A stretch of DNA of 60,833 bases from a virus. How positions within the stretch are numbered: the first letter of the stretch is position 1; each line of letters starts with the position of its first letter. The translations under genes were made by a program, and so were the position numbers. Where the stretch lies: IMG/VR virus record IMGVR_UViG_3300025096_003142, positions 1 to 60,833 of that record, one strand, 5' to 3'. A model generated the notes under the pieces. The model was given only the letters and a program-made list of their open reading frames with translations, was not told the DNA's origin and ran no database searches. Shown here one piece after another: positions 1-60,833 of this stretch.

Positions 1-36
1 ATCAAAAAATCTTTCTACTTTATATCTTCTGCTCAT
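1..36 (-). CDS. partial CDS, N-terminus only, hypothetical
   Basis: A minus-strand ATG at 36-34 opens a frame that stays open to the window edge; the first residues read MSRRYKVERFFD. It follows an AT-rich leader directly after the U tract of the terminator-like element at 49-125. Too short to name a function; the rest of the gene lies outside the window. Confidence 0.55.
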   Translation of the reverse strand, partial: MSRRYKVERFFD

Positions 37-48
37 AATTAATATATT

Positions 49-125
49 AAAAAAAGTGACTATTCTGAGGTTTTGCTATTGTATCTTCCTACCTGGTAGG
101 TGCAATTGAACTACGCCGGTCACTC
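49..125 (-). terminator. terminator-like element with structured insert (element 1)
   Basis: On the minus strand a 6-bp outer stem (AGTGAC at 124-119 with GTCACT at 60-55) is followed by seven U. Between the arms lies about 58 nt containing a hairpin CCTAC-CAG-GTAGG (100-88). The core from 102 to 81 matches the core of the element at 8102-8156 (CACCTA...TAGGAAG..AC). It lies after the stop codon of the 65-aa gene. Intrinsic termination is inferred; the role of the insert is unknown. It is not a recognisable tRNA. Confidence 0.5.
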
Positions 126-149
126 AACGGTATACGCATTATCATTTTT

Positions 150-347
150 TTATTTTTTATTGTAAGTAAACCATATTTTATTTTCTCCCCAACAATTTCT
201 TTTAACCTTAACGGTATAGTCTTTAAAAGATCTTACTTCATCTGCAAAGTCAACAAATGACATTTGATCTTCTGGATGTGCCTTGTTATTCCATTCTCTC
301 CATTCATCTTTTAACTCATTCTCTAAATTAAATTTCAATTTCTTCAT
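150..347 (-). CDS. hypothetical small protein, 65 aa
   Basis: A 65-residue charged protein beginning MKKLKFNLENELKDEW, with no signal peptide or membrane segment. It is the last gene of a run of small genes (851 down to 150) and is followed by terminator-like element 1. I do not recognise a family; proteins like this are typical of phage early/accessory clusters. The start is the only ATG that keeps the 10-nt spacing to the upstream gene. Confidence 0.7.
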   Translation of the reverse strand: MKKLKFNLENELKDEWREWNNKAHPEDQMSFVDFADEVRSFKDYTVKVKRNCWGENKIWFTYNKK

Positions 348-357
348 GTCTCTTTTT

Positions 358-552
358 TTATTTAAACTTCTTTAATTGACATTCTGCTAATTTATTTTGC
401 AAACCATCTATTATTTTTTGATGAGATTCTGCGGTAAGACCCCAAATCTTTTTATATTCCGTTTTATTTAAATCGTCAATAGCTTGTATATGCCATTGGA
501 TTGATCTTCTAAGATATTCTATCCCTTCTTTTGTATACACTTTATCAATCAT
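358..552 (-). CDS. hypothetical small protein, 64 aa
   Basis: A 64-residue, mostly helical, lysine- and glutamine-rich protein (MIDKVYTKEGIEYLRRSIQW...). Its start overlaps the stop of the upstream 100-aa gene by 4 nt, which suggests translational coupling. No family recognised. Confidence 0.7.
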   Translation of the reverse strand: MIDKVYTKEGIEYLRRSIQWHIQAIDDLNKTEYKKIWGLTAESHQKIIDGLQNKLAECQLKKFK

Positions 553-851
553 GATGCTACTGGTTTTGAATTGTCATTAACTATGCGATCTACTACCTCT
601 GTGCTTATTGCAAAATGTATTGCTTCACCACAAAAATCACTATATCCTTCAATGTCCATGTCTATGGTACCATCTGGTGTTATTAGATGAACTATTGCTG
701 AGCCGGTAGGCCCAAACTGATCATATTGCCATTCAACAATATTATTGCCATCTAAGTCAATAGTTCCTTTTGCAAATGTTGACTCATGAATATACGTATA
801 CTCATCTCGATTAAATTGCACTTCCGTAATGTCTATCTTGAATTTTTCCAT
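549..851 (-). CDS. hypothetical protein, 100 aa
   Basis: A 100-residue acidic protein, probably beta-rich (MEKFKIDITEVQFNRDEY...). It is the first gene of the short operon 851-150 and has a TAGGAT-N17-TATATT promoter immediately upstream at 861-894. No function recognised. Confidence 0.75.
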   Translation of the reverse strand: MEKFKIDITEVQFNRDEYTYIHESTFAKGTIDLDGNNIVEWQYDQFGPTGSAIVHLITPDGTIDMDIEGYSDFCGEAIHFAISTEVVDRIVNDNSKPVAS

Positions 852-860
852 CTCTTTTTT

Positions 861-894
861 TTATTAATATAAGGATAATATTTCACAAATCCTA
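861..894 (-). promoter_or_regulatory. candidate promoter TAGGAT-N17-TATATT
   Basis: On the minus strand TAGGAT (894-889) is separated by exactly 17 nt from TATATT, about 10 nt before the start of the gene at 851. It is one of seven intergenic sites in this window with the same two boxes and the same spacing. Confidence 0.6.
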
Positions 895-912
895 ATTTTT
901 ACGCAACTTTTT

Positions 913-1287
913 TTACTTTATTTTGCGATTAGCTTCTGCAATAATAATTTGATTACATCTTCTCAATTCATCTTTAATGAACCGTTTCATGGTGCGAGTT
1001 GGTTGTGGATACATTTTAGTGCAATTGCTATATTTTAAATGATATTCAAACACAAACTGTTCAGTGGTCATATGATATCGGTCTGGTAGGTACCTGTTAA
1101 CTTCCCGTACGTACATGTAAACTATATTGAAAGGATTATCCATTTTACACACTGTCATGATGTTACGTCTTACGTATGGCTTGTACATACGTACTATGAT
1201 CCTTCTTACTAACTTTCTGCCTAACCAATTAATTGGATGTAACTTTATATTAAAAGATACTCCTTTGAGGATTCTAAATACTATCAT
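913..1287 (-). CDS. hypothetical basic protein, 124 aa
   Basis: A 124-residue, strongly basic protein with many Arg and Lys residues. The N-terminal part is moderately hydrophobic, but there is no clear membrane helix. It is separated by 3 nt from the upstream 161-aa gene, so probably co-transcribed with it. No domain recognised; a nucleic-acid-binding role is possible on charge alone. Confidence 0.65.
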   Translation of the reverse strand: MIVFRILKGVSFNIKLHPINWLGRKLVRRIIVRMYKPYVRRNIMTVCKMDNPFNIVYMYVREVNRYLPDRYHMTTEQFVFEYHLKYSNCTKMYPQPTRTMKRFIKDELRRCNQIIIAEANRKIK

Positions 1288-1290
1288 ATA

Positions 1291-1776
1291 TTATTCACTG
1301 TAATAAATCTTATTTTTATTTAATGTTTCTCTACATTCTGAAATAAATTTAGTTATGTATATCTCAGCTTTAGTTTTATCATCTATTTTTAATAATTGAA
1401 TTGCATAATATAATGGTCCAGCTTCTGAGTGATAATTAACACTTTCAAAGCTATCATATAGTTTTTGTAAACTTTCTGTTCCCATAGCTACAGATGATTT
1501 GCTTCCAAATTCTAACATTCCATCATAGTCAAAGTCTTTTGACCATGTATCTCCTAGTTTATATGTAGTTGTATTCATTCTTTCTTGTTTGTTTTTAACA
1601 CTTAACTTATATGCCATCATGACATCAATAAACATATCTTGCTCTTCTTTTGTAAAGCTGTCAATCTGTTTATCTAATTTTTCTTTTAAACCTTTCGGAT
1701 ATTCTGCACCATACTCATCAAATACATTGAGAGATAATTGCAAATCCGCTACATCAAATATTTTGTCTAAGTCCAT
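1291..1776 (-). CDS. hypothetical protein, 161 aa (start reassigned)
   Basis: An acidic helical protein of unknown function. The frame is open from 1803, but the better start is the ATG at 1776 (MDLDKIFDVADLQL). It follows an A/G-rich stretch, and the longer form would overlap the small membrane-protein gene ending at 1800. No conserved motif recognised. It lies between two small phage genes and is probably co-transcribed with them. Confidence 0.7.
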   Translation of the reverse strand: MDLDKIFDVADLQLSLNVFDEYGAEYPKGLKEKLDKQIDSFTKEEQDMFIDVMMAYKLSVKNKQERMNTTTYKLGDTWSKDFDYDGMLEFGSKSSVAMGTESLQKLYDSFESVNYHSEAGPLYYAIQLLKIDDKTKAEIYITKFISECRETLNKNKIYYSE

Positions 1777-1799
1777 CTTTTCTCTTTTTATAATAAATA

Positions 1800-1940
1800 T
1801 CAATCTTTTAATAATTGTCGAGTATCCTTCTTTTTCCTTTTCTTTAAGATATTAAATATCTTGCGTTCTATATTATAATTCAAAATGCCTACTGTAAGTA
1901 TACCTACTAACAAGACTACTATAATTATACAACTTGCCAT
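1800..1940 (-). CDS. small single-pass membrane protein, 46 aa
   Basis: A short gene on the minus strand from the ATG at 1940 to a TGA at 1802-1800. It encodes 46 residues: MASC, then a hydrophobic helix of about 20 residues (IIIVVLLVGILTVGIL), then a basic tail rich in Lys/Arg. The layout fits a type I/III single-span membrane peptide with a cytoplasmic basic tail. It fills an otherwise empty 138-nt gap and abuts both neighbours. Function unknown; small phage membrane peptides often act in lysis or exclusion, but nothing here proves that. Confidence 0.6.
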   Translation of the reverse strand: MASCIIIVVLLVGILTVGILNYNIERKIFNILKKRKKKDTRQLLKD

Positions 1941-1941
1941 A

Positions 1942-2322
1942 TTATAATCCTATAAACTCTTCTTCTAACTCTAATTCTAACTCTTCAGCTATTTCTTTCA
2001 AACGATAAAATGGAGCATCTTCTAATGTATCTTCAACTTCTTCAGTTACGTCTTTTATTTCAAATCCGCACCCGTAATTGATAATAGTAACTGCTTCTTG
2101 TATCTCTTGCATTGTCTGATTTGCATTTATCCAATCAGAATCATCAAACAACATACCTTGCTGGTCTTCTTCTAAATTATCTAAAAAATCTTTTTCTGCT
2201 TCTTGATATGAGATCTCCCATCTATCTCGAACTTCATTTACAACTGTTTCTTTAACCTCTTCATTGTGAGCATACATTTCTTTGCTCCAAGGCTTTACAA
2301 CTTTAATTCCGTATTTTATCAT
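1942..2322 (-). CDS. hypothetical acidic protein, 126 aa
   Basis: A 126-residue protein, very rich in Glu and Asp, with two tryptophans near positions 11 and 34 and a C-terminal run of alternating Leu/Glu (residues about 105-123) that should form an amphipathic helix. It is the first gene after the promoter at 2341-2373. High acidity suggests a DNA-mimic or adaptor role, but this is speculation; no family recognised. Confidence 0.75.
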   Translation of the reverse strand: MIKYGIKVVKPWSKEMYAHNEEVKETVVNEVRDRWEISYQEAEKDFLDNLEEDQQGMLFDDSDWINANQTMQEIQEAVTIINYGCGFEIKDVTEEVEDTLEDAPFYRLKEIAEELELELEEEFIGL

Positions 2323-2340
2323 AACTCTTTCTTTTTATAT

Positions 2341-2373
2341 TTTAATAATAAGAAAAAAATATGAAATATCCAA
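2341..2373 (-). promoter_or_regulatory. candidate promoter TTGGAT-N17-TATTAT
   Basis: Minus-strand TTGGAT (2373-2368), 17 nt, then TATTAT; the downstream start codon is at 2322. It lies directly beyond the stop codon of the M23 peptidase gene, so it starts a new transcription unit. Confidence 0.65.
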
Positions 2374-2375
2374 GT

Positions 2376-2945
2376 TTATTTTAAATTTATATAGATAAAG
2401 TTTACAGGATTTTGATGTTGATCTGTATATGTTATTTCATAATGTAAATGTGGGCCGGTACTTTTTCCTGTGCTACCAACCATTCCTATAGGAAAATGAT
2501 CTGTGATATATGTCCCTTCTGTAACAAAATATTTACTCATATGAGCGTATAATGATTTGTAACCATTCATATGATCAATTATAATACATTTACCATAGCC
2601 ATTATTCCATTCAGCACATTCAATTATTCCAGCTCCTGTGCTGTATATGGTATCTTTAATAGTTCCTTTAAGATCTATGCCTTCATGGTTAGCCCATTTA
2701 TGTGTAATTGGGTCGCGTCTATTTCCGAATTTACTTTTTAATATTGTAAACTTTAAAGGCGAACCTATAGGTAAATGTTTCCATATATATTTTCTAGTAG
2801 AATCTATGTAATGTAATTGTTTATTGATCTTAGTAATGTATTGATTTTGATATTCAATTTGATCATGTAGTTGTTTATTTTCAATTCTAACATGTTGTAT
2901 AATGAGTGTAAGAAATACACATATTGATATTAAAAGTGTTTTCAT
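2376..2945 (-). CDS. M23 (LytM-type) peptidoglycan endopeptidase, 189 aa
   Basis: Membrane-anchored or secreted zinc peptidase expected to cut peptide cross-links in the cell wall. Residues 3-17 are a hydrophobic N-terminal segment, residues about 20-50 look like a coiled coil, and the catalytic domain is residues 70-185. Zinc ligands and catalytic residues are visible: H87 and D91 (NHEGID), H135, and H166/H168 (GPHLHYE). The start overlaps the end of the upstream 160-aa gene by 4 nt (ATGA). With the periplasmic 160-aa protein it could act in host lysis or envelope remodelling. The domain call is firm; whether it is virion-borne or a lysis enzyme is open. Confidence 0.88.
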   Translation of the reverse strand: MKTLLISICVFLTLIIQHVRIENKQLHDQIEYQNQYITKINKQLHYIDSTRKYIWKHLPIGSPLKFTILKSKFGNRRDPITHKWANHEGIDLKGTIKDTIYSTGAGIIECAEWNNGYGKCIIIDHMNGYKSLYAHMSKYFVTEGTYITDHFPIGMVGSTGKSTGPHLHYEITYTDQHQNPVNFIYINLK

Positions 2946-3424
2946 TTGTTTCGCATTAAATATTGAGTATGTACTTTTTTAGATACCTCTCCTTTAATCA
3001 TATGCTCATATGGATCATACCACCATACAATAAATGATATATCATCCCAAACTGGTTGTACGAATATAAAGTATTTAACAATAACTTCTTCTACTTCAAG
3101 GCCTAATGTATTTTGTGGTATTGCACATACGTGCCAAAGGGTATCTGGATGTCCGGCGATATGAAATATTTTAGATTCTGAAATTAATTGTCCTCGAACC
3201 CAAAATTGTACTATACTATCTTGTAAATTAAATAAGTATTCTCCAAATGCCTTTTTCTTTTTTAAGAATAATGTACTAGTATCACTTAATGTTTCTACTA
3301 GGCCGTCTGTGTGGTAATTAAAAAATGGTTGATAATCATTTGGAGATACAAATATTCCATGAGGCACTTGTGCTGAATATATATTACATGTTAATAATGT
3401 TATAACAAATAATAATATCTTCAT
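2942..3424 (-). CDS. exported protein of unknown function, 160 aa
   Basis: Residues 1-19 form a Sec signal peptide (MKILLFVITLLTCNIYSAQ) with a typical Bacteroidota cleavage region ending S-A-Q. The mature part is beta-rich and aromatic, with no recognised domain. It lies just downstream of groEL (45-nt gap) and overlaps the M23 peptidase start by 4 nt, so a shared envelope role is likely. Confidence 0.75.
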   Translation of the reverse strand: MKILLFVITLLTCNIYSAQVPHGIFVSPNDYQPFFNYHTDGLVETLSDTSTLFLKKKKAFGEYLFNLQDSIVQFWVRGQLISESKIFHIAGHPDTLWHVCAIPQNTLGLEVEEVIVKYFIFVQPVWDDISFIVWWYDPYEHMIKGEVSKKVHTQYLMRNK

Positions 3425-3468
3425 AAGTAGCCTTTGTATATTAATAAATATGTCTTACATATATATTA

Positions 3469-5100
<1,632 letters not shown>

Positions 5101-5316
5101 TTACCTATATAATATTACGTGTTCTCCAAAATATTTATCAAATGTCTGAACTAATTCTTCATAGTTTCCAGACGTCATTTGTTCTTTGATCATTTCATCA
5201 TCATAACCAAATTGTCTTGCTAATTTCATAGCTGTTCCAATCAATACAAATGCATTGCCTTCGGGTCCTGTTAGATCCATTTCGATCTGAGATTGTTTAG
5301 ATTTTTTCTTTATCAT
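5101..5316 (-). CDS. conserved small phage protein, 71 aa
   Basis: A 71-residue protein with a basic N-terminus (MIKKKSKQSQ) followed by an acidic helical domain (MDLTGPEGNAFVLIG...). From memory, similar small proteins occur in T4-like marine phages, but no function is known. It lies 3 nt upstream of groEL, and its start overlaps the preceding gene by 20 nt. Confidence 0.75.
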   Translation of the reverse strand: MIKKKSKQSQIEMDLTGPEGNAFVLIGTAMKLARQFGYDDEMIKEQMTSGNYEELVQTFDKYFGEHVILYR

Positions 5317-5536
5317 TTTGTTTAACTTTAATTTCTATTATAGTTTTTATTCCAGAGTCTTTCATAATGTTATTAAGAATTACCCATTTATGTCTCATTT
5401 CGGCAGCAAAAGTTGATTCTGCTCCATATGTATTAACCATTTCCATATATTCATTCCAAAGATCATTTTCTTTTTCTCTAATGGTATAAATTAGATTTTC
5501 AATTTTTGTTTGACTACGATTTAATAGATTTAGCAT
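5297..5536 (-). CDS. hypothetical helical protein, 79 aa
   Basis: A 79-residue, mostly helical protein (MLNLLNRSQTKIENL...), with heptad-like spacing of hydrophobic residues in the first half and a lysine-rich C-terminus. No family recognised. It overlaps the next gene by 20 nt and belongs to the groEL-containing operon. Confidence 0.7.
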   Translation of the reverse strand: MLNLLNRSQTKIENLIYTIREKENDLWNEYMEMVNTYGAESTFAAEMRHKWVILNNIMKDSGIKTIIEIKVKQNDKEKI

Positions 5537-5543
5537 AATTTTA

Positions 5544-5834
5544 TTATTTTATTTCTTTATATATTATTTCATGAATTTTAACATTACAACATGAATCTTT
5601 TTGTATTTCTTGAAAAATGTAATACAATTGTTTATTTTCTTTTTCAATTAAAATATTTTTATTTGTTAATGTCCGGACTTCTGAGTCAAGTTCTATAACT
5701 CTATGAAACATTCCAATACATTCTTGTTCACATTTGTATTCTACCCAATGCCCTATTAATATAGTAGCCACACACACCACACATAATAGTGCCATTGTAA
5801 CTTTAAGTATTGTCCAACCTTTCTTTCTTGTCAT
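5544..5834 (-). CDS. single-span membrane protein with coiled coil, 96 aa
   Basis: Residues about 9-27 form one hydrophobic helix (ILKVTMALLCVVCVATILI), followed by a Cys-containing segment and a coiled-coil-like region (residues 40-75). The layout resembles an inner-membrane spanin-type or anchor protein, but no signature proves it. The start at 5834 overlaps the upstream gene by 32 nt; an in-frame ATG at 5795 would avoid the overlap but would cut into the membrane helix. Confidence 0.65.
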   Translation of the reverse strand: MTRKKGWTILKVTMALLCVVCVATILIGHWVEYKCEQECIGMFHRVIELDSEVRTLTNKNILIEKENKQLYYIFQEIQKDSCCNVKIHEIIYKEIK

Positions 5835-6045
5835 ATTCTATTTCTTCTATAACTTCTGCCTCTTCAATAGTCTGAACAAACATAATATGAGTCTCTGTTC
5901 TTAACACATGATCAACATGCATTATACCTGACACCCAATATCTAACTTTTTCTTTATTTATGTTGCCATTCTGATCTACGAAGTTATGAATTGGTTCTGA
6001 TCTTCGTAGATCATAATATTGGCCGTTATTCTTATATAAATTCAA
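5803..6045 (-). CDS. hypothetical protein, 80 aa
   Basis: An 80-residue protein with an aromatic N-terminus (MNLYKNNGQYYDLRR) and an acidic C-terminus. Its start overlaps the stop of the VWA protein gene by 4 nt (ATGA), so it is translationally coupled to it. No domain recognised. Confidence 0.7.
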   Translation of the reverse strand: MNLYKNNGQYYDLRRSEPIHNFVDQNGNINKEKVRYWVSGIMHVDHVLRTETHIMFVQTIEEAEVIEEIEYDKKERLDNT

Positions 6046-8024
6046 GATACATCCTCCATTTCTAAAAACTTTTCATTTAATGTCTTTGATACCTCTGTCA
6101 TATTCAATGGATTGATAAACTTTGCGCCTTCTCCATACATTGTGGTAAATGTTGCTTTACTCCAGCTAGATTCATATTCACATATAAAATAACTTAGTAT
6201 ATGAATACCTTGCTCTCTAAATCCATTGATGACTTTCTTAGTATAAATCTCTGGATCGTAATTAAAGTCTGCAACTCTGCTTGGTCCTCCGTCTGAGTAA
6301 TTAACAAATATACATTCGGCTCCCTTTGCGTCTTTTATTATATCTTGCTCGATGCTTTTAAAAGCTACTCCTTCTGGAGTGCAACCAAATGTGGTTAAGA
6401 ATTTAAAATATCTCTTAATATGAGACATCTTGTCATGAGCTGAATCATAAACATACATTGTTATGCAATTATCACTATGTCTACTACCTCCTATAGATGA
6501 TGTACCTCTTAAAGATATTTGTACTCGTATACCAGATGTCATTGATGCTGCTTGAGCTACTGCAACGGCTGATTTTAAAGCATTTACAAATCGATTACCA
6601 TTCATTGATCCTGATGCATCAATTGATATATGTATCATATAATCTTTATATTTGTCGGTAACTATTCGGTGAAATACATTAGTATTACCAAATCCTAACT
6701 GAGATAATAAACGTTTATCTATCTTACCAGTCTTAAGTCTTGTGGATTTCAATGTTCTATCAGTGTTTCTAACTTGTAACTTTCTGCCTAATTGTTTGCC
6801 TAATATAATTCCGCTGATTATCGCGCGTTGATGAAAATCATTTATTCTTTCAGATCTAAACTCATTTGCAGTTCCGTTTATATAGTCTATTGAACCATAT
6901 ATAAATAAATCATCCAAACTACAAATAACTTGATCATTAATTTTCTTTATAACGGTAGCTCGTGTCGATCTCATATCGCCACCATATTGACATTTATCTA
7001 TTTCAACTTCTCGGCTTTCGGTACCAGACTCTTCTAAGGCTTTAACTATTTTGCCTTGAGACTTTGACAATCGGCCGGTCTTTTTAGCATCACCTTCAAG
7101 AAATTCTTTCTGCTGACGGATTGCTTTGTCTAATAAATGCTTTTGTCTTTCAGACATTCCATTAACATCAGGAGTAGGTGTTTTTTCTTCATCATTTTCA
7201 TCGTTATTATCGCCTTCACCTCTTCCGGAACAATTAGAACGATCATCTTGATCTTCCTCACATTGATCATCTTGATCTGAGTCTTCTTTTTCCTCTGGTA
7301 AACCTTCTTTAATAACTTTATATACATCGCATGCCAATCTTCCAGCATCAATAGTAGTCTTAAGTCTACCAATATTTTTAAGATCAATTATGTTCCATAT
7401 TTTTCTTAAATTTTCTAATGAATCTAACTGTCTATTGATATTAGTAAAATTAATAATATGAAACATATAGTCATCCATAGTTTCAGATGTCTTGTTGCCT
7501 TCACGCAATGCTTTATCAATAACTCTGCTATTGAAATATTTATCATACATTGCTTGATAATATACTCTGTAGCCAGGAGCTTTTTTGTATATTAAAAGAT
7601 CAATTCTTCTGTCTTCAATCCAATTTAATAGACTTTTGACTTCATTAAATTCTTCATATGTCATCTCCATTAGCGGATCTAATCCTTGCATTCTAACAAA
7701 ACTTTCCCAATCAGATTGTCTAATTAAATCAAAGTCTGTGTATGCAATATGAGAGCCTTCATGTAATGCTAATCCAACTGCAGGATCAAAATTCTTATCT
7801 TCAATCTTAGTTCCTATTACAACAGACTTACCATCTGTGTAACTATCATATCCTTGAAATGTAACTGGAATTTGTTCGCCGGTAACTATATTAACAAAGT
7901 TACTGATTGCTCGTCTAGCGGATGCTAACTTAGTAAGGTCTACTTTAGAAGATCCTTCTCTTTTAGATAAGTCAAAGTCATTGCCTAACCAAAATGAAGA
8001 ACCATAATTACTTGTAAAATTCAT
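6042..8024 (-). CDS. CobT/DUF2201-like VWA protein with HExxH domain, 660 aa
   Basis: Partner of the AAA+ ATPase encoded just upstream. Residues 1-240 form a metallopeptidase-like domain with H88-E89-G-S-H92 (HExxH). Residues about 240-290 are a very acidic low-complexity linker. Residues about 460-650 form a von Willebrand factor A domain with the metal-binding MIDAS motif D469-A-S471-G-S473 and a later NYSDGG loop. This order matches proteins paired with MoxR/CobS ATPases (CobT of cobalt chelatase; the putative metallopeptidase plus VWA family). No cobalamin gene is nearby, so cobalt chelation is unlikely and a chaperone-like remodelling role is more probable. The HExxH may or may not be catalytic. 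Confidence 0.85.
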   Translation of the reverse strand: MNFTSNYGSSFWLGNDFDLSKREGSSKVDLTKLASARRAISNFVNIVTGEQIPVTFQGYDSYTDGKSVVIGTKIEDKNFDPAVGLALHEGSHIAYTDFDLIRQSDWESFVRMQGLDPLMEMTYEEFNEVKSLLNWIEDRRIDLLIYKKAPGYRVYYQAMYDKYFNSRVIDKALREGNKTSETMDDYMFHIINFTNINRQLDSLENLRKIWNIIDLKNIGRLKTTIDAGRLACDVYKVIKEGLPEEKEDSDQDDQCEEDQDDRSNCSGRGEGDNNDENDEEKTPTPDVNGMSERQKHLLDKAIRQQKEFLEGDAKKTGRLSKSQGKIVKALEESGTESREVEIDKCQYGGDMRSTRATVIKKINDQVICSLDDLFIYGSIDYINGTANEFRSERINDFHQRAIISGIILGKQLGRKLQVRNTDRTLKSTRLKTGKIDKRLLSQLGFGNTNVFHRIVTDKYKDYMIHISIDASGSMNGNRFVNALKSAVAVAQAASMTSGIRVQISLRGTSSIGGSRHSDNCITMYVYDSAHDKMSHIKRYFKFLTTFGCTPEGVAFKSIEQDIIKDAKGAECIFVNYSDGGPSRVADFNYDPEIYTKKVINGFREQGIHILSYFICEYESSWSKATFTTMYGEGAKFINPLNMTEVSKTLNEKFLEMEDVS

Positions 8025-8046
8025 ATTCTCTTTTTTATTTATTTAT

Positions 8047-8079
8047 TTATAATATAAGGAAAAAATCAGTAATATCCAA
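8047..8079 (-). promoter_or_regulatory. candidate promoter TTGGAT-N17-TATATT
   Basis: Minus-strand TTGGAT (8079-8074), 17 nt, then TATATT, followed by an A/T-rich leader to the start at 8024. It lies just downstream of terminator-like element 2, giving the VWA gene its own promoter although it is paired with the ATPase gene. Confidence 0.65.
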
Positions 8080-8101
8080 CCAATACACTAACTTTTTTTT
8101 T

Positions 8102-8156
8102 AAAAAGATAAGGGTTACTCGTGCTTCCTAGTACTAGGTGTCTTTCACCCCTATCT
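8102..8156 (-). terminator. terminator-like element with structured insert (element 2)
   Basis: On the minus strand a 10-bp outer stem (AGATAGGGGT at 8156-8147 with ACCCTTATCT at 8115-8106, one G-U pair) is followed by U5. The insert holds a hairpin CCTAG-TA-CTAGG, and the 20-nt core at 8140-8121 matches the core of element 1. It lies after the stop of the AAA+ gene. Termination is inferred; the shared insert suggests a second role. Confidence 0.6.
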
Positions 8157-8174
8157 GAGCTATGAAAAAACTCT

Positions 8175-9311
8175 TTATGCATTAACTTCTTCTTCTACAG
8201 TTTCTGCATTAAATATATCTTCTTCTTTTGAATCCATATGCTTTTGAATAATCTGCTTAACAAATACTCTTTCTGAGTCTGCACCTCCTGATCCATCAAA
8301 GAATGGAATAATTGCAACCTCTGATGCTTCTTGCAAAGTAAATCCATCTGCCAATAATTCACATATTCTAACTGTCATACGAGTAGACACCATAGTTGAC
8401 AACTTGCCTTCTTCCGATCTCCATTCCTTTCTGGTACAGTCTGCAATGTCTGCTACTGCTGCAATAAGATTTGCTTCAATCTTTTTGCCAAATCTTTTTT
8501 CTAATAATGAAGTCTCTTGCTCTAAAGAAAGAATATCAACTTCAATAATCTCAAAACGATCCATCAATGCTCTGTCTAATACTCTAGTACTAGTATACTC
8601 TGTACCAATATTAGCAGTTGCTATAAACGATACACCTTGAGCAACTTTAATAACGGGAGCATTAAGATCTTCATCTAATCTCAAGTAACGCTGTCCTTCA
8701 TCTAATACAGTCATTAATATATTCCATGCTTCTGGATGCGCTCTAGATAATTCATCTAATAATATTATTGCATTCTCTGTCTGGATAGCCTTGACGAATG
8801 CTGACTCATTGAACATTGTCTCATTGTTCTTAAAATGCGTGTTACCAATCAAAGTAGCTCTAGGATCTTGTGTGCTACCTAAGTTAAAATAAAAGAATGG
8901 ACGCTTAATTGCGTTAGGCAAACATTTTGCTGCTTGTGTCTTACCACAACCTGCTGGTCCAACCATCATAATATTTTTACCTCGAGCAACTGATCTAATT
9001 AAATACTTCCATTTAATATCAGATATCTCTAACTCGGTAGGCTTAATATTATTAGAATTTTTAATTAATTGAATAACTGGATCTGCATCTATTGCTGCAG
9101 TATCGACGGTTTGTTCAACAATGATATCCGTTGGGTTTATTCTAGATGCCCTACCAGTATCTTTATCAAACTTCAATGCTTGACCATTGTCAAATGCAAT
9201 GTCTATAATACTAGTTCTAAATAACTTTGTGATGTTTTTGTTTGATGATGCGTCTCTTACGATCAACCTTCCATTATTTTTGGTAATGGTACCAAATACT
9301 ATTTTTTTCAT
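8175..9311 (-). CDS. MoxR/CobS-like AAA+ ATPase, 378 aa
   Basis: ATP-driven remodelling enzyme. Residues 1-80 are an unrecognised beta-rich N-terminal region. The AAA+ core follows, with Walker A GPAGCGKT (about residue 118) and Walker B AIILLDELSRA, then sensor/arginine-finger segments including LMDRFE. CobS-like ATPases are common in T4-like marine phages, and in cells MoxR proteins work with VWA proteins. Here the VWA partner is the next gene. Promoter at 9333-9365; element 2 follows the stop. Its client is unknown. Confidence 0.88.
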   Translation of the reverse strand: MKKIVFGTITKNNGRLIVRDASSNKNITKLFRTSIIDIAFDNGQALKFDKDTGRASRINPTDIIVEQTVDTAAIDADPVIQLIKNSNNIKPTELEISDIKWKYLIRSVARGKNIMMVGPAGCGKTQAAKCLPNAIKRPFFYFNLGSTQDPRATLIGNTHFKNNETMFNESAFVKAIQTENAIILLDELSRAHPEAWNILMTVLDEGQRYLRLDEDLNAPVIKVAQGVSFIATANIGTEYTSTRVLDRALMDRFEIIEVDILSLEQETSLLEKRFGKKIEANLIAAVADIADCTRKEWRSEEGKLSTMVSTRMTVRICELLADGFTLQEASEVAIIPFFDGSGGADSERVFVKQIIQKHMDSKEEDIFNAETVEEEVNA

Positions 9312-9332
9312 AACTCTTTATTTTTTATATAT

Positions 9333-9365
9333 TTATAATATAAGCAAAATAAATCGTAAATCCAA
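9333..9365 (-). promoter_or_regulatory. candidate promoter TTGGAT-N17-TATATT
   Basis: Minus-strand TTGGAT (9365-9360), 17 nt, then TATATT, then a leader of about 30 nt to the AAA+ gene start at 9311. The boxes are identical to those before the VWA gene. Confidence 0.65.
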
Positions 9366-9388
9366 ATTTTTAGTAAACTTTTTTTTTA

Positions 9389-9973
9389 TTAATCTTTAGC
9401 TTTTCTCCATTCACCAGTTCCTGGATCTTTAAATTGAAGATCTCCTCCTGTGACAACTCCTTTTCTTCCTCCTGATTGTATTTTACTCCCAGGAAAAAAT
9501 ACTTGTATTATAAAATTATCTACCATAAAATCCGGAGCTTGTTTTTTTCCTAATACAAAATAAACATAAGGATCTCCGCCGTCTCCATCGTCTGTTATTT
9601 TACCTCTAACAAGTTCGTTTGCTATAAGAGCTTTACCTGTAGAACTATCTACATCCACATATCCCATGTTTTTATCGTAATCGTTTGAAATTCCAAAATC
9701 TAGTGTTAATTCTTCATCGCGTTTAAATAATTTAGGTGATGTAGTATGTTTATATGTCGACAGTGCTCTTTTTTTGCTGATTTCTTTCATCGTTCCGCTA
9801 ATATGTTTTGTATTTGAGTCTGTTAACATATACCCTCTATCATTTTTAGATATTCGGCTTTTAATTACATCTCTAAAAACATAAAAGTCCACTAGATCTT
9901 CTGCTTGTGGTGCTTCATTTAGATTCTTGGTTCTGAATCTTCTCATGTTCTCTGCTAAAATATTTCGTTTCAT
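9389..9973 (-). CDS. putative internal virion protein with capsid-tag-like N-terminus, 194 aa
   Basis: The N-terminus MKRNILAENMRRF has the short basic/hydrophobic-then-Glu pattern (IL-A-E) of the tagged protein set in this window, which recalls the T4 capsid-targeting sequence cut after a Glu. The rest is a soluble mixed-fold protein with lysine- and glycine-rich loops and no recognised domain. It is the second gene after the 185-aa protein, 17 nt apart. Packaging in the head is inference. Confidence 0.65.
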   Translation of the reverse strand: MKRNILAENMRRFRTKNLNEAPQAEDLVDFYVFRDVIKSRISKNDRGYMLTDSNTKHISGTMKEISKKRALSTYKHTTSPKLFKRDEELTLDFGISNDYDKNMGYVDVDSSTGKALIANELVRGKITDDGDGGDPYVYFVLGKKQAPDFMVDNFIIQVFFPGSKIQSGGRKGVVTGGDLQFKDPGTGEWRKAKD

Positions 9974-9990
9974 TTTATTCCTAAACTTTT

Positions 9991-10548
9991 TTATCGTCTA
10001 ATAGGATCTTTATCAGTTTGTATCGTACTCCCATTAAAGTTAAGTATGACTTTTAATAAACCGCCATCAATATTACTATTGACAACAATTTTTTCTTTCG
10101 TAAGTTTTTTTAATTTAAAATTTGATAGATCATCATCAAGACTAATGAATTCGTCTGGAGGAAATCGCATTTTAACACCGCTATCTAGTTTTGTCAATCC
10201 GTACTTATCGCTATGCTCATAATCAAAACCTGGTATCTTTTTATACATTCCACCTCTTGCACCTTCACCTTTTTGAAATATTTTTACAGACTTAACAACT
10301 AATGGGGGTGAATCAGGAAAATTAACGTTTGTTATAGTTAAATTAATGAATTCGTTTGCATCGAACATTACTTTTCTCATATCAACCTCTAGCACGTCAG
10401 ATGATGTAGCCATTGAGCCCATTGCAAGTTCTGTGCCGTTACCATCAGTTACTGATACAATTAGATCTGATGTATTAACATTTATATCTGCTAATGATTT
10501 TTCAGTTATGTTTGATTGTTCTATTAATAATTTTTTTAAACGTATCAT
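9991..10548 (-). CDS. putative internal virion protein with capsid-tag-like N-terminus, 185 aa
   Basis: It starts MIRLKKLLIEQSN, a clear match to the tag pattern M-I-x-L-K-x-(I/L)-L-x-E. The remaining 170 residues are beta-rich with no known domain. A TATTTATA box lies upstream at 10570-10577, consistent with late expression. Function unknown; delivery with DNA into the host is a hypothesis from the tag. Confidence 0.68.
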   Translation of the reverse strand: MIRLKKLLIEQSNITEKSLADINVNTSDLIVSVTDGNGTELAMGSMATSSDVLEVDMRKVMFDANEFINLTITNVNFPDSPPLVVKSVKIFQKGEGARGGMYKKIPGFDYEHSDKYGLTKLDSGVKMRFPPDEFISLDDDLSNFKLKKLTKEKIVVNSNIDGGLLKVILNFNGSTIQTDKDPIRR

Positions 10549-10569
10549 TTTATTCCTAAACTATTTTAA

Positions 10570-10577
10570 TATAAATA
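10570..10577 (-). promoter_or_regulatory. candidate late-promoter box TATTTATA
   Basis: TATTTATA in gene sense, 22 nt before the start at 10548. One of about ten intergenic copies ahead of putative virion or surface genes. Confidence 0.4.
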
Positions 10578-10587
10578 TAAAGTAAAT

Positions 10588-11163
10588 CTATTTAATTAGT
10601 GTAACATGGCCGTGAGCTCTATACTTGTCTGAAGAGTCTTGTAAATTAAACTTCATCATCCATATATATACTCCTTCTGCACATTGTTTGTTGTTATAGG
10701 TTCCGTCCCACCTAGCAGAAGCGTCATACGATTCCCATATTATATTGCCCCAACGATTAAACACAATCATATGAAAGTTATGAGGATCATAACCTGCAGT
10801 AAACACCGCTCCCCATATTTCATTATCTGCATCACCATCTGGAGTAAATGTATTAGGAACCCAATAAACTAAATCAGTACACTTAGTAACTGTTATAGTA
10901 TAATTAACTGGAGGACTAACACACCCACTATCATATCTAATTGCTTCTAAAATATATGTTCCGGAGTCTGACCATGTCAATGTTATTTCATTACCTGTAT
11001 ATGTTTCAGTAACTCCTGGTCCTGTTAATGTCCAATCTGTAGTTGTTCCTCCGCTATATGGTGCCCAATAAGAAAAGGTTTGAGTTTGTCCACATATATC
11101 TACTACTTGTTGAGCATAAGACCAACTAGAAATAAATAGTAATATGTATATGATCTTTTTCAT
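10588..11163 (-). CDS. secreted protein with T9SS type B (CHU_C/gliding) C-terminal domain, 191 aa
   Basis: Residues 1-17 are a Sec signal peptide (MKKIIYILLFISSWSYA-Q). Residues about 25-92 look like a PKD/Ig-like domain (GTYILEAIRYDSGCVSP). Residues about 98-190 match the gliding-motility-associated type B sorting domain: VPNTFTPDGDADNEIWG, the VFNRWGNIIWES block, WDGTYNNKQCAEGVYIW. Such domains direct cargo through the type IX secretion system to the Bacteroidota cell surface. The start overlaps the stop of the upstream gene (TAATG). A phage-coded T9SS cargo is unusual. The domain identification is strong; surface display is inferred. Confidence 0.85.
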   Translation of the reverse strand: MKKIIYILLFISSWSYAQQVVDICGQTQTFSYWAPYSGGTTTDWTLTGPGVTETYTGNEITLTWSDSGTYILEAIRYDSGCVSPPVNYTITVTKCTDLVYWVPNTFTPDGDADNEIWGAVFTAGYDPHNFHMIVFNRWGNIIWESYDASARWDGTYNNKQCAEGVYIWMMKFNLQDSSDKYRAHGHVTLIK

Positions 11164-11726
11164 TAGTTATGTTGTATTGGAGATAATACTGGTTGAGTAC
11201 TTACTCCTATGTTAATTGTTGCGACAAATGTACATCCTCCATTTGTATATGTATATGTTATTATGTGTGATCCGGAGCCGGCTACATTAGGACAAAAGTC
11301 ACTACCAACAACACCAACACCGGTGAAGACTCCTCCCGTAGGATTCGCTACCAATGGCACACACGGATCTGTTTCACAGAATGGGCCGATTGCTGTTATA
11401 GTTGGAGTTACATCATATATAAATACATCTAATAATGTTGGTATACTTTCACAACCATTAGCGTTTTGACCTGTAACTTCTACTGCATTTGGTATTAAAC
11501 CAGGCGCAGCTGCTGACCAATCAACATTGATTTGATTTGTTCCTTGGCCACCGGTGATAACTCCTGGTGCTGTAATAATCCAATTATAAATATATGCTGG
11601 GTTATTAGGTACTTGATAAATTGATCCAGGTGTTTGATAACAAACTGTATCTGGATTGATTGTTGTAAACTGAGCATACATTGTGTGTGCTGCTAAAAAT
11701 AAAATAAGTGTAACTAGTTTTTTCAT
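11163..11726 (-). CDS. secreted PKD-like protein, 187 aa
   Basis: Signal peptide at residues 1-18 (MKKLVTLILFLAAHTMYA). The mature protein is a PKD/Ig-like repeat region of the type found in front of gliding-type sorting domains in Bacteroidota adhesins (CYQTPGSIYQVPNN, WIITAPGVITGG, ENP-type GGVFTGVGV). It lacks its own sorting domain and ends SPIQHN, close to the ISHN end of the next protein. It is coupled by TAATG overlap to the type B domain protein and could work as a pair with it. Confidence 0.75.
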   Translation of the reverse strand: MKKLVTLILFLAAHTMYAQFTTINPDTVCYQTPGSIYQVPNNPAYIYNWIITAPGVITGGQGTNQINVDWSAAAPGLIPNAVEVTGQNANGCESIPTLLDVFIYDVTPTITAIGPFCETDPCVPLVANPTGGVFTGVGVVGSDFCPNVAGSGSHIITYTYTNGGCTFVATINIGVSTQPVLSPIQHN

Positions 11727-11738
11727 TTGATTGTTTTT

Positions 11739-12353
11739 TTAATTATGACTGATGACTCCTATGGGAGGCAACGTCGGGTTTATATTTCCATTATATATGT
11801 TAAAAGGATTAAGAGTGCAAGATATATTTGAGAAACTTCCCCAAGTACCATCTCCTCCTGCTGTGACTTGTATTGTTAAATCTAATGGATTGCATGTAGT
11901 AACTACTGTAACGTCGAAACAAAATGACCATTGACAATTTGTGCCAAAGTCGCCCCAATCATCTCCTGCATCATTATTCCAGAAGAATGGATCTCCATAT
12001 TCATAAAACCAACCAGGGCCAGCAACTAGTCCGGAGTTTGTAGAGGTTGTTGTTAATTGCCATATCCACTGTCCTAATGCTGCTGTTTCATTACAATCTC
12101 CAGGAGGTGCACCTGGTGTTAAATTTGTCCAACCTGGGCCTAATGTTATTGAAAACCCTTCTATCCACTCTGCGGCTACGGCTGGATTAAAATTCCATCC
12201 GTCCATTGTATAACAAACATTAACAACAGTACCAGGAGTATATCCAGTTGCTGGTGGCGGTGGTGTTAATGTAAATGATTGAATGCCATTACAAGGTTGC
12301 GAGTATAATACTCCATATGTAAATAACAATATTGTAAATAAAAATGTTTTCAT
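11739..12353 (-). CDS. secreted beta-rich protein, 204 aa
   Basis: Signal peptide MKTFLFTILLFTYGVLYS followed by Q-P-C. The mature part is rich in Trp, Gly, Pro and Thr with at least seven cysteines, suggesting an extracellular beta-sandwich stabilised by disulfides. It ends PPIGVISHN, sharing the P-x-I...HN end with the 187-aa protein. First gene of the secreted trio 12353-10588, with a TATTTATA box at 12364-12371. Ligand unknown. Confidence 0.72.
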   Translation of the reverse strand: MKTFLFTILLFTYGVLYSQPCNGIQSFTLTPPPPATGYTPGTVVNVCYTMDGWNFNPAVAAEWIEGFSITLGPGWTNLTPGAPPGDCNETAALGQWIWQLTTTSTNSGLVAGPGWFYEYGDPFFWNNDAGDDWGDFGTNCQWSFCFDVTVVTTCNPLDLTIQVTAGGDGTWGSFSNISCTLNPFNIYNGNINPTLPPIGVISHN

Positions 12354-12363
12354 ATAACTTTAT

Positions 12364-12371
12364 TATAAATA
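12364..12371 (-). promoter_or_regulatory. candidate late-promoter box TATTTATA
   Basis: TATTTATA in gene sense 11 nt before the start of the 204-aa secreted protein. It directly follows the U tract of element 3. Confidence 0.4.
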
Positions 12372-12381
12372 TAACTTATTT

Positions 12382-12480
12382 AAAAAGGCCTTGTTTTAGT
12401 AGTCGGAGGCTTCAACTCCCATATGGCTTTACACCTGCGTCCCGGATTGGGATAGCATTCGTTCCTACCAAGCAAGGCCT
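12382..12480 (-). terminator. terminator-like element with large structured insert (element 3)
   Basis: On the minus strand an 8-bp outer stem (AGGCCTTG at 12480-12473 with CAAGGCCT at 12393-12386) is followed by U5. The 79-nt insert, which is more GC-rich than its surroundings, can form small hairpins: GGTAG...CTA(T)CC, CCC...GGG and GGAG...CTCC. The outer stem begins inside the stop codon region of the membrane-protein gene. A tRNA fold does not fit. It may be a terminator carrying a small regulatory RNA. Confidence 0.55.
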
Positions 12481-12967
12481 AGTTATCATTTAATTCTTTT
12501 TGTATTAATTTTCTATTAAAATCTATATTCCATTTTAAATATAATAAATGCGTATGAAATGCACATAGTGTACATACACAAACTATTTCTATATATAAAA
12601 ATCCAAATGGAGCTAAAAATAAAGAACAAGAATATGGAACTAAATATAACTTGAGTCTAGTGTTATAATATAAAGGATGCATACAAGCTATAAAGAATCC
12701 ATATGCAAATATATTATGTATAACTGGATAATCTGTTACCGAAAATGCTGTTAATAATAAAAGGAGTATAGATGGAAGTTTCCATCTGTCTAACGAAAAT
12801 AGAAAGTATGCAATGGCTGCGTTTGAGGTTATTAAGAGAGGTTTTAAAGGAGTATTCCAATATTGTGATATAGATTCCAATGGGCCTTCATAACTTATAC
12901 AAATGAACGGAAAGATTAATGCTAAGGTAATTACTAATATTCTTAATACATAATCTTTTTTATTCAT
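12479..12967 (-). CDS. polytopic membrane protein, 162 aa
   Basis: About five hydrophobic helices can be seen (residues about 8-25, 42-58, 64-80, 86-104, 112-137), with a basic C-terminal tail. No family recognised. It follows a lipoprotein gene and is followed by element 3. Among phage genes, membrane proteins beside a lipoprotein may act in exclusion or lysis; neither is shown here. Confidence 0.72.
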   Translation of the reverse strand: MNKKDYVLRILVITLALIFPFICISYEGPLESISQYWNTPLKPLLITSNAAIAYFLFSLDRWKLPSILLLLLTAFSVTDYPVIHNIFAYGFFIACMHPLYYNTRLKLYLVPYSCSLFLAPFGFLYIEIVCVCTLCAFHTHLLYLKWNIDFNRKLIQKELNDN

Positions 12968-12986
12968 TTATTAATTCACAAACTTA

Positions 12987-13181
12987 TTATTCAACAATAT
13001 ACACAAACCAATTCGGATCTTCATATGAACATAAACACTGATCAGGAAAACAAATATGATCTCCTTCTATAAAAATAGAATCTACTTGAATTTGACTACA
13101 ATTATGTCCTTCTGGAGTAATTGATTTAGATGTCTTACATCCTACTAAAACTAATAAAAGTGCTAAAACTAATATTCGCAT
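12987..13181 (-). CDS. small lipoprotein, 64 aa
   Basis: Residues 1-15 form a lipoprotein signal with the lipobox L-V-G-C15, followed by K-T-S-K. The mature part of 49 residues contains four more cysteines (NCSQ, HICFPDQCLC), suggesting disulfides. Promoter at 13188-13221. Length and layout are compatible with a superinfection-exclusion lipoprotein or an outer-membrane spanin subunit; the Cys-rich mature part favours an exported folded domain over a spanin. Confidence 0.72.
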   Translation of the reverse strand: MRILVLALLLVLVGCKTSKSITPEGHNCSQIQVDSIFIEGDHICFPDQCLCSYEDPNWFVYIVE

Positions 13182-13187
13182 TTTTTA

Positions 13188-13221
13188 TTTTAATAATAAG
13201 AAAAATATATCTAAAAACCAA
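13188..13221 (-). promoter_or_regulatory. candidate promoter TTGGTT-N17-TATTAT
   Basis: Minus-strand TTGGTT (13221-13216), 17 nt, TATTAT, then the lipoprotein start at 13181. A TATTTATA box lies 10 nt further upstream (13239-13232), so both promoter types may serve this gene. Confidence 0.55.
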
Positions 13222-13247
13222 TTCAATTTAATATAAATATTGATAAC

Positions 13248-13436
13248 TTATATTTCATTTGGATCGAATAATTTATTATAATCTTCTATTTTTATCGCTA
13301 TTCGAATGTCGTCTATTGTCGCAAAGACTTCTTCTTGAAATATTTGAACTTCTTTTAGTTTTTTTGGATCTATTTCAACAAGGCCAGTTGATGAAGTCTC
13401 GTTTGCAAATCTAACAGGTATTTTTGTTTTTGGCAT
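13248..13436 (-). CDS. hypothetical protein, 62 aa
   Basis: A 62-residue acidic protein beginning MPKTKIPVRFANETSSTG, with no signal peptide. It starts 1 nt after the stop of the 622-aa secreted protein, so it is probably translated by re-initiation. No family recognised. Confidence 0.68.
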   Translation of the reverse strand: MPKTKIPVRFANETSSTGLVEIDPKKLKEVQIFQEEVFATIDDIRIAIKIEDYNKLFDPNEI

Positions 13437-13437
13437 T

Positions 13438-15306
13438 TTATTTGTTTATAGTTCTTAACATTGTTCCATCTTCATAAACTTCAATCACAACACCTTTTGC
13501 ATCAGGTCCTACATCCCTACCCATCATATCAATACGCCTAACGATTTTAGATATTCTGTTTCTATTATCAATCATCACAGGGCCATATATTTCATTAGCT
13601 CCATCGACATCATATTGAAGTAGTCTATAATAATTAAATGCATTTGATAAGGGACCATGGTCTACCCATTTATAATCTTGTTTAGTTGTTGAATTACCAG
13701 CTGATGGTATTTGTCCTATAGATCTATATTCAGATCCATCAACACTTATTTGTATTTCAAAATATGAGCTGTTTTGTTCTGTTGCGGTCGACCACTCTAT
13801 CATATTTCCTAATTCTGGGATATATTGTCCACTCATATAAAGCATTGTAACTGGTAGGGCAGATTGCCTTGTCATTTGTGCATCTCTACATACTGATTCT
13901 ATTCCACATAAATCATTTGTATTGATATGGAGGTGGTATGTTTGGTTAGCACTTGTTGGAGTAAAGTAGATAGGTGTTGTTCCTACCACCTCAACAGGAC
14001 CATCATATGTATCTCTTCTTAGAGTAATCCAATCAGTTGGATTTGAAGACTCGATTGTATATGTTGTTCCAATCTCCCCACCAGTCCATGTTGTATATTC
14101 ACCCGCATATTGGCAGCTGATTGTCTTAGTTGAGGTGGTTTGGGTTGGCATTGTAGTTGTGGTATAATAAGATGTGTTTGTACATGGACCTGGAATAACA
14201 ATAGGTGGCGTGCAAGTTACTTCTAAATCAAATGCATTAGTTGAGCTGTAACTGTGTACTAATATATAATATACTTCTCCAATTACTGATGTCCATGAGT
14301 ATGAAGCGGCTGTACCACTACAAGCAGGTCCGTTGTCATCTATACCACCAATACAAGTTAAATTAGTACACGTTCCACTAAATACTGATATTTTACTATC
14401 CCATGATGTGTTACATAATGATGCTACAAAATCATCTCCATTACCTCCAATTCTATACCAAACACCTGGTTGGCCTTGTGCGGTTCCGCAAGTAGCTAAT
14501 CCATCTGTAGTTGCATTAACAGTTGTCCCTTGTGTAGTTGAATTACATGCTATACTCTCAGCACTACAAGCATCATCATTTGCTGGTGGTGTTGGAGGTG
14601 GTGGTACATTACATATCATATTAACAGCTACCGATTCATCTACTACATTCGCTCCTCCAGACGCTACTTGAGTTCCATTAACATCAACTGTCCAAGATAC
14701 TTCAGATGGATAACTTCCTCCGGTTACTGATATTGTATAGCACCCATCTGCTAAACAAAAATCTGCAGTACCACTCGCACCGCTAGCTAATGTTCCAGTA
14801 CCAACTTGGGCACCTTGATCATCTGCAATAGTAAATTGAGCACCATTCCAGCCATCTCCATAAGAATCTATCATATTAACAACAACTTCATTGAGAATAC
14901 AACCTGGGCCTGGGACTGTACATGACACACTTCTTGTCATACAACCTCCAGCATTACCACATGCAGAGCCGGTATGTGTATAAAATCTAACAGTGCCATC
15001 ATATGTTGCTACCCATGTTTGATCTCCAGTACCATATACTAATGCTACATTTGAAGAATTAGCAATTGTTATATAATCCGTACTAATTGAACTTCTGAAT
15101 GTATAGCTATTTCCAGTAGTGACTGATACAACTGAATATTCTCCTCTATATCCACAAGTTGTGATAGATCCGAATCCCGAACCACAGCTTGGTGTATATG
15201 TGCTACTTGGGTATTGTCCGTAACTAGCACTAGTGCATTGTGATTTAACAAAATTAGTTAATCCAATGACAACTAAAAATAATAGCAATAACTTAATTTT
15301 CTTCAT
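13438..15306 (-). CDS. large secreted adhesin-like protein with T9SS type A-like C-terminus, 622 aa
   Basis: Signal peptide at residues 1-22. Two similar Cys-paired domains of the form Y-x-GEY...STDYITI...CMTRSV occur near residues 25-128 and 375-480. Between them lie a DSYGDGWNGAQF domain and a domain starting ANDDACSAESI. Residues about 485-580 match the fibronectin-like region that precedes sorting domains (IEWSTATEQNSSYFEI, YYRLLQYDVDG). The last 40 residues (IVRRIDMMGRDVGPDAKG, VIEVYEDGT) resemble the T9SS type A sorting end. It probably appears on the host surface. The fold and sorting call are good; the role (adhesion, decoy, blocking re-infection) is open. Confidence 0.8.
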   Translation of the reverse strand: MKKIKLLLLFLVVIGLTNFVKSQCTSASYGQYPSSTYTPSCGSGFGSITTCGYRGEYSVVSVTTGNSYTFRSSISTDYITIANSSNVALVYGTGDQTWVATYDGTVRFYTHTGSACGNAGGCMTRSVSCTVPGPGCILNEVVVNMIDSYGDGWNGAQFTIADDQGAQVGTGTLASGASGTADFCLADGCYTISVTGGSYPSEVSWTVDVNGTQVASGGANVVDESVAVNMICNVPPPPTPPANDDACSAESIACNSTTQGTTVNATTDGLATCGTAQGQPGVWYRIGGNGDDFVASLCNTSWDSKISVFSGTCTNLTCIGGIDDNGPACSGTAASYSWTSVIGEVYYILVHSYSSTNAFDLEVTCTPPIVIPGPCTNTSYYTTTTMPTQTTSTKTISCQYAGEYTTWTGGEIGTTYTIESSNPTDWITLRRDTYDGPVEVVGTTPIYFTPTSANQTYHLHINTNDLCGIESVCRDAQMTRQSALPVTMLYMSGQYIPELGNMIEWSTATEQNSSYFEIQISVDGSEYRSIGQIPSAGNSTTKQDYKWVDHGPLSNAFNYYRLLQYDVDGANEIYGPVMIDNRNRISKIVRRIDMMGRDVGPDAKGVVIEVYEDGTMLRTINK

Positions 15307-15499
15307 AATTATACTTTTGTTTTTGTGTTAAAATTTCTTGGAAAGCTTCTTCATATATAGTAACTAAATCTACATATTTATATTTTCTGTCTGTTTTTAA
15401 ATCTTGTACTTTTTCGAAAACTTCATTACGCAGTCCGTATGCGTGAGCTTCATATAGTATTTCTTCGATATCCCTTCCTTGGGCCATAACTTTCTCCAT
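15293..15499 (-). CDS. hypothetical helical protein, 68 aa
   Basis: A 68-residue helical acidic protein, either MEKVMAQGRD... or starting at the internal M5. It overlaps the start of the 622-aa gene by 14 nt. The promoter at 15501-15534 lies so close that the transcript would begin at about the start codon. No family recognised. Confidence 0.7.
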   Translation of the reverse strand: MEKVMAQGRDIEEILYEAHAYGLRNEVFEKVQDLKTDRKYKYVDLVTIYEEAFQEILTQKQKYNYEEN

Positions 15500-15500
15500 A

Positions 15501-15534
15501 TAATTATAGTATTAAAAAAATGTCAGATATCCAA
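15501..15534 (-). promoter_or_regulatory. candidate promoter TTGGAT-N17-TACTAT
   Basis: Minus-strand TTGGAT (15534-15529), 17 nt, TACTAT, then AATTAT and the ATG at 15499. If transcription starts about 7 nt after the second box, the message would be leaderless or nearly so. Confidence 0.6.
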
Positions 15535-15537
15535 ATT

Positions 15538-15801
15538 TTATATTGGATCTCCATAAATATCGTAACGTTTAGTTAATTTTGGTTTTACTTCTTCTTCTAC
15601 ATGCATGATAGCATATAATTTACTATCTAAAGGAGCTAGCCTAAATTCAACTTTTTTATTTGTTTTTGCAAACCATGCTTCTAATGTATCTGTTAATGAT
15701 TCATGCACTTGTTGTGCTTTATCATCAACTAATACCCACCTGTCGCCTGGTGGAACACGTCTTGCAATTAATTCGTTTGTCTCTATAGTTTGAGTTTCCA
15801 T
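15538..15801 (-). CDS. hypothetical protein, 87 aa
   Basis: An 87-residue soluble alpha/beta protein (METQTIETNELIARRVPPGDRW...). It starts 4 nt after the stop of the HExxH protein gene and is probably in the same message. No family recognised; a regulator or inhibitor of its neighbour is one possibility. Confidence 0.7.
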   Translation of the reverse strand: METQTIETNELIARRVPPGDRWVLVDDKAQQVHESLTDTLEAWFAKTNKKVEFRLAPLDSKLYAIMHVEEEVKPKLTKRYDIYGDPI

Positions 15802-15805
15802 ATCA

Positions 15806-16573
15806 TTATAACTCCTGCCTAATGGCTAATTGCGGAAGATAAGACCTCCATATCTTTAAAACTTTTTGTTTCTCTTTTTCTGTTATAGTACCATTAGCAA
15901 TCCAATCATCTAAATATTCATTTACTACTTCTGCAAATGGCAGTTTAGATTTCTTTGCTTTAAAATATAATCCTTGTATCATTGCTGGTATCTCTTTTTT
16001 AAGAACAAAATAATTCCATGCTGGTTTTTTGCCTGTGGCTATTCGGTTTCTCATGGCTTGATCACCTCGCAAATATTTTGTTTCTTTTTCATTCCAACCA
16101 CTTTGGGTTGTGTGTTCTAATTCGTGACGTAATATGTCTTTTAAATGCATTGAGATAGTAGATAAATTACTAGGATAGTCTTCTGGATCTATTTCTAATC
16201 TAACTTCTATCATAGGTGGGGTGGTAGCATTATGCTTTCTTTCGTTTTCATTGAATGCATCGCCTCCATATCTAAATTCACCTAAATCTTCTACCCATTG
16301 AATTTTTAAACTCAAATAACAATCTATAGGAATAGTTTCATTTTCTACTTCTTCAAAATATGTATATGGATATGATTTGTCATTTTTATTAATAGGATCA
16401 ATTGGAGGAACATGCTCTCCTTTCTTAAAATAAATTTTATCACCTGCAAATAATCCACGTGGATCTTGTGTTGCAACAAATGAGTCTTTAACAGTTTGTA
16501 GTAGTTTATTTGATAGTTCTCTTGTTAAACTATCATAACGACCTTCTACTATTAATTTACTCAATGATATCAT
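15806..16573 (-). CDS. tagged HExxH metalloprotease-like protein, 255 aa (start reassigned)
   Basis: The frame opens at 16588, but the ATG at 16573 gives an ATGA overlap with the upstream stop and the tag-type N-terminus MISLSKLIVEGRYDSLTREL. Zinc-protease motif H150-E151-L-E-H154 lies in LRHELEHTTQ; a third ligand is not certain. I recall similar tagged proteins in marine myophages. Expected role: a protease carried in the head and delivered to the host, or one acting on head proteins. It follows the ADP-ribosyltransferase-like gene, forming a pair of tagged enzyme candidates. Confidence 0.75.
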   Translation of the reverse strand: MISLSKLIVEGRYDSLTRELSNKLLQTVKDSFVATQDPRGLFAGDKIYFKKGEHVPPIDPINKNDKSYPYTYFEEVENETIPIDCYLSLKIQWVEDLGEFRYGGDAFNENERKHNATTPPMIEVRLEIDPEDYPSNLSTISMHLKDILRHELEHTTQSGWNEKETKYLRGDQAMRNRIATGKKPAWNYFVLKKEIPAMIQGLYFKAKKSKLPFAEVVNEYLDDWIANGTITEKEKQKVLKIWRSYLPQLAIRQEL

Positions 16574-17598
16574 TTTTGAAGTCTCCAATTTGTTATAGCA
16601 TTTTTATTTAATGGTAATATTTCATATCCTCCAACTGTTCCTTTTCCAATAATAGCATCAAATCCATCATCTGCATATTGTTGTAATGAACCCACATTGA
16701 TAAAATCCATAGTAAAATTAGCATTTCTTGCGTCTAAGACTACCGATCCTGGTTTTATTTCAAAACTATAAAAATACTTTCTTGATCCTCCTTTTCCTGG
16801 GCCATAAAAGCCAGGCATACTTCGATGAGTAGTATATAAGCCTCCTGGACCATAATCTGGACCAAGTGCTGCTTTCTTTGATGATTTACCAGGTCGCATA
16901 AGTTTGTCTACAGGTATAGCATCTTTTAAAACTAAATCGTCTACATTTAACATTTTAGGACTACCATGTTGTAGTGGTAATTCTTTTGTAAGTTTAGAGA
17001 CAGTCATTCCTGTATGATATCCTTTAAATGCATCAAAAAATTGTTGTCTGTTTATTTTACCTAAAATTAAATCGTCAAGATGTCTTTGTAAATTTTTTGA
17101 CTTAGGTAATTGTTTAACTACATCTAGAAAATCGTTGAATTTTTTAATTCGGCTTTGTATTAATGGTTTATTTTTTACTATGTTAGCTAGTGTTTTTAAT
17201 TGTTGTGTGGTTAATTTTGTCCCGGTCGATATTGCAACTGTTATTTTGTCAACAGCTGTTTTTGTTAATCGCTTAATACCTGGTATCTCGCCGATCATCG
17301 GAAGACCTGCAAATACACCGGTAATAGCTGCATTAACATAATCTCCTTTTTCATAATATAAACGAGCTGCGTTTAATTCTAAAGCTACTGTGGTTGGTAT
17401 TCTTATTCTAGGATCTTTTATAGCTAGTGAAGTAATCATTCCTGCTACTTCATAGAATTGAGGACTTGTAAATAATTGTTTAATAAAAGCACGTTGAGCT
17501 GCATTATATGCTTTTGCTCCTTCAGGAGTACTATATTGTTTATCCAAGAATCTTGTATAAGCAGTTTGTTCTGATAATATTTGCTTTAATGATATCAT
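16570..17598 (-). CDS. tagged ADP-ribosyltransferase-like (polyvalent-type) protein, 342 aa
   Basis: Tag-type N-terminus MISLKQILSEQTAY. Residues about 50-120 form a helical region with a GLPMIGEIPG stretch. The C-terminal 125 residues follow the pattern of ART-fold toxin domains: LQHGSPKML, then GGLYTTHRSMPGFYG, then YSFEIKPGSVVLDA, then DAIIGKG and GYEILPLNKNAI, compatible with an H-Y-E type active site. T4 packages the ART enzyme Alt with a similar short N-terminal tag, so this could be an analogue that modifies host proteins on injection. The ART call is from motif order only. Confidence 0.62.
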   Translation of the reverse strand: MISLKQILSEQTAYTRFLDKQYSTPEGAKAYNAAQRAFIKQLFTSPQFYEVAGMITSLAIKDPRIRIPTTVALELNAARLYYEKGDYVNAAITGVFAGLPMIGEIPGIKRLTKTAVDKITVAISTGTKLTTQQLKTLANIVKNKPLIQSRIKKFNDFLDVVKQLPKSKNLQRHLDDLILGKINRQQFFDAFKGYHTGMTVSKLTKELPLQHGSPKMLNVDDLVLKDAIPVDKLMRPGKSSKKAALGPDYGPGGLYTTHRSMPGFYGPGKGGSRKYFYSFEIKPGSVVLDARNANFTMDFINVGSLQQYADDGFDAIIGKGTVGGYEILPLNKNAITNWRLQK

Positions 17599-17602
17599 TT
17601 TA

Positions 17603-17610
17603 TATAAATA
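17603..17610 (-). promoter_or_regulatory. candidate late-promoter box TATTTATA
   Basis: TATTTATA in gene sense 5 nt before the start of the ART-like gene, in the string ATATTTATATAAAATG that recurs before the 110-aa gene at 23341. Confidence 0.4.
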
Positions 17611-18066
17611 TTACAATTCTATCAAAGTAGTATCGTTTGGATTGATCATTATGTTGCCTTTATTAGTAACATATATTTTTTTAGAAGAACCACCACCACT
17701 TATTGGAGTTAGACTAATGGAAAGGCTTGAACCATTTCCGTTTAATCCAGAACTAGGTAAAGTACCATTGTAATCAGAATAATTAATTGCTTCTACTTTT
17801 AATGTTGTACCCGTGGTTGAAGAACCCGTGGCTTCAATAAATCCATCTGAATCTGAAGTAGCAATTATATCTCCAATATAATTATTTGGGTGTGTTTGGG
17901 TTGAAGTAATTGTAACAGTTGCCCCCGATATTGCATCTCCGGATTGGTCTACTATTCGAATTTTTTCATTGAAAAAGTTATTAGCATCAATAACAATACC
18001 ATGAAACTTTGTTAAATCAGTTTCAACACTAAGTCCAAAGAATTGTAATCCGTCGTATGTTGCCAT
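17611..18066 (-). CDS. virion-type Ig-like protein, 151 aa
   Basis: It contains a segment like bacterial carboxypeptidase-regulatory/Ig domains (IRIVDQSGDAISGATVTITST, then DGFIEATGSS), followed by a Gly/Ser-rich linker and a short C-terminal strand. Such domains decorate phage fibres and baseplate-associated proteins. It overlaps the beta-helix gene by 1 nt (TAATG). Confidence 0.7.
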   Translation of the reverse strand: MATYDGLQFFGLSVETDLTKFHGIVIDANNFFNEKIRIVDQSGDAISGATVTITSTQTHPNNYIGDIIATSDSDGFIEATGSSTTGTTLKVEAINYSDYNGTLPSSGLNGNGSSLSISLTPISGGGSSKKIYVTNKGNIMINPNDTTLIEL

Positions 18067-19457
18067 TATGCTGATCCACTTAAATCGGATCTTAATGTAA
18101 TTTTTAGTTGCAAATATCTTGCACTTATACTATTATAGCTTCCGGTGTTAAACAATTGATCTCCACTTCCTGTTCCAGTAGAATTGACATATGGAACTCT
18201 TCCCCATTCAAAAATTGAATATGTGCCTGATAATGATGGGTTATTACCATATCTCATTTCATATTGATATCTTACTGGGTGGTGGTTCTTTGATCCTGAT
18301 GGGTATGTAGATGGGGCAGCAGCATTTCCAAAATTTGTTGTCCACCCACAATCAATATTTTTTACTGCTTTAACGCTCCCTTGATCTATAACTGCTGTGG
18401 TTATAGAACCTGAAGGAACCGCTGAGGCTGAAATTTGAAATCCTCCTATAGAACTAGTTATTATGTTATCCCATGTTGCTCCTCCTGCTGTGTGTAAAGG
18501 GTTTGAAGAAGAATCATCAAATCCATATGCTGTTCTTGGAGCATACCCTCCTTGTCCTTGTAATGGAGCAGCTTCTGTTCTTTTATATAAAGCAGATGTA
18601 GTTTCATTTATAGGCATTGTATGAGAAAGAAAATTAAAATCTCCTGATGCTGTTATATTAGTATTAAAAGACATAGATGCTGTAATAGAATTGAATACAT
18701 AATCTTTATACCTATCAAGGAAGGCCTGTGTTTCTTCTATTCCGGTTCCAGCATCGTCTAGTTTAAGATTGTCTTGAAATACACAATTATTAAAAGCAAC
18801 CCCTAAAAAAGCTTGAGCTGAAAGGGCTACGGATCCGGAAGGAGCTGAAAATAGACAGTTGTTAAATAGAGGCCAATATGTATTACTACTACCTCCTCCT
18901 GCTAAGGACTGTCCACAAATATTAGAGCTTATAAATGTACAACTATAAAATTGGAAAGGTCTAACATATACAGAGGCACTATTCAAATTCATGCCAACAA
19001 ATACACAATTATACCAAACATGACGTCTGCCATTATAACCAGTTGAAGAAACATTAAGTGTTGAAGTTGTTGGGATACCTTTAAAAGTGCAATTAAACCA
19101 TCTTGGTCCATAATTAGTAGTAATATATATTAAAGAAGCAAAATTTACTACATGAAGATTTTTTATATTCCATTCTATTGGAGCTCCGGTTAAAGCAACA
19201 CCTGAGCCTCCACCGGTTAATATAACAACTCCATCGCCTACTATTGTGGTATAAGATGGGCTACTAGTGGCTGTTAAAGCTTCTTCATATACCCCCGTAC
19301 CTACTACTATAACTTGACTATTACTACCGGCTGCTTGAACTAATAATATAGCTTTACTTATAGTTTTAACGGGGTTTTCAGAGGAACCATCACCGTTTGA
19401 GTCATCTCCTTCCATAGCAGATACGTAAAAATCTCCTGATTCTATCCAATGTGCCAT
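18066..19457 (-). CDS. right-handed beta-helix fibre/spike protein, 463 aa
   Basis: The N-terminal half opens with the pattern of parallel beta-helix proteins (FYVSAMEGDDSNGDG, NPVKTISKAILL), followed by short repeated strands with N and C ladders up to about residue 240. The C-terminal half is a Ser/Thr/Gly-rich domain likely to sit at the fibre tip. No catalytic residues for a lyase can be assigned. The gene lies among fibre genes, so it is probably a receptor-binding or glycan-depolymerising spike. Confidence 0.75.
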   Translation of the reverse strand: MAHWIESGDFYVSAMEGDDSNGDGSSENPVKTISKAILLVQAAGSNSQVIVVGTGVYEEALTATSSPSYTTIVGDGVVILTGGGSGVALTGAPIEWNIKNLHVVNFASLIYITTNYGPRWFNCTFKGIPTTSTLNVSSTGYNGRRHVWYNCVFVGMNLNSASVYVRPFQFYSCTFISSNICGQSLAGGGSSNTYWPLFNNCLFSAPSGSVALSAQAFLGVAFNNCVFQDNLKLDDAGTGIEETQAFLDRYKDYVFNSITASMSFNTNITASGDFNFLSHTMPINETTSALYKRTEAAPLQGQGGYAPRTAYGFDDSSSNPLHTAGGATWDNIITSSIGGFQISASAVPSGSITTAVIDQGSVKAVKNIDCGWTTNFGNAAAPSTYPSGSKNHHPVRYQYEMRYGNNPSLSGTYSIFEWGRVPYVNSTGTGSGDQLFNTGSYNSISARYLQLKITLRSDLSGSA

Positions 19458-19459
19458 AA

Positions 19460-19750
19460 TTATTTATCTTCTATTGTAAATGTTGTGTGTACCCCATTTG
19501 ATATATAACTGTTTCCCCGGTATGAAAATTCAACTTGTAAAATATAGTTTGATCCTGTGTATGAGGTTTCAGTAAAGGTTCTTGTTATAGGTCTTGGTAA
19601 ATTTGGGTCTTGTCCAGGGGTTGTAACTATAGTTGGGGTATTTCCATTTCGAACTTCAAATGTAAAATCATAACAATCTTGATCAGGTTGATTATCATAA
19701 TCTAATCCGGTGTTATATTCTGCTCCATTTGGTAGTGTATATATTGCCAT
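19460..19750 (-). CDS. small beta-rich virion-type protein, 96 aa
   Basis: A 96-residue beta-rich protein (MAIYTLPNGAEYNTGLDYD...), compatible with one Ig-like domain. It lies between fibre genes, 2 nt from the beta-helix gene, and has a TATTTATA box upstream. Function not recognised. Confidence 0.68.
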   Translation of the reverse strand: MAIYTLPNGAEYNTGLDYDNQPDQDCYDFTFEVRNGNTPTIVTTPGQDPNLPRPITRTFTETSYTGSNYILQVEFSYRGNSYISNGVHTTFTIEDK

Positions 19751-19763
19751 TATTTTATTTATT

Positions 19764-19771
19764 TATAAATA
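19764..19771 (-). promoter_or_regulatory. candidate late-promoter box TATTTATA
   Basis: TATTTATA in gene sense 14 nt before the start at 19750. Confidence 0.38.
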
Positions 19772-20224
19772 TTAACTTTGTATTATTTGTGTAACTAAAC
19801 TAGCGCTATACGTTAAAGTGTATAGTTTATTAATTCCATCAGAACCAGTAACTGCTATTGACAATGGATTGCCATCTGCAAATGATCCTGAATATATTAT
19901 ATTTGTTATTTGTTGGGTTGATCCGAAGGATTGAGTTACTTGTGTAACATTACTTCCACTATAAACTAAACTACAAGAAGTGTATAAAACTCTTGATGAT
20001 CCATTTATTGAAAAAGAATTTGCATATGATGAGGTTTGAGCATAAGAACTAGAAATCATGGGGACTAATATAGTCCCCCTTGCATCTTTATACCTTGGTA
20101 AATTATCAGAGGTATCATTAAAATATGTACTTGAGCTTATAAGGGTATATCCCGCAGAAGAAGTAACATACTGTTGGTATGGTATTCCTATTGATTGGGT
20201 TACTATGCTATTATTTAAACTCAT
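19772..20224 (-). CDS. short tail-fibre-like protein, 150 aa
   Basis: Ser/Thr/Tyr-rich protein with the SSYAQTSSYA motif seen in the large fibres of this window and repeated VTQ..S strands. It is likely a fibre segment or cap. It starts 15 nt after the 734-aa fibre gene and has its own TATTTATA box at 20229-20236. Confidence 0.7.
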   Translation of the reverse strand: MSLNNSIVTQSIGIPYQQYVTSSAGYTLISSSTYFNDTSDNLPRYKDARGTILVPMISSSYAQTSSYANSFSINGSSRVLYTSCSLVYSGSNVTQVTQSFGSTQQITNIIYSGSFADGNPLSIAVTGSDGINKLYTLTYSASLVTQIIQS

Positions 20225-20228
20225 TTCT

Positions 20229-20236
20229 TATAAATA
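20229..20236 (-). promoter_or_regulatory. candidate late-promoter box TATTTATA
   Basis: TATTTATA in gene sense 5 nt before the start at 20224, in GATATTTATAAGAAATG. Confidence 0.38.
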
Positions 20237-20239
20237 TCC

Positions 20240-22444
20240 TTAGTTATTAATAGATAAATTTCCTTGTGCATCTGGTGTATTTGTTATTGCTTGAGTTACT
20301 TTAGTTGGGTTTGTTGGTGTACAATTTATAAAAGTATTATTCCCATAAAATACAGAGGTATCATCATCTACAGCTGTAATTGCTTTATTTAAAATGCTAT
20401 CATTTAAAAATTTAAAAGAGCAATTAACTATTTTAGGACTTGTTGCCCCCGTCACTACTTCTATGGCCTTTTGTCCACTATAAGGATAGTCATCCATTAA
20501 TGAGCAATTGGAAAGTATACTATTTCCTATTTCTATAGCAGGGCCTGTATATAAAGAATTCCAAATTTGGACTCCTTGAATTTCACAACTATCAGCTACA
20601 GTTATACATTGATCACCAGATGTATGAATTGAGCCTCCAATCATATATCCTAAAATGCTAACACCAACCCCTCCTGCATTTTCCACTACAGTATTAAATA
20701 ATTTTCGTGCACTTGTTACACCTGCTCCTGCGTCTGCTTTTACTACACAACTATAAATATTATAGGCACTACAAGCAGTCCCCGTTGCCGCATAGATATA
20801 ACTATTTCTAATAGTTCCATGGCTAGCTTCATATGTAGCATTACCCCCATAAGAATATATTTGACAGTTATCAATTAATCCAACTAAATACCCCGCATTT
20901 CTTATCCCTGTTTTGTCTGCCTTTACTTCTAAATTTTTTAATACTCTACGATTATGTATTAGATAATTAACAACATCAGCACTTCCTATGATTTTTCCTC
21001 CATCAATAGTTCCATTATTATCTATTGGGTAATATGGAGTATAATTTGATCCATTTTCTACATTCCATGTAAATCCGTGATTTTTTATTAATGTTCCAGC
21101 ATTTTGGATATATAAAAATCTATTAAAAATATTTACACCAGTACCTTGTGTAAATCTAATACTACCATTATAAAATGAGCTCGTTACTGCTACATTATTA
21201 TCACCAAAAATATCTTTTGCATCTAATGCTGCACTGGCACTATAAAATAGTTCATAACCATTAAAATTAAAATCTACACCATCTTTGAAGTGATATATAT
21301 GATCTGATGATTCTGTTACATTTGTAAATAGTTGTATTGTATCTCCCGCAGTTGCTGCTTGTAAGGATGATGATAAATCTGAGTAGTAGGTATAGGATCC
21401 ACTTGAATCAGTTATACCAAATTTACCTGATGGGGATGGTAAATTCGTTAATTGTGAACCATCTCCTGAAAAATAATCTGCTGATGCTGTACTTGGGAAT
21501 ATTATGTCTCCAGTTGCTAATGAGGCGGAGATTGTTGCCAATGAACCAGATCCTATTATTAATTGATCACTCACATTTCCTGAAAATGAAGCAGAATATC
21601 CAATTGCAATATTTCTATTTCCTGTTGAAACTCCATTACCAGCATCTGGTCCTATAGCTATATTATTTTCACCAGTAGTGAGTTCAAATCCTGATTTTCT
21701 TCCTATTACTACGTTATAGTTTCCTGTAGTTATATCTTCTGCAGCTCTATAACCTATAAATACATTTTGAGCGCCATCTTCAATACTTAAACCAGATTGC
21801 CATCCTATACCTATATTATAATCTCCATTATTATTGGAAGTTCCTTTTAATGCATCTTGACCAATACCAACATTTCCTGCTAACCCAGATCCATATCTAC
21901 CAGCTGCATTTCCTATAAATACATTTTCAGTGAGACTTGTTGAATTTCCTCCTGCTCTTTGTCCTATTAAAACATTCTTTTGTGCATTGGTTATTGCTGT
22001 TCCCGCTGAGTCACCTAAAATTACATTATAATCTCCAGTTGTTAAACTAGTTGCTGTGTTTGATCCTATAATTATATTAGAATTAGCTCCTGCTTCCATT
22101 GAAGTACCAGTACCAGCTCCTAATATTACATTATCTGAATCTAATGTGAATGATGAAAATGATCCTGATATTGTTAATGAACCAGTTATTTGAGCATCTC
22201 CAGTGAATGGGAATAGAGATACAGTAGTTAAAGCGAAGGATGCAGTTTCAGCATATGAAGAAGATACTTCTAATATAATTTCATGTGAAGCGGATACTGC
22301 ATAATCTGCATATGAAGCTGATGTTGCATTAAGTGGTGTAAATAATGATCCTGTTCCATCAGCAATTAAACCGCTGCCTGAGACTTGTAATACTCTCTGG
22401 TATGTGTCTTGTATGTTCTGTCCAGTTAAATCAGGAAGAGCCAT
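20240..22444 (-). CDS. tail fibre protein with repeat head and beta-helix, 734 aa
   Basis: Residues 1-90 hold an attachment-type region (MALPDLTGQNIQDTY, ATSASYADYAVSASHEI, SSYAETASFA). Residues about 105-300 hold short repeats of the form N(V/I)xIGxxAGxxxTTGxxN, a trimeric beta-roll as in phage fibres and YadA-like heads. FSGDGSQLTNLPSPSG marks a hinge near residue 325, and the C-terminal half is beta-helix-like with regular I/V and N ladders. It probably forms a trimeric receptor-binding fibre. Its first 90 residues match the 677-aa fibre. Confidence 0.82.
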   Translation of the reverse strand: MALPDLTGQNIQDTYQRVLQVSGSGLIADGTGSLFTPLNATSASYADYAVSASHEIILEVSSSYAETASFALTTVSLFPFTGDAQITGSLTISGSFSSFTLDSDNVILGAGTGTSMEAGANSNIIIGSNTATSLTTGDYNVILGDSAGTAITNAQKNVLIGQRAGGNSTSLTENVFIGNAAGRYGSGLAGNVGIGQDALKGTSNNNGDYNIGIGWQSGLSIEDGAQNVFIGYRAAEDITTGNYNVVIGRKSGFELTTGENNIAIGPDAGNGVSTGNRNIAIGYSASFSGNVSDQLIIGSGSLATISASLATGDIIFPSTASADYFSGDGSQLTNLPSPSGKFGITDSSGSYTYYSDLSSSLQAATAGDTIQLFTNVTESSDHIYHFKDGVDFNFNGYELFYSASAALDAKDIFGDNNVAVTSSFYNGSIRFTQGTGVNIFNRFLYIQNAGTLIKNHGFTWNVENGSNYTPYYPIDNNGTIDGGKIIGSADVVNYLIHNRRVLKNLEVKADKTGIRNAGYLVGLIDNCQIYSYGGNATYEASHGTIRNSYIYAATGTACSAYNIYSCVVKADAGAGVTSARKLFNTVVENAGGVGVSILGYMIGGSIHTSGDQCITVADSCEIQGVQIWNSLYTGPAIEIGNSILSNCSLMDDYPYSGQKAIEVVTGATSPKIVNCSFKFLNDSILNKAITAVDDDTSVFYGNNTFINCTPTNPTKVTQAITNTPDAQGNLSINN
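21540..22110 (-). repeat. protein-level repeat region in the 734-aa fibre
   Basis: About ten imperfect repeats of 13-20 residues with the core NxxIG..AG...TTG, coding for the beta-roll segment of the fibre. Confidence 0.65.
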
Positions 22445-22452
22445 TTATAACC

Positions 22453-23016
22453 TTATTTTTTTGCCAACTCTGTTATAACACCATGTATAACATTTGTCTT
22501 TTTTTCTTCATTAATAGGCATATGTTTACAATAAGTAGCAATAATTTTATTAACACGATCTTTTTTAATTGTTAAGTTTTCAATATTAATATTTTCTCTA
22601 ACCAACAATTTCATGATATTTACAACATGATCCGTTTCACGTTTTGTTACTTGTTGTTTAACATTTTTAACCTGTACATTATTTTCTTTTATAACTTGTT
22701 TACCAGTTTGTGATTTGATTTCAACTGTAACTGATTTACTTGCTTGTATTTCAAATTTAGATTCCCATGGCGTAAAGTATGTGTCGTCTGCAATAACTTC
22801 TAATTTGATGTTACCGGTTGTAGATTCATCTAACAATCCTTTTAATTTACGAATTGGAATTTTACATTTTCCAGAACCATCAATTTTACCATTAAACATT
22901 AAACTGTAGTCTTTTGTTTCTACAACTAATCTTGATTTAGAATTAGAAAGTTTAGCGCCTTCTATTTTAATATCACATTCAAATGTTTCTGCTTTGTCTG
23001 TAAATAATTTATACAT
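22453..23016 (-). CDS. conserved phage protein of unknown role, 187 aa
   Basis: Residues 1-100 look like a beta-sandwich (YKLFTDKAETFECDIKIEGA, LMFNGKIDGSGKCKIPI, EVIADDTYFTPWES), and the C-terminal 80 residues are helical and basic. I recall similar proteins in marine T4-like phages, without a known role; a structural or neck/baseplate part is plausible. It overlaps the next gene by 8 nt. Confidence 0.72.
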   Translation of the reverse strand: MYKLFTDKAETFECDIKIEGAKLSNSKSRLVVETKDYSLMFNGKIDGSGKCKIPIRKLKGLLDESTTGNIKLEVIADDTYFTPWESKFEIQASKSVTVEIKSQTGKQVIKENNVQVKNVKQQVTKRETDHVVNIMKLLVRENINIENLTIKKDRVNKIIATYCKHMPINEEKKTNVIHGVITELAKK

Positions 23017-23341
23017 TTATATTCTCCGCCATAATATCGATGCCTAAAACTTTTTTAGCTACTAATTGAATATCTTTAGCTGTGATAGTTATATCATCTT
23101 TAATTGTTTTTTGGCCACTATATGTTTCAATTCCTTTTACTTTGCATACTAGTTTAACAAATCGTTTTTTCTCATCAGGAGTAAAATTGTCGTCTAATGC
23201 TTTAACAGGATCTTCTGGATATGATCCATCTGTTCCTCCTAAGTCAGTAACGACTTTTTCGACTAATTCAACTTCATCCCATGTATATGGATTATTATCC
23301 CATGTAAAATTTGCATTGTCCCATGTAATAGTTGTTGCCAT
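23009..23341 (-). CDS. virion-type protein with Trp repeats, 110 aa
   Basis: The first 23 residues contain three WD(N/E) repeats (ITWDNANF-TWDNNPY-TWDEV), then an acidic linker and a helical domain with lysines. Short tryptophan repeats of this type occur at the N-terminus of some phage structural proteins. A TATTTATA box is upstream, in the same context as before the ART-like gene. Confidence 0.68.
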   Translation of the reverse strand: MATTITWDNANFTWDNNPYTWDEVELVEKVVTDLGGTDGSYPEDPVKALDDNFTPDEKKRFVKLVCKVKGIETYSGQKTIKDDITITAKDIQLVAKKVLGIDIMAENINV

Positions 23342-23345
23342 TTTA

Positions 23346-23353
23346 TATAAATA
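23346..23353 (-). promoter_or_regulatory. candidate late-promoter box TATTTATA
   Basis: TATTTATA in gene sense 5 nt before the start at 23341, overlapping the stop codon of the HNH gene. Confidence 0.38.
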
Positions 23354-23911
23354 TCATTCTAACAAATTGTAATTCCAATATGTATCTTTATTTTGATTAA
23401 ATGGATTATCTACTTGTTGATAATAACAATTTAAACATAACATTCTTAAATTTTCTATTTTGTGATTAGTATTATCTCCGTCTTCATGATCTAATAATAA
23501 AGGTACTGTATCGTCATTAACTCTTTTTTCTTCATATCCGCAACAACTACATTTTTCTTTGAGTATTCCTAATGCTAATATTCTATTACGGAGTTTCCAA
23601 CTAGGATATGTAGGATGTTTTCCTGTCAATATATTTTCTATACTATATCTTCCACCTGCAGCTTTAACTACGTCTTTAGTTATACCAACGCCATATTGAT
23701 TCTTATGTAGCTCATATAATGTTTTGTCAGACTTAGAATCAGTATACATTCTAGCATATTTTTTATATGTAGTAAATGATACTTTTAAAAATCGAGCTGC
23801 TGCAGCATTGGATTTTGTATTCTCCATTGCATATCTAATTTCAGTTTCTGAAATATTAAGTGCAGAACGACCGATGCCGTATATATATTTATATTGTTTT
23901 TTGGCTTGCAT
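23354..23911 (-). CDS. HNH endonuclease with N-terminal helix-turn-helix, 185 aa
   Basis: Residues about 18-55 resemble a helix-turn-helix (SETEIRYAMENTKSNAAAARFL). Residues about 118-170 hold an HNH fold: CSCC zinc pair, LLLDHEDGDNTNH with the HNH residues, IENLRMLCLNC second zinc pair. Phage HNH proteins are either free-standing homing endonucleases or packaging/DNA-processing nucleases. Its position between unrelated structural and regulatory genes fits a homing endonuclease. Confidence 0.85.
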   Translation of the reverse strand: MQAKKQYKYIYGIGRSALNISETEIRYAMENTKSNAAAARFLKVSFTTYKKYARMYTDSKSDKTLYELHKNQYGVGITKDVVKAAGGRYSIENILTGKHPTYPSWKLRNRILALGILKEKCSCCGYEEKRVNDDTVPLLLDHEDGDNTNHKIENLRMLCLNCYYQQVDNPFNQNKDTYWNYNLLE

Positions 23912-23913
23912 TT

Positions 23914-24300
23914 TTAATATACACCATGTTTTTCTAAAATCCTTGCAGCTTCATTTGGCAGTGTACAAGTGTCATATAATTCTTTAATTAATGTATCTAG
24001 TTTACCTACGTAGTCTATAAAGGTAGTAGGGTATACACCAGTAGCTATTTGCACCTCTGTTAGCCAAGTGCTATATATTTTATATTTTTCTCTAAATTTA
24101 TCTTCGTCAGTCCGGTTTGCATAATATTCTAATTGATCCTTTAAAGGCCACAGGTTCATAGGAACATTTGGATCTTTTCTACGAGTTGGTAAAATTTCGA
24201 TATGTTTATTTCTTTTTTCGTTCCTCGTAATAAACTTATCCATTTTATTAATCGATCGTTCTTTTGGCGACTCGCCGGTGTGTGCGGATTTCTTTCCCAT
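23914..24300 (-). CDS. hypothetical protein, 128 aa
   Basis: A soluble protein with a basic first third (MGKKSAHTGESPKER, RNEKRNKH) and an acidic, helical remainder. No family recognised. It is packed 2 nt before the HNH gene and 1 nt after a small basic protein. Confidence 0.7.
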   Translation of the reverse strand: MGKKSAHTGESPKERSINKMDKFITRNEKRNKHIEILPTRRKDPNVPMNLWPLKDQLEYYANRTDEDKFREKYKIYSTWLTEVQIATGVYPTTFIDYVGKLDTLIKELYDTCTLPNEAARILEKHGVY

Positions 24301-24301
24301 A

Positions 24302-24490
24302 TTATTTTTTTAATTTTTCTGTCAATGTAACTATTTTACGCCAAGCATCTTCAGCACGATACACATACCGCTTAAACTTAACGATATTATGCTGTTTCCG
24401 AACTTTATCTGCTTTTTTAAGATTACGATGATATCTAGCGTGAAGAATACCAATACGCAACTTTATAAAGAATCTATTTAGGTTTTTCAT
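24302..24490 (-). CDS. small basic protein, 62 aa
   Basis: A 62-residue, highly basic helical protein (MKNLNRFFIKLRIGILHARYH...) with many Lys/Arg residues. It overlaps the ClpS gene by 17 nt. A nucleic-acid- or ribosome-binding role is possible from its charge; no family recognised. Confidence 0.65.
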   Translation of the reverse strand: MKNLNRFFIKLRIGILHARYHRNLKKADKVRKQHNIVKFKRYVYRAEDAWRKIVTLTEKLKK

Positions 24491-24749
24491 ATTTTCTTAA
24501 TTCGACGGTTAAACCCATCTGTTGTAACTGTTGATATGCCATATCTGTTGTAGTATAATTGTCTACAAATATAGAACACCTTCTTCTATGATGTGAAATT
24601 AAGGCACATTGATATGCCTGTAAATGATTTTGATCACAGACATCCATTAGACAATCAATAACATGATCCATGGTATTATGATCGTCGTTATGTAATATGA
24701 CTTCATATTTACCTCGTTTAGTTTTTATTTTTGATTGTTTCTTTGACAT
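24474..24749 (-). CDS. clpS: ClpS-like adaptor, 91 aa (start reassigned)
   Basis: ClpS delivers N-degron substrates to ClpAP/ClpCP and blocks other substrates. The open frame extends to 24809, but the ATG at 24749 gives a protein of normal ClpS length (91 aa). Residues 15-19 YEVIL begin the fold; H20-N21-D22-D23 matches the conserved (L)NDD motif that binds the N-terminal residue; M27 and VIDCL follow in the right order; H53/H54 stands where the second ligand-binding His is found; the C-terminal VELR strand is present. A phage-coded ClpS could redirect or inhibit host proteolysis. No clp protease gene is in the window. Confidence 0.85.
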   Translation of the reverse strand: MSKKQSKIKTKRGKYEVILHNDDHNTMDHVIDCLMDVCDQNHLQAYQCALISHHRRRCSIFVDNYTTTDMAYQQLQQMGLTVELRKYEKPK

Positions 24750-24921
24750 CTCGTATAATCGTGCATTGTTCATATAATTCAGTTTTTTCTGCGTAATCCA
24801 TGCAATCATCTAGAAATTTAAATTTTCTTTGAACATCCCAATGTTCTGGCCAAGCCCACGTTTCGGTACTCATATGATTTATAGATTTGCAAAACATATC
24901 TACGAAAAAATTTTCTTTCAT
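24718..24921 (-). CDS. hypothetical protein, 67 aa
   Basis: A 67-residue acidic, helical protein with several tryptophans and cysteines (MKENFFVDMFCKSINHMSTETWAW...). First gene of the unit containing clpS, overlapping it by 32 nt, with a promoter at 24921-24956. No family recognised. Confidence 0.68.
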   Translation of the reverse strand: MKENFFVDMFCKSINHMSTETWAWPEHWDVQRKFKFLDDCMDYAEKTELYEQCTIIRDVKETIKNKN

Positions 24922-24956
24922 ATTAATATAATAATAAATATACAGCCGTAATCCAA
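24921..24956 (-). promoter_or_regulatory. candidate promoter TTGGAT-N17-TATTAT
   Basis: Minus-strand TTGGAT (24956-24951), 17 nt, TATTAT, ATTAAT and then the ATG at 24921. Predicted transcription starts at or next to the start codon, suggesting a leaderless message. Confidence 0.6.
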
Positions 24957-24959
24957 ATA

Positions 24960-25712
24960 TTAATTGATTATGAGTTTTTGTCCTGGTCGTAAAATTGAAT
25001 CTTGAGAAATTTTATTTGCTTTAGCAATAGTTTTAATAGTTATTCCTACTGGTTGTTTTGCTGCTATAGAAGATAATGTATCACCAGACTGTACTATGTA
25101 TATATTATTATCTGTTGTAGATTTCTTTTCTGGAGTATCAATATCGCCATCTAGATATTTTTTAAATTTTAATGCATTATTAATTCGTTTTTTTAAACTG
25201 CCTGGTTGTGGAGTAAAAACATTAATCATTAAATTTTTAGTAGTTTTTGCAATATCTCCAGTAAGACTATTTTTATATTGTTTTACATAAAAATTTGATT
25301 GTCCTTTATAGCTACCATCTGGATGTTGGTATAGATATAACCTTTTCTTTTTTATTCCTGGAATATATTTTCCTTTCCATGTATATCCGTCCAATAATTC
25401 AAATTTAATAAAATCTAATTGTGTAGTTAAACCGCTAAAAGATTGTTTAGTATGTGTTGCAAATGCATGTAATGCTTGTAAACGGCCGGCTCCAGGATCC
25501 CATTGACATAATCCATATGCACCAGTACCGCCTTTTTGCTTCCGTTTCGGGTCGCATGCGGATTCGTGTGCTATATTACCTATTAAACAAATAGCTCCAT
25601 GTTTTTTAAAACCTCGGGCAATTAATCCATTATATATTTTTTCACCTCTTTCTAGTTCGCCATCTTCTGAAAAATCATTTTCTTTTAATAATATATTTTT
25701 AAGTTTTATCAT
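24960..25712 (-). CDS. tagged tail-lysozyme-like protein with LysM, 250 aa
   Basis: Tag-type N-terminus MIKLKNILLKENDF. Residues about 22-150 match phage tail-lysozyme domains (GLIARGFKKHGAICLIGNIAHES with candidate acid E50, GAYGLCQWDPGAGRLQAL). Residues 203-250 form a LysM peptidoglycan-binding motif (YIVQSGDTLSSIA, LRPGQKLIIN). It should cut the glycan strands of the wall, probably locally during DNA entry since the tag implies head or injection association. The start overlaps a 16-aa micro-ORF stop. Confidence 0.85.
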   Translation of the reverse strand: MIKLKNILLKENDFSEDGELERGEKIYNGLIARGFKKHGAICLIGNIAHESACDPKRKQKGGTGAYGLCQWDPGAGRLQALHAFATHTKQSFSGLTTQLDFIKFELLDGYTWKGKYIPGIKKKRLYLYQHPDGSYKGQSNFYVKQYKNSLTGDIAKTTKNLMINVFTPQPGSLKKRINNALKFKKYLDGDIDTPEKKSTTDNNIYIVQSGDTLSSIAAKQPVGITIKTIAKANKISQDSILRPGQKLIIN

Positions 25713-25759
25713 ATCTCTGTGTCAGGATACCAATCATCCCATTCATCTGGCTGTTTCAT
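25709..25759 (-). CDS. micro-ORF, 16 aa
   Basis: Minus-strand ATG at 25759 to TGA at 25711-25709, reading MKQPDEWDDWYPDTEI. Its stop overlaps the lysozyme start, and its start overlaps the stop of the upstream frame (ATGA). The tight chaining suggests it is translated, but 16 codons is too short for certainty. Confidence 0.35.
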   Translation of the reverse strand: MKQPDEWDDWYPDTEI

Positions 25760-25850
25760 TTTTTCTTTTTATCATCAAGCTCCGGATGATAACCTAAATA
25801 TACTTTTTTGACATCTCTAGTAGTAATTGTTTAAGTTTAAACTGGCTCAT
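25756..25850 (-). CDS. tagged micro-protein, possibly made by -1 frameshift (about 31 aa)
   Basis: An ATG at 25850 overlaps the end of the 87-aa gene and reads MSQFKLKQLLLEMSKKYI then stops at 25794. The N-terminus is of the tag type (FKLKQLLLE). The codons TCA-AAA-AAG form an A-AAA-AAG slippery heptamer in the correct phase. A -1 shift continues as VYLGYHPELDDKKKK to a TGA at 25758-25756 that overlaps the next ATG. The -1 frame has no start codon of its own. A single-base sequence or assembly error in the A6 run is the main alternative. Confidence 0.4.
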
Positions 25851-26100
25851 ATCCACCCTCCTCATCATCTGTATCATCAAGTTGTAATCCTGGATCTGAG
25901 TCTATATCATCATCAAAATCATATGTATCAGGCTCAGCTACTCCATCTGCAGTACCAGGATGTTCATGATGATGTCCCCAAAAGTCTTTTACATCTTCAG
26001 GAGCATCTTTTGATAATTCCATTGGTTTAACTGATAATATATCTTTTATTGTTGTAGGTAAACTACCATCAGCTAATAATATGTCTTTTAATTTAATCAT
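25837..26100 (-). CDS. tagged acidic protein, 87 aa
   Basis: It starts MIKLKDILLADGSL, the tag pattern with Asp in place of the usual Glu. The rest is strongly acidic (DVKDFWGHHHEHPG, then Asp/Glu-rich to the C-terminus) with a His cluster near residue 45. It could be a head-core or DNA-mimic protein. It overlaps the 131-aa gene by 4 nt (ATGA). Confidence 0.68.
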   Translation of the reverse strand: MIKLKDILLADGSLPTTIKDILSVKPMELSKDAPEDVKDFWGHHHEHPGTADGVAEPDTYDFDDDIDSDPGLQLDDTDDEEGGYEPV

Positions 26101-26492
26101 TTATTTAAATGTATCGCTGCTAATTGTTGTAGTGCAGCTTTTTTTGTTGAATGAGTTCCTAATAGGTCTCCATTACCTTTAGGATATACAACCCATTTAT
26201 TATCTACTTTTTTAATTCTTTCATTCATAGCCTTTTTTAATTGGCTTTTTAAATCTGAAGGATGAAATTGCAGGTCCTTTTGGTCGTGCATGTTATGTGT
26301 TAAATAGTCTTTGACTTTATTCATATAATCTGACGCGAGGGTGATTTTGGCTTCAATCCATTCAGGCAAATCCATGTCTGGTGTAATCATGTCAGCTACA
26401 TCTGCTGCATCTTGTGCACATTCAATGGCGCCATGTTTTGCCATCTTACCTTCGTGTTTTTCTCCACAACCACAATCTTCCTGCAATTTCAT
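26097..26492 (-). CDS. conserved phage protein with CGC motif, 131 aa
   Basis: It starts MKLQEDCGCGEKHEG. A middle helical region contains DLPEWIEAKITLASDYM, followed by a C-terminal module WVVYPKGNGDLLGTHSTKKAALQQLAAIHLNK-type of about 32 residues. From memory, both the DLPEWxxxKIT segment and the THS..KA..QLAAIH end recur in many phage head-associated proteins. It is probably linked to the head or prohead core. The CGC motif may bind metal. Confidence 0.72.
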   Translation of the reverse strand: MKLQEDCGCGEKHEGKMAKHGAIECAQDAADVADMITPDMDLPEWIEAKITLASDYMNKVKDYLTHNMHDQKDLQFHPSDLKSQLKKAMNERIKKVDNKWVVYPKGNGDLLGTHSTKKAALQQLAAIHLNK

Positions 26493-26504
26493 ATAATGTA
26501 CCTA

Positions 26505-26729
26505 TTACTTCTTATCTAAAATTTTCATTAGTAAAATAACTGCTATTAATCCTACGAAACCGGAGTCGCCTAATGTATTGATTAAGCTAGTTACATTTCC
26601 AACAACATCCATTCCGAAGACGGCGCCTCCAAAAAGAACTTGAACTAATATTCCTACGGATAGGAATGCTAATAGCAAGTCGTTCATGTTGTTAAAAAAT
26701 CCTTTGATCATTTCAAAAATTTTGTCCAT
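26505..26729 (-). CDS. small membrane protein, 74 aa
   Basis: Two hydrophobic helices (about residues 17-41 and 53-70) separated by a Gly-rich turn, with basic ends (KILDKK). I recall similar two-helix proteins in marine T4-like phages, role unknown; holin-like or head-associated functions are both possible. Confidence 0.7.
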   Translation of the reverse strand: MDKIFEMIKGFFNNMNDLLLAFLSVGILVQVLFGGAVFGMDVVGNVTSLINTLGDSGFVGLIAVILLMKILDKK

Positions 26730-26761
26730 AATTTGTCCTTTTTAATTAATATGAAATTTTA

Positions 26762-26769
26762 TATAAATA
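26762..26769 (-). promoter_or_regulatory. candidate late-promoter box TATTTATA
   Basis: TATTTATA in gene sense, 33 nt before the start of the 74-aa membrane protein at 26729. Confidence 0.38.
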
Positions 26770-26793
26770 TCGTTATGTTGTGAAATAATGGTG

Positions 26794-27060
26794 TTATTCG
26801 CCTAAATCTAAGTCAGCTGTCCAGGCTTCTGTTTGGAGAATAGCCCTCATCTGCTTGTTCGTACAGGTTTGTACAGGCGATACTGACCCATTTGCGATAA
26901 AACCAGGCCATGTTTGTGAAATTGTAATATCCCACTTAATAAAAGTTAAACTATTATCTAATGAATATGTTAAGGTATCTGCAGAAGTTTCTAATACTTG
27001 ATCAAAATTCACATTTGATACATCGTTTGCGTTAATAATTGCATATGTTCTAATACTCAT
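26794..27060 (-). CDS. LamG-partner small protein, copy 1, 88 aa
   Basis: One of three paralogues: (Y)AIINANDVSNVNFDQVLETSADTL, SLDNSLTFIKW, and a C-terminal (T)xxQ(M/I)xxIL segment ending near W. It directly follows the LamG protein gene at 27072 with an 11-nt gap. The repeated pairing suggests an adaptor, chaperone or fibre-tip subunit for the LamG protein. Biochemical role unknown. Confidence 0.72.
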   Translation of the reverse strand: MSIRTYAIINANDVSNVNFDQVLETSADTLTYSLDNSLTFIKWDITISQTWPGFIANGSVSPVQTCTNKQMRAILQTEAWTADLDLGE

Positions 27061-27071
27061 TTTATTATCCT

Positions 27072-27800
27072 TTAATTTGGTACATCTGCAATATACGCGG
27101 CGCCATTTGTTAATGTCCCATCATTACTATTACCACTGCTATCTCCAGCAGTTGTTCCACTTCCTTCTTCAAATCTCCACCAACCAACTGGTGAATAACT
27201 TGCAAGTGATTTTGGTACGCCTCCATTATAAATTGCAGTAACATCACTTGCTGAAAGAACAGAGGTAAAAATGCCTGTTTCATCTATTTGTCCATCCATA
27301 ACATATTGGCCATCTGCATTTCTTCCTATTTGTACGGTTTTTCCTACATCATTCATTGTTGCAGGTATAGATGTAGTGTTTTCTGTTTCCAAGTTTCCAT
27401 CTACATACAGCCTAACTGCTGTTGACGGCTCAAAAACACCTACTACGTGATGCCAATTCCCATCATTATAATCTGTTGTTCCTATTGCTGAAAAGGTTGA
27501 TGAGCCATTTCTAATACCAAAGATTATAACATTAGTTCCACCATATCTGTTACCCCACATCGTCCAAGACCTGTCGTTTATTGAATGACCATGTGCATTG
27601 TCTTTACAGATTAAAACATAATCTGTAGAATCTGTACTTTTAAACCAAAGAGAAACAGATAAAGAAGTTGTTATTTGCAACTCTGTTGGATTTCCTAAAT
27701 CTATATAATCATTTACTCCATCTAAATCAATAGAATAGGTATTTGAAAATGATGATGCACCACTCAATCCAAATATACCTAATTTAGTTCCTATACCCAT
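27072..27800 (-). CDS. LamG/concanavalin-A-like adhesin, 242 aa
   Basis: Starts MGIGTKLGIFGLSGASSF, followed by one LamG jelly-roll domain over residues about 22-230: LDGVNDYIDLG, SVSLWFKS, WHHVVGVF, VRLYVDGNLE, IDETGIF, WWRFEEGSGT. Such domains bind glycans. It shares its first 14 residues with the LamG protein at 28061. Likely a virion receptor-binding protein. Confidence 0.8.
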   Translation of the reverse strand: MGIGTKLGIFGLSGASSFSNTYSIDLDGVNDYIDLGNPTELQITTSLSVSLWFKSTDSTDYVLICKDNAHGHSINDRSWTMWGNRYGGTNVIIFGIRNGSSTFSAIGTTDYNDGNWHHVVGVFEPSTAVRLYVDGNLETENTTSIPATMNDVGKTVQIGRNADGQYVMDGQIDETGIFTSVLSASDVTAIYNGGVPKSLASYSPVGWWRFEEGSGTTAGDSSGNSNDGTLTNGAAYIADVPN

Positions 27801-27802
27801 TA

Positions 27803-28048
27803 TTACTCCTCAATTAACCATTCATTTGTTTTTAAAATTGATAATATTTGTTGATGAGTATATATGCCTACCGGATCTACTAGTTCGTTTACATATATGA
27901 ATGCTGGAGGTGAAAGCCATTTGATAAGAATTAAACTAGTATCTAATGAATATTTTAATGTATTAACAGACGTTTCTAATATTTGATCAAAATCTATATT
28001 TGATACATCACTTGCATTAATAATTGCATATGTTTTATTGTTATACAT
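27803..28048 (-). CDS. LamG-partner small protein, copy 2, 81 aa
   Basis: Paralogue of the 88-aa and 77-aa proteins: TYAIINASDVSNIDFDQILE, SLDTSLILIKW, then GIYTHQQILSIL. It lies between two LamG genes with gaps of 2 and 12 nt. Confidence 0.72.
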   Translation of the reverse strand: MYNNKTYAIINASDVSNIDFDQILETSVNTLKYSLDTSLILIKWLSPPAFIYVNELVDPVGIYTHQQILSILKTNEWLIEE

Positions 28049-28060
28049 AGTTTACCTTTA

Positions 28061-28804
28061 TTATGGAACATCTTCTACAATATCCCCAGAAGCCATATTA
28101 GTCATAGTTAAATCATATGAACCTACATTATCTGTTAATGTTGGATATGTATCACCATCTCCCATTCTCCACCAATGAATTAAATTAGATTCACCAGTTA
28201 AATCGGTAGGAACTCCAGAATTATAATATGCCAAGACTTCTCCTGCAGTTAATTCAGCACTAAAAATAGATACTTCATCTATATTACCATTAAATTCATA
28301 AAAGGTATAATCAGTTTGTTTTCCAACAGTTAATGCAGAAGCAGGATCTGGTTGCATAGCCGTTGGACCGGAGTATGTTGTTTGAAGATATTGAGTACCA
28401 TCTAAATAAAATATCACCCTTTGTTTACCAGTATTGCTAGCATTATAAGTCACAGCACCATGATACCATGTATCTGTGTTTATTGTAATACTAGTATTTC
28501 TGTATGCAATATTATTTTTACAGTATATATCAACTCTAGTGCTACTAGGAATAATGTCGACTCGAAAATTTCTATCCGCACCTGATCCCCATTGTGATAC
28601 CAATCCACGTTGACTTGTAGTTGCTTGTGTTTTAAACCAAAACATAACAGAAACTTGTGTTGCTCCATCAAAAGATTCAAAAGTCCCAGCTCCTTCACAA
28701 TAATCATCAGACCCATCTAAAACTATAGATTTTTCATTTGTAAATGAAGATACAACAGTTGCGCCACTTTGTGCAAATATTCCTAATTTAGTTCCTATCC
28801 CCAT
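28061..28804 (-). CDS. LamG/concanavalin-A-like adhesin, 247 aa
   Basis: The N-terminus MGIGTKLGIFAQSGA is nearly the same as the paralogue at 27072. LamG domain elements: LDGSDDYCEG, SVMFWFKT, WYHGAVTY, VIFYLDGTQ, IDEVSIF, HWWRMGDGD. Single domain of the same size as its paralogues; the loops differ, as expected for variants with different ligands. Confidence 0.8.
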   Translation of the reverse strand: MGIGTKLGIFAQSGATVVSSFTNEKSIVLDGSDDYCEGAGTFESFDGATQVSVMFWFKTQATTSQRGLVSQWGSGADRNFRVDIIPSSTRVDIYCKNNIAYRNTSITINTDTWYHGAVTYNASNTGKQRVIFYLDGTQYLQTTYSGPTAMQPDPASALTVGKQTDYTFYEFNGNIDEVSIFSAELTAGEVLAYYNSGVPTDLTGESNLIHWWRMGDGDTYPTLTDNVGSYDLTMTNMASGDIVEDVP

Positions 28805-28808
28805 GGTG

Positions 28809-29231
28809 TTATCCTAAATCACCAAGTAGGTCCCATTCGTCTGTTCCGACTTTCTTAAGAGTTGCTCCGGAGTGTTGTCCTGCTAGTTTTAAGTTACCAG
28901 ATTTTGAGTTTAATATAGTGCCACTTCCTGTTAAAAATGACATATATCCTACAGATGATGTTTGGAAGAATTCAAATTCCGATCCAACGGCACATGTAAC
29001 TAATGAACTTGTTTGTATAGAACATGTTACATCACCATGACATCTAAAATAAAATCCTGTATTTAAACTACTAGCTGTAATATTACTAGTAACAGAACCA
29101 GATATTGGTCTTTGTAGATTAGTTAATGTAGATCCATCTCCGATAAATGTTCCACTAGCATTTAATGATCCTGTTATCTGAGAATCGCCTTTTGAGTGAA
29201 AGCCATTTTTTATTATAAATTCGTTTGCCAT
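28809..29231 (-). CDS. short tail-fibre-like protein, 140 aa
   Basis: Starts MANEFIIKNGFHSKGDSQITGSLNASGTFIGDGSTLTNL, a typical phage fibre hinge, followed by a small beta-rich knob that ends KVGTDEWDLLGDLG. Resembles the distal knob of short fibres of marine myophages. It lies between LamG modules. Confidence 0.75.
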   Translation of the reverse strand: MANEFIIKNGFHSKGDSQITGSLNASGTFIGDGSTLTNLQRPISGSVTSNITASSLNTGFYFRCHGDVTCSIQTSSLVTCAVGSEFEFFQTSSVGYMSFLTGSGTILNSKSGNLKLAGQHSGATLKKVGTDEWDLLGDLG

Positions 29232-29261
29232 ATCTTTTCCCTATCCAAGATTATGTTATGT

Positions 29262-29495
29262 TTATTCTTCTTCTGATGTCCAAGTTGGTGTGGACATTAA
29301 TTCTAATATTTCAGCATGTGTATAAATCCCAATAGGGATAATAGTTTCATCCTCAATAAAGGTTGGTTCATTATTCCATTTCAAAACAAATTGGGTTAAA
29401 TCAATACTTTTTCTGATTGTGTCTGGTGAAGTTTCTCCAACTTGAGTAAAATCTACTTTAGGAAGGTCGTCTATGCTTATTGTTGAATATATCAT
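29262..29495 (-). CDS. LamG-partner small protein, copy 3, 77 aa
   Basis: Paralogue of the 81- and 88-aa proteins: DLPKVDFTQVGETSPDTIRKSID, VLKW, GIYTHAEILELM, ending TWTSEEE. TATTTATA box upstream at 29510-29517. Here it follows a run of three LamG genes. Confidence 0.72.
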   Translation of the reverse strand: MIYSTISIDDLPKVDFTQVGETSPDTIRKSIDLTQFVLKWNNEPTFIEDETIIPIGIYTHAEILELMSTPTWTSEEE

Positions 29496-29509
29496 TTTTA
29501 TTTCTTTAT

Positions 29510-29517
29510 TATAAATA
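29510..29517 (-). promoter_or_regulatory. candidate late-promoter box TATTTATA
   Basis: TATTTATA in gene sense 14 nt before the start at 29495, between the LamG triple array and the partner gene. Confidence 0.38.
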
Positions 29518-29525
29518 TATGGATG

Positions 29526-30206
29526 TTATATAAATCTATTTTTTAATGCGTTGTAGTTGTGTAATATTTCTGTTGATGATAAGAGACGGTTGTAGATATG
29601 GGTGTTTGAAATTTTGCCATCATGATAAGCAGCAGAATTACCATGTTTACCAATTAATAAAGGATTTCCACTACTGGTATAATTTCCTGCATCTGTACCT
29701 ATTAATGAATTATTTATATACAAGGACAAAGTACTGGAGCTATAAGTTACAATTATATTATACCATGTTGCAGTCGTTATTGAAGTAGTTGTTACTTCTG
29801 CACCAATACCACTACCTTTATAAGTTCTAGCTCTTAAAGTTCCACCCCCGTCAGTTATATATAAATCAAATCCTTGTGCTGACCCTAGGCTATTTTTTCT
29901 GGTTGACAATACAGCTTCATTTGTGCCTACTAAAGTATCCCATTTAACCCAACAAGATAAACTCCATGTTTGAGTAGCTAGAGTAGGCGACACCCCACAA
30001 TCTACATAGTCATCAACACCATCGAAATCTATACTGCCACCATTATCACTATCAAAAATAGGTCCATTAGTTAACGTGCCATTATTTTGATTTACCGTTT
30101 GATCTTTCCATATAGTACTACCACTTACATATGAATCTGGGTTTGCAGCATCTACTGCAAATGTTAATCCATCTGTTACAATATTTGGTCCTACTATTCC
30201 ACTCAT
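29526..30206 (-). CDS. LamG/concanavalin-A-like adhesin, 226 aa
   Basis: N-terminus GPNIVTDGLTFAVDAANPDSY, then WKDQTVNQNNGTLTN, FDGVDDYVDCG, SLSCWVKW and C-terminal HNYNALKNRF. Same architecture as the next two genes; the IVTDGL(T/V)FAVDAANP and NYNALK(x)RF ends are shared. Known marine phage adhesin type; ligand unknown. Confidence 0.8.
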   Translation of the reverse strand: MSGIVGPNIVTDGLTFAVDAANPDSYVSGSTIWKDQTVNQNNGTLTNGPIFDSDNGGSIDFDGVDDYVDCGVSPTLATQTWSLSCWVKWDTLVGTNEAVLSTRKNSLGSAQGFDLYITDGGGTLRARTYKGSGIGAEVTTTSITTATWYNIIVTYSSSTLSLYINNSLIGTDAGNYTSSGNPLLIGKHGNSAAYHDGKISNTHIYNRLLSSTEILHNYNALKNRFI

Positions 30207-30919
30207 TCGAATCTCCCTTTCAATGCATTGTAATTATGTAGTACTTCGTTTGCTGATAGGGCTCTGTTATATATGTGTATTGGACCTATGTTACCATTAA
30301 ATGATGCATAACCTGGTCGGTTTCCTATTCTTAATGCATCTGTTTTTGATGTTGGAGCAGTTGCAGATGGACTTGTCTTTGTAGCAGTTACAGTTGCATT
30401 TTTATAAGCTATAATAGTATCACCATCCCATGTCATTGCAATATTTTCCCAAGTATTTAATGTTAATGTAGGAACTGTGCCTGATGTTTCTGAACCAGCT
30501 TTTAAATCACAACCTGTAACTATATATCTTGTATTTTGAGAAGTTGATATTTCAATTTCATATTGACCTGCTGATACTATTGCTGCTGTATTTGGTGTCT
30601 TACTAATTAATCCAGTATAATTAGTTTGGGAATTAGTTGCACTTTTTACCCAAAAAGATATTGTTAAATTACTTGCGGCTATATTAGTACTAGAATTATC
30701 ACCACAATCCATATAATCATCTATACCATCAAATTGAAAACTTTTTATATCATCTGTTTCATTAAACTGAGTATCATTTTGAAATGAACCTGAAACTCCT
30801 GTATCGATAGTGTTATAAGAAAGATTTCCTGTCCCTACATAGCTTGCTCTATTTGCTGCATCCATGTTAAATACCAATCCGTCTGCTATGATGCCTGTTG
30901 TTATGCTACCAAACTTCAT
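30203..30919 (-). CDS. LamG/concanavalin-A-like adhesin, 238 aa
   Basis: Paralogue with GIIADGLVFNMDAANRASY, FDGIDDYMDCG, TISFWVKS, WENIAMTW, LRIGNRPG and C-terminal HNYNALKGRFE. It overlaps the neighbouring genes on both sides by 4 nt, so the three LamG genes are one coupled unit. Confidence 0.8.
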   Translation of the reverse strand: MKFGSITTGIIADGLVFNMDAANRASYVGTGNLSYNTIDTGVSGSFQNDTQFNETDDIKSFQFDGIDDYMDCGDNSSTNIAASNLTISFWVKSATNSQTNYTGLISKTPNTAAIVSAGQYEIEISTSQNTRYIVTGCDLKAGSETSGTVPTLTLNTWENIAMTWDGDTIIAYKNATVTATKTSPSATAPTSKTDALRIGNRPGYASFNGNIGPIHIYNRALSANEVLHNYNALKGRFE

Positions 30920-31617
30920 AATCCAAACCTTGTTTTCAATGCGTTGTAGTTTTGAAGGACTTCTGTTGAGGATAATGATTTATGATATAGTTTATAACTT
31001 GCAATATTACCGTCAAAAATTCCATAAGTAATACCATCTCCCCTACTTCCTATTTTAAGTGTATTACTATTTCCAGTATATTGTGAAGATGCTACACCTG
31101 AAGTAGTTTCTGCAGCTTGATTACCATTAATAAAAATTCTCATATAAGTAGATGGATTATAAACACCTACAAAATGATACCATTGAGTATCATCAATTGT
31201 TAATGTATGAGTTAAAGTTTTAACTGTAGTAGAATTTGAAGCAATTGAGAAATTCCAACCATTACTACTATTAACACCTAACATATAGCCTCTTTGACCG
31301 CTAGCACCAGTAGTTCCTGATGTTGTAACATTTGCTGAACCTGATTTACCTTTAAACCAATATTCAATAGTCATGGGGCCTGATGGTTTAGTTATAGTAT
31401 TATTTCCACAATCAACCCAATCATCAACCCCATCAAAAACTATACTACCTCCATTAGCCGAATCAAATGTAGGTCCATTAGTTAAAGTGCCATTATTTTG
31501 ATTTGCTGTTTGATCGTTCCATATAGTACTGCCACTTATATATGAACTTGGGTTTGCAGCATCTACTGCAAATACTAATCCATCTGTTACAATATTTGGT
31601 CCTCTTCTAATTCCCAT
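30916..31617 (-). CDS. LamG/concanavalin-A-like adhesin, 233 aa
   Basis: Paralogue with GPNIVTDGLVFAVDAANPSSY, WNDQTANQNNGTLTN, FDGVDDWVDCG, TIEYWFKG, WYHFVGVY, MRIFINGNQ, LKIGSRGDG and NYNALKTRFGL. The first 55 residues are nearly identical to the 226-aa copy and the remainder differs, suggesting duplication then diversification. Confidence 0.8.
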   Translation of the reverse strand: MGIRRGPNIVTDGLVFAVDAANPSSYISGSTIWNDQTANQNNGTLTNGPTFDSANGGSIVFDGVDDWVDCGNNTITKPSGPMTIEYWFKGKSGSANVTTSGTTGASGQRGYMLGVNSSNGWNFSIASNSTTVKTLTHTLTIDDTQWYHFVGVYNPSTYMRIFINGNQAAETTSGVASSQYTGNSNTLKIGSRGDGITYGIFDGNIASYKLYHKSLSSTEVLQNYNALKTRFGL

Positions 31618-31620
31618 AAC

Positions 31621-33654
31621 TTATATAGCTTTTATTATTGTTTTTACTTTCCAAATATTAGGAGCTGTAGAATCGGTTATTGCTACCAACTGTGCTTGGC
31701 TTTGAGATATTATTACATCAAAAGTAATACCTGCTGTTGTTCCTATATCAGTTGTTGAAGTTTCTGTATGAGTAATAATTCCTCCATTCCATATTGACAT
31801 TATATTTCCAGCTTTTGCATTTGATGCTGATGTTATAGTATAATCAAAGAATGCACCATCATATGAACTTGTACTTAAAGTACATAATGATTGAGAATTT
31901 GATGCCGATGTAGCACTTATTACTGCTGTTGTATATAATGATTGGGGTGATTTACCTATAAATACTTCTCCACTTGCTGATGCTTCTAGTACAGGGAATC
32001 CTGAAATGTCATTAGCTGTAAATAATGTTCCTGTTAAATCATCATCTACTGAGAATAATGTTCCAACACTACCGATTACATCAAATACTGTTGATCCACT
32101 TCCTATTACTGATAACGATGATGTTGGATTGGATGATGATATTATTAAATTATTTATTGTTTGTTGATAGCCGTTGACATCAGAAAATATTCCGCTCGAG
32201 CCACCACCTCCAGCAATAGCTCCGGCTAATGAAGCAGATGTAAATATTCCTCCTCCAATTGAAGCTGTTATCATAGAAACAGTTCCACTCGAACTTATAT
32301 TACCTGATGCTGTTATTGGTGCATTTAATTCAATTTTATTGTTTCCGGCAAATAATATATTAGATCTATTATTAGCATCAGCTCCGTCTCCTACTATTAA
32401 TGCAGAATCATCAGAACTAGAAATATTATATTGACCTATTGCATATTGATAATTAGCATTAGTAACAGTGCTTAATCCACCAGCATGAGAATAATTTCCT
32501 GAAGCTGTAGATAGATACCCAACTGTATGACTATATGAACCATATGCTAACGAGTTCCTGCCTTCAGCATGACTATATGATCCTGATGCGTGGGTTGATC
32601 GGCCTTGGGCATGAGAATAATCTCCTTCTGCTACAGTAGCAAGGCCTTCAGCATGCGATGCATATCCAGATGCAATACTGCCCCTGCCTTCAGCATGGGA
32701 ATAATCACCGGTAGCGCTAGAACTAGTTCCATGGATGAATGAACCCGTTAAAGTTAATATAGAATTATAATTAGTTAAATTAGTACTAACGGGGGTTAAG
32801 GATAATGATGATGATGCTTTATTTCCTATTAAAAAATCAATTCCATGATCTACTTGTCTAGCACCAATTGTTAATTTTCCTGCGTTATACCCCCAGATTA
32901 TATTAGCTCCAAATGTATCAGCTGCAGATCCCATATAAATACCAGATAAGCTTGAAGTAGGAGAAAATATTCCGATATAAGCATTTGAATTATTTTGAAC
33001 CAATAATGGGGTTGTTATTGCTAATGAGCCTGTATACCCACTACTAGGTCCTACAGTTGCTGCATTAGCTGTTATATCCCCACTTGAACTTATATCACTT
33101 GATGCTGTTATGGGAGTAGTAATAGGGCCTACAAATTCAATACCATCTGTACTTATAGATATTTGATTAGCTCCATCATTAATATCTAACGTAATACCAT
33201 CACTTATATCGAGAAGACTAGTATCTCCACCATCAACACGATGTAATGATACTCCTGCATCTTTTCCATCTAATTTTATAATTTCTCCAGAAGTACTGGA
33301 TTGTATATAATCATGTGAAGCTGTAGTAGAAGTAATTATACCACTTGAGCTTATATCACTTGATGCTGTTACTTGTGTAACGTTGATGCTAGGGGTACCA
33401 TATAAATAATTAGCATATGAAGATGTTTCTGCATATGAAGATGATACTTCTTTGATAATTTCATGTGAAGCAGATATTGCATAAGATGCCGTTGCAGCAG
33501 TACCATTAAAAACTCCAGTAAATGAACCTGTAAATGATCCGGTAGCATTTACATTAAAACTTCCAGTACCATTAAGAGTGTCATATATATTAGTTACATG
33601 AGATGCATCTACGATATTTCCGTTGGTAATTCCTGATTTATCTAATAATGCCAT
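31621..33654 (-). CDS. large tail fibre protein with YadA-like head repeats, 677 aa
   Basis: N-terminal region with ATASYAISASHEIIKEVSSS, matching the 734-aa fibre. ITASSDISSSG repeats follow. Residues about 315-390 hold five to seven SHAEG/SHAQG repeats (14-residue period) as in the YadA/trimeric-autotransporter head. The C-terminal third is a beta-rich domain. Probably a trimeric receptor-binding fibre. The start overlaps the 55-aa gene stop (TAATG). Confidence 0.82.
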   Translation of the reverse strand: MALLDKSGITNGNIVDASHVTNIYDTLNGTGSFNVNATGSFTGSFTGVFNGTAATASYAISASHEIIKEVSSSYAETSSYANYLYGTPSINVTQVTASSDISSSGIITSTTASHDYIQSSTSGEIIKLDGKDAGVSLHRVDGGDTSLLDISDGITLDINDGANQISISTDGIEFVGPITTPITASSDISSSGDITANAATVGPSSGYTGSLAITTPLLVQNNSNAYIGIFSPTSSLSGIYMGSAADTFGANIIWGYNAGKLTIGARQVDHGIDFLIGNKASSSLSLTPVSTNLTNYNSILTLTGSFIHGTSSSATGDYSHAEGRGSIASGYASHAEGLATVAEGDYSHAQGRSTHASGSYSHAEGRNSLAYGSYSHTVGYLSTASGNYSHAGGLSTVTNANYQYAIGQYNISSSDDSALIVGDGADANNRSNILFAGNNKIELNAPITASGNISSSGTVSMITASIGGGIFTSASLAGAIAGGGGSSGIFSDVNGYQQTINNLIISSSNPTSSLSVIGSGSTVFDVIGSVGTLFSVDDDLTGTLFTANDISGFPVLEASASGEVFIGKSPQSLYTTAVISATSASNSQSLCTLSTSSYDGAFFDYTITSASNAKAGNIMSIWNGGIITHTETSTTDIGTTAGITFDVIISQSQAQLVAITDSTAPNIWKVKTIIKAI
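32470..32710 (-). repeat. SHAEG-type repeat array in the 677-aa fibre
   Basis: Coding repeats with a 14-residue (42-nt) period: SHAEGRGSIASGYA, SHAEGLATVAEGDY, SHAQGRSTHASGSY, SHAEGRNSLAYGSY, SHTVGYLSTASGNY, SHAGG. This is the sequence form of a trimeric beta-roll. Confidence 0.8.
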
Positions 33655-33821
33655 TATTTTTTCCTATTTTTGTATGGAAATATGTTATTTAATTTTTCTT
33701 GACGCTTATCACAACCGCAATCTTTTTGTCCAACTAATTTTGCAATTCTTTTTGATAATTGATCTAATTTAGTCGCACTAGTTATTTTTTTTATATCGTC
33801 GCCAAGACCTCTACTTTTCAT
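33654..33821 (-). CDS. small Cys-motif phage protein, 55 aa
   Basis: Short gene from the ATG at 33821 to the TAA at 33656-33654: MKSRGLGDDIKKITSATKLD, a helical middle, then KDCGCDKRQEKLNNIFPYKN. It overlaps the next start by TAATG. The CGC(D/G)KRQ-LN-FPY end is, from memory, found in many small marine phage proteins and may bind a metal or act in virion assembly. It is the only content of the 170-nt gap between fibre and nucleotidyltransferase genes. Confidence 0.72.
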   Translation of the reverse strand: MKSRGLGDDIKKITSATKLDQLSKRIAKLVGQKDCGCDKRQEKLNNIFPYKNRKK

Positions 33822-33824
33822 ATT

Positions 33825-34880
33825 CTATCCCATTTTAATATAATTATTTAGTTTTGATAATAATAACTTAAATTTTGGCGTTATTGGTATTTCAAATACA
33901 CGCGTTCCGGGATATGTATAATTTTCTTCTGGATTCATTACTTGTTTATATCCAGTATCATCTATTCCTAAAACCGGATATGAAACGTTTTGCATTGTAA
34001 TCTGTCGACTTGGTATCATTGTGCACCGATTTGGATGGTCCCATTGACCGCGGACATCTTCTACAGCATCTAGATGTTTCATTACTATATCCCAATCATT
34101 TTTATTTAATTTTTTCTTTTTGTTGATGTGTAATGCTAAATTACCTATTATTTTATCATTTTTATCACCGTCACTATGGTTTTCCATTTGAAGGCGACTC
34201 ATTGTTTCTGTTTTTGCTAATTGGCTTAATCGTTCTAAATGGCCGGTATTACGCAGTTTCTTAAATGCTAAATTTTCAACAGAATATTCGCCTTCTGCTT
34301 CTAATCCGGTTTGTCTCATTTGTTTTAAGCGTGATTTTAGTCTTTCTATTCTAGGCAATATATCCATATCGCCTTTTTTCATATTGTCTATTTCGTATGC
34401 AAATGGATCAGCTTTTTTATCTATCGCATCATCTTCAATTGAAACTACACCTGCACTAGGTTTTTTTATCCATTTGTTTTTCATTATAGAAAATACTCCG
34501 GTGGATGCGTGTGGTTCATTTGTGTCTTGAGCATATAATTCTATTTGCATTCCTCTAAATGTTAATGGATAATTATTGTTCCATATACTTTTTTTAGCCA
34601 TTAAATATTCTCGTACCAATGCTGAGTTAGCATCATAAGCTTTTATATCTTTATAATTAATTAAAACATGCAAGTCGATATCTGATTTATTAGTCCAATT
34701 ATAATTTGCATTGCTTCCAGTTAATGTTACATCGCGGACTTGGACATCTATTATAGGAAGTAAAAAATCTGCAAATGCTCTAGCAATTTTTAAGAATTTT
34801 TCACGAAGCTTAGGTTTGAGATGATCTTCATCCCAAATCTGCGGATTCAACGTGCTTTGTGTAGTATATTCTTTAATCAT
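33825..34880 (-). CDS. nucleotidyltransferase-fold protein, 351 aa
   Basis: Pol-beta superfamily signature: G55-S56-N-A-N...D67-I-D69 (GSNANYNW, SDIDLHVLI) with a likely third acid at E114 (MQIELYAQD). The C-terminal part contains RRxx-type basic segments and a domain ending FEIPITPKFKLLLSKL. The N-terminus MIKEYTTQSTLN is only a weak match to the tag pattern. Its position between the 1065-aa protein and fibres suggests a virion-associated enzyme that adds NMP to protein or RNA, but the substrate is unknown. Confidence 0.72.
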   Translation of the reverse strand: MIKEYTTQSTLNPQIWDEDHLKPKLREKFLKIARAFADFLLPIIDVQVRDVTLTGSNANYNWTNKSDIDLHVLINYKDIKAYDANSALVREYLMAKKSIWNNNYPLTFRGMQIELYAQDTNEPHASTGVFSIMKNKWIKKPSAGVVSIEDDAIDKKADPFAYEIDNMKKGDMDILPRIERLKSRLKQMRQTGLEAEGEYSVENLAFKKLRNTGHLERLSQLAKTETMSRLQMENHSDGDKNDKIIGNLALHINKKKKLNKNDWDIVMKHLDAVEDVRGQWDHPNRCTMIPSRQITMQNVSYPVLGIDDTGYKQVMNPEENYTYPGTRVFEIPITPKFKLLLSKLNNYIKMG

Positions 34881-34881
34881 A

Positions 34882-37800
34882 TTATGTTTGAATAAATTTA
34901 CCTGTTTGTTTAAATTTATGATATTTATCTATTGCATTTCTGAATTTGTCTCGTAATGGGCTTGTTTTCTCTTTTGAGTTTTTTTGTTGTCCTTTATAAC
35001 CTGTAATTGATGCTGGTACATTAATTGCTGTCCTATCCCATGTTGCTTCCTTTTGTCTAGCTGGACCTATTGGTAATGGATCGACATATCCTGGTTTGTA
35101 TTGTCTAATCATTTTTCCATCTTTCATTGCAACTAAATATTTACTTTCCATTCCTAGAAGCTTTTTTATTTTCCATGCATCTGGATTCACAGAACTGTCT
35201 AGCCATCCTCCAAAATTACCATCCGGGGTTGCAATTCGGAATGCGCCCTCTACTCCTTGTGCATAGAAACGGCCATTTCTTTTTGTGCATTTAAAAATAT
35301 GTATACCTCTAATTTGTTTTCTCACCATGGTAATATCGTCGATATCGCTAGCTCCTGGCGTCGCTTCTCTAACCCATTCCCATCCATATTCGTTATGTGT
35401 GTCGACTAACCAATTTTGAGTATATACAATATTCTCTTCTGCATATAGACTATAACCTTTGAATGTTGATGGCATTAAGTTTTTATCCGTTAAAGCTTCA
35501 GTTTGTGGTGTTATCGTTATTCCACCGGCGGTTTCAGTTAAAAATTGATGAACTGGCTTTAATGTTTGTGCTATTAAGTCATCAACATCAGAACCAAATA
35601 TTTTCTCAAATACCATATTCGCTACCGGGATATATAATGAGTTGTGTTTTTGCCATTCATAGCCAAAATCTGTTTCATCGGGATCTGAAGTAATATTTAG
35701 AAAAAAAGTTTGTACTTCATTATATATCACATTTGCTGCACCAACCACTCCGTTTTGAAGAGGCCTCCATAAGGTTTCCAGAGTTTCAAACATTACATTT
35801 TTTACCTTGCCTATGTTTGTTGCAGCACCGCCCATTAGTCCACCTGCAGCTGTACGAAATTTTAACATTGGGTCTGCAATACACATTATTAAATAATTAT
35901 TATTTAGTTTAGTTAAATCAAGTCCCCATGAGTGGCCACTTCCAGTAACAGCATCTTGCCATCCTTTTCTTAAGTCTATTAAAACATCAGCTGCAATATT
36001 TTTAAAACTTTTTTTACTATTTTTAAATAGCCAATCTAGGTTATTTACTAAATTACCTTGGTGAACTCCATGTTCAGCTAACCATTTTTCAACAGCTGTT
36101 TTTCCAGTAGTAGTAGTATAATATGTTCCTTGAGTTATTGTACCTGAAAATGATGCTCCTCCGGGAAGTTTACCTGATTTAAAACTTTTTCGTATCACCT
36201 CTTCTGTAAATTCGCCGCCGCCATGCATCATAAAATGTCTTACAAAATATTCCTCTTGAACCATTTTTATAAATTTAGTAACAATTTTTTTATCTGCAAA
36301 GGATGATATTACTAGAGATAAATGTTGGGGAGATTTAAATAGATTCTTGTAAAATGCATTCCATATCTTACGTATTGTATTTGCAGCCATTTTTGATGGC
36401 ATTGATATTGCTTTTGCTAGGAAATTTTTCGTATTAAAGGGCAACCTTTTTATGAGGTCGGTTAGTTCTTTTGGGTTAACTAGTTTTGTTGCAGTACCAG
36501 TAAGTTTTTTCCATAAACCGGTCAGACGCTTTCGGATATGCGCTCCGGTAAATGTTCCAGGTACGCCACTTACGCCTATTCTTCTTTTGAAATTATTACT
36601 TATATCTATTCCTTTTATATGCTTATTTTTTAAAACCAGCTTTTCGACTATATGGGTACCGCCTAATATCATATTATCTAATACCTTTATGCATTTCTGG
36701 ACTTGAGCATTAGTTAATACTTTTCCTTTAAATGTCTTAATTATATCTTTTGTTTGTTCAAGACATTGAATATATTTTTTTGGATTTTTTGCATATCCCT
36801 CTTTTATTAGATATTCTGCTAAATTCATATAAATTTTTCTGCCGGTTCTAAATGTAACCGATGCGCCTTTACTTGCTATTATAAAAGGTTTTATTGCAGC
36901 TTGCAATCCCTTTTTAACTATTATATTCATACCATCGCCTACGGCAGGAATGCTAGCGGCAATACTCAATACTCCCTCAAATGTTCTGCCTCGGCTTATA
37001 TACCACAAACCATTAGGAACATCAACAAATGGGCCTCCAACTATTCCTACAAAGTCTAACGTTAATTGCATGTTATCAGCAACATTTGACCAATTTACTC
37101 CCCATTTTCTTGTCTGTTGATTTTCTTGCAGCTCATACAAAACCGGAAAAGCTGTTTTAGTAATAGCCATTTCTCCTACTCCAGTCCAGCCATATAACAC
37201 ATCAGATAAATCACTCATAGCTTTATATCGAGGATTTCCTTTATCGATTAAACCAGTATATCCTTTCATCAATCTGTTACGTTTCTCGCTGTCACTAATT
37301 TCTTTATATTCTACTCCGCCACCTGGAGTTATCATAAATCTACCTTGGACTTCATCAGAACTATTAACTATTTCTACCCGGCCATTTTGAAATTTATAAT
37401 TTACAACTTGTTTTGCTCTTAGATTAGGATTATCTTGAGGAAGTATTATTTTGGTGCCCCATCCAAACCAAATAGGTAGTGCAGCTGGAGATTTTGCTCC
37501 TCCCGGATCATAATTTAATACTAGTTGATAATATATCAGATATTGTGATTTTAAGTCTTTTATTGTTGCAGCTTCGTTTTTTGCAAAATTCTTTAAATAC
37601 TCCGGAAGTCGTTTTTCCAGTTCCGCCGGATTGATTATAGTATTACCATGTGTATCAAATATAACTGGGCGTGCGCCCCACTTTCGTAACCAAGCTTTAA
37701 CTGTAGTGGGTAAATTTGGTGTATCTTTTGCTGGAAAATTATAACTATTACAATTATCGGCACCAGTACATGAAGTTGCTCCCATAGACTTCCACCAATT

Positions 37801-38079
37801 ATCTAATGTAAATCTAATTTTCTTGCCGGGTAATTTGTCAGTCTTCGGATCATATTCAATTTGATCTAATATTTGTTTTTGTTGCCCATAAAAATCATAT
37901 CCAGTACTTATATCCAAATTCGGTCCTATAAGTCCAGAATATTCTGGATTTTCATAGTTTTGTAACTGACCATTTATATTCAAATATGGGTTCTGGTAAG
38001 GAGATTGTTCTGATATTAACATATTACTATATTCTTCTTTAATAATATGTTGTAAATATTGTTTTGTTGGTGATTGCAT
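34882..38079 (-). CDS. giant putative ejected/internal virion protein, 1065 aa
   Basis: The N-terminus (QYLQHIIKEEYSNMLISEQ) has two tag-like Glu sites (IIKE, LISE). Residues about 300-380 contain FVDVPNGLWYISRG and SIAASIPAVGDGMNIIV, resembling pre-toxin segments of polymorphic toxins. The middle is helical and basic, and the C-terminus is mixed with KTSPLRDKFRN near the end. No enzymatic motif recognised. Its size and gene position (before lysis genes, beside the nucleotidyltransferase-fold protein) fit a DNA-ejection or polyvalent protein. TATTTATA box upstream. Confidence 0.68.
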   Translation of the reverse strand: MQSPTKQYLQHIIKEEYSNMLISEQSPYQNPYLNINGQLQNYENPEYSGLIGPNLDISTGYDFYGQQKQILDQIEYDPKTDKLPGKKIRFTLDNWWKSMGATSCTGADNCNSYNFPAKDTPNLPTTVKAWLRKWGARPVIFDTHGNTIINPAELEKRLPEYLKNFAKNEAATIKDLKSQYLIYYQLVLNYDPGGAKSPAALPIWFGWGTKIILPQDNPNLRAKQVVNYKFQNGRVEIVNSSDEVQGRFMITPGGGVEYKEISDSEKRNRLMKGYTGLIDKGNPRYKAMSDLSDVLYGWTGVGEMAITKTAFPVLYELQENQQTRKWGVNWSNVADNMQLTLDFVGIVGGPFVDVPNGLWYISRGRTFEGVLSIAASIPAVGDGMNIIVKKGLQAAIKPFIIASKGASVTFRTGRKIYMNLAEYLIKEGYAKNPKKYIQCLEQTKDIIKTFKGKVLTNAQVQKCIKVLDNMILGGTHIVEKLVLKNKHIKGIDISNNFKRRIGVSGVPGTFTGAHIRKRLTGLWKKLTGTATKLVNPKELTDLIKRLPFNTKNFLAKAISMPSKMAANTIRKIWNAFYKNLFKSPQHLSLVISSFADKKIVTKFIKMVQEEYFVRHFMMHGGGEFTEEVIRKSFKSGKLPGGASFSGTITQGTYYTTTTGKTAVEKWLAEHGVHQGNLVNNLDWLFKNSKKSFKNIAADVLIDLRKGWQDAVTGSGHSWGLDLTKLNNNYLIMCIADPMLKFRTAAGGLMGGAATNIGKVKNVMFETLETLWRPLQNGVVGAANVIYNEVQTFFLNITSDPDETDFGYEWQKHNSLYIPVANMVFEKIFGSDVDDLIAQTLKPVHQFLTETAGGITITPQTEALTDKNLMPSTFKGYSLYAEENIVYTQNWLVDTHNEYGWEWVREATPGASDIDDITMVRKQIRGIHIFKCTKRNGRFYAQGVEGAFRIATPDGNFGGWLDSSVNPDAWKIKKLLGMESKYLVAMKDGKMIRQYKPGYVDPLPIGPARQKEATWDRTAINVPASITGYKGQQKNSKEKTSPLRDKFRNAIDKYHKFKQTGKFIQT

Positions 38080-38101
38080 TTATATACCTTTATTATCTAT
38101 A

Positions 38102-38109
38102 TATAAATA
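38102..38109 (-). promoter_or_regulatory. candidate late-promoter box TATTTATA
   Basis: TATTTATA in gene sense 22 nt before the 1065-aa gene start at 38079. Confidence 0.4.
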
Positions 38110-38113
38110 TATT

Positions 38114-38461
38114 TTACTTCCAAAACACCTGGATAATTAATATTGCAAAAGCCAATACCAAACAAACTGCAGTTTTCATGTTAACTGCTTCTCCTTTAAA
38201 AAACCATGTTAACGCAGTAAATGTTATAATACCACTTACAAATGAAAGTATTCGTCCTGGCCACAAATCACCATCAAAGCCCGTAACTGCATAGCGGGTT
38301 GCTGTCATAAACATCCATGTAACAGGAATTCCTAATAAGATTAATATCCATTTGTATTTGTTAAAAGAACTCCAAAGAATTGGAGAGTTCATTTGAATCC
38401 ATGCTATTGATTGAGCAATAGAGAAAAAAAGTACTGCGAGTACTACATAACGAATTTGCAT
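38114..38461 (-). CDS. small DMT-like membrane protein, 115 aa (start reassigned)
   Basis: Four hydrophobic helices. The frame opens at 38524, but the ATG at 38461 (MQIRYVVLAVLFFS) avoids the 53-nt overlap with the lytic gene. The C-terminal pair (ILSFVSGIITFTALTWFF, TAVCLVLAFAILIIQVFW) resembles half-size drug/metabolite-transporter proteins of the DUF486 type. Located in the lysis block, so it may help lysis, but a transporter-like role is also possible. Confidence 0.65.
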   Translation of the reverse strand: MQIRYVVLAVLFFSIAQSIAWIQMNSPILWSSFNKYKWILILLGIPVTWMFMTATRYAVTGFDGDLWPGRILSFVSGIITFTALTWFFKGEAVNMKTAVCLVLAFAILIIQVFWK

Positions 38462-38471
38462 TAAATAAAAT

Positions 38472-39269
38472 TTAAGAATTAATATCAGTTGAGTTAAGAA
38501 GCGTATAAGTAAAGCTATTCCCATGAACGTCTTTTGCCTTATAAGCTAAATCCATCATGTCATCAAAATCATCTGGGTCTTTAAATACTTGGCATCCTGC
38601 AGAATATTTATTTATATTATTTGCTACTTTATATGCAGAGCTACGATGAATATTTATTCCATAATATCCTTCAGTGATAGTATCATTGTCATAATCATAT
38701 ACATCATCTTTATTTCCATCTCTATAAACACGAACTTTTCCAGCTCTTTGGCAAAGTGCTTTATATCTTGTTTTTCCATGACCGTCAATTTTATATACTC
38801 CATTGTATTGATCTGGAACTAATATAGCACACCCTCTTCTGTTCATCGGATGATTTATCCAATATAAACCTGGTTGAGTAGTTGCTGGCCAACAATGGAA
38901 CTTCCATTCTCCATTGATTTTATATGAAAGTGTGATATAATCATCATATTTGTTAGTTATTTTTCCGTCTTTATCTGGACTTCGAACTCCTACTAGATTA
39001 AAATTATAATCTCCATTTTCAAACCATTTATATCCTTTAGATTTAACTGCTTCTTGAATCTGATCTAGAGTATACATATGATTTTCATGCATTAGTGCTT
39101 CATATGTTTTAGGTCCTACAATTCCATCTACATCTAAACCATTTTCTTTTTGAAATTGTTTAACTGCTTTTTCTGTTTTAGTACCAAAGTCCCCATCAAC
39201 CCATATGCCTAATGCTTCTTGAATTTCTTGAACATGCTCTTTTTGATTGCTACCTATTTTAATTATCAT
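38472..39269 (-). CDS. endolysin candidate: peptidoglycan-binding domain plus L,D-transpeptidase-like domain, 265 aa
   Basis: Residues 1-60 match PG_binding_1 (VQEIQEALGIWVDGDFG, VDGIVGPKTYEALM). The C-terminal half ends with GINIHRSS...NKYSAGCQVF, an H...SxGC arrangement like YkuD-type L,D-transpeptidases or related hydrolases. It overlaps the holin stop by 1 nt, a typical holin-lysin order. Catalytic type (hydrolysis or transpeptidation) cannot be told from sequence alone. Confidence 0.78.
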   Translation of the reverse strand: MIIKIGSNQKEHVQEIQEALGIWVDGDFGTKTEKAVKQFQKENGLDVDGIVGPKTYEALMHENHMYTLDQIQEAVKSKGYKWFENGDYNFNLVGVRSPDKDGKITNKYDDYITLSYKINGEWKFHCWPATTQPGLYWINHPMNRRGCAILVPDQYNGVYKIDGHGKTRYKALCQRAGKVRVYRDGNKDDVYDYDNDTITEGYYGINIHRSSAYKVANNINKYSAGCQVFKDPDDFDDMMDLAYKAKDVHGNSFTYTLLNSTDINS

Positions 39270-39682
39270 TATCTTTCACCTTTATGGCCATCTACTTTAT
39301 CTAGAATTTTGTTGAGTACTTCTGCATTTATTAAACCTGCAATAGATGCATTTTTAAATGCACTGATAAGTTGGAATATTATAAATGGAACAATCATTGT
39401 TTCACTTAGCCAACTAGTTCCAGCAAATGCTTGCTCAACTACTAATATAACTGCTAATATCATCCACCACACGCATAATGTACGTAATACCGATAAAGCT
39501 TTGAATGTTTTAAATCCTTCTCTTTTCATTCCAGCAACACACCCAAAAAATCCATCTAAAAGTACTACACAACATATTGCTAAGAATTGTTCGAAATTAG
39601 ACATTGTTAAATTTAAAAAATACGAACAGATAAATCCGCAAGTAGTACCAATACCTAATGAAATTAAAGCGCTTGTCTTCAT
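39269..39682 (-). CDS. holin (phage_holin_4 type), 137 aa
   Basis: Three to four hydrophobic helices (about residues 5-24, 29-50, 66-88, 95-112) with the conserved LDGFFGCVAGMKREG loop and a charged C-terminus (KVDGHKGER), matching the toxin-secretion/holin 4 family. Forms membrane pores that release the lysin. It overlaps the lysin start by 1 nt. Confidence 0.85.
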   Translation of the reverse strand: MKTSALISLGIGTTCGFICSYFLNLTMSNFEQFLAICCVVLLDGFFGCVAGMKREGFKTFKALSVLRTLCVWWMILAVILVVEQAFAGTSWLSETMIVPFIIFQLISAFKNASIAGLINAEVLNKILDKVDGHKGER

Positions 39683-39741
39683 TTTATATACTCATTCCTA
39701 GTTTATAAAGAACATTTTAAATAAATATAATGTAAATAAAG

Positions 39742-39915
39742 TTAATCTAGATTTTCTTTTAAAATTTTTAATACTTTTATTAATACTTCTCGTTTTTTCT
39801 TCAAATCAGCTAATACAAAACCATCCATATGATTTCTAGCTGACTTACCTGTACCTAACGTTATTGATTGGGTTATTCGCATTAATTCTTTTTCCACGTG
39901 TTCTATTATTGTCAT
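39742..39915 (-). CDS. hypothetical helical protein, 57 aa (start reassigned)
   Basis: Start set at 39915 (MTIIEHVEKELMRI), which gives an ATGA overlap with the epimerase stop; the longer frame to 39963 would lie inside the epimerase. A helical, Lys-rich protein ending VLKILKENLD. No family recognised. Last gene of the glycan run. Confidence 0.65.
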   Translation of the reverse strand: MTIIEHVEKELMRITQSITLGTGKSARNHMDGFVLADLKKKREVLIKVLKILKENLD

Positions 39916-40760
39916 GTAATTATATCTTTTATATAATTTAATAATTCTTTTTGTGGAATCCAACCTAATATTTCTGTTGCATCCTTATTTTCACATAATG
40001 TATCTCTAGCTTCTCCAGGCTTTGGTGGTTTGTATTCTGGGGTGATACCAAACATCTCAGCTACTTCATTTACAGAGTAGTTTTTTCCTCTACCTAATTC
40101 AAAAGCATGTCCATATGATTTATCTGTGTGCATTGCTAATAAACCATCTACAATATCATCTACGTGAGTAAAATCTCTACGTTGTTCTCCATCTCCATAT
40201 ATCTCACAAGGCAATCCTTTTTCAATATTATTAAGCCATCTACCGATTAGTGTTGTATATCCTCCTTCAGTTAATTGGTGTGGTCCATAGACATTATAGA
40301 ATCGAGCTATAGCAAATTTGAGTCCATAATTCACTTCAAACATATGCAAAACTTCTTCTCCAATCGATTTGCTGAATGTGTATGGATTACTATATAGACC
40401 TACATGGTGTGAAGATGATCCTGCATATATTAATGGAATGTCTGCATCTGCACAAATCTTTGCTATTTTCATAGTAGCCATCGCATTTGTTTCAAAATAA
40501 TCAAGTGGTCTTTCGAAAGATGGCTGTATTCTAGCTATTGCTGCTAAATGATAAACTACATCAAATTTGCTCCAGTAAGAAAAATGTTTATCTTCTAGAT
40601 ATCGTATATCTTTTGGAATGTATGTAACACCTAATATGTGATTTGATACTAAACCCGTTGAATAATTATCTATACATGTTATAGAATGGCCATCAGTAAT
40701 CAATCGTTTTATAAGATTAGTACCTATAAAACCAGCGCCTCCAGTTATTAAGATTTGCAT
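39912..40760 (-). CDS. NAD-dependent sugar epimerase/dehydratase (SDR), 282 aa
   Basis: Rossmann motif GGAGFIGTNL at residues 7-16, catalytic Y-T-F-S-K (YxxxK) near residue 125-129, and a substrate region GDGEQRRDFTHVDDIV. Extended SDR of the UDP-glucose 4-epimerase/GDP-mannose dehydratase kind; the exact nucleotide sugar cannot be fixed. Slightly short (about 310 is usual). It overlaps the glycosyltransferase gene by 13 nt. Confidence 0.85.
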   Translation of the reverse strand: MQILITGGAGFIGTNLIKRLITDGHSITCIDNYSTGLVSNHILGVTYIPKDIRYLEDKHFSYWSKFDVVYHLAAIARIQPSFERPLDYFETNAMATMKIAKICADADIPLIYAGSSSHHVGLYSNPYTFSKSIGEEVLHMFEVNYGLKFAIARFYNVYGPHQLTEGGYTTLIGRWLNNIEKGLPCEIYGDGEQRRDFTHVDDIVDGLLAMHTDKSYGHAFELGRGKNYSVNEVAEMFGITPEYKPPKPGEARDTLCENKDATEILGWIPQKELLNYIKDIIT

Positions 40761-42007
40761 ATTATTAAATCATTTTCATATGTTTGTAAACTATTAATTG
40801 TAATTTTTAAATTACTTAATTCAAATTCTCCAGTTTCCCCACTGTCTTGTAATATTTCTGATAGTTTAGCTATTATTTCAAAATCTTGTCTAACAAATCT
40901 TGTTGCATCAATATTAACGAGTATATTATTAGGTATATGTCCATTTGCTATATAGTCTGCATTAATATTTTCAATTGGCTGAACTTTTTTTATTAAATCA
41001 AACTTAGTATTAGGTTGTTCTTTTAAAATATACCTATCAAATCTACAATCGACATAAATTGTGTCACACCAGGGCTCTAATTCTCTTAATAAATTTATAG
41101 TACAATTTTTTATTATAAAACCTATGTTATACTTTGGAGGAACAATGGGTTTCATATAATGATCATGTTTACAAAAATGTCCCCATTTACGTAAAAACTC
41201 TCTAGTAGACTTAGCATTTTGTATTAACCATTCATCTGTTTCTCTGTTTTTCATAAACACTTCACCATTAGGATTACGTTTTGCTCCGTCTGCAAATCTG
41301 CTACCTCTACATGTCATATGATAAACAAAACCTTCCCATGTTTGAACAAACTCTACTCCATTCAAATGGAAACGATTAAATATGTCCGTATCTTCTTTTG
41401 ATTGTGGAGCAAATAAAATATCATGGCCTCCTATTTGTTGAAAATCTGTTTTCCAAAATGCCCATGGTGCAAATATACCTTCTGTTGTATTAGGTGAATA
41501 ATATTTTTCTTTTGTTTTTTCTTTTAGATGTTTTAAGAGTTTATCTTCATCAAACTCCTCAGGCTCAATGCCGCAATCTAATAATACTTTTTCTGGTCCA
41601 TCCGGATGTAATGGTGGTTCAATTCTAGTAAGTGATACTATTCTACTCTCAACTATTGGCTCTTCTGGGGTACCATACATATGTTTTTCTATTGCATCTA
41701 AAGCACCAGGACATAAGTACATATCCGCATGGTAAATCATACAAATATCATTTGTAGCTACGTCATTAACTAATTTATCATATAAAATAGTATGACCTAA
41801 ACGAGTTGGTCCGATGTTTAAGATGGCTTTAAAGTGTGAATCTTTTTCCATCATGTCTTTACACCAATCCCACGTACCGTCATTTGAAAAATCATCAGCT
41901 ACACATATTTCTACTTCATGATCTCCTTGATTTTTTCTTATAGAATCATAAGACCATTTTAAATATTTAAGATTATTTCTTCCTGGTTGTATTAAACTTA
42001 TTTTCAT
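40748..42007 (-). CDS. GT2 glycosyltransferase with C-terminal extension, 419 aa
   Basis: GT-A domain over residues 1-260 (MKISLIQPGRNNLKYLKWS, VADDFSNDGTWDWC, IYHADMYLCPGAL, DTDIFNRFHLNG). Residues about 280-419 form an additional unrecognised domain. It overlaps the upstream gene by 1 nt. Acceptor and donor unknown. Confidence 0.82.
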   Translation of the reverse strand: MKISLIQPGRNNLKYLKWSYDSIRKNQGDHEVEICVADDFSNDGTWDWCKDMMEKDSHFKAILNIGPTRLGHTILYDKLVNDVATNDICMIYHADMYLCPGALDAIEKHMYGTPEEPIVESRIVSLTRIEPPLHPDGPEKVLLDCGIEPEEFDEDKLLKHLKEKTKEKYYSPNTTEGIFAPWAFWKTDFQQIGGHDILFAPQSKEDTDIFNRFHLNGVEFVQTWEGFVYHMTCRGSRFADGAKRNPNGEVFMKNRETDEWLIQNAKSTREFLRKWGHFCKHDHYMKPIVPPKYNIGFIIKNCTINLLRELEPWCDTIYVDCRFDRYILKEQPNTKFDLIKKVQPIENINADYIANGHIPNNILVNIDATRFVRQDFEIIAKLSEILQDSGETGEFELSNLKITINSLQTYENDLIICKS

Positions 42008-42966
42008 TATTTTAAAACTTTTTTCATTTTGTTGATAAATACTTCTTCATTGAAATATTTTATATAATTATTCTTTGCATCAATAACACATTGTTTATAA
42101 AAATCTTTGTCTGTTTTTAATCGTTTTGCTAATGTTACTGCTTTATTTAAATCAAATTTATCTATAGATAATTCTGGTTGACATAATCTTTGAGGATCTG
42201 ATTGAGCATATCCAATACATGGTATTCCCAAAAAGGCACAGTTCAAAGAAAAGGTTCCAGCTGTTACATTAGGCATTAAGTGTACAGCATATTTATATGA
42301 CGATAATATATTCATCCATTCATTAAATGTAACATGTGGTAATAAATTAATAAATTGAGATTCATTTTCTACATTCCTCATTTTTGGCACTGAAATAGGC
42401 ACATCAAATTGTAATGCAGTTATATATGAATCAAACCCACCATACCATGCATTACAATTTCCTCCGATCATTACTTTGTCTTGTTTAGGAGTATCTAATA
42501 AATGTTTAAAATTATCTTCTATAATTAATGTAGGTATTGTTTCTATTTGTTTATCTTTTCCTACCATTCCTTTAAAATAATCAAAATCTGTTACATTTTC
42601 TGTTAATATTGCATCTACTTGTTGTAATATGTTATAATGATATATTTGATGATGCAATGGCATTTGTTGATATATCTGTGCCGTTGCTTCTTGCATAAAC
42701 CAAATTTTATTTGCATATGGCCGAAGTTCTTCTACTAATTTTGGTTTATTCTCATATAAGTAGTTTCTTAATTTATCTGTTTTACTTATTAATAATATAA
42801 TATGATCATATTGTTTATCCAAATTAAAATTATAAAAACAATAATGATCTGCCTTTAAAGCACAAAACTGCGCAAATTCTGTGCGCATGTGTGGATGATC
42901 TCGTTCAACTTTATTGTTAAAAGGCAATTCTGATATAAATGCTATTTGTTTATCCATATAATTCAT
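42007..42966 (-). CDS. GT-B-like glycosyltransferase, 319 aa
   Basis: Mixed alpha/beta protein with a C-terminal Rossmann-like half containing MIGGNCNAWYGG and AVHLMPNVTAGTFSLNCAFLGIPCIGY, the usual shape of a GT-B donor-binding domain. An ATG at 42957 (MDKQIAFIS) is an alternative start. It overlaps the GT8-like gene by 17 nt. Confidence 0.68.
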   Translation of the reverse strand: MNYMDKQIAFISELPFNNKVERDHPHMRTEFAQFCALKADHYCFYNFNLDKQYDHIILLISKTDKLRNYLYENKPKLVEELRPYANKIWFMQEATAQIYQQMPLHHQIYHYNILQQVDAILTENVTDFDYFKGMVGKDKQIETIPTLIIEDNFKHLLDTPKQDKVMIGGNCNAWYGGFDSYITALQFDVPISVPKMRNVENESQFINLLPHVTFNEWMNILSSYKYAVHLMPNVTAGTFSLNCAFLGIPCIGYAQSDPQRLCQPELSIDKFDLNKAVTLAKRLKTDKDFYKQCVIDAKNNYIKYFNEEVFINKMKKVLK

Positions 42967-43714
42967 TGTATGCTTGTTTAATAAAATATTCAGAGTCTCG
43001 TTTTAATGGATTTGTTGGAATGGCATTAAAATGATATACCCAAGCTTGTTCATATAAATTTTGTAATGAATCACCCCACCAGGATTGTCCAAAGTTTAAT
43101 AAATTTTTACTAGACATATGATGCAAATTATATGTTGATGGAAATATTTTTAAGTCTACATTTTTACTTTGCAATAAATAATTAATTGGAGTTTGATCTG
43201 TACCTAATCCTGATTTTTGTTTTTCACAAAGTATACTTTTATGTTCTCTGTAAAAATCAATAATTTCATCAAATAAATGTTTATGAGATTCATTAACTAT
43301 CTGAAACCCGCCATTAAAGTATATTCCTCGATCTAGTTTATAGTCGTTAAATAAATCTTTATAATGACGTATCGATCGGCCTGTCCATTCCCAACAACCC
43401 AAATCTAATACTCCTACATATTTTCTTTCTGTATGTTCAAAGAAATTTGGCGTATCTGGGTGAACTATTGTATCAGAATCAACCATTAATATTTGATCAT
43501 AATTTATATTGTTATGTTCTAATATTTTAAATAAATAATATCGTTGCCATGGAATAGTCATTTCATCCCAAGTATATAACGGAGTATCCCAAACTAATAC
43601 TTCAGCATTATGTTTTTCTGCCCACGATTTCCATGATTTAATACTATATTGATATGCATGATGTCGACCGCGGCCTGCGTCAATTGCTGGTATAAATACT
43701 ATATTTTTTTTCAT
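42950..43714 (-). CDS. GT8/GT-A-like glycosyltransferase, 254 aa
   Basis: N-terminal MKKNIVFIPAIDAGRG, then a D-x-D metal site MVDSDTIVHPD near residue 79 and FNGGFQIVNES, the order of GT-A retaining enzymes of the glycogenin type. A later GTDQTPINYLL matches the usual acidic site of this fold. Acts on a cytosolic glycan intermediate. Confidence 0.72.
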   Translation of the reverse strand: MKKNIVFIPAIDAGRGRHHAYQYSIKSWKSWAEKHNAEVLVWDTPLYTWDEMTIPWQRYYLFKILEHNNINYDQILMVDSDTIVHPDTPNFFEHTERKYVGVLDLGCWEWTGRSIRHYKDLFNDYKLDRGIYFNGGFQIVNESHKHLFDEIIDFYREHKSILCEKQKSGLGTDQTPINYLLQSKNVDLKIFPSTYNLHHMSSKNLLNFGQSWWGDSLQNLYEQAWVYHFNAIPTNPLKRDSEYFIKQAYNELYG

Positions 43715-43716
43715 AT

Positions 43717-44334
43717 CTATTTATTTTTTATAACAAAAAAATTTCGTTTTCCATTAAAAGTATCACTACTAGATTTATCAGGAATATTTTCCAAAATATC
43801 TAATATTTCATATTTGTTATTAATTAATGTTTTATATTCCTCAAAACTTGCAGCAAAGGGGTCCATAGGTCTTGAATTACCAATATCATCTTTTGTCCAT
43901 TCTATAAAACATAAACCTTTTTTACTTAAACAACTCATCCACGCATCTAAACATTTTTCAGGGTCATAACTATGATCAAATGAATTAGAATATATAAAAT
44001 CAACATTACCCAACCATTCATCTTTAACCTCATGAAAATCCCACTCTATTGTATTAGGATAAGTTTGTGAAGCATGATAAGCAATTTCTGTACCTATTAC
44101 TGTTATTTGTTTTTGTATTGAAGAAAAAGATTTTATGAAGATTTCTTGTTCTTTTCCATTCCTAGTCCCATGACACAATCCGAATTTAGCATCTGGGTTA
44201 TATGAATGAATATAGTTAACTAACCCTTTAATAGAATAAGCATCTACCCAACTATGTGTTTTATGTTTGGCATTATAACCTTTAATTTGAATATCTTTAT
44301 ATTCTTTGTAATCTTTAAATTTATGTATTTCCAT
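43717..44334 (-). CDS. SAM-dependent methyltransferase-like protein, 205 aa
   Basis: Class I Rossmann pattern: FGLCHGTRNGKEQ (motif I-like), TVIGTEI, then DFIYSNSFDHSYDPEKC and a CLSKKGLCFIEW strand. It probably O- or N-methylates a sugar of this glycan. Motif I is not a canonical GxGxG, so the call is moderate. Confidence 0.65.
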   Translation of the reverse strand: MEIHKFKDYKEYKDIQIKGYNAKHKTHSWVDAYSIKGLVNYIHSYNPDAKFGLCHGTRNGKEQEIFIKSFSSIQKQITVIGTEIAYHASQTYPNTIEWDFHEVKDEWLGNVDFIYSNSFDHSYDPEKCLDAWMSCLSKKGLCFIEWTKDDIGNSRPMDPFAASFEEYKTLINNKYEILDILENIPDKSSSDTFNGKRNFFVIKNK

Positions 44335-44350
44335 ATTTTTTTTCCATTTG

Positions 44351-44995
44351 TTATCCTATTCCTTTCCAGGTTGCTCCATTATTAGTATAAAAATGATTAC
44401 ATTGTTGATTTATACCATCATAATAATAGTTATAACCTTTATCTATTATGTCTATTGCCCAATATCTATCTTCTTTACCTGCATATTGTTCTGGCATTGG
44501 ATGATCTAATAAAAACTGTTTATTATAAAAACAAAATGCATTATGTAAAAATTGTCGATCTTCTATTTGTGAATACATATTTTTAATACGAGTTTTTTTA
44601 AAGTGACTCCAAATATATCTTTTTGTTATTTTTTTACCTTTATATATAGGAATTTGTTGACCGAAGACAGCTACATTTTCTTTTAAGTCTGACTGTATTT
44701 GTAATAAGTCAATTTTAATAATTTGTGCATGTGCAGATAATATTAAGACAATGTTATTGGTAGCATGCTTAACACCTAAATTAATTGACTTACCTGGTGT
44801 ATAATCGTTAATAGAAATAACTTTAATTGTAGTTCTATCTTTAAATAAATTTACTGTCCGTAAAGAGTCATCAGTAGAATTATTATTCACAATTATAATT
44901 TCAGGTTTTTTAAAATGGTCTAAACATGATTGAATTGTAAATCCAATATATTTATCTTCATTTCTATTTCTAATTATTATACTAATATTATCCAT
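44351..44995 (-). CDS. GT2 glycosyltransferase, 214 aa (start reassigned)
   Basis: Start at 44995 gives MDNISIIIRNRNEDKYIGFT, the normal beginning of a GT2 domain, with an 8-nt overlap with the NeuB-like stop. IIIVNNNSTDDSL and GKSINLGVKHA follow; the Mg site is probably LSAHAQI-like and less clear. A single-domain enzyme, placed between NeuB-like and methyltransferase genes. Confidence 0.78.
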   Translation of the reverse strand: MDNISIIIRNRNEDKYIGFTIQSCLDHFKKPEIIIVNNNSTDDSLRTVNLFKDRTTIKVISINDYTPGKSINLGVKHATNNIVLILSAHAQIIKIDLLQIQSDLKENVAVFGQQIPIYKGKKITKRYIWSHFKKTRIKNMYSQIEDRQFLHNAFCFYNKQFLLDHPMPEQYAGKEDRYWAIDIIDKGYNYYYDGINQQCNHFYTNNGATWKGIG

Positions 44996-45788
44996 TAAAT
45001 CTCCCTGCATAATTTTTTCTAGAATCTAATTCTAAATCATTATATCCTATACCATGATCAATCATCATATCTTTAATATAAGAAATATATTCAGACAACC
45101 CAAGAAGATCTTTTGGTAATATAGCAAATTTATTGTCTCTACCAGGAAGATTATTATCAATCGTGAAATGCTTTTCAATTACTTGTGCTCCAAGTCCAAT
45201 AGCTATTTTTGCTGATTCTATTCCTTGTATATGATCACTATATCCTACATGTTTATGAATTTTCTTTAAATGTAACATTTTTGGTAAATTTGCTATAGAA
45301 TAGTTACATGGATATGTTGAAACGCAATGCATTAAATACCATTTTGCATTATCGCCGAAGAACTTAGAACTTTCATGTATTTCTGATAATACAGACGTAC
45401 CAGTAGACATAAATACAGTTTCAAAGTGTTGGCCGCAATATTTAATTAGATCATGATTTCTTGATTCAAAACTAGGTATTTTAACTTCTGTACATCCTAA
45501 CTCAATTAATAATTTAGCGTCTTGTATACTAAATACAGAAGATAGAAATTTAATTCCAATTTCATTACAATAATCTATTAGTTCAATATGATCTTGTTTT
45601 GAAAGTTCGGCTTTTTCATAAATTTCTCTTCGTCCGTCGTTATCCCAACTTCCTGGTTTAAGTCTGTCTACTGACCATGTTTGATATTTAGCGTATGTTG
45701 CTCCATTTTCTTGAGCTGCTTTAGCCATTTTTTTAGCTAATTGAATATCACCACAATGATTCCATCCTATTTCTGCTATTATTTTCAT
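44988..45788 (-). CDS. neuB: NeuB-like nonulosonate synthase, catalytic domain only, 266 aa
   Basis: Condenses a hexosamine (or its phosphate) with phosphoenolpyruvate to give a 9-carbon ketose acid. Family motifs: AEIGWNHCGDIQLAKKM, YAKYQTWSVDRL, KIPSFESRNHDLI, MSTGTS, HCVSTYPC, VGYSDHIQG and IEKHFTIDNNLPGRDN. The barrel is complete, but the usual C-terminal antifreeze-like (SAF) domain is missing (266 against about 345 aa). It lies 1 nt after the NeuA-like gene. Confidence 0.88.
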   Translation of the reverse strand: MKIIAEIGWNHCGDIQLAKKMAKAAQENGATYAKYQTWSVDRLKPGSWDNDGRREIYEKAELSKQDHIELIDYCNEIGIKFLSSVFSIQDAKLLIELGCTEVKIPSFESRNHDLIKYCGQHFETVFMSTGTSVLSEIHESSKFFGDNAKWYLMHCVSTYPCNYSIANLPKMLHLKKIHKHVGYSDHIQGIESAKIAIGLGAQVIEKHFTIDNNLPGRDNKFAILPKDLLGLSEYISYIKDMMIDHGIGYNDLELDSRKNYAGRFNG

Positions 45789-45789
45789 T

Positions 45790-46332
45790 TTATTTTATTT
45801 TTAATTTTGCTTTATCTAAATCTTCTTTATAATGTATATCTGTTGCATCGTCTTTGATACATCCTATTCTTTTACTTACATGACCATTTACCAGATGATT
45901 ATATTTAAAAACTCTAACAGATCCACTTCTTTTAAAATTGGGTTCTATAGTAATAAGATCATCATAATTATTTTCAATCATATAATCCACACAATAATCG
46001 AAAGTGTGTTCTCTATCTGGATGATCTGGTTGTAAACATACTACTAAATCATATTGATCAGGGTTGTTTTCTAATATATCAATATACACATCAGTTACTT
46101 CTGCATCTTTAAGTAAATGTACTGGTCGTTCTATAAAGGTTACATTATTATCTTTTGCTATTTTTAATACTTCATCACTTTCTGAAGAAATAACGATTGT
46201 TGGTTTATATTTACTTTGTTTAGAGTAGTCAATTGAATATTCAATTAATGTTTTATTATGTATTTTTTGTAGATTTTTTCTAGGTAATCTAGTTGAATCT
46301 GTCTTTGCTGGTATAATTGCTAATATCTTCAT
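45790..46332 (-). CDS. neuA: NeuA-like CMP-nonulosonate cytidylyltransferase, 180 aa
   Basis: Activates a nonulosonate with CTP. IPAKTDSTRLPRKNL near the N-terminus is the signature of the NeuA/KdsB family; LVVCLQPDHPDR and RSGSVRVF follow in the expected places. Somewhat shorter than usual (220-230), so the C-terminal end is trimmed. Coupled with the dehydrogenase gene by a 4-nt overlap. Confidence 0.85.
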   Translation of the reverse strand: MKILAIIPAKTDSTRLPRKNLQKIHNKTLIEYSIDYSKQSKYKPTIVISSESDEVLKIAKDNNVTFIERPVHLLKDAEVTDVYIDILENNPDQYDLVVCLQPDHPDREHTFDYCVDYMIENNYDDLITIEPNFKRSGSVRVFKYNHLVNGHVSKRIGCIKDDATDIHYKEDLDKAKLKIK

Positions 46333-47249
46333 AATTTATTTATTGCCCATTTAAATGCTTTGGATTGTCCTTCATAAGTCATTCCTCCTACGTGAGGTGT
46401 TACGATAATATTTTCTCCCTCATTCATCGCTTTGATTATAGGTGATTTAGTTAAATCATCAAACTCATGTTCTATCACATCCGTTCCATATCCGCCTAAT
46501 TGTCCTAATTTTAATGCAGCAACTATATCAGTTTCTTGAACTATCTCACCCCTTGATGTATTTATAATATAAAGATTTTTTTTAGAAAAACCTAATAATT
46601 TCTCATTTATCATATATTTAGTTTCATCTGTAACATGTACATGTAAAGATATGACGTCAGCTTTTGAAACCATTTCTTCTAAACAATTAAATCCTTTCAT
46701 TACATATGGATCATATACCATCACTTCAGCTCCGAATGCCCTACAGTAATTGTACATCATCTTACCCAATCTTCCGTATCCAATAATTCCTATCTTAAGG
46801 TCTTTAACTTGTCTACCCATAAATTGAGTATAATCCCAATTGTATTCTGATACATGTTTCTTTCCTTCTGGAATTTTTCGTAATAAGGACATCATTAACC
46901 CAAATGCTAATTCTGATGTAGAAGGAAGTTCGTTGATAAGTTCCATATCACGAGTCAATGAATATATTTCAATATCATTTTCTTTACAATAATTAACATC
47001 TATATGATTCATACCGGTCGAACATGTATTAATTAAATTAACGCTAGTTCTTTGTAATAATTCTTTATCAATTTTAAAAGATTGTTGATTTGGATTGCAA
47101 ATTATAGTATCAATATTTTTCTTTATCAATAAAGACTTAACCATGGACTTGTCTGGGTTATTTTCTAAATAGAATGCTTCACCTTTGGATTCTACCAATT
47201 CCCTGAGTCCGGCGTGGTGAGATATGGGTGTTACAACTGCTATTTTCAT
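46329..47249 (-). CDS. D-isomer-specific 2-hydroxyacid dehydrogenase, 306 aa
   Basis: NAD-dependent dehydrogenase of the SerA/PdxB/lactate class. Rossmann motif IGIIGYGRLGKMM, then NTSRGEIV with the active-site Arg, a downstream Glu region, and catalytic His in TPHVGGMTYEGQ. In a sugar cluster it may oxidise or reduce a sugar acid or a 3-phosphoglycerate-type precursor. Substrate unknown. Confidence 0.82.
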   Translation of the reverse strand: MKIAVVTPISHHAGLRELVESKGEAFYLENNPDKSMVKSLLIKKNIDTIICNPNQQSFKIDKELLQRTSVNLINTCSTGMNHIDVNYCKENDIEIYSLTRDMELINELPSTSELAFGLMMSLLRKIPEGKKHVSEYNWDYTQFMGRQVKDLKIGIIGYGRLGKMMYNYCRAFGAEVMVYDPYVMKGFNCLEEMVSKADVISLHVHVTDETKYMINEKLLGFSKKNLYIINTSRGEIVQETDIVAALKLGQLGGYGTDVIEHEFDDLTKSPIIKAMNEGENIIVTPHVGGMTYEGQSKAFKWAINKL

Positions 47250-47272
47250 TTTTTAAGGTAGTTGGCTTTTGA

Positions 47273-48055
47273 TTATATCGATAATCTTAATGGAGGTTTA
47301 GAATATAAAATTTTTTGGTTTTTAGGAATTTTATCAATTCGTTTTTCTCTTAATGTATATGGTAAATTAAATCTTGCAAGTCTATACTTCGATTCTATAT
47401 GACGCAGTATCATTAAATGTGGGTTTATTTCGGGTTCATAGTGATATATTTCTTCACAATACCAATCCATAGCAGACACTGTTCCAATAGCTAGCGTATC
47501 ATTAATTCCGCCACCACAATTTAATCCGTCTGGTATTGCAATACAGTTATTATCTAATATTTCTTTTAGAAATTTGTGTGTCATAGATTTTTTAAATATT
47601 AATTCTGTTCTTGCTCTTATAACTAAATCATAATGTTTATTAGACTGTTTTCTTAATTCATTACATTGATATATAGAATATAATTGACAACTCAGATTAT
47701 GTGGCGACCATTTGTTTTTAAATTTTGATCCTAATCTTTTTCTTATAGCACATATTCCTGGGTTATCAATTTGGCTTTCAATTTGTACATCTGTAATAGG
47801 AATTATTTCATTAATTTCTGTTAAATACTCTGCAACTGGGTCTTTTAATTGTGGTTCGTGATTTTTATATATTGATCTATTGACTTGTTTTCCTCCACCA
47901 AGTCCCCATTTATCATCTATTATATCTTTCTCTGTTTTCCATGTATGAATGTATAAATCTAAATCTATACCATCTATATCAAATGTTTCTTTAAGGCTAT
48001 TAAAAGACTTTTTATATTCTCTTAACAATCCTGATATTAATAATGCAATTTTCAT
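47273..48055 (-). CDS. putative glycosyltransferase-like protein, 260 aa
   Basis: It begins MKIALLISGLLREYKKSFNSL, like a GT-A-type nucleotide-binding strand, with LDLYIHTWKTEKD, RARTELIFKK and a late GGGINDTLAIGT segment. Similar proteins occur in marine phage and algal-virus glycan clusters from memory. No reliable family name. Confidence 0.6.
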   Translation of the reverse strand: MKIALLISGLLREYKKSFNSLKETFDIDGIDLDLYIHTWKTEKDIIDDKWGLGGGKQVNRSIYKNHEPQLKDPVAEYLTEINEIIPITDVQIESQIDNPGICAIRKRLGSKFKNKWSPHNLSCQLYSIYQCNELRKQSNKHYDLVIRARTELIFKKSMTHKFLKEILDNNCIAIPDGLNCGGGINDTLAIGTVSAMDWYCEEIYHYEPEINPHLMILRHIESKYRLARFNLPYTLREKRIDKIPKNQKILYSKPPLRLSI

Positions 48056-48489
48056 TTTAGTTCTCTATATTGTTTAATATAATCACTACACACACCGTTA
48101 CAGTTTTTTAATGATCCTATATAACCTAATTCTGGTAATACGCATATACTATTATAGTATAAGATTTTTTTTGGGTAAGTCCAAATAAATTTTTTAGAGG
48201 TTAATGTAAAATCATCATCTTGATGCCAAAAATAATGAATATTTTTATATTTACTCATTTCAGATAATGCTTTGCCATTTTTAGCATGACACCATAACTT
48301 AGTATTCATTAAATAATTTACATCTATCTTATACTGAGGAGTATCATGTCCTAGCCAAAATTCGTTTTCATACCAAACGTCGATTTCTACATTATATCCT
48401 AAATATAATGCTTTTTCAATATATTCGGGGTTATTTTCCAAATTTGGATTTTTTTTATCTATGTTACCTCTATGTGATATCAATATCAT
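48052..48489 (-). CDS. short GDPD-like phosphodiesterase, 145 aa (start reassigned)
   Basis: Start at 48489 (ATGA overlap with the upstream stop) gives MILISHRGNIDKKNPNLENN, the first motif of glycerophosphodiester phosphodiesterases (H6-R7-G), then E-I-D (NVEIDVWY) and WLGHDTPQY, and HAKNG further on. Normal enzymes are about 230-250 aa, so this is a trimmed form. It could cut a phosphodiester link in a glycan. Confidence 0.65.
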   Translation of the reverse strand: MILISHRGNIDKKNPNLENNPEYIEKALYLGYNVEIDVWYENEFWLGHDTPQYKIDVNYLMNTKLWCHAKNGKALSEMSKYKNIHYFWHQDDDFTLTSKKFIWTYPKKILYYNSICVLPELGYIGSLKNCNGVCSDYIKQYRELK

Positions 48490-48971
48490 CTTGACAAATT
48501 CAAATAGCATGGCTTATTATTATACATAAACTCATGGAATTGTAATTCAAAAGTTTTTCCATTTTTTGGCCAATATTTTTTAATATTTTTAAAACCACTT
48601 AAATGTTCCTTATCATCAGTTGCCCAATGTGACCAACCTAACCAATCATAATCTTTTCCTCTACCACTTGCACATAACTTAACAGGTATTTTTTCATAAT
48701 CTACATAATTTCTTATAAATTCAAAAGGCCTATACAATAAAAATGGTGTCATGGAATATAATATAGGTATCTTTCCATCCATGGCTAATCCGATACCAAC
48801 TCCCATTAATAATTGTTCTGCTGCTCCAACGTTAATAACCCTATCCGGATAATCAATTCTGAATTTATCAAAATGATTATAACCTAAATCGCCGGTAACA
48901 AATACTATATCTTCATTTTTGCCCATCTCGTTATATAATAATGGTACAAATGCTTTTCTTACTCCACTCAT
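48486..48971 (-). CDS. transketolase-like subunit, pyrimidine-binding domain, 161 aa
   Basis: Second half of a split transketolase: FVTGDLGYNHFDKF and the thiamine-activating Glu in VINVGAAEQLLMGVGIGLAMDGK. The third (C-terminal) domain of normal transketolases is missing. It overlaps the TPP-binding subunit gene by 4 nt. Together the two would move a two-carbon ketol unit onto a sugar. Confidence 0.82.
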   Translation of the reverse strand: MSGVRKAFVPLLYNEMGKNEDIVFVTGDLGYNHFDKFRIDYPDRVINVGAAEQLLMGVGIGLAMDGKIPILYSMTPFLLYRPFEFIRNYVDYEKIPVKLCASGRGKDYDWLGWSHWATDDKEHLSGFKNIKKYWPKNGKTFELQFHEFMYNNKPCYLNLSR

Positions 48972-49600
48972 TGTAGTTCCTTTATACCTTGTTTATATTC
49001 TTCTTCGTTCATTATCATATAATGTGCGTTTTGCCCTTTAAGGAATGATAACATATTTAAGTTCGTTTTGTGTATTTTTATAGTTGGCAAAAATGCTTTT
49101 AATCTTTTTTCAAGAGTATCTATATTAATGGGATCATAGCATGCCCAACCATTTGCATTACAATGAACTTCTATATTTTGTATATTATGATCTGCTATAA
49201 ATCTTAATGATTCCCATACTGATCCTTCTGCACACTCTCCGTCACTTATTGTCACATATACTTTTCTTTTCGGATTTGCTAATGCCCTTCCGACGGCTAT
49301 TATTATACCAGAACCTAAACTACCCGTTGAACAATATATGTGATTTTCTTCTTCTCTATTTGGATGTCCGCCATGTCTTGTCGCTAAATCATCAGCATCT
49401 ATATGGTCATAGTAGTATTCTAAAATAGTATATAATGCATATGCAGCATGGCCATTTGATATTATAACAATATCATCTTCTTTTTTCTTTTCAAATATTT
49501 CGCACAATATATCAACCATGGTAAAGCAGCTGCCTACGTGCTCTTCTTTGTGATCATATAATAATTTTAATAATCGTTTATTTATTTTACGTTTATTCAT
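48968..49600 (-). CDS. transketolase-like subunit, TPP-binding domain, 210 aa
   Basis: First half of a split transketolase: HVGSCFTMVDILCEIF, GSLGSGIIIAVGRAL, and the GDG-type pyrophosphate/Mg motif SDGECAEGSVWESLR...NANG. Split transketolases are found in glycan clusters and in archaea. It is coupled by overlaps to the nucleotidylyltransferase gene upstream and the second subunit downstream. Confidence 0.85.
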   Translation of the reverse strand: MNKRKINKRLLKLLYDHKEEHVGSCFTMVDILCEIFEKKKEDDIVIISNGHAAYALYTILEYYYDHIDADDLATRHGGHPNREEENHIYCSTGSLGSGIIIAVGRALANPKRKVYVTISDGECAEGSVWESLRFIADHNIQNIEVHCNANGWACYDPINIDTLEKRLKAFLPTIKIHKTNLNMLSFLKGQNAHYMIMNEEEYKQGIKELQ

Positions 49601-50294
49601 CTATATTTATCTCCAAATCTTTTGGCGTTCCTAAAATTAAATGTTTTGAATTTTTATCTATACCAATTTTCCCACCATCTTTAATTAAATAATTAAAAAC
49701 TGGACAAATATAAAATTCATTTTTAGTTCTATTATTATCTTTTATCATTTGTTTAGTATATTTAACAAAATCACTTCCTTTCCTATAATAATATAATCCG
49801 CCTACTGCGTAGTTACTAATAACTTCTTTTTCAGCTGCATTTGTCACATACCCGTTATTATCTAATGTAACATAACTATGAGCTGGACTATCTGAATTAA
49901 ATACTACAACCATGGCATCATATTTTTTATCAATTTGATTTGAATCAAATTGAGGCTCGAAATAACAATCTGGAGTAAATATTACTAATTCATTGTTATT
50001 ATCTATATATTCTGCAACTAACATGCATGTACATACAGCTCCTTCTGTTGTATAGTCTATTGAAGTAATATGAATATTATCTCCGAATTTGTCTTTTAAT
50101 ATTATATCTATATTAAATTGATCAATATGTTCCTGTCTTACAATAAAAAATAAATTGCAATTATCAGTATTTAACGATTTTAGAGCTTTTTCTATAAGAT
50201 ACTGCCCGTTAAAATCAATTAGTGGTTTTGGCTTTTCATATCCACTATCTATAAATCGTTGGCCTAGGCCGGCAATTGGTAAAACTACATTCAT
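49593..50294 (-). CDS. sugar nucleotidylyltransferase, 233 aa
   Basis: N-terminal MNVVLPIAGLGQRFIDSGYEKPKPLIDFNG matches the G-x-G-x-R and KP-x-P motifs of NTP-sugar pyrophosphorylases (RfbA/GlmU/IspD-like). Later FTPDCYF and YAVGGLYYYRKG fit the second metal and sugar region. Makes an NDP-sugar; overlaps the PfkB kinase by 1 nt, so kinase and activation may be sequential steps. Confidence 0.84.
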   Translation of the reverse strand: MNVVLPIAGLGQRFIDSGYEKPKPLIDFNGQYLIEKALKSLNTDNCNLFFIVRQEHIDQFNIDIILKDKFGDNIHITSIDYTTEGAVCTCMLVAEYIDNNNELVIFTPDCYFEPQFDSNQIDKKYDAMVVVFNSDSPAHSYVTLDNNGYVTNAAEKEVISNYAVGGLYYYRKGSDFVKYTKQMIKDNNRTKNEFYICPVFNYLIKDGGKIGIDKNSKHLILGTPKDLEINIDE

Positions 50295-51010
50295 TATTTG
50301 GACTTCTTTTTTTTTGTTGTTTCATTTTCTAATTTTCTCTGTTGTAATATATACGTTGTATTTGAATGTGCATATTCAATACATATTTTTATATCTTGAT
50401 CATTTAGATGTTTATACATAAAACTAGCGGCAAATATATCACCAGCCCCTAATACGTTTACATTTTCTAATATCTCATTTTTTACTAAAACTGATTCTTT
50501 ACCATTAGATGAATAGCTGCCTTCTGGATAATGTAGTATAACCCACCCTTTAACTAGTTTAGCTAGTTCATCTATATCCATAAATAGATCTTCATCAGAA
50601 ATAAATAAAAAATCTATTATAGATAATAATTCTAGATTTTTTATTTTTCCGGATGTTATATCTGCAGAAATAATACCCTCTTCAATGTTATTAACAAATG
50701 AAACATTATCTAACTGATTTATATACATTAGATGATGCCATTTTGATTTTGATACATTAATAGTATTTGTTGTATGCAAATTTAACTGGCCTCTGCCTAC
50801 CCTGTTCATATTTTTTTTATCAACTAAAATAATAGCTTCGCCTATAGCTGTTGGTTTTAGATCGATAGATAGAGAAGAATCTGTTGATATTAATGCATCC
50901 CAGACATTTCCCATTGCACCTATAGTTTTATGATTAGTAAATTCAGAAAATATTTTATCAATCGTTATATGTCCATATAATGCTATATCATATTTTTGAA
51001 AACTTGGCAT
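50294..51010 (-). CDS. PfkB-family sugar kinase, 238 aa
   Basis: The PfkB catalytic motif NVLGAGDIFAASFMYK is near residue 190, with the Asp base. The N-terminal region (IALYGHITIDKI, IGAMGNVWDALI) fits the substrate part of the fold. Shorter than usual (about 300). Probably phosphorylates the sugar activated by the neighbouring nucleotidylyltransferase, as in HldE-like routes. Confidence 0.8.
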   Translation of the reverse strand: MPSFQKYDIALYGHITIDKIFSEFTNHKTIGAMGNVWDALISTDSSLSIDLKPTAIGEAIILVDKKNMNRVGRGQLNLHTTNTINVSKSKWHHLMYINQLDNVSFVNNIEEGIISADITSGKIKNLELLSIIDFLFISDEDLFMDIDELAKLVKGWVILHYPEGSYSSNGKESVLVKNEILENVNVLGAGDIFAASFMYKHLNDQDIKICIEYAHSNTTYILQQRKLENETTKKKKSK

Positions 51011-51594
51011 TAATTTCCTTGATTATTAATTAATAAATTATCTATTTGATCTTGTTGTAAATATTTACTATATACATGCTTCCAAGAATAATAACCTAAT
51101 ATATGTTTGTAGACATTTTTTGATAATACCGTATGCTTATTTATATCAATTGATCCTACATCGATTATTCTGAAATCACTTAAGTCATTATTTACTAATA
51201 TATTATTTGCAGCTCTGTCATTAAAAGCTAGACCCGTTGCTTCAGTAAATTTATCATATTCCGAACATATGTCTGAGTATAATTTTTTTGCTTTTTCTAT
51301 ATCATTTAAAAGAGTCATATATCTATTAGCAATTAACTCACACATAGACTCATCATAAAATATTTTATTTTGATGTGTTATTAATAAAGGATACCATGAA
51401 TTATAATATTTAGTTGTAATAGAATTTTGTGTTATTTCTAAAATTTCGATTATTTTGTTATTATCATTAGAATAATCAATAATATCATTTCTTTTATTAT
51501 ATAATTCATTTGTATTGGAAATATTTCTATTAAGATTTATTATGAATTTATCTCCACTTATTTGATAAGTACCTTTTTTACTAACATATTCCAT
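51010..51594 (-). CDS. small kinase-like (aminoglycoside-phosphotransferase type) protein, 194 aa
   Basis: Contains AFNDRAANNILVNNDLSDFRIIDVGSID, which follows the catalytic loop and metal loop order of protein-kinase-like phosphotransferases, but the first Asp/His context is altered (FNDR instead of HGD). May be a Waa-type sugar kinase or a degenerate form. Overlaps both neighbours by 1 nt. Confidence 0.6.
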   Translation of the reverse strand: MEYVSKKGTYQISGDKFIINLNRNISNTNELYNKRNDIIDYSNDNNKIIEILEITQNSITTKYYNSWYPLLITHQNKIFYDESMCELIANRYMTLLNDIEKAKKLYSDICSEYDKFTEATGLAFNDRAANNILVNNDLSDFRIIDVGSIDINKHTVLSKNVYKHILGYYSWKHVYSKYLQQDQIDNLLINNQGN

Positions 51595-51791
51595 TAATTT
51601 TTCCCTTTAATTTTTGTGTAAGATTCTTTTATAGCTTCGTAGAATATATTATATTCAGGTCTCCACATATCTAATCTTATATTCTTAATATGAATATGTA
51701 TTTGGCCGTTTGCGTTATCTTCGATAATTAAATTTTCATAATTAGAATCTGTATCTACATCGCCAAGAATTTTTTTAATAATATGTCCCAT
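51594..51791 (-). CDS. small IHIH protein, copy A, 65 aa
   Basis: MGHIIKKILGDVDTDSNY, LIIEDNANGQIHIHIKNIRLDMW. Shares the layout MG.I.KK....LII.DN....IHIH..N/G with the next gene, a diverged duplicate. The IHIH pair may bind metal. I recall similar small proteins in bacterial glycan clusters, without a function. Confidence 0.65.
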   Translation of the reverse strand: MGHIIKKILGDVDTDSNYENLIIEDNANGQIHIHIKNIRLDMWRPEYNIFYEAIKESYTKIKGKN

Positions 51792-51792
51792 T

Positions 51793-52005
51793 TTATCTTT
51801 TTCCTCCGTTTATAATTCCAATACAGAATTTTTTAAACTCTTTATATGTAAAATGTAACCGTATATTACATCTTCCTGGAGCTCCTAATCCTAAATGTAT
51901 ATGTATAGGTAGATCATCTCCAATATTATCTTCAATTATAATTAAACTATCTTTTTCTGGAAAGTCTATTTTTCCTTCATATAATTTTTTAGTTATTATT
52001 CCCAT
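51793..52005 (-). CDS. small IHIH protein, copy B, 70 aa
   Basis: MGIITKKLYEGKIDFPEKD, LIIIEDNIGDDLPIHIHLGLG. Diverged copy of the 65-aa protein, 1 nt away, overlapping the 226-aa gene by 1 nt. Function unknown. Confidence 0.65.
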   Translation of the reverse strand: MGIITKKLYEGKIDFPEKDSLIIIEDNIGDDLPIHIHLGLGAPGRCNIRLHFTYKEFKKFCIGIINGGKR

Positions 52006-52685
52006 TACAACCGGTCTATAATATTATTTATTTGTTTTAAACTGCCATTTAATAAATGATTAACTATATCTGTAGCTTCTGGTAGTACCATTTCTATACA
52101 TTTAGTTAACTCCGGTATATCTGCTATCTTCGCTAATTCATTAACTCTTTTTGCGTGTTTATCTTTCCATTGTCTATTTTTATCTAATGTATTTCGTAAT
52201 GTTAATAGTGTCATATCACATTCGATACTTGGTATATAATATTTTATATTATCATGCTCATTGAGTCTTCTAGTATCTAATACATAATCATTAAATTTTT
52301 TAGGAACCGTCCAATATGTACTAAAATTATTATAAGGACTTTTAAAGTATAATGAATTTTGAAGATCAATTCTAAAATACCCCAATCCTCGGTTACCATC
52401 AGGTAACCAGGTTTCTCGATGTAAAGATGTAAAGAATGGGTTTAATAACATTTCACACCATTCTGCAAATCCATAATTTGTTGGGCCGCAAATATTATTA
52501 TTTTCAACAAAATATTTTTTACATATATTTACAGTTTCTTGATAATGGTCATAGGACCCAAGCATATCAATATCTTTATCGGGCATTATTGGTAATTTTG
52601 AAAATCCTCTAAATATAACATATGGTATATTTTTTGTATGAATTTCATCTAAAAAATTAAAAAATATTTTACTGTGATTATTCAT
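52005..52685 (-). CDS. nucleotidyltransferase-like protein, 226 aa
   Basis: YVIFRGFSKLPIMPDKDIDML resembles the R-G..LP..DIDIL motif of a family of nucleotidyltransferase-fold proteins in sugar clusters, with the metal pair D-x-D. Other acidic residues cannot be placed with confidence. It may transfer a nucleotide or phosphosugar. Overlaps the phosphatase gene by 1 nt. Confidence 0.62.
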   Translation of the reverse strand: MNNHSKIFFNFLDEIHTKNIPYVIFRGFSKLPIMPDKDIDMLGSYDHYQETVNICKKYFVENNNICGPTNYGFAEWCEMLLNPFFTSLHRETWLPDGNRGLGYFRIDLQNSLYFKSPYNNFSTYWTVPKKFNDYVLDTRRLNEHDNIKYYIPSIECDMTLLTLRNTLDKNRQWKDKHAKRVNELAKIADIPELTKCIEMVLPEATDIVNHLLNGSLKQINNIIDRL

Positions 52686-53245
52686 TAACTCATTTCCTTA
52701 CTTGTTAACTCTTGCTTATCTAAATCAGCAACTGCTGTTTCTGATGCATCTGTTATCCATTTTTTATTAATAAATATATCATATAATTCAACTAACACTC
52801 CTTCTCCACCGTTTGATTTTAATGTATATAATGAATGCTCTTTAATAATATTGGGAGCATCAGATGGACAAAAAGTAATATCTAATTTTTTGAAAATCGA
52901 TAGATCAAAATAATCATCTCCTATAAAGGATATATTGCTAGGATCTACATTATATTTTTTAGAAAATATATCAACATATCTAGATTTGTCTAAACTTAGA
53001 TCTTCATTTCTTGAACAATAAAAATCTATATTTCTCTTATCAGCCATTGGTTTATTAAAAATATCTCCAGATAACATAATAACTTGTATACCTGATGCAA
53101 TAAATCTTTTTATAGCAGTAAAATCTTTACATAAAAATCGTTTACTTATTACATTATGATTTTTATCATAAACTTTTGTTCCATCAGTTAATACTCCATC
53201 TACATCTAATATAAGTAACTTTGGTAAATTTATTTTTTGTATCAT
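52685..53245 (-). CDS. KdsC-like HAD phosphatase, 186 aa
   Basis: HAD motif I ILDVDGVLTDG with the nucleophile Asp, motif II IMLSGD, and motif III/IV SFIGDDYFDLSIF. Size fits the KdsC/YrbI family (about 170-190), which removes phosphate from KDO-8-P or nonulosonate-9-P. With the NeuB- and NeuA-like genes it can give a complete 9-phosphate route. Confidence 0.87.
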   Translation of the reverse strand: MIQKINLPKLLILDVDGVLTDGTKVYDKNHNVISKRFLCKDFTAIKRFIASGIQVIMLSGDIFNKPMADKRNIDFYCSRNEDLSLDKSRYVDIFSKKYNVDPSNISFIGDDYFDLSIFKKLDITFCPSDAPNIIKEHSLYTLKSNGGEGVLVELYDIFINKKWITDASETAVADLDKQELTSKEMS

Positions 53246-53250
53246 TTTAA

Positions 53251-54192
53251 TTAAAATTTATCTATTATTTCATCAATAACATCATAAGTTGAATATGTTA
53301 TTTTAAAATTAAATAATTGCTCAGCTTTTTTTGTATTAGCAAATCGAACTAATATCTCTTTATAATCACCAAAAATTTCGGTCCTAGGTTTAAATATAAT
53401 TTTAGATTTTGAATTAGTTTTTTTAACTATATATTCTGCTACTTCTTTAACTGTTGTTTGTTGATCTGTTCCTAAATTAATAATTTCATTATTACATTTA
53501 TCAAAATTATCCATAACTTGTTTTAATCCTATTGCTATATCAATTGCATGAGATATAGCACGTGTCTGCAAACCATCTCCATGTATAATTATATCTTTAT
53601 TTAAAAGTGCATTGTTAATAAATAACGGAACATGCCCCCCAGACCATGTTTTACTGGCACGATATGATGAGCAACCAAATATTCTAACTACAACTGCTTT
53701 TAATGTAGATTGTTGTAGTTCATTAAATATATGTTGCTCTCCATATAGTTTAGATAAAGCATATGAATATCTTTCATTAGTAGGAGGACCTATTGTAATT
53801 GGCTCCTTTTCATCAAAATTTTCTGAATTTCCATATACATCGGATGTAGATGTAAAAATTAATTTACTTCCGCATTTCTTAGCTTCCTTAACTACAGATT
53901 TAATCATCTCATAATTATCATCTAACACAACAGAAGAATTAATAGATTGATTTACTGGTTTTTTTAATGACGCTAAATGAAATATAACATCATATTTTTC
54001 TTTCCATAATGATACAAATTGAACTTTAGTTACTTTAAAATTAAAATTAATATTTTTTGCTGCAGCCATTAGATTAGAGCGATTGCCATGTGAAAAATCA
54101 TCTATACCGGTAACATGATGACCTTCAGCTAATAATATATCACATAAATGACTGCCAATTAATCCTGCAGCACCAGTAACTAGTATTTTCAT
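53251..54192 (-). CDS. NAD-dependent sugar epimerase/dehydratase (SDR), 313 aa
   Basis: Rossmann GAAGLIGSHL at residues 7-16, catalytic YSYALSK (YxxxK) around residue 142-148, and FTSTSDVYGNSENF. Full-length extended SDR of the UDP-GlcNAc/UDP-glucose 4-epimerase kind. Second such enzyme in the cluster; substrates of the two may differ. Confidence 0.87.
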   Translation of the reverse strand: MKILVTGAAGLIGSHLCDILLAEGHHVTGIDDFSHGNRSNLMAAAKNINFNFKVTKVQFVSLWKEKYDVIFHLASLKKPVNQSINSSVVLDDNYEMIKSVVKEAKKCGSKLIFTSTSDVYGNSENFDEKEPITIGPPTNERYSYALSKLYGEQHIFNELQQSTLKAVVVRIFGCSSYRASKTWSGGHVPLFINNALLNKDIIIHGDGLQTRAISHAIDIAIGLKQVMDNFDKCNNEIINLGTDQQTTVKEVAEYIVKKTNSKSKIIFKPRTEIFGDYKEILVRFANTKKAEQLFNFKITYSTYDVIDEIIDKF

Positions 54193-54209
54193 AAATTATA
54201 TTTAATATA

Positions 54210-55259
54210 TTATATAATATTTAATTTATTAGAATTATCCAAATGGTATTGATTAATTATATCAACAATTCTTTTTGATGTATTACCATCCCAAATATTT
54301 GGCTTTTTAAAATTAGTTCGAATAAAATTATCAGAATTAATTTGATCAATATCAATTAATTTATTTCCTAATGTTAGTGTAATTAAATGTTCAGTTGTCG
54401 GACGTAATGTTAGTAATGGTATATTTAAAAACGCACATTCGCACTGAACTCCTCCTGAATCAGATATAACTCCGTTGCTATGTTTTATACAATTTATAAA
54501 ATCTAAATAACCTAATGGATCAATTAATTTTATGTTTGAATATGTATTAGTTATATTATTTTTTAATCTAGGATGAGCCGGAATGATTACTTGTTTATTT
54601 AGATTATTTAATTTAGTCAAAATATTATGTAATGTTTTTTTACAGTCGACGTTAAAGGGACGGTGTAAAGTACATAGATAATAATCTGTATACTTATCAT
54701 TTTTTGGTAACATATCAACTACATCGTGAAGTGTATCGATAGCAGTATTACCTACTAATTTTATTTTAGTTTTATCAACATTATTTGATAATAAATTATT
54801 ATATGCACTCGGTTCAGTACAAAATAATAAGTCAGAAATACTATCTACTAATATTCGATTAATTTCTTCTGGCATTGAATTATCAAAACTTCTACAACCA
54901 GACTCAATATGAAAAATAGGTATATTTAATTTACTTGCAGCGAGAGCTCCAGCTAAAGTAGAATTAACATCACCATAGACTATTAAATAATCTGGTTGTT
55001 CTTTTGTTAATACAGATTCTATTTTAATCATTGAGTTTCCTGTTTGTTCTGCGTGACTACCAGATTTAACGCCTAAATGATATGTAGGCTCTGGAATATC
55101 TAATTCTTGAAAAAATATTTTAGACATTTTATAATCATAATGTTGATTTGTATGAATTATAATATTTTTACAATTATGTTGTTCTAATTCTTTAATTACA
55201 GGTGATGCTTTTATAAAATTAGGACGAGCTGCTAGTATGTGTGCGCATTTATAAGTCAT
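54210..55259 (-). CDS. wecB: UDP-GlcNAc 2-epimerase (WecB/NeuC type), 349 aa
   Basis: GT-B-fold epimerase: ILAARPNFIKASPVI, HTNQHYDYKMSKIFF, VYGDVNSTLAGALAA, HIESGCRSFDNSMPEEINR, VISDSGGVQCECAFLNIP and LRPTTE. It gives UDP-ManNAc, or free ManNAc if it is of the hydrolysing NeuC kind, which would feed the NeuB-like enzyme. Overlaps the GT2 gene by 11 nt. Confidence 0.9.
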   Translation of the reverse strand: MTYKCAHILAARPNFIKASPVIKELEQHNCKNIIIHTNQHYDYKMSKIFFQELDIPEPTYHLGVKSGSHAEQTGNSMIKIESVLTKEQPDYLIVYGDVNSTLAGALAASKLNIPIFHIESGCRSFDNSMPEEINRILVDSISDLLFCTEPSAYNNLLSNNVDKTKIKLVGNTAIDTLHDVVDMLPKNDKYTDYYLCTLHRPFNVDCKKTLHNILTKLNNLNKQVIIPAHPRLKNNITNTYSNIKLIDPLGYLDFINCIKHSNGVISDSGGVQCECAFLNIPLLTLRPTTEHLITLTLGNKLIDIDQINSDNFIRTNFKKPNIWDGNTSKRIVDIINQYHLDNSNKLNII

Positions 55260-56214
55260 ATGTTCGTAATGGACCTTTAGTTGTTACATCATGATTAAAA
55301 TATTCATAAATTAATGTGCCTTTATAATTTTCTTTGATTGGTTCGAATGTACTAAATACATTTTCATATTCCCACCCCCATCTAGATTTCCATGCATTAA
55401 AATTAGAATATTTACCAAAATGATATTCATTACCTTTTTTAGCACTAAGTGCTGAATTAGCATCTATATTATATTTTAATTTTACTTCTTGTTGATTTAA
55501 ACAATATAGATGTGGTAAAACTACTAATGGATAATTATTATAATTTAATTGCATAGCTACATCAGGAAACCATAAATGAAATTGATAGTCGGTTGTTGGA
55601 ATAACATGTTTGTTCCAAATTTTTACATTTATCCCTATACACATCCATGCTGGAAATTCAATACAAAATGGTTTATTCCATTTATCAGGATTATTTACAG
55701 CTGTATTATTGTGTTTCGGACTAATCCATCGTTTTGTTGGCGATTTTATTCCTAAATGTGATAATCCTATCATACCTAATGGGGTTTCATTGTTTAAATA
55801 TTTTTGATAAAAATCATAACAATATTTACCTTTGTCTAAAACATTAAAACCTATAGCACCAAATTTATCTAAAGAATCTTTAGAAATTAATTTGTTTATT
55901 TGACTAAAAAAGTCTGTTGTTAAAGGAATAACATCATGTTGAAAACATATAATATATTTACAATTAGGTCTATTTTTATTTATCCAATCTATAAGAGTTT
56001 GCGTAGCCATTTGAACTCCAGTAGATTTATTTTCTAAAAAAACAATATTATGTTGATTACAAATAGATTTACCTTTTTGCAATTCTTGACTGCAAGAACC
56101 GTCGTCAACATTTATAAATTCAAACCCGTCAAAATTTATATGTTTAAGAACCTCTCCTTGTAACATATCGTAATTGTTCCTAGAAGAAACGTATATAATT
56201 ATATTATCTTTCAT
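55249..56214 (-). CDS. GT2-like glycosyltransferase, 321 aa
   Basis: Starts MKDNIIIYVSSRNNYDMLQG, FINVDDGSCSQEL, with a metal site in IICFQHDVIPLT and a C-terminal region rich in Trp and Asn. Probably a single-domain GT-A enzyme with an extension. Overlaps neighbours on both sides. Confidence 0.75.
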   Translation of the reverse strand: MKDNIIIYVSSRNNYDMLQGEVLKHINFDGFEFINVDDGSCSQELQKGKSICNQHNIVFLENKSTGVQMATQTLIDWINKNRPNCKYIICFQHDVIPLTTDFFSQINKLISKDSLDKFGAIGFNVLDKGKYCYDFYQKYLNNETPLGMIGLSHLGIKSPTKRWISPKHNNTAVNNPDKWNKPFCIEFPAWMCIGINVKIWNKHVIPTTDYQFHLWFPDVAMQLNYNNYPLVVLPHLYCLNQQEVKLKYNIDANSALSAKKGNEYHFGKYSNFNAWKSRWGWEYENVFSTFEPIKENYKGTLIYEYFNHDVTTKGPLRTYDL

Positions 56215-57230
56215 AAAAACTTTTTAATATTATTTAACATGATTTTAGTCGAATTAAAATCAATTCCTCCTTCAATTGTATTTTTAATAAAATCATGTTT
56301 TGTTTCATAATTATCTATATATGTTATTATATCATCTGTTAAATTAAAAACTCCATCATAATCATGAAATGCTCCAATTTGTCCAGAATTTTTAATAATA
56401 ACAGTAGGTATGCCTAATTGTATTGATTTAAATGTTAATGTAGATGGCGCAGATATTACAAATTTACTTTCTGCTACTAGTTTATTATCATTAATTGTAT
56501 CTACTATAATTTTATATTTTAATGTTTTTGGTAATATAGAACGTAAATATTTAACATTACGATTATAATCTAATTCGTCTGCCCTACTTTTTAATTTAAT
56601 TGCAATTGGTAAATTATATATATTTTGTAATTTTTTTAAATTAAGTTCTTTTATAAATTTGTCATTAAATACTATAGGAAATGGGCTTTTGCGATTTCCT
56701 AAAAAATTTACAATAATTAATATATGTTTTTTCTCTAAATTTTGATATAGTTTTAATATATCATTTGATGGAATTCCACCTAAAAGACAATGATCATATA
56801 ATTTTTCTGTTTTTCCAAAAACAAAACATTTGTCAAATGATATTTTATGTGATTTTTTTACGTGCCATGTTTTATCTAAATTCCAATTACCATGACTACA
56901 TGCAATCAATGGACATGATTTTAATAAATAAATGTCCATTAAATTAGTTTTTTGAGAATCGCGATTATCATCACTTATTATTAAATCATATTTTTTAAAA
57001 TTAATTTTTTTAATCGATCTATTTCCATTATATTTATTATCAAAATAATGTAAGTATGTTTTATCGAAATAGTTTCGTAAATCATAGTCTCCTACCCATC
57101 TATGTCTAGTAGAATCCATTTGATATACTTTTAATAAATCAAGTTTATAATCTTTAGATAAAAAAGGAATTATAGGATATATTCGTTCACCTGTTCGATA
57201 TTGGGATGTTATAAATAATATTCGTTTCAT
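56211..57230 (-). CDS. GT-B-like glycosyl/glycerophosphotransferase, 339 aa
   Basis: N-terminal MKRILFITSQYRTGERIYPII and a C-terminal half with FVISAPSTLTFKSIQLGIPTVIIKNSGQIG, the order of GT-B enzymes of the CDP-glycerol glycerophosphotransferase or GlcNAc-transferase kind. The donor cannot be fixed. Confidence 0.68.
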   Translation of the reverse strand: MKRILFITSQYRTGERIYPIIPFLSKDYKLDLLKVYQMDSTRHRWVGDYDLRNYFDKTYLHYFDNKYNGNRSIKKINFKKYDLIISDDNRDSQKTNLMDIYLLKSCPLIACSHGNWNLDKTWHVKKSHKISFDKCFVFGKTEKLYDHCLLGGIPSNDILKLYQNLEKKHILIIVNFLGNRKSPFPIVFNDKFIKELNLKKLQNIYNLPIAIKLKSRADELDYNRNVKYLRSILPKTLKYKIIVDTINDNKLVAESKFVISAPSTLTFKSIQLGIPTVIIKNSGQIGAFHDYDGVFNLTDDIITYIDNYETKHDFIKNTIEGGIDFNSTKIMLNNIKKFL

Positions 57231-57892
57231 TTGTGATTCTTTATATCAAAATACTGATTGTGTCTAATATCATCATGAATATACTCAAAATCAAAATTAT
57301 TTTTCCAAGCTGAATAATTAAAACTAAGTTGGTCTCTTTTAGAACCATATTTAATTTCAGTCCACCAATCTTCCATTACTTTGATTACTGATGTATTATT
57401 ATGCGCACGGTATAATATACCACTTGACAGTAAACCATTGTCTTTCGGATACCCTTTACTAAGATATCGGTTCATTTGTTCTTTGATAATATATGGATTA
57501 TCCTTAAATTGTTTTCCGGGGACTTGGCCTAATGCAAATATTGCATTTGCTTCTTCATATATACAATTTCTTTTATCATAACATTTGGTATGATCATATA
57601 CTTTCATCTTTATAGGTGTAATTTGTTCTAAGAACTCGCCAACTATTTGAAAGTTACCATCTTGCCAAATAGAATAATCATATTCAGGAAACCATCGATG
57701 AGGTAATATTTTATATTTTCTAGCAGTTCTCGTATTATCTTCATATAAAGGGAATATTTTACGAATTTCCCATATTTTGCTTTTAATATCTCTATCAGTA
57801 AAACATACAAAATCAACGCCAGGTGGTTTTACAAGTGGTTCGTTGAGAATATCATATCCTCCAATAATTGCTGTATATACTACTATTTTCAT
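57227..57892 (-). CDS. DUF616-type glycosyltransferase-like protein, 221 aa
   Basis: Matches the TOD1/MUCI70 (DUF616) pattern: VVYTAIIGGYDILNEPL, FVCFTDRDIKSKIWEI, ARKYKILPHRWFPEYDYSIWQDG. GT-A type, found mainly in plants and in bacterial and viral glycan clusters. Coupled by 4-nt overlaps to both neighbours. Confidence 0.82.
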   Translation of the reverse strand: MKIVVYTAIIGGYDILNEPLVKPPGVDFVCFTDRDIKSKIWEIRKIFPLYEDNTRTARKYKILPHRWFPEYDYSIWQDGNFQIVGEFLEQITPIKMKVYDHTKCYDKRNCIYEEANAIFALGQVPGKQFKDNPYIIKEQMNRYLSKGYPKDNGLLSSGILYRAHNNTSVIKVMEDWWTEIKYGSKRDQLSFNYSAWKNNFDFEYIHDDIRHNQYFDIKNHK

Positions 57893-58734
57893 AAATATAT
57901 TTCACTTTTTATATAATTAGATCCTAATTTTCCACGTGGAATAGTATATGTAGGAGCATAGTTTGCAATAGTATCATTAACACCAGTTTGATTTCCAATA
58001 TTAAATTTAGCTAACGATTTAATAAATAATTGAATTCGTATATTAATATATCTCATATCTAATGCTTTTTGGAAATTAAAACAATTATCTTGTTTAGATG
58101 TCCAATAAAACATAGGTAAATTATATTCATCTAATTTTTGTTGTATTAATTCTTGATTTTCATTATTATATCGATTGGAAATCAATAATGTACCAAATTC
58201 TCCTTTGCAATGATCATTAATTATATTTTTTGCAAATTGTTTTTCTTTTTCTGTCCAATATATTTCAGGTTCGATATCTTCAAAGTTATCAAATTGCCAA
58301 AAACGTAATATTTGTTCTAATAATGGCATATCTTCATCTCCATTATATATTCGATAATGATCGTTAAATATATCTCCATCAAATGAATCTATAAATCCAT
58401 CAACATATGGATTATTATCAAAAATAGTATGAACTACTTGAAATGGATCATTCCACGAAGACCAATTATTTTCTAAATGTGCAAACATTTGTCTTAATAA
58501 TTTTAGACTTGGAATCCATACTTTACAATTAGGATATTTTTCTTTTAATTTACGAGGCATTGCTGAAATAATACCCCAATCACCTAAACCAAAACATGTA
58601 CGTAAAATTATAAAATTTTCTTGTTGTAAATATTCATCTGGAATGTATGATGGAGATGAAGTAGGAAATCCTAATTGAGTAACGTCGCCGGCATTAAAAA
58701 GTTGATTATTATATGTTCTCCAAAATAGTGGCAT
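57889..58734 (-). CDS. GT9-like (heptosyltransferase-type) protein, 281 aa
   Basis: Contains FIILRTCFGLGDWGIISAMPRKLKEKYP, like the first motif of ADP-heptose:LPS heptosyltransferases (GlGDxl..pal..l...yP), followed by VWIPSLKLLRQM. The C-terminal donor motif is present as FNIGNQTGVNDTIANYA-like. Shorter than typical GT9. Likely adds a core-type sugar. Confidence 0.68.
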   Translation of the reverse strand: MPLFWRTYNNQLFNAGDVTQLGFPTSSPSYIPDEYLQQENFIILRTCFGLGDWGIISAMPRKLKEKYPNCKVWIPSLKLLRQMFAHLENNWSSWNDPFQVVHTIFDNNPYVDGFIDSFDGDIFNDHYRIYNGDEDMPLLEQILRFWQFDNFEDIEPEIYWTEKEKQFAKNIINDHCKGEFGTLLISNRYNNENQELIQQKLDEYNLPMFYWTSKQDNCFNFQKALDMRYINIRIQLFIKSLAKFNIGNQTGVNDTIANYAPTYTIPRGKLGSNYIKSEIYL

Positions 58735-58735
58735 A

Positions 58736-59359
58736 TTATTGTAATGTATTATAATAGTTATTTTGCTGTTCTTGTCTTGTAATAGTTTTTTCGTGTATTA
58801 AACACCATTCTTTATCTGTAGGTAAATGTGATATAGTTTTATAACCTTCTAATACTTCATGTACCTTATTTTTCCATTGTATTTTGCTGTTATTTTTATA
58901 TATTCTCCATTGATAGTCCGGAAAATTTACCCAGCCATGTTCGTTTACTCGCCATCCCCATTTATCAATATGTTGTTGAGTAAGTCCCTCTACCGTATTA
59001 ATTCTTGGAACTAATAATACATCTACATCATTTTGTTGTAGAACTTGTGGTAAAATTTTAAAAATATATTCATTAGGTAATTCGTCTGCATCAATTTGAT
59101 AAATGTAATCTCCTTTACACATATCCGTTAATCGATTTTTCATATTAGCAAAATGACCATCAAAAGAATAAAAAAACCAATTAAATTCGTCATTTATTGA
59201 ATTTTCTTTTAAAAAAGCTTCTACTGATTCTGATCCATTTTTACTATCAAATAATACTATTACTTCATCATTAATTTGTTTATTCGCGACTAAATATGGT
59301 ATTAAACGTTGGATTTCTGTTAATTCAGTACATACCGTAACAGCGTAACTTATTTTCAT
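58736..59359 (-). CDS. GT2 glycosyltransferase (WaaE-like), 207 aa
   Basis: MKISYAVTVCTELTEIQRLI start, DEVIVLFDSKNGSE, DYIYQIDADELPNEYI with the metal site D-A-D, and WRIYKNNSKIQWKNKVHEVLEGY, typical of the WaaE/KdtX group of lipopolysaccharide-core glycosyltransferases. Single domain. Confidence 0.83.
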   Translation of the reverse strand: MKISYAVTVCTELTEIQRLIPYLVANKQINDEVIVLFDSKNGSESVEAFLKENSINDEFNWFFYSFDGHFANMKNRLTDMCKGDYIYQIDADELPNEYIFKILPQVLQQNDVDVLLVPRINTVEGLTQQHIDKWGWRVNEHGWVNFPDYQWRIYKNNSKIQWKNKVHEVLEGYKTISHLPTDKEWCLIHEKTITRQEQQNNYYNTLQ

Positions 59360-59362
59360 ATT

Positions 59363-60643
59363 TTATGCTTTTTGTAAATTAGGTAATTTTAATTTTGGTA
59401 ATTCATTTGTTGATTTTAACTTTGGTAATTCTAATTTTACTTGTTGCGGAATATCTGATACATTTTGTTGAATCATATTAATAATATCTTCATATGATTT
59501 AGATATATGTTGTTTAGTAAAATTAGATCTAACAAAATATCTTTGCCGTTTTGCTAATTCAGACCATTTTTTATAATTTTTTAAAATGTCTTCAAACATT
59601 TTACTAGCATATTTATAATCTACAGAAAACCATTTTGCGCCTTTAATAAGAAATTTATCTCTAGCAGATTTATGAATTGGGGTTAATTGACCTGGTAAGG
59701 CACATATAAAATCTTTTTTGAGAAAATCAACCTGTCCGGAATAATGTGGAGCGAGTATTGGTTTTCCTATAGAGCTAAATTCTAATAAAGGCCGGCCAAA
59801 CCCTTCTGATTTTGTAAATGAAACCATTGCTTTAATTTTAGGGTGATTATATAATGCATTCATTTCGCGCGTAGTTAAATCTCCATGTAATAAATATACT
59901 GACGGTAATTTATTATTTACAAATAATTTAGATATTTCGTTAATACGATTTTCTATATCTAATCTATCTGATACAGAATATGTAGCTCCGCTAGTTTTTA
60001 ATATTAAAGCTGGGGTATTGTTTTTATTTTTATATGTATTAAAAAAGCAATGTAATAACCCAGAAAGATTTTTTCTATCTTCTCCTAAATATCCTTTTAA
60101 CCAATGTCCTACACATAAAAACGCTTTAGACTCTTTTACTTGTTGATCGATAACTGAGATATTTGTTGTTACATTTTTATTATCATATAATGTATCATCA
60201 AAATATTCAGAAATAACTTGTATATTTGTTGTTATTGGTTTATTATGTTGTTTTGCTGTATCTTCAAATACTTTCTTCGTAAAATTACTAGGAACAATAG
60301 TTATTTGCATTTTATTTATATTATCAATCCATTCAGGAGGACAAATATCTCCTTCAGTGCCAGCCGTAACGCCGATATTATATTTGCCGACGGGTTGAAA
60401 TTCATTGGGTACTGTAATTTGTACCCAAATATCTGGTTGTGATGTTAGTGGTAAAGGAATTATCTGGGCTTGCCACTCGGTTGGTATAGGATATGTAAAT
60501 GGTGTATGTCCCCATGGCATGGATAATAATTTAATGTTCCAATCATTTGGTTTTTTATCAAAAAAATTACTAATAACTTCTCGAGCGTGATGGCCATAGC
60601 CACTTTGTGTAGCAACTGGTGATGATATGATTACTGTTCGCAT
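59363..60643 (-). CDS. GT4 (group 1) glycosyltransferase, 426 aa
   Basis: GT-B enzyme. TQSGYGHHAREVI near the N-terminus; KAFLCVGHWL, SVYLLHGDLT and the donor motif FTKSEGFGRPLLEFSSIGKPIL with E...E spacing in the C-terminal half. The last 35 residues (LPKLKST-NELPKLKLPNL) are a low-complexity lysine/leucine repeat. Its start overlaps the partial gene at the window edge by 13 nt. Confidence 0.85.
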   Translation of the reverse strand: MRTVIISSPVATQSGYGHHAREVISNFFDKKPNDWNIKLLSMPWGHTPFTYPIPTEWQAQIIPLPLTSQPDIWVQITVPNEFQPVGKYNIGVTAGTEGDICPPEWIDNINKMQITIVPSNFTKKVFEDTAKQHNKPITTNIQVISEYFDDTLYDNKNVTTNISVIDQQVKESKAFLCVGHWLKGYLGEDRKNLSGLLHCFFNTYKNKNNTPALILKTSGATYSVSDRLDIENRINEISKLFVNNKLPSVYLLHGDLTTREMNALYNHPKIKAMVSFTKSEGFGRPLLEFSSIGKPILAPHYSGQVDFLKKDFICALPGQLTPIHKSARDKFLIKGAKWFSVDYKYASKMFEDILKNYKKWSELAKRQRYFVRSNFTKQHISKSYEDIINMIQQNVSDIPQQVKLELPKLKSTNELPKLKLPNLQKA

Positions 60644-60833
60644 ACTATTCCTAAATTTTTATATTTTTTTGGTGTTACTTTATTTAATGTATATCTTAAT
60701 TTTGGTTGTTTTGGTACTTCAAATAAATAATTAATCATTTCGATCATTTTATTTCCCATTTGTTGTCCGGTTAATCCATTTTCTAAACAAAATGATCTTC
60801 CAGCAGCGCCACAATCTTTTCTAACACCACGTG
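60631..60833 (-). CDS. partial CDS, C-terminus of a GT4-like glycosyltransferase
   Basis: The open frame runs from the window edge to a TAA at 60633-60631. The 66 residues present include GAAGRSFCLENGLTGQQMGNKM and end KNLGIVCEQ, the kind of C-terminal tail found in GT4 enzymes. It continues the glycan cluster beyond the window. Confidence 0.6.
   Translation of the reverse strand, partial: RGVRKDCGAAGRSFCLENGLTGQQMGNKMIEMINYLFEVPKQPKLRYTLNKVTPKKYKNLGIVCEQ

Follow-up and report, generated by a model that had tools for sequence, protein, structure and literature searches.

The window analysed here is the whole 60,833-nt stretch of DNA in IMG/VR virus record IMGVR_UViG_3300025096_003142. The source of the locus is a virus contig, with phage genes on both sides. 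A sequence-only reading of the window had proposed that a 191-aa and a 622-aa protein, with two more secreted proteins near them, are phage-encoded cargo for the type IX secretion system (T9SS) of the host, which might block superinfection, alter adhesion or aid spread, and the open reading frames that it named lie where it placed them in the ORF list of the window. The features of the locus are as follows.

10588–11163, minus strand: 191-aa type B cargo with a signal peptide, an Ig-like domain and a T9SS type B sorting domain; proposed carrier
10603–10860, minus strand: type B sorting domain (CHU_C), which occupies the very C-terminal end of the 191-aa protein (PF13585, 58.1 bits in a genome search)
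11163–11726, minus strand: 187-aa secreted protein with two Ig/PKD-like domains and without a sorting domain (PKD_6, 36.1 bits; cut-off 25)
11163–11177, minus strand: I-Q-H-N-stop tail of the 187-aa protein, kept in 72 of 76 distinct split homologues
11739–12353, minus strand: 204-aa secreted protein with neither a sorting domain nor a recognized family (23-sequence alignment)
11739–11753, minus strand: I-S-H-N-stop tail of the 204-aa protein, kept in 72 of 73 distinct homologues
12479–12967, minus strand: 162-aa multi-span membrane protein between the 622-aa gene and the cassette (Pfam Frag1 below cut-off); membership uncertain
12987–13181, minus strand: 64-aa lipoprotein-like ORF with lipobox LVGC, from the sequence; membership uncertain
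13248–13436, minus strand: 62-aa cytosolic ORF adjoining the 622-aa gene; its homologue lies beside the 622-aa homologue in several fused-form phages
13438–15306, minus strand: 622-aa secreted multidomain protein; in other phages this slot holds proteins with a type A sorting domain at the end
13438–13863, minus strand: C-terminal module of the 622-aa protein, an fn3-like block and a short tail (KIVRRIDMMGRDV...GVVIEVYEDGTMLRTINK)

The 191-aa protein has a hydrophobic N terminus, read from the sequence as a signal peptide, in which MKKIIYILLFISSWSYAQ is followed by Q at the cleavage point. This Q is invariant in 31 of 31 relatives (31-sequence alignment), as expected from the Q-rule, the Bacteroidetes rule for signal peptidase I substrates (PMC5837995). 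In the search with type B sorting-domain models that had been suggested as a check, the protein scores above the cut-offs of both TIGR04131 (residues 102–190, 46.8 bits; cut-off 35) and PF13585 (CHU_C; residues 102–187, 55.9 bits; cut-off 27), and a chance match is excluded. The two curated models and the invariant Q confirm the Sec signal peptide and type B sorting domain first read in this protein. The two more secreted proteins near it are likewise confirmed, as the 187-aa and 204-aa products. Neither matches a type A or type B C-terminal domain at E ≤ 1, and no binding domain with a known ligand was recognized in the 191-, 187- or 204-aa protein. The AlphaFold2 model of the 187-aa protein (pLDDT 88.8) contains two beta domains; the stop codon of its gene overlaps the start of the 191-aa gene (TAATG).

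For the 622-aa protein, the earlier assignment stands in part. The signal peptide is supported, but neither the fibronectin-like region nor the type A-like end matches its models (fn3; TIGR04183 and PF18962 for type A), even at E ≤ 1, and the whole record contains no match to a type A model. Indirect backing for a type A-like end comes from relatives in the same slot (homologues L084 and L107), which are 53–60% identical over residues 238–365 and carry Por_Secre_tail at the end. The end of L107 scores 27.1 bits against PF18962 (cut-off 27), and same-slot type A ends score 24.5–25 bits against TIGR04183 in a whole-record scan (cut-off 23). Moreover, the C-terminal module of the 622-aa protein is common in Bacteroidota T9SS proteins and was present in 10 of the 13 Bacteroidota genomes searched, where the bacterial copies are followed by type A ends of the YPNP kind or, in the case of L218, by the short tail of the 622-aa protein. 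These comparisons make it probable that the 622-aa protein is a type A-like cargo in its own right, encoded in the same neighbourhood.

The phage cassette and its relatives

The 204-, 187- and 191-aa genes are, at the level of sequence, a single conserved phage cassette that recurs on dozens of IMG/VR contigs. A 187-aa homologue adjoins a type B domain in 79 of 80 loci. Among 187-anchored loci with enough sequence, the 191-aa homologue comes next in 72 of 73, and in the 73rd a divergent type B gene lies ~600 nt further on; a type B gene is therefore found downstream in 73 of 73 testable loci. The 187-aa homologue comes next in all 70 testable 204-anchored loci. A Sec signal peptide with the Q-rule residue is found in all family members (25/25, 31/31 and 23/23). 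A profile scan of viral contigs gave 409 relatives of the 191-aa type B protein, so that the absence of matches in single-sequence scans of viral contigs with the 191-aa and 622-aa proteins reflects low sensitivity.

The contigs that carry the cassette, up to 436 kb in size, belong to a group of large uncultured viruses of Bacteroidota, and all cassette data are metagenomic. All 13 of the large viral contigs examined match TIGR04131 above its cut-off, as expected, because these contigs were fetched through that domain. The cassette is absent from the cultured phages in INPHARED, PHROGs holds no family for the 191-, 187-, 204- or 622-aa protein, and a search of the PDB by sequence found no relative. 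In bacterial genome contigs, 135 relatives of the 187-aa family were found, nearly all labelled Bacteroidota. These are distant PKD-like matches only (at best, 47% identity over 94 aa), and an ORF ending in [ILVMF]xHN was not found among them; a bacterial version of the cassette was rejected on the basis of this search.

In other phages, the 187-aa and 191-aa parts form one polypeptide of 650–820 aa, to consecutive parts of which both proteins align. For example, the 187-aa protein is 47% identical to residues 401–558 of a 732-aa fused type B protein in LR745206. A quick tree places the difference between split and fused forms at about one or two changes rather than many independent events. 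Among solved folds, the closest to a fused relative is the Aureispira grappling-hook protein GhpA. Taken together, viral origin, two curated cut-offs, recurrence and the Q-rule give phage-encoded T9SS cargo good support at the sequence level. The earlier view of four separate cargo proteins did not hold: three of the four belong to a single cassette, which other phages encode in fused form, and a sorting domain is found in one of these three only.

Type B cargo of cultured Flavobacterium johnsoniae depends on PorP/SprF shuttles, and a shuttle can be shared by orphan cargo of this type (PMC12618676). With one profile (TIGR03519), and in records that are partly fragments, no PorP/SprF shuttle was detected in 17 phage records, as compared with 4–15 copies in each control Bacteroidota genome. 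This result suggests that the shuttle of the host would be needed.

The C-terminal I-x-H-N tail

In the split form, the partners without a sorting domain end in I-x-H-N-COOH almost without exception, and the tail is also found on unrelated proteins of 314–489 aa in the same operons. It is missing from the fused forms. The codons for I, H and N vary synonymously, which indicates that selection acts on the tail peptide. The overlapping start codon was rejected as the source of tail conservation on this ground and because the 204-aa tail is present without gene overlap. An intein or Hint-type HN ending was also rejected: a stop follows HN in every case counted, there is no Hint domain, and the 187-aa protein is a PKD_6 protein with two beta domains. 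One non-metagenome record (L268) proved to be a chance match to the tail pattern, without the cassette.

None of 2,090 sampled bacterial ORFs has the tail, and in three phages of 634–642 kb I-x-H-N-stop was not enriched over the reversed pattern, so a general tail of huge phages was rejected. Both results argue against a general Bacteroidota signal. The two tails are altered together in two loci, L310 (both HY) and L440 (both HD). In L343 and L416, the 187-aa tail alone is altered (HD) and the 204-aa tail is still HN, which suggests that the two tails need not share one receptor. In the monomer model of the 187-aa protein, the tail is extended and lies in no strand; the matching linker in the fused model forms two isolated beta-bridges only, and a role as donor strand, of the kind that assembles type V pili and similar surface fibres, was not detectable.

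The presence of the same short tail on all partners that lack a sorting signal points, from sequence comparison, to a mechanism by which they are linked to each other or leave the cell as a group. Tentatively, [G/P/S]-x-I-x-H-N could be a new transferable tag, by which proteins without sorting domains are assembled onto the phage type B carrier and leave through the T9SS with it, a piggyback T9SS route used by phages.

A proposed surface complex and its alternatives

We propose, with a probability of roughly 0.6, that the locus encodes a T9SS-exported surface complex composed of one type B carrier and tail-tagged partners. The phage would thereby place a multi-subunit structure outside the infected Bacteroidota cell. 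Each subunit, to judge from its Q-rule signal peptide, would reach the periplasm via Sec and signal peptidase I. The type B domain of the 191-aa protein, as carrier, would engage the T9SS translocon and shuttle of the host. The 187- and 204-aa proteins would join the carrier via their C-terminal I-x-H-N tails and be exported or displayed with it; we infer this docking and co-export from the tail itself, from the obligate linkage of the genes and from the contrast between split and fused architectures. The resulting structure would be a tandem-Ig stalk, most like an adhesin. Gliding and T9SS surface proteins have been linked to phage adsorption (PMC13288928). The likeliest use, which is speculative, would be interference, through masking, occupation or competition, with surface proteins that the host displays via the T9SS and that include phage receptors, and the adsorption of other phages or the attachment of the cell might be altered as a result.

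The tail could itself be a short sorting signal, for the T9SS or another outer-membrane route, on which the 187- and 204-aa proteins are exported independently of the 191-aa protein. Its strictly C-terminal position, like that of T9SS signals, its occurrence on unrelated proteins and the separate change of the two tails in L343 and L416 fit this idea, which we nevertheless consider unlikely: a type B gene lies downstream of every testable 187-aa locus, the tail is gone once the modules are fused to a type B domain, and the huge-phage and bacterial ORF counts given above speak against it. A different benefit to the phage, unrelated to competing phages, would be altered host adhesion or gliding that favours spread, aggregation or attachment. 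Known type B substrates are adhesins, some of which ride the gliding machinery (PMC12618676, PMC9143113), and the fused relative folds like stalk segments of GhpA; however, the three cassette proteins lack a recognizable domain for a known ligand and the gain to a lytic phage is not obvious, and we regard this option as rather unlikely.

It is quite unlikely that the type B protein serves chiefly as a decoy, an excess shuttle-less domain that titrates host PorP/SprF or the translocon, strips the cell of T9SS-displayed phage receptors and gliding adhesins, and so excludes superinfection by jamming. The phages lack a shuttle and their hosts have several, secretion of overproduced type B fusions requires an additional shuttle (PMC12618676), and L011 and L012 of the 634–642 kb phages consist of little beyond a bare type B domain preceded by a signal peptide. 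Yet conserved tailed partners, a type A-like protein and tandem-Ig stalks would be superfluous for pure jamming. That the proteins are virion parts or decorations instead of host-surface proteins is very improbable, given the Sec signal peptides with a Q-rule residue in every member and a sorting domain exclusive to host surface export, even though the genes lie among late, structural-type genes, flanking genes have T4-like capsid-targeting N termini (by eye) and Ig-like domains are common on phage virions.

Known systems and significance

Phage-encoded T9SS cargo as such already has a precedent in Cryophage, which carries genes with type A sorting domains and for which hijacking of host export, with a role in competition or superinfection exclusion, was also proposed (Bellas et al. 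2020, PMC7468147). There, the three type A cargo genes (endoglucanase, GH39 and PA14) lie in variable islands of one phage, whereas the cassette described here is a conserved operon, present on many contigs, that combines a type B carrier with tailed partners. Phage contigs with crAss-BACON ORFs, also from phages of Bacteroidota, have T9SS-domain ORFs nearby; the part of that report consulted describes no type B cassette or C-terminal tail (PMC6949934). Three huge phages of the Mahaphage clade (LR745206, LR756502 and LR756504; 634–642 kb; PMC7162821) with predicted Bacteroidetes hosts contain type B and/or type A domains in the present scans. LR745206 has the fused counterpart of the 187- and 191-aa proteins, but the cargo of the three is fused or unrelated, and the word ‘secretion’ is absent from the main text of that paper. 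Porphyromonas gingivalis phages similarly encode Q-rule secreted proteins, whose signal peptides are fitted to the signal peptidase I of Bacteroidota, but no T9SS domain was reported (PMC10367356). The bacterial type B substrates SprB, PG1035 and Fjoh_3952 share the Sec signal peptide, type B C-terminal domain and Ig-like or repetitive stalks (PMC12618676, PMC9143113). By contrast, the phage carrier is a small protein whose partners are encoded by genes of their own, and phage type B genes do not adjoin a PorP/SprF shuttle gene of their own as bacterial ones usually do.

To our knowledge, phages have rarely been found to build on the exterior of the host via a dedicated host secretion system. 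The conservation of the cassette across many large Bacteroidota phages makes phage use of the T9SS directly testable in Flavobacterium. The tail offers a handle on whether the T9SS can carry partners without sorting domains, a question to which the literature searched gave no clear answer. The cassette could also explain the effect of such phages on receptors and gliding in aquatic Bacteroidota.

The type B protein and its type A-like neighbour

The sequence-only reading had assigned the 191-aa protein a type B sorting domain of the type IX secretion system (T9SS), and two models now place that domain over their cut-offs: TIGR04131 matches residues 102–190 at 46.8 bits (cut-off 35) and PF13585 matches residues 102–187 at 55.9 bits (cut-off 27).

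10588–11163: type B protein, 191 aa

A 31-sequence type B alignment retains PN.FTP, RWG, W.G, GxYxW, three cysteines and a Q after the signal peptide. This Q is present in all members of the 191-, 187- and 204-aa families; signal peptidase I substrates of Bacteroidota are known to follow such a Q-rule (PMC5837995). Signal peptides were identified by eye, and genes are simple ORF calls.

For the 622-aa protein, the predicted signal peptide stood, and searches with type A and fn3 models matched neither the type A-like end nor the fibronectin-like region proposed for it. Its C-terminal 141 residues have counterparts in 10 of 13 Bacteroidota genomes, where the block leads into canonical YPNP type A ends or, at locus L218, into the short tail that also closes the 622-aa protein (NTLGQVVSPEYDGLRLIYYSDGKVIKKIGR). 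Phage relatives in the same gene slot carry either the short tail (L068, L081 and L086) or a C-terminal type A domain over the cut-off (L107 and L084). Judged by its sequence, the 622-aa protein is called type A-like here, as a putative rather than an established member of the class.

A recurrent cassette and its C-terminal tail

A type B profile search matched 409 viral stretches, and the best 80 served as the survey sample; a homologue of the 187-aa protein was found in 79 of these 80 and of the 204-aa protein in 45. All contigs are metagenomic, some loci are near-copies or derive from one contig, and counts refer to distinct C-terminal sequences or to loci, as given. The cassette takes two forms: tandem 204-187-191 genes, each with its own signal peptide, or a single polypeptide of 650–820 aa in which regions matching 187 and, after it, 191 form the final portions; the 634-kb phage LR745206 has this fused form. 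On a quick unrooted tree, split and fused forms fall into two blocks, and one or two switches of form account for them; the two are not simple alternatives, because large contigs G005 (L215) and G011 (L214) carry a split cassette and, at another place on the contig, a fused copy. Several phages share the gene order type A cargo, 204-slot protein, 187, 191, which the window follows but with three small genes inserted. An exact-pattern search spanning the 187/191 junction returned 63 viral contigs, including L268, which was rejected as a chance match.

Both window proteins without a sorting domain (187 and 204) end in I-x-H-N. Among distinct homologues, this tail closes 72 of 76 for 187 and 72 of 73 for 204, the remainder ending in HD or HY. 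Synonymous codon changes occur at I, H and N, and x is free to vary in the 204 slot. Unrelated proteins of the same operons also bear the tail (314, 322, 349/353, 425/428, 455, 474 and 489 aa); at L270 and L406 one of them follows the type B gene, so presence of the tail is independent of gene order. Both tails are altered together at L310 (HY) and L440 (HD), and one is altered with the other unchanged at L343 and L416. A 191 homologue follows in 72 of 73 187-anchored loci with enough sequence, and 187 follows in all 70 testable 204-anchored loci. At the remaining 187-anchored locus, L402, the type B gene is divergent and lies about 600 nt further on.

L402:1075–4710: operon in which a 402-aa protein lies between tailed proteins of 199 and 186 aa

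The 402-aa protein has a type A-like end, and two small membrane proteins accompany the divergent type B gene in this operon. The tail is absent from fused forms, and none of 2,090 ORFs at 79 bacterial loci ends in it. Its conservation, the linkage counts and these absences argue that the tail marks partner proteins of the type B gene.

In its AlphaFold model (pLDDT 88.8), the 187-aa protein has two confident beta domains that resemble tandem Ig/cadherin domains, and its tail is not in a strand. For the fused 187-191 segment of L111, modelled at pLDDT 90, the closest fold is that of the Aureispira grappling-hook protein GhpA; the linker standing in the tail's place forms just two isolated bridges, a pattern that speaks neither for nor against strand donation.

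The phage around the cassette

The 60,833-bp IMG/VR virus record is of the linear class without end repeats and is therefore probably a fragment. Nearly all its genes lie on the minus strand.

Window features
3469–5097, minus: phage-type GroEL, adjoining the cassette
5544–5834, minus: small membrane-anchored coiled-coil-like ORF
6042–8024 and 8175–9311, minus: vWA-like and MoxR-like ATPase genes (named by sequence), adjoining the cassette
9389–9973, 9991–10548, 15806–16588, 16570–17598, 24960–25712, 25837–26100 and 26097–26492, minus: proteins starting with a T4-like capsid-targeting peptide
12987–13181, minus: small lipoprotein ORF
26794–31617, minus: tandem LamG-like family, five proteins of 226–247 aa
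39912–60643, minus: long sugar-gene cluster (names mostly read from sequence)

The vWA-like, MoxR-like and GroEL neighbours recur in about nine other cassette loci. The M..LK.LL.E start is shared by many proteins near the cassette and suggests internal capsid or injected proteins; comparable N-termini adjoin the cassette in other loci. One of the group, of 260 aa, has an HExxH-like motif (HELEH). The LamG-like proteins alternate with mutually related 77–88-aa proteins and are read as a duplicated virion or adhesion gene set. The ORFs at 5544–5834 and 12987–13181 could be a spanin pair. The sugar cluster encodes glycosyltransferases, NeuB/NeuA-like, UDP-GlcNAc 2-epimerase-like and KdsC-like phosphatase proteins and a two-gene transketolase-like pair. 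A nucleotidyltransferase-like protein has relatives in Lak phages, huge phages and cyanophages. Tail-spike-type proteins are present too. The likeliest source of the window is a large T4-like Bacteroidota phage, of which it would be a piece.

Precedent, proposed export and possible roles

The general idea of T9SS cargo encoded by a phage has precedents: type A cargo (PMC7468147) and T9SS domains in phage contigs (PMC6949934). Our literature search, with subscription papers and preprints mostly out of reach, found neither a type B phage cassette nor such a tail. Among huge phages of 634–642 kb, T9SS matches, some below the cut-off, numbered four type B and three type A-range in LR745206, three and one in LR756502, and zero and two in LR756504; in the paper that reported these phages, the main text nowhere contains the word 'secretion'. 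The 116–126-aa proteins at L011 (LR756502) and L012 (LR745206) comprise little beyond a naked type B sorting domain preceded by a signal peptide, and are possible T9SS decoys.

In F. johnsoniae, type B substrates require PorP/SprF shuttles, and one shuttle can serve orphan type B substrates (PMC12618676). A single-profile search found PorP-family genes in 0 of 17 phage records and 4–15 copies per genome in Bacteroidota; the phage carrier would therefore have to use a host shuttle, and may deplete its supply. The most economical model, which we prefer, is that the type B protein acts as carrier and the tail-tagged proteins as its partners, with assembly either periplasmic or at the cell surface and display in the form of a tandem-Ig stalk. 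Such a cassette might serve adhesion, a role of equal standing with the masking or replacement of T9SS-displayed receptors. The latter is a plausible candidate because gliding-motility proteins have been connected with phage adsorption, and mutations in them with resistance (PMC13288928).
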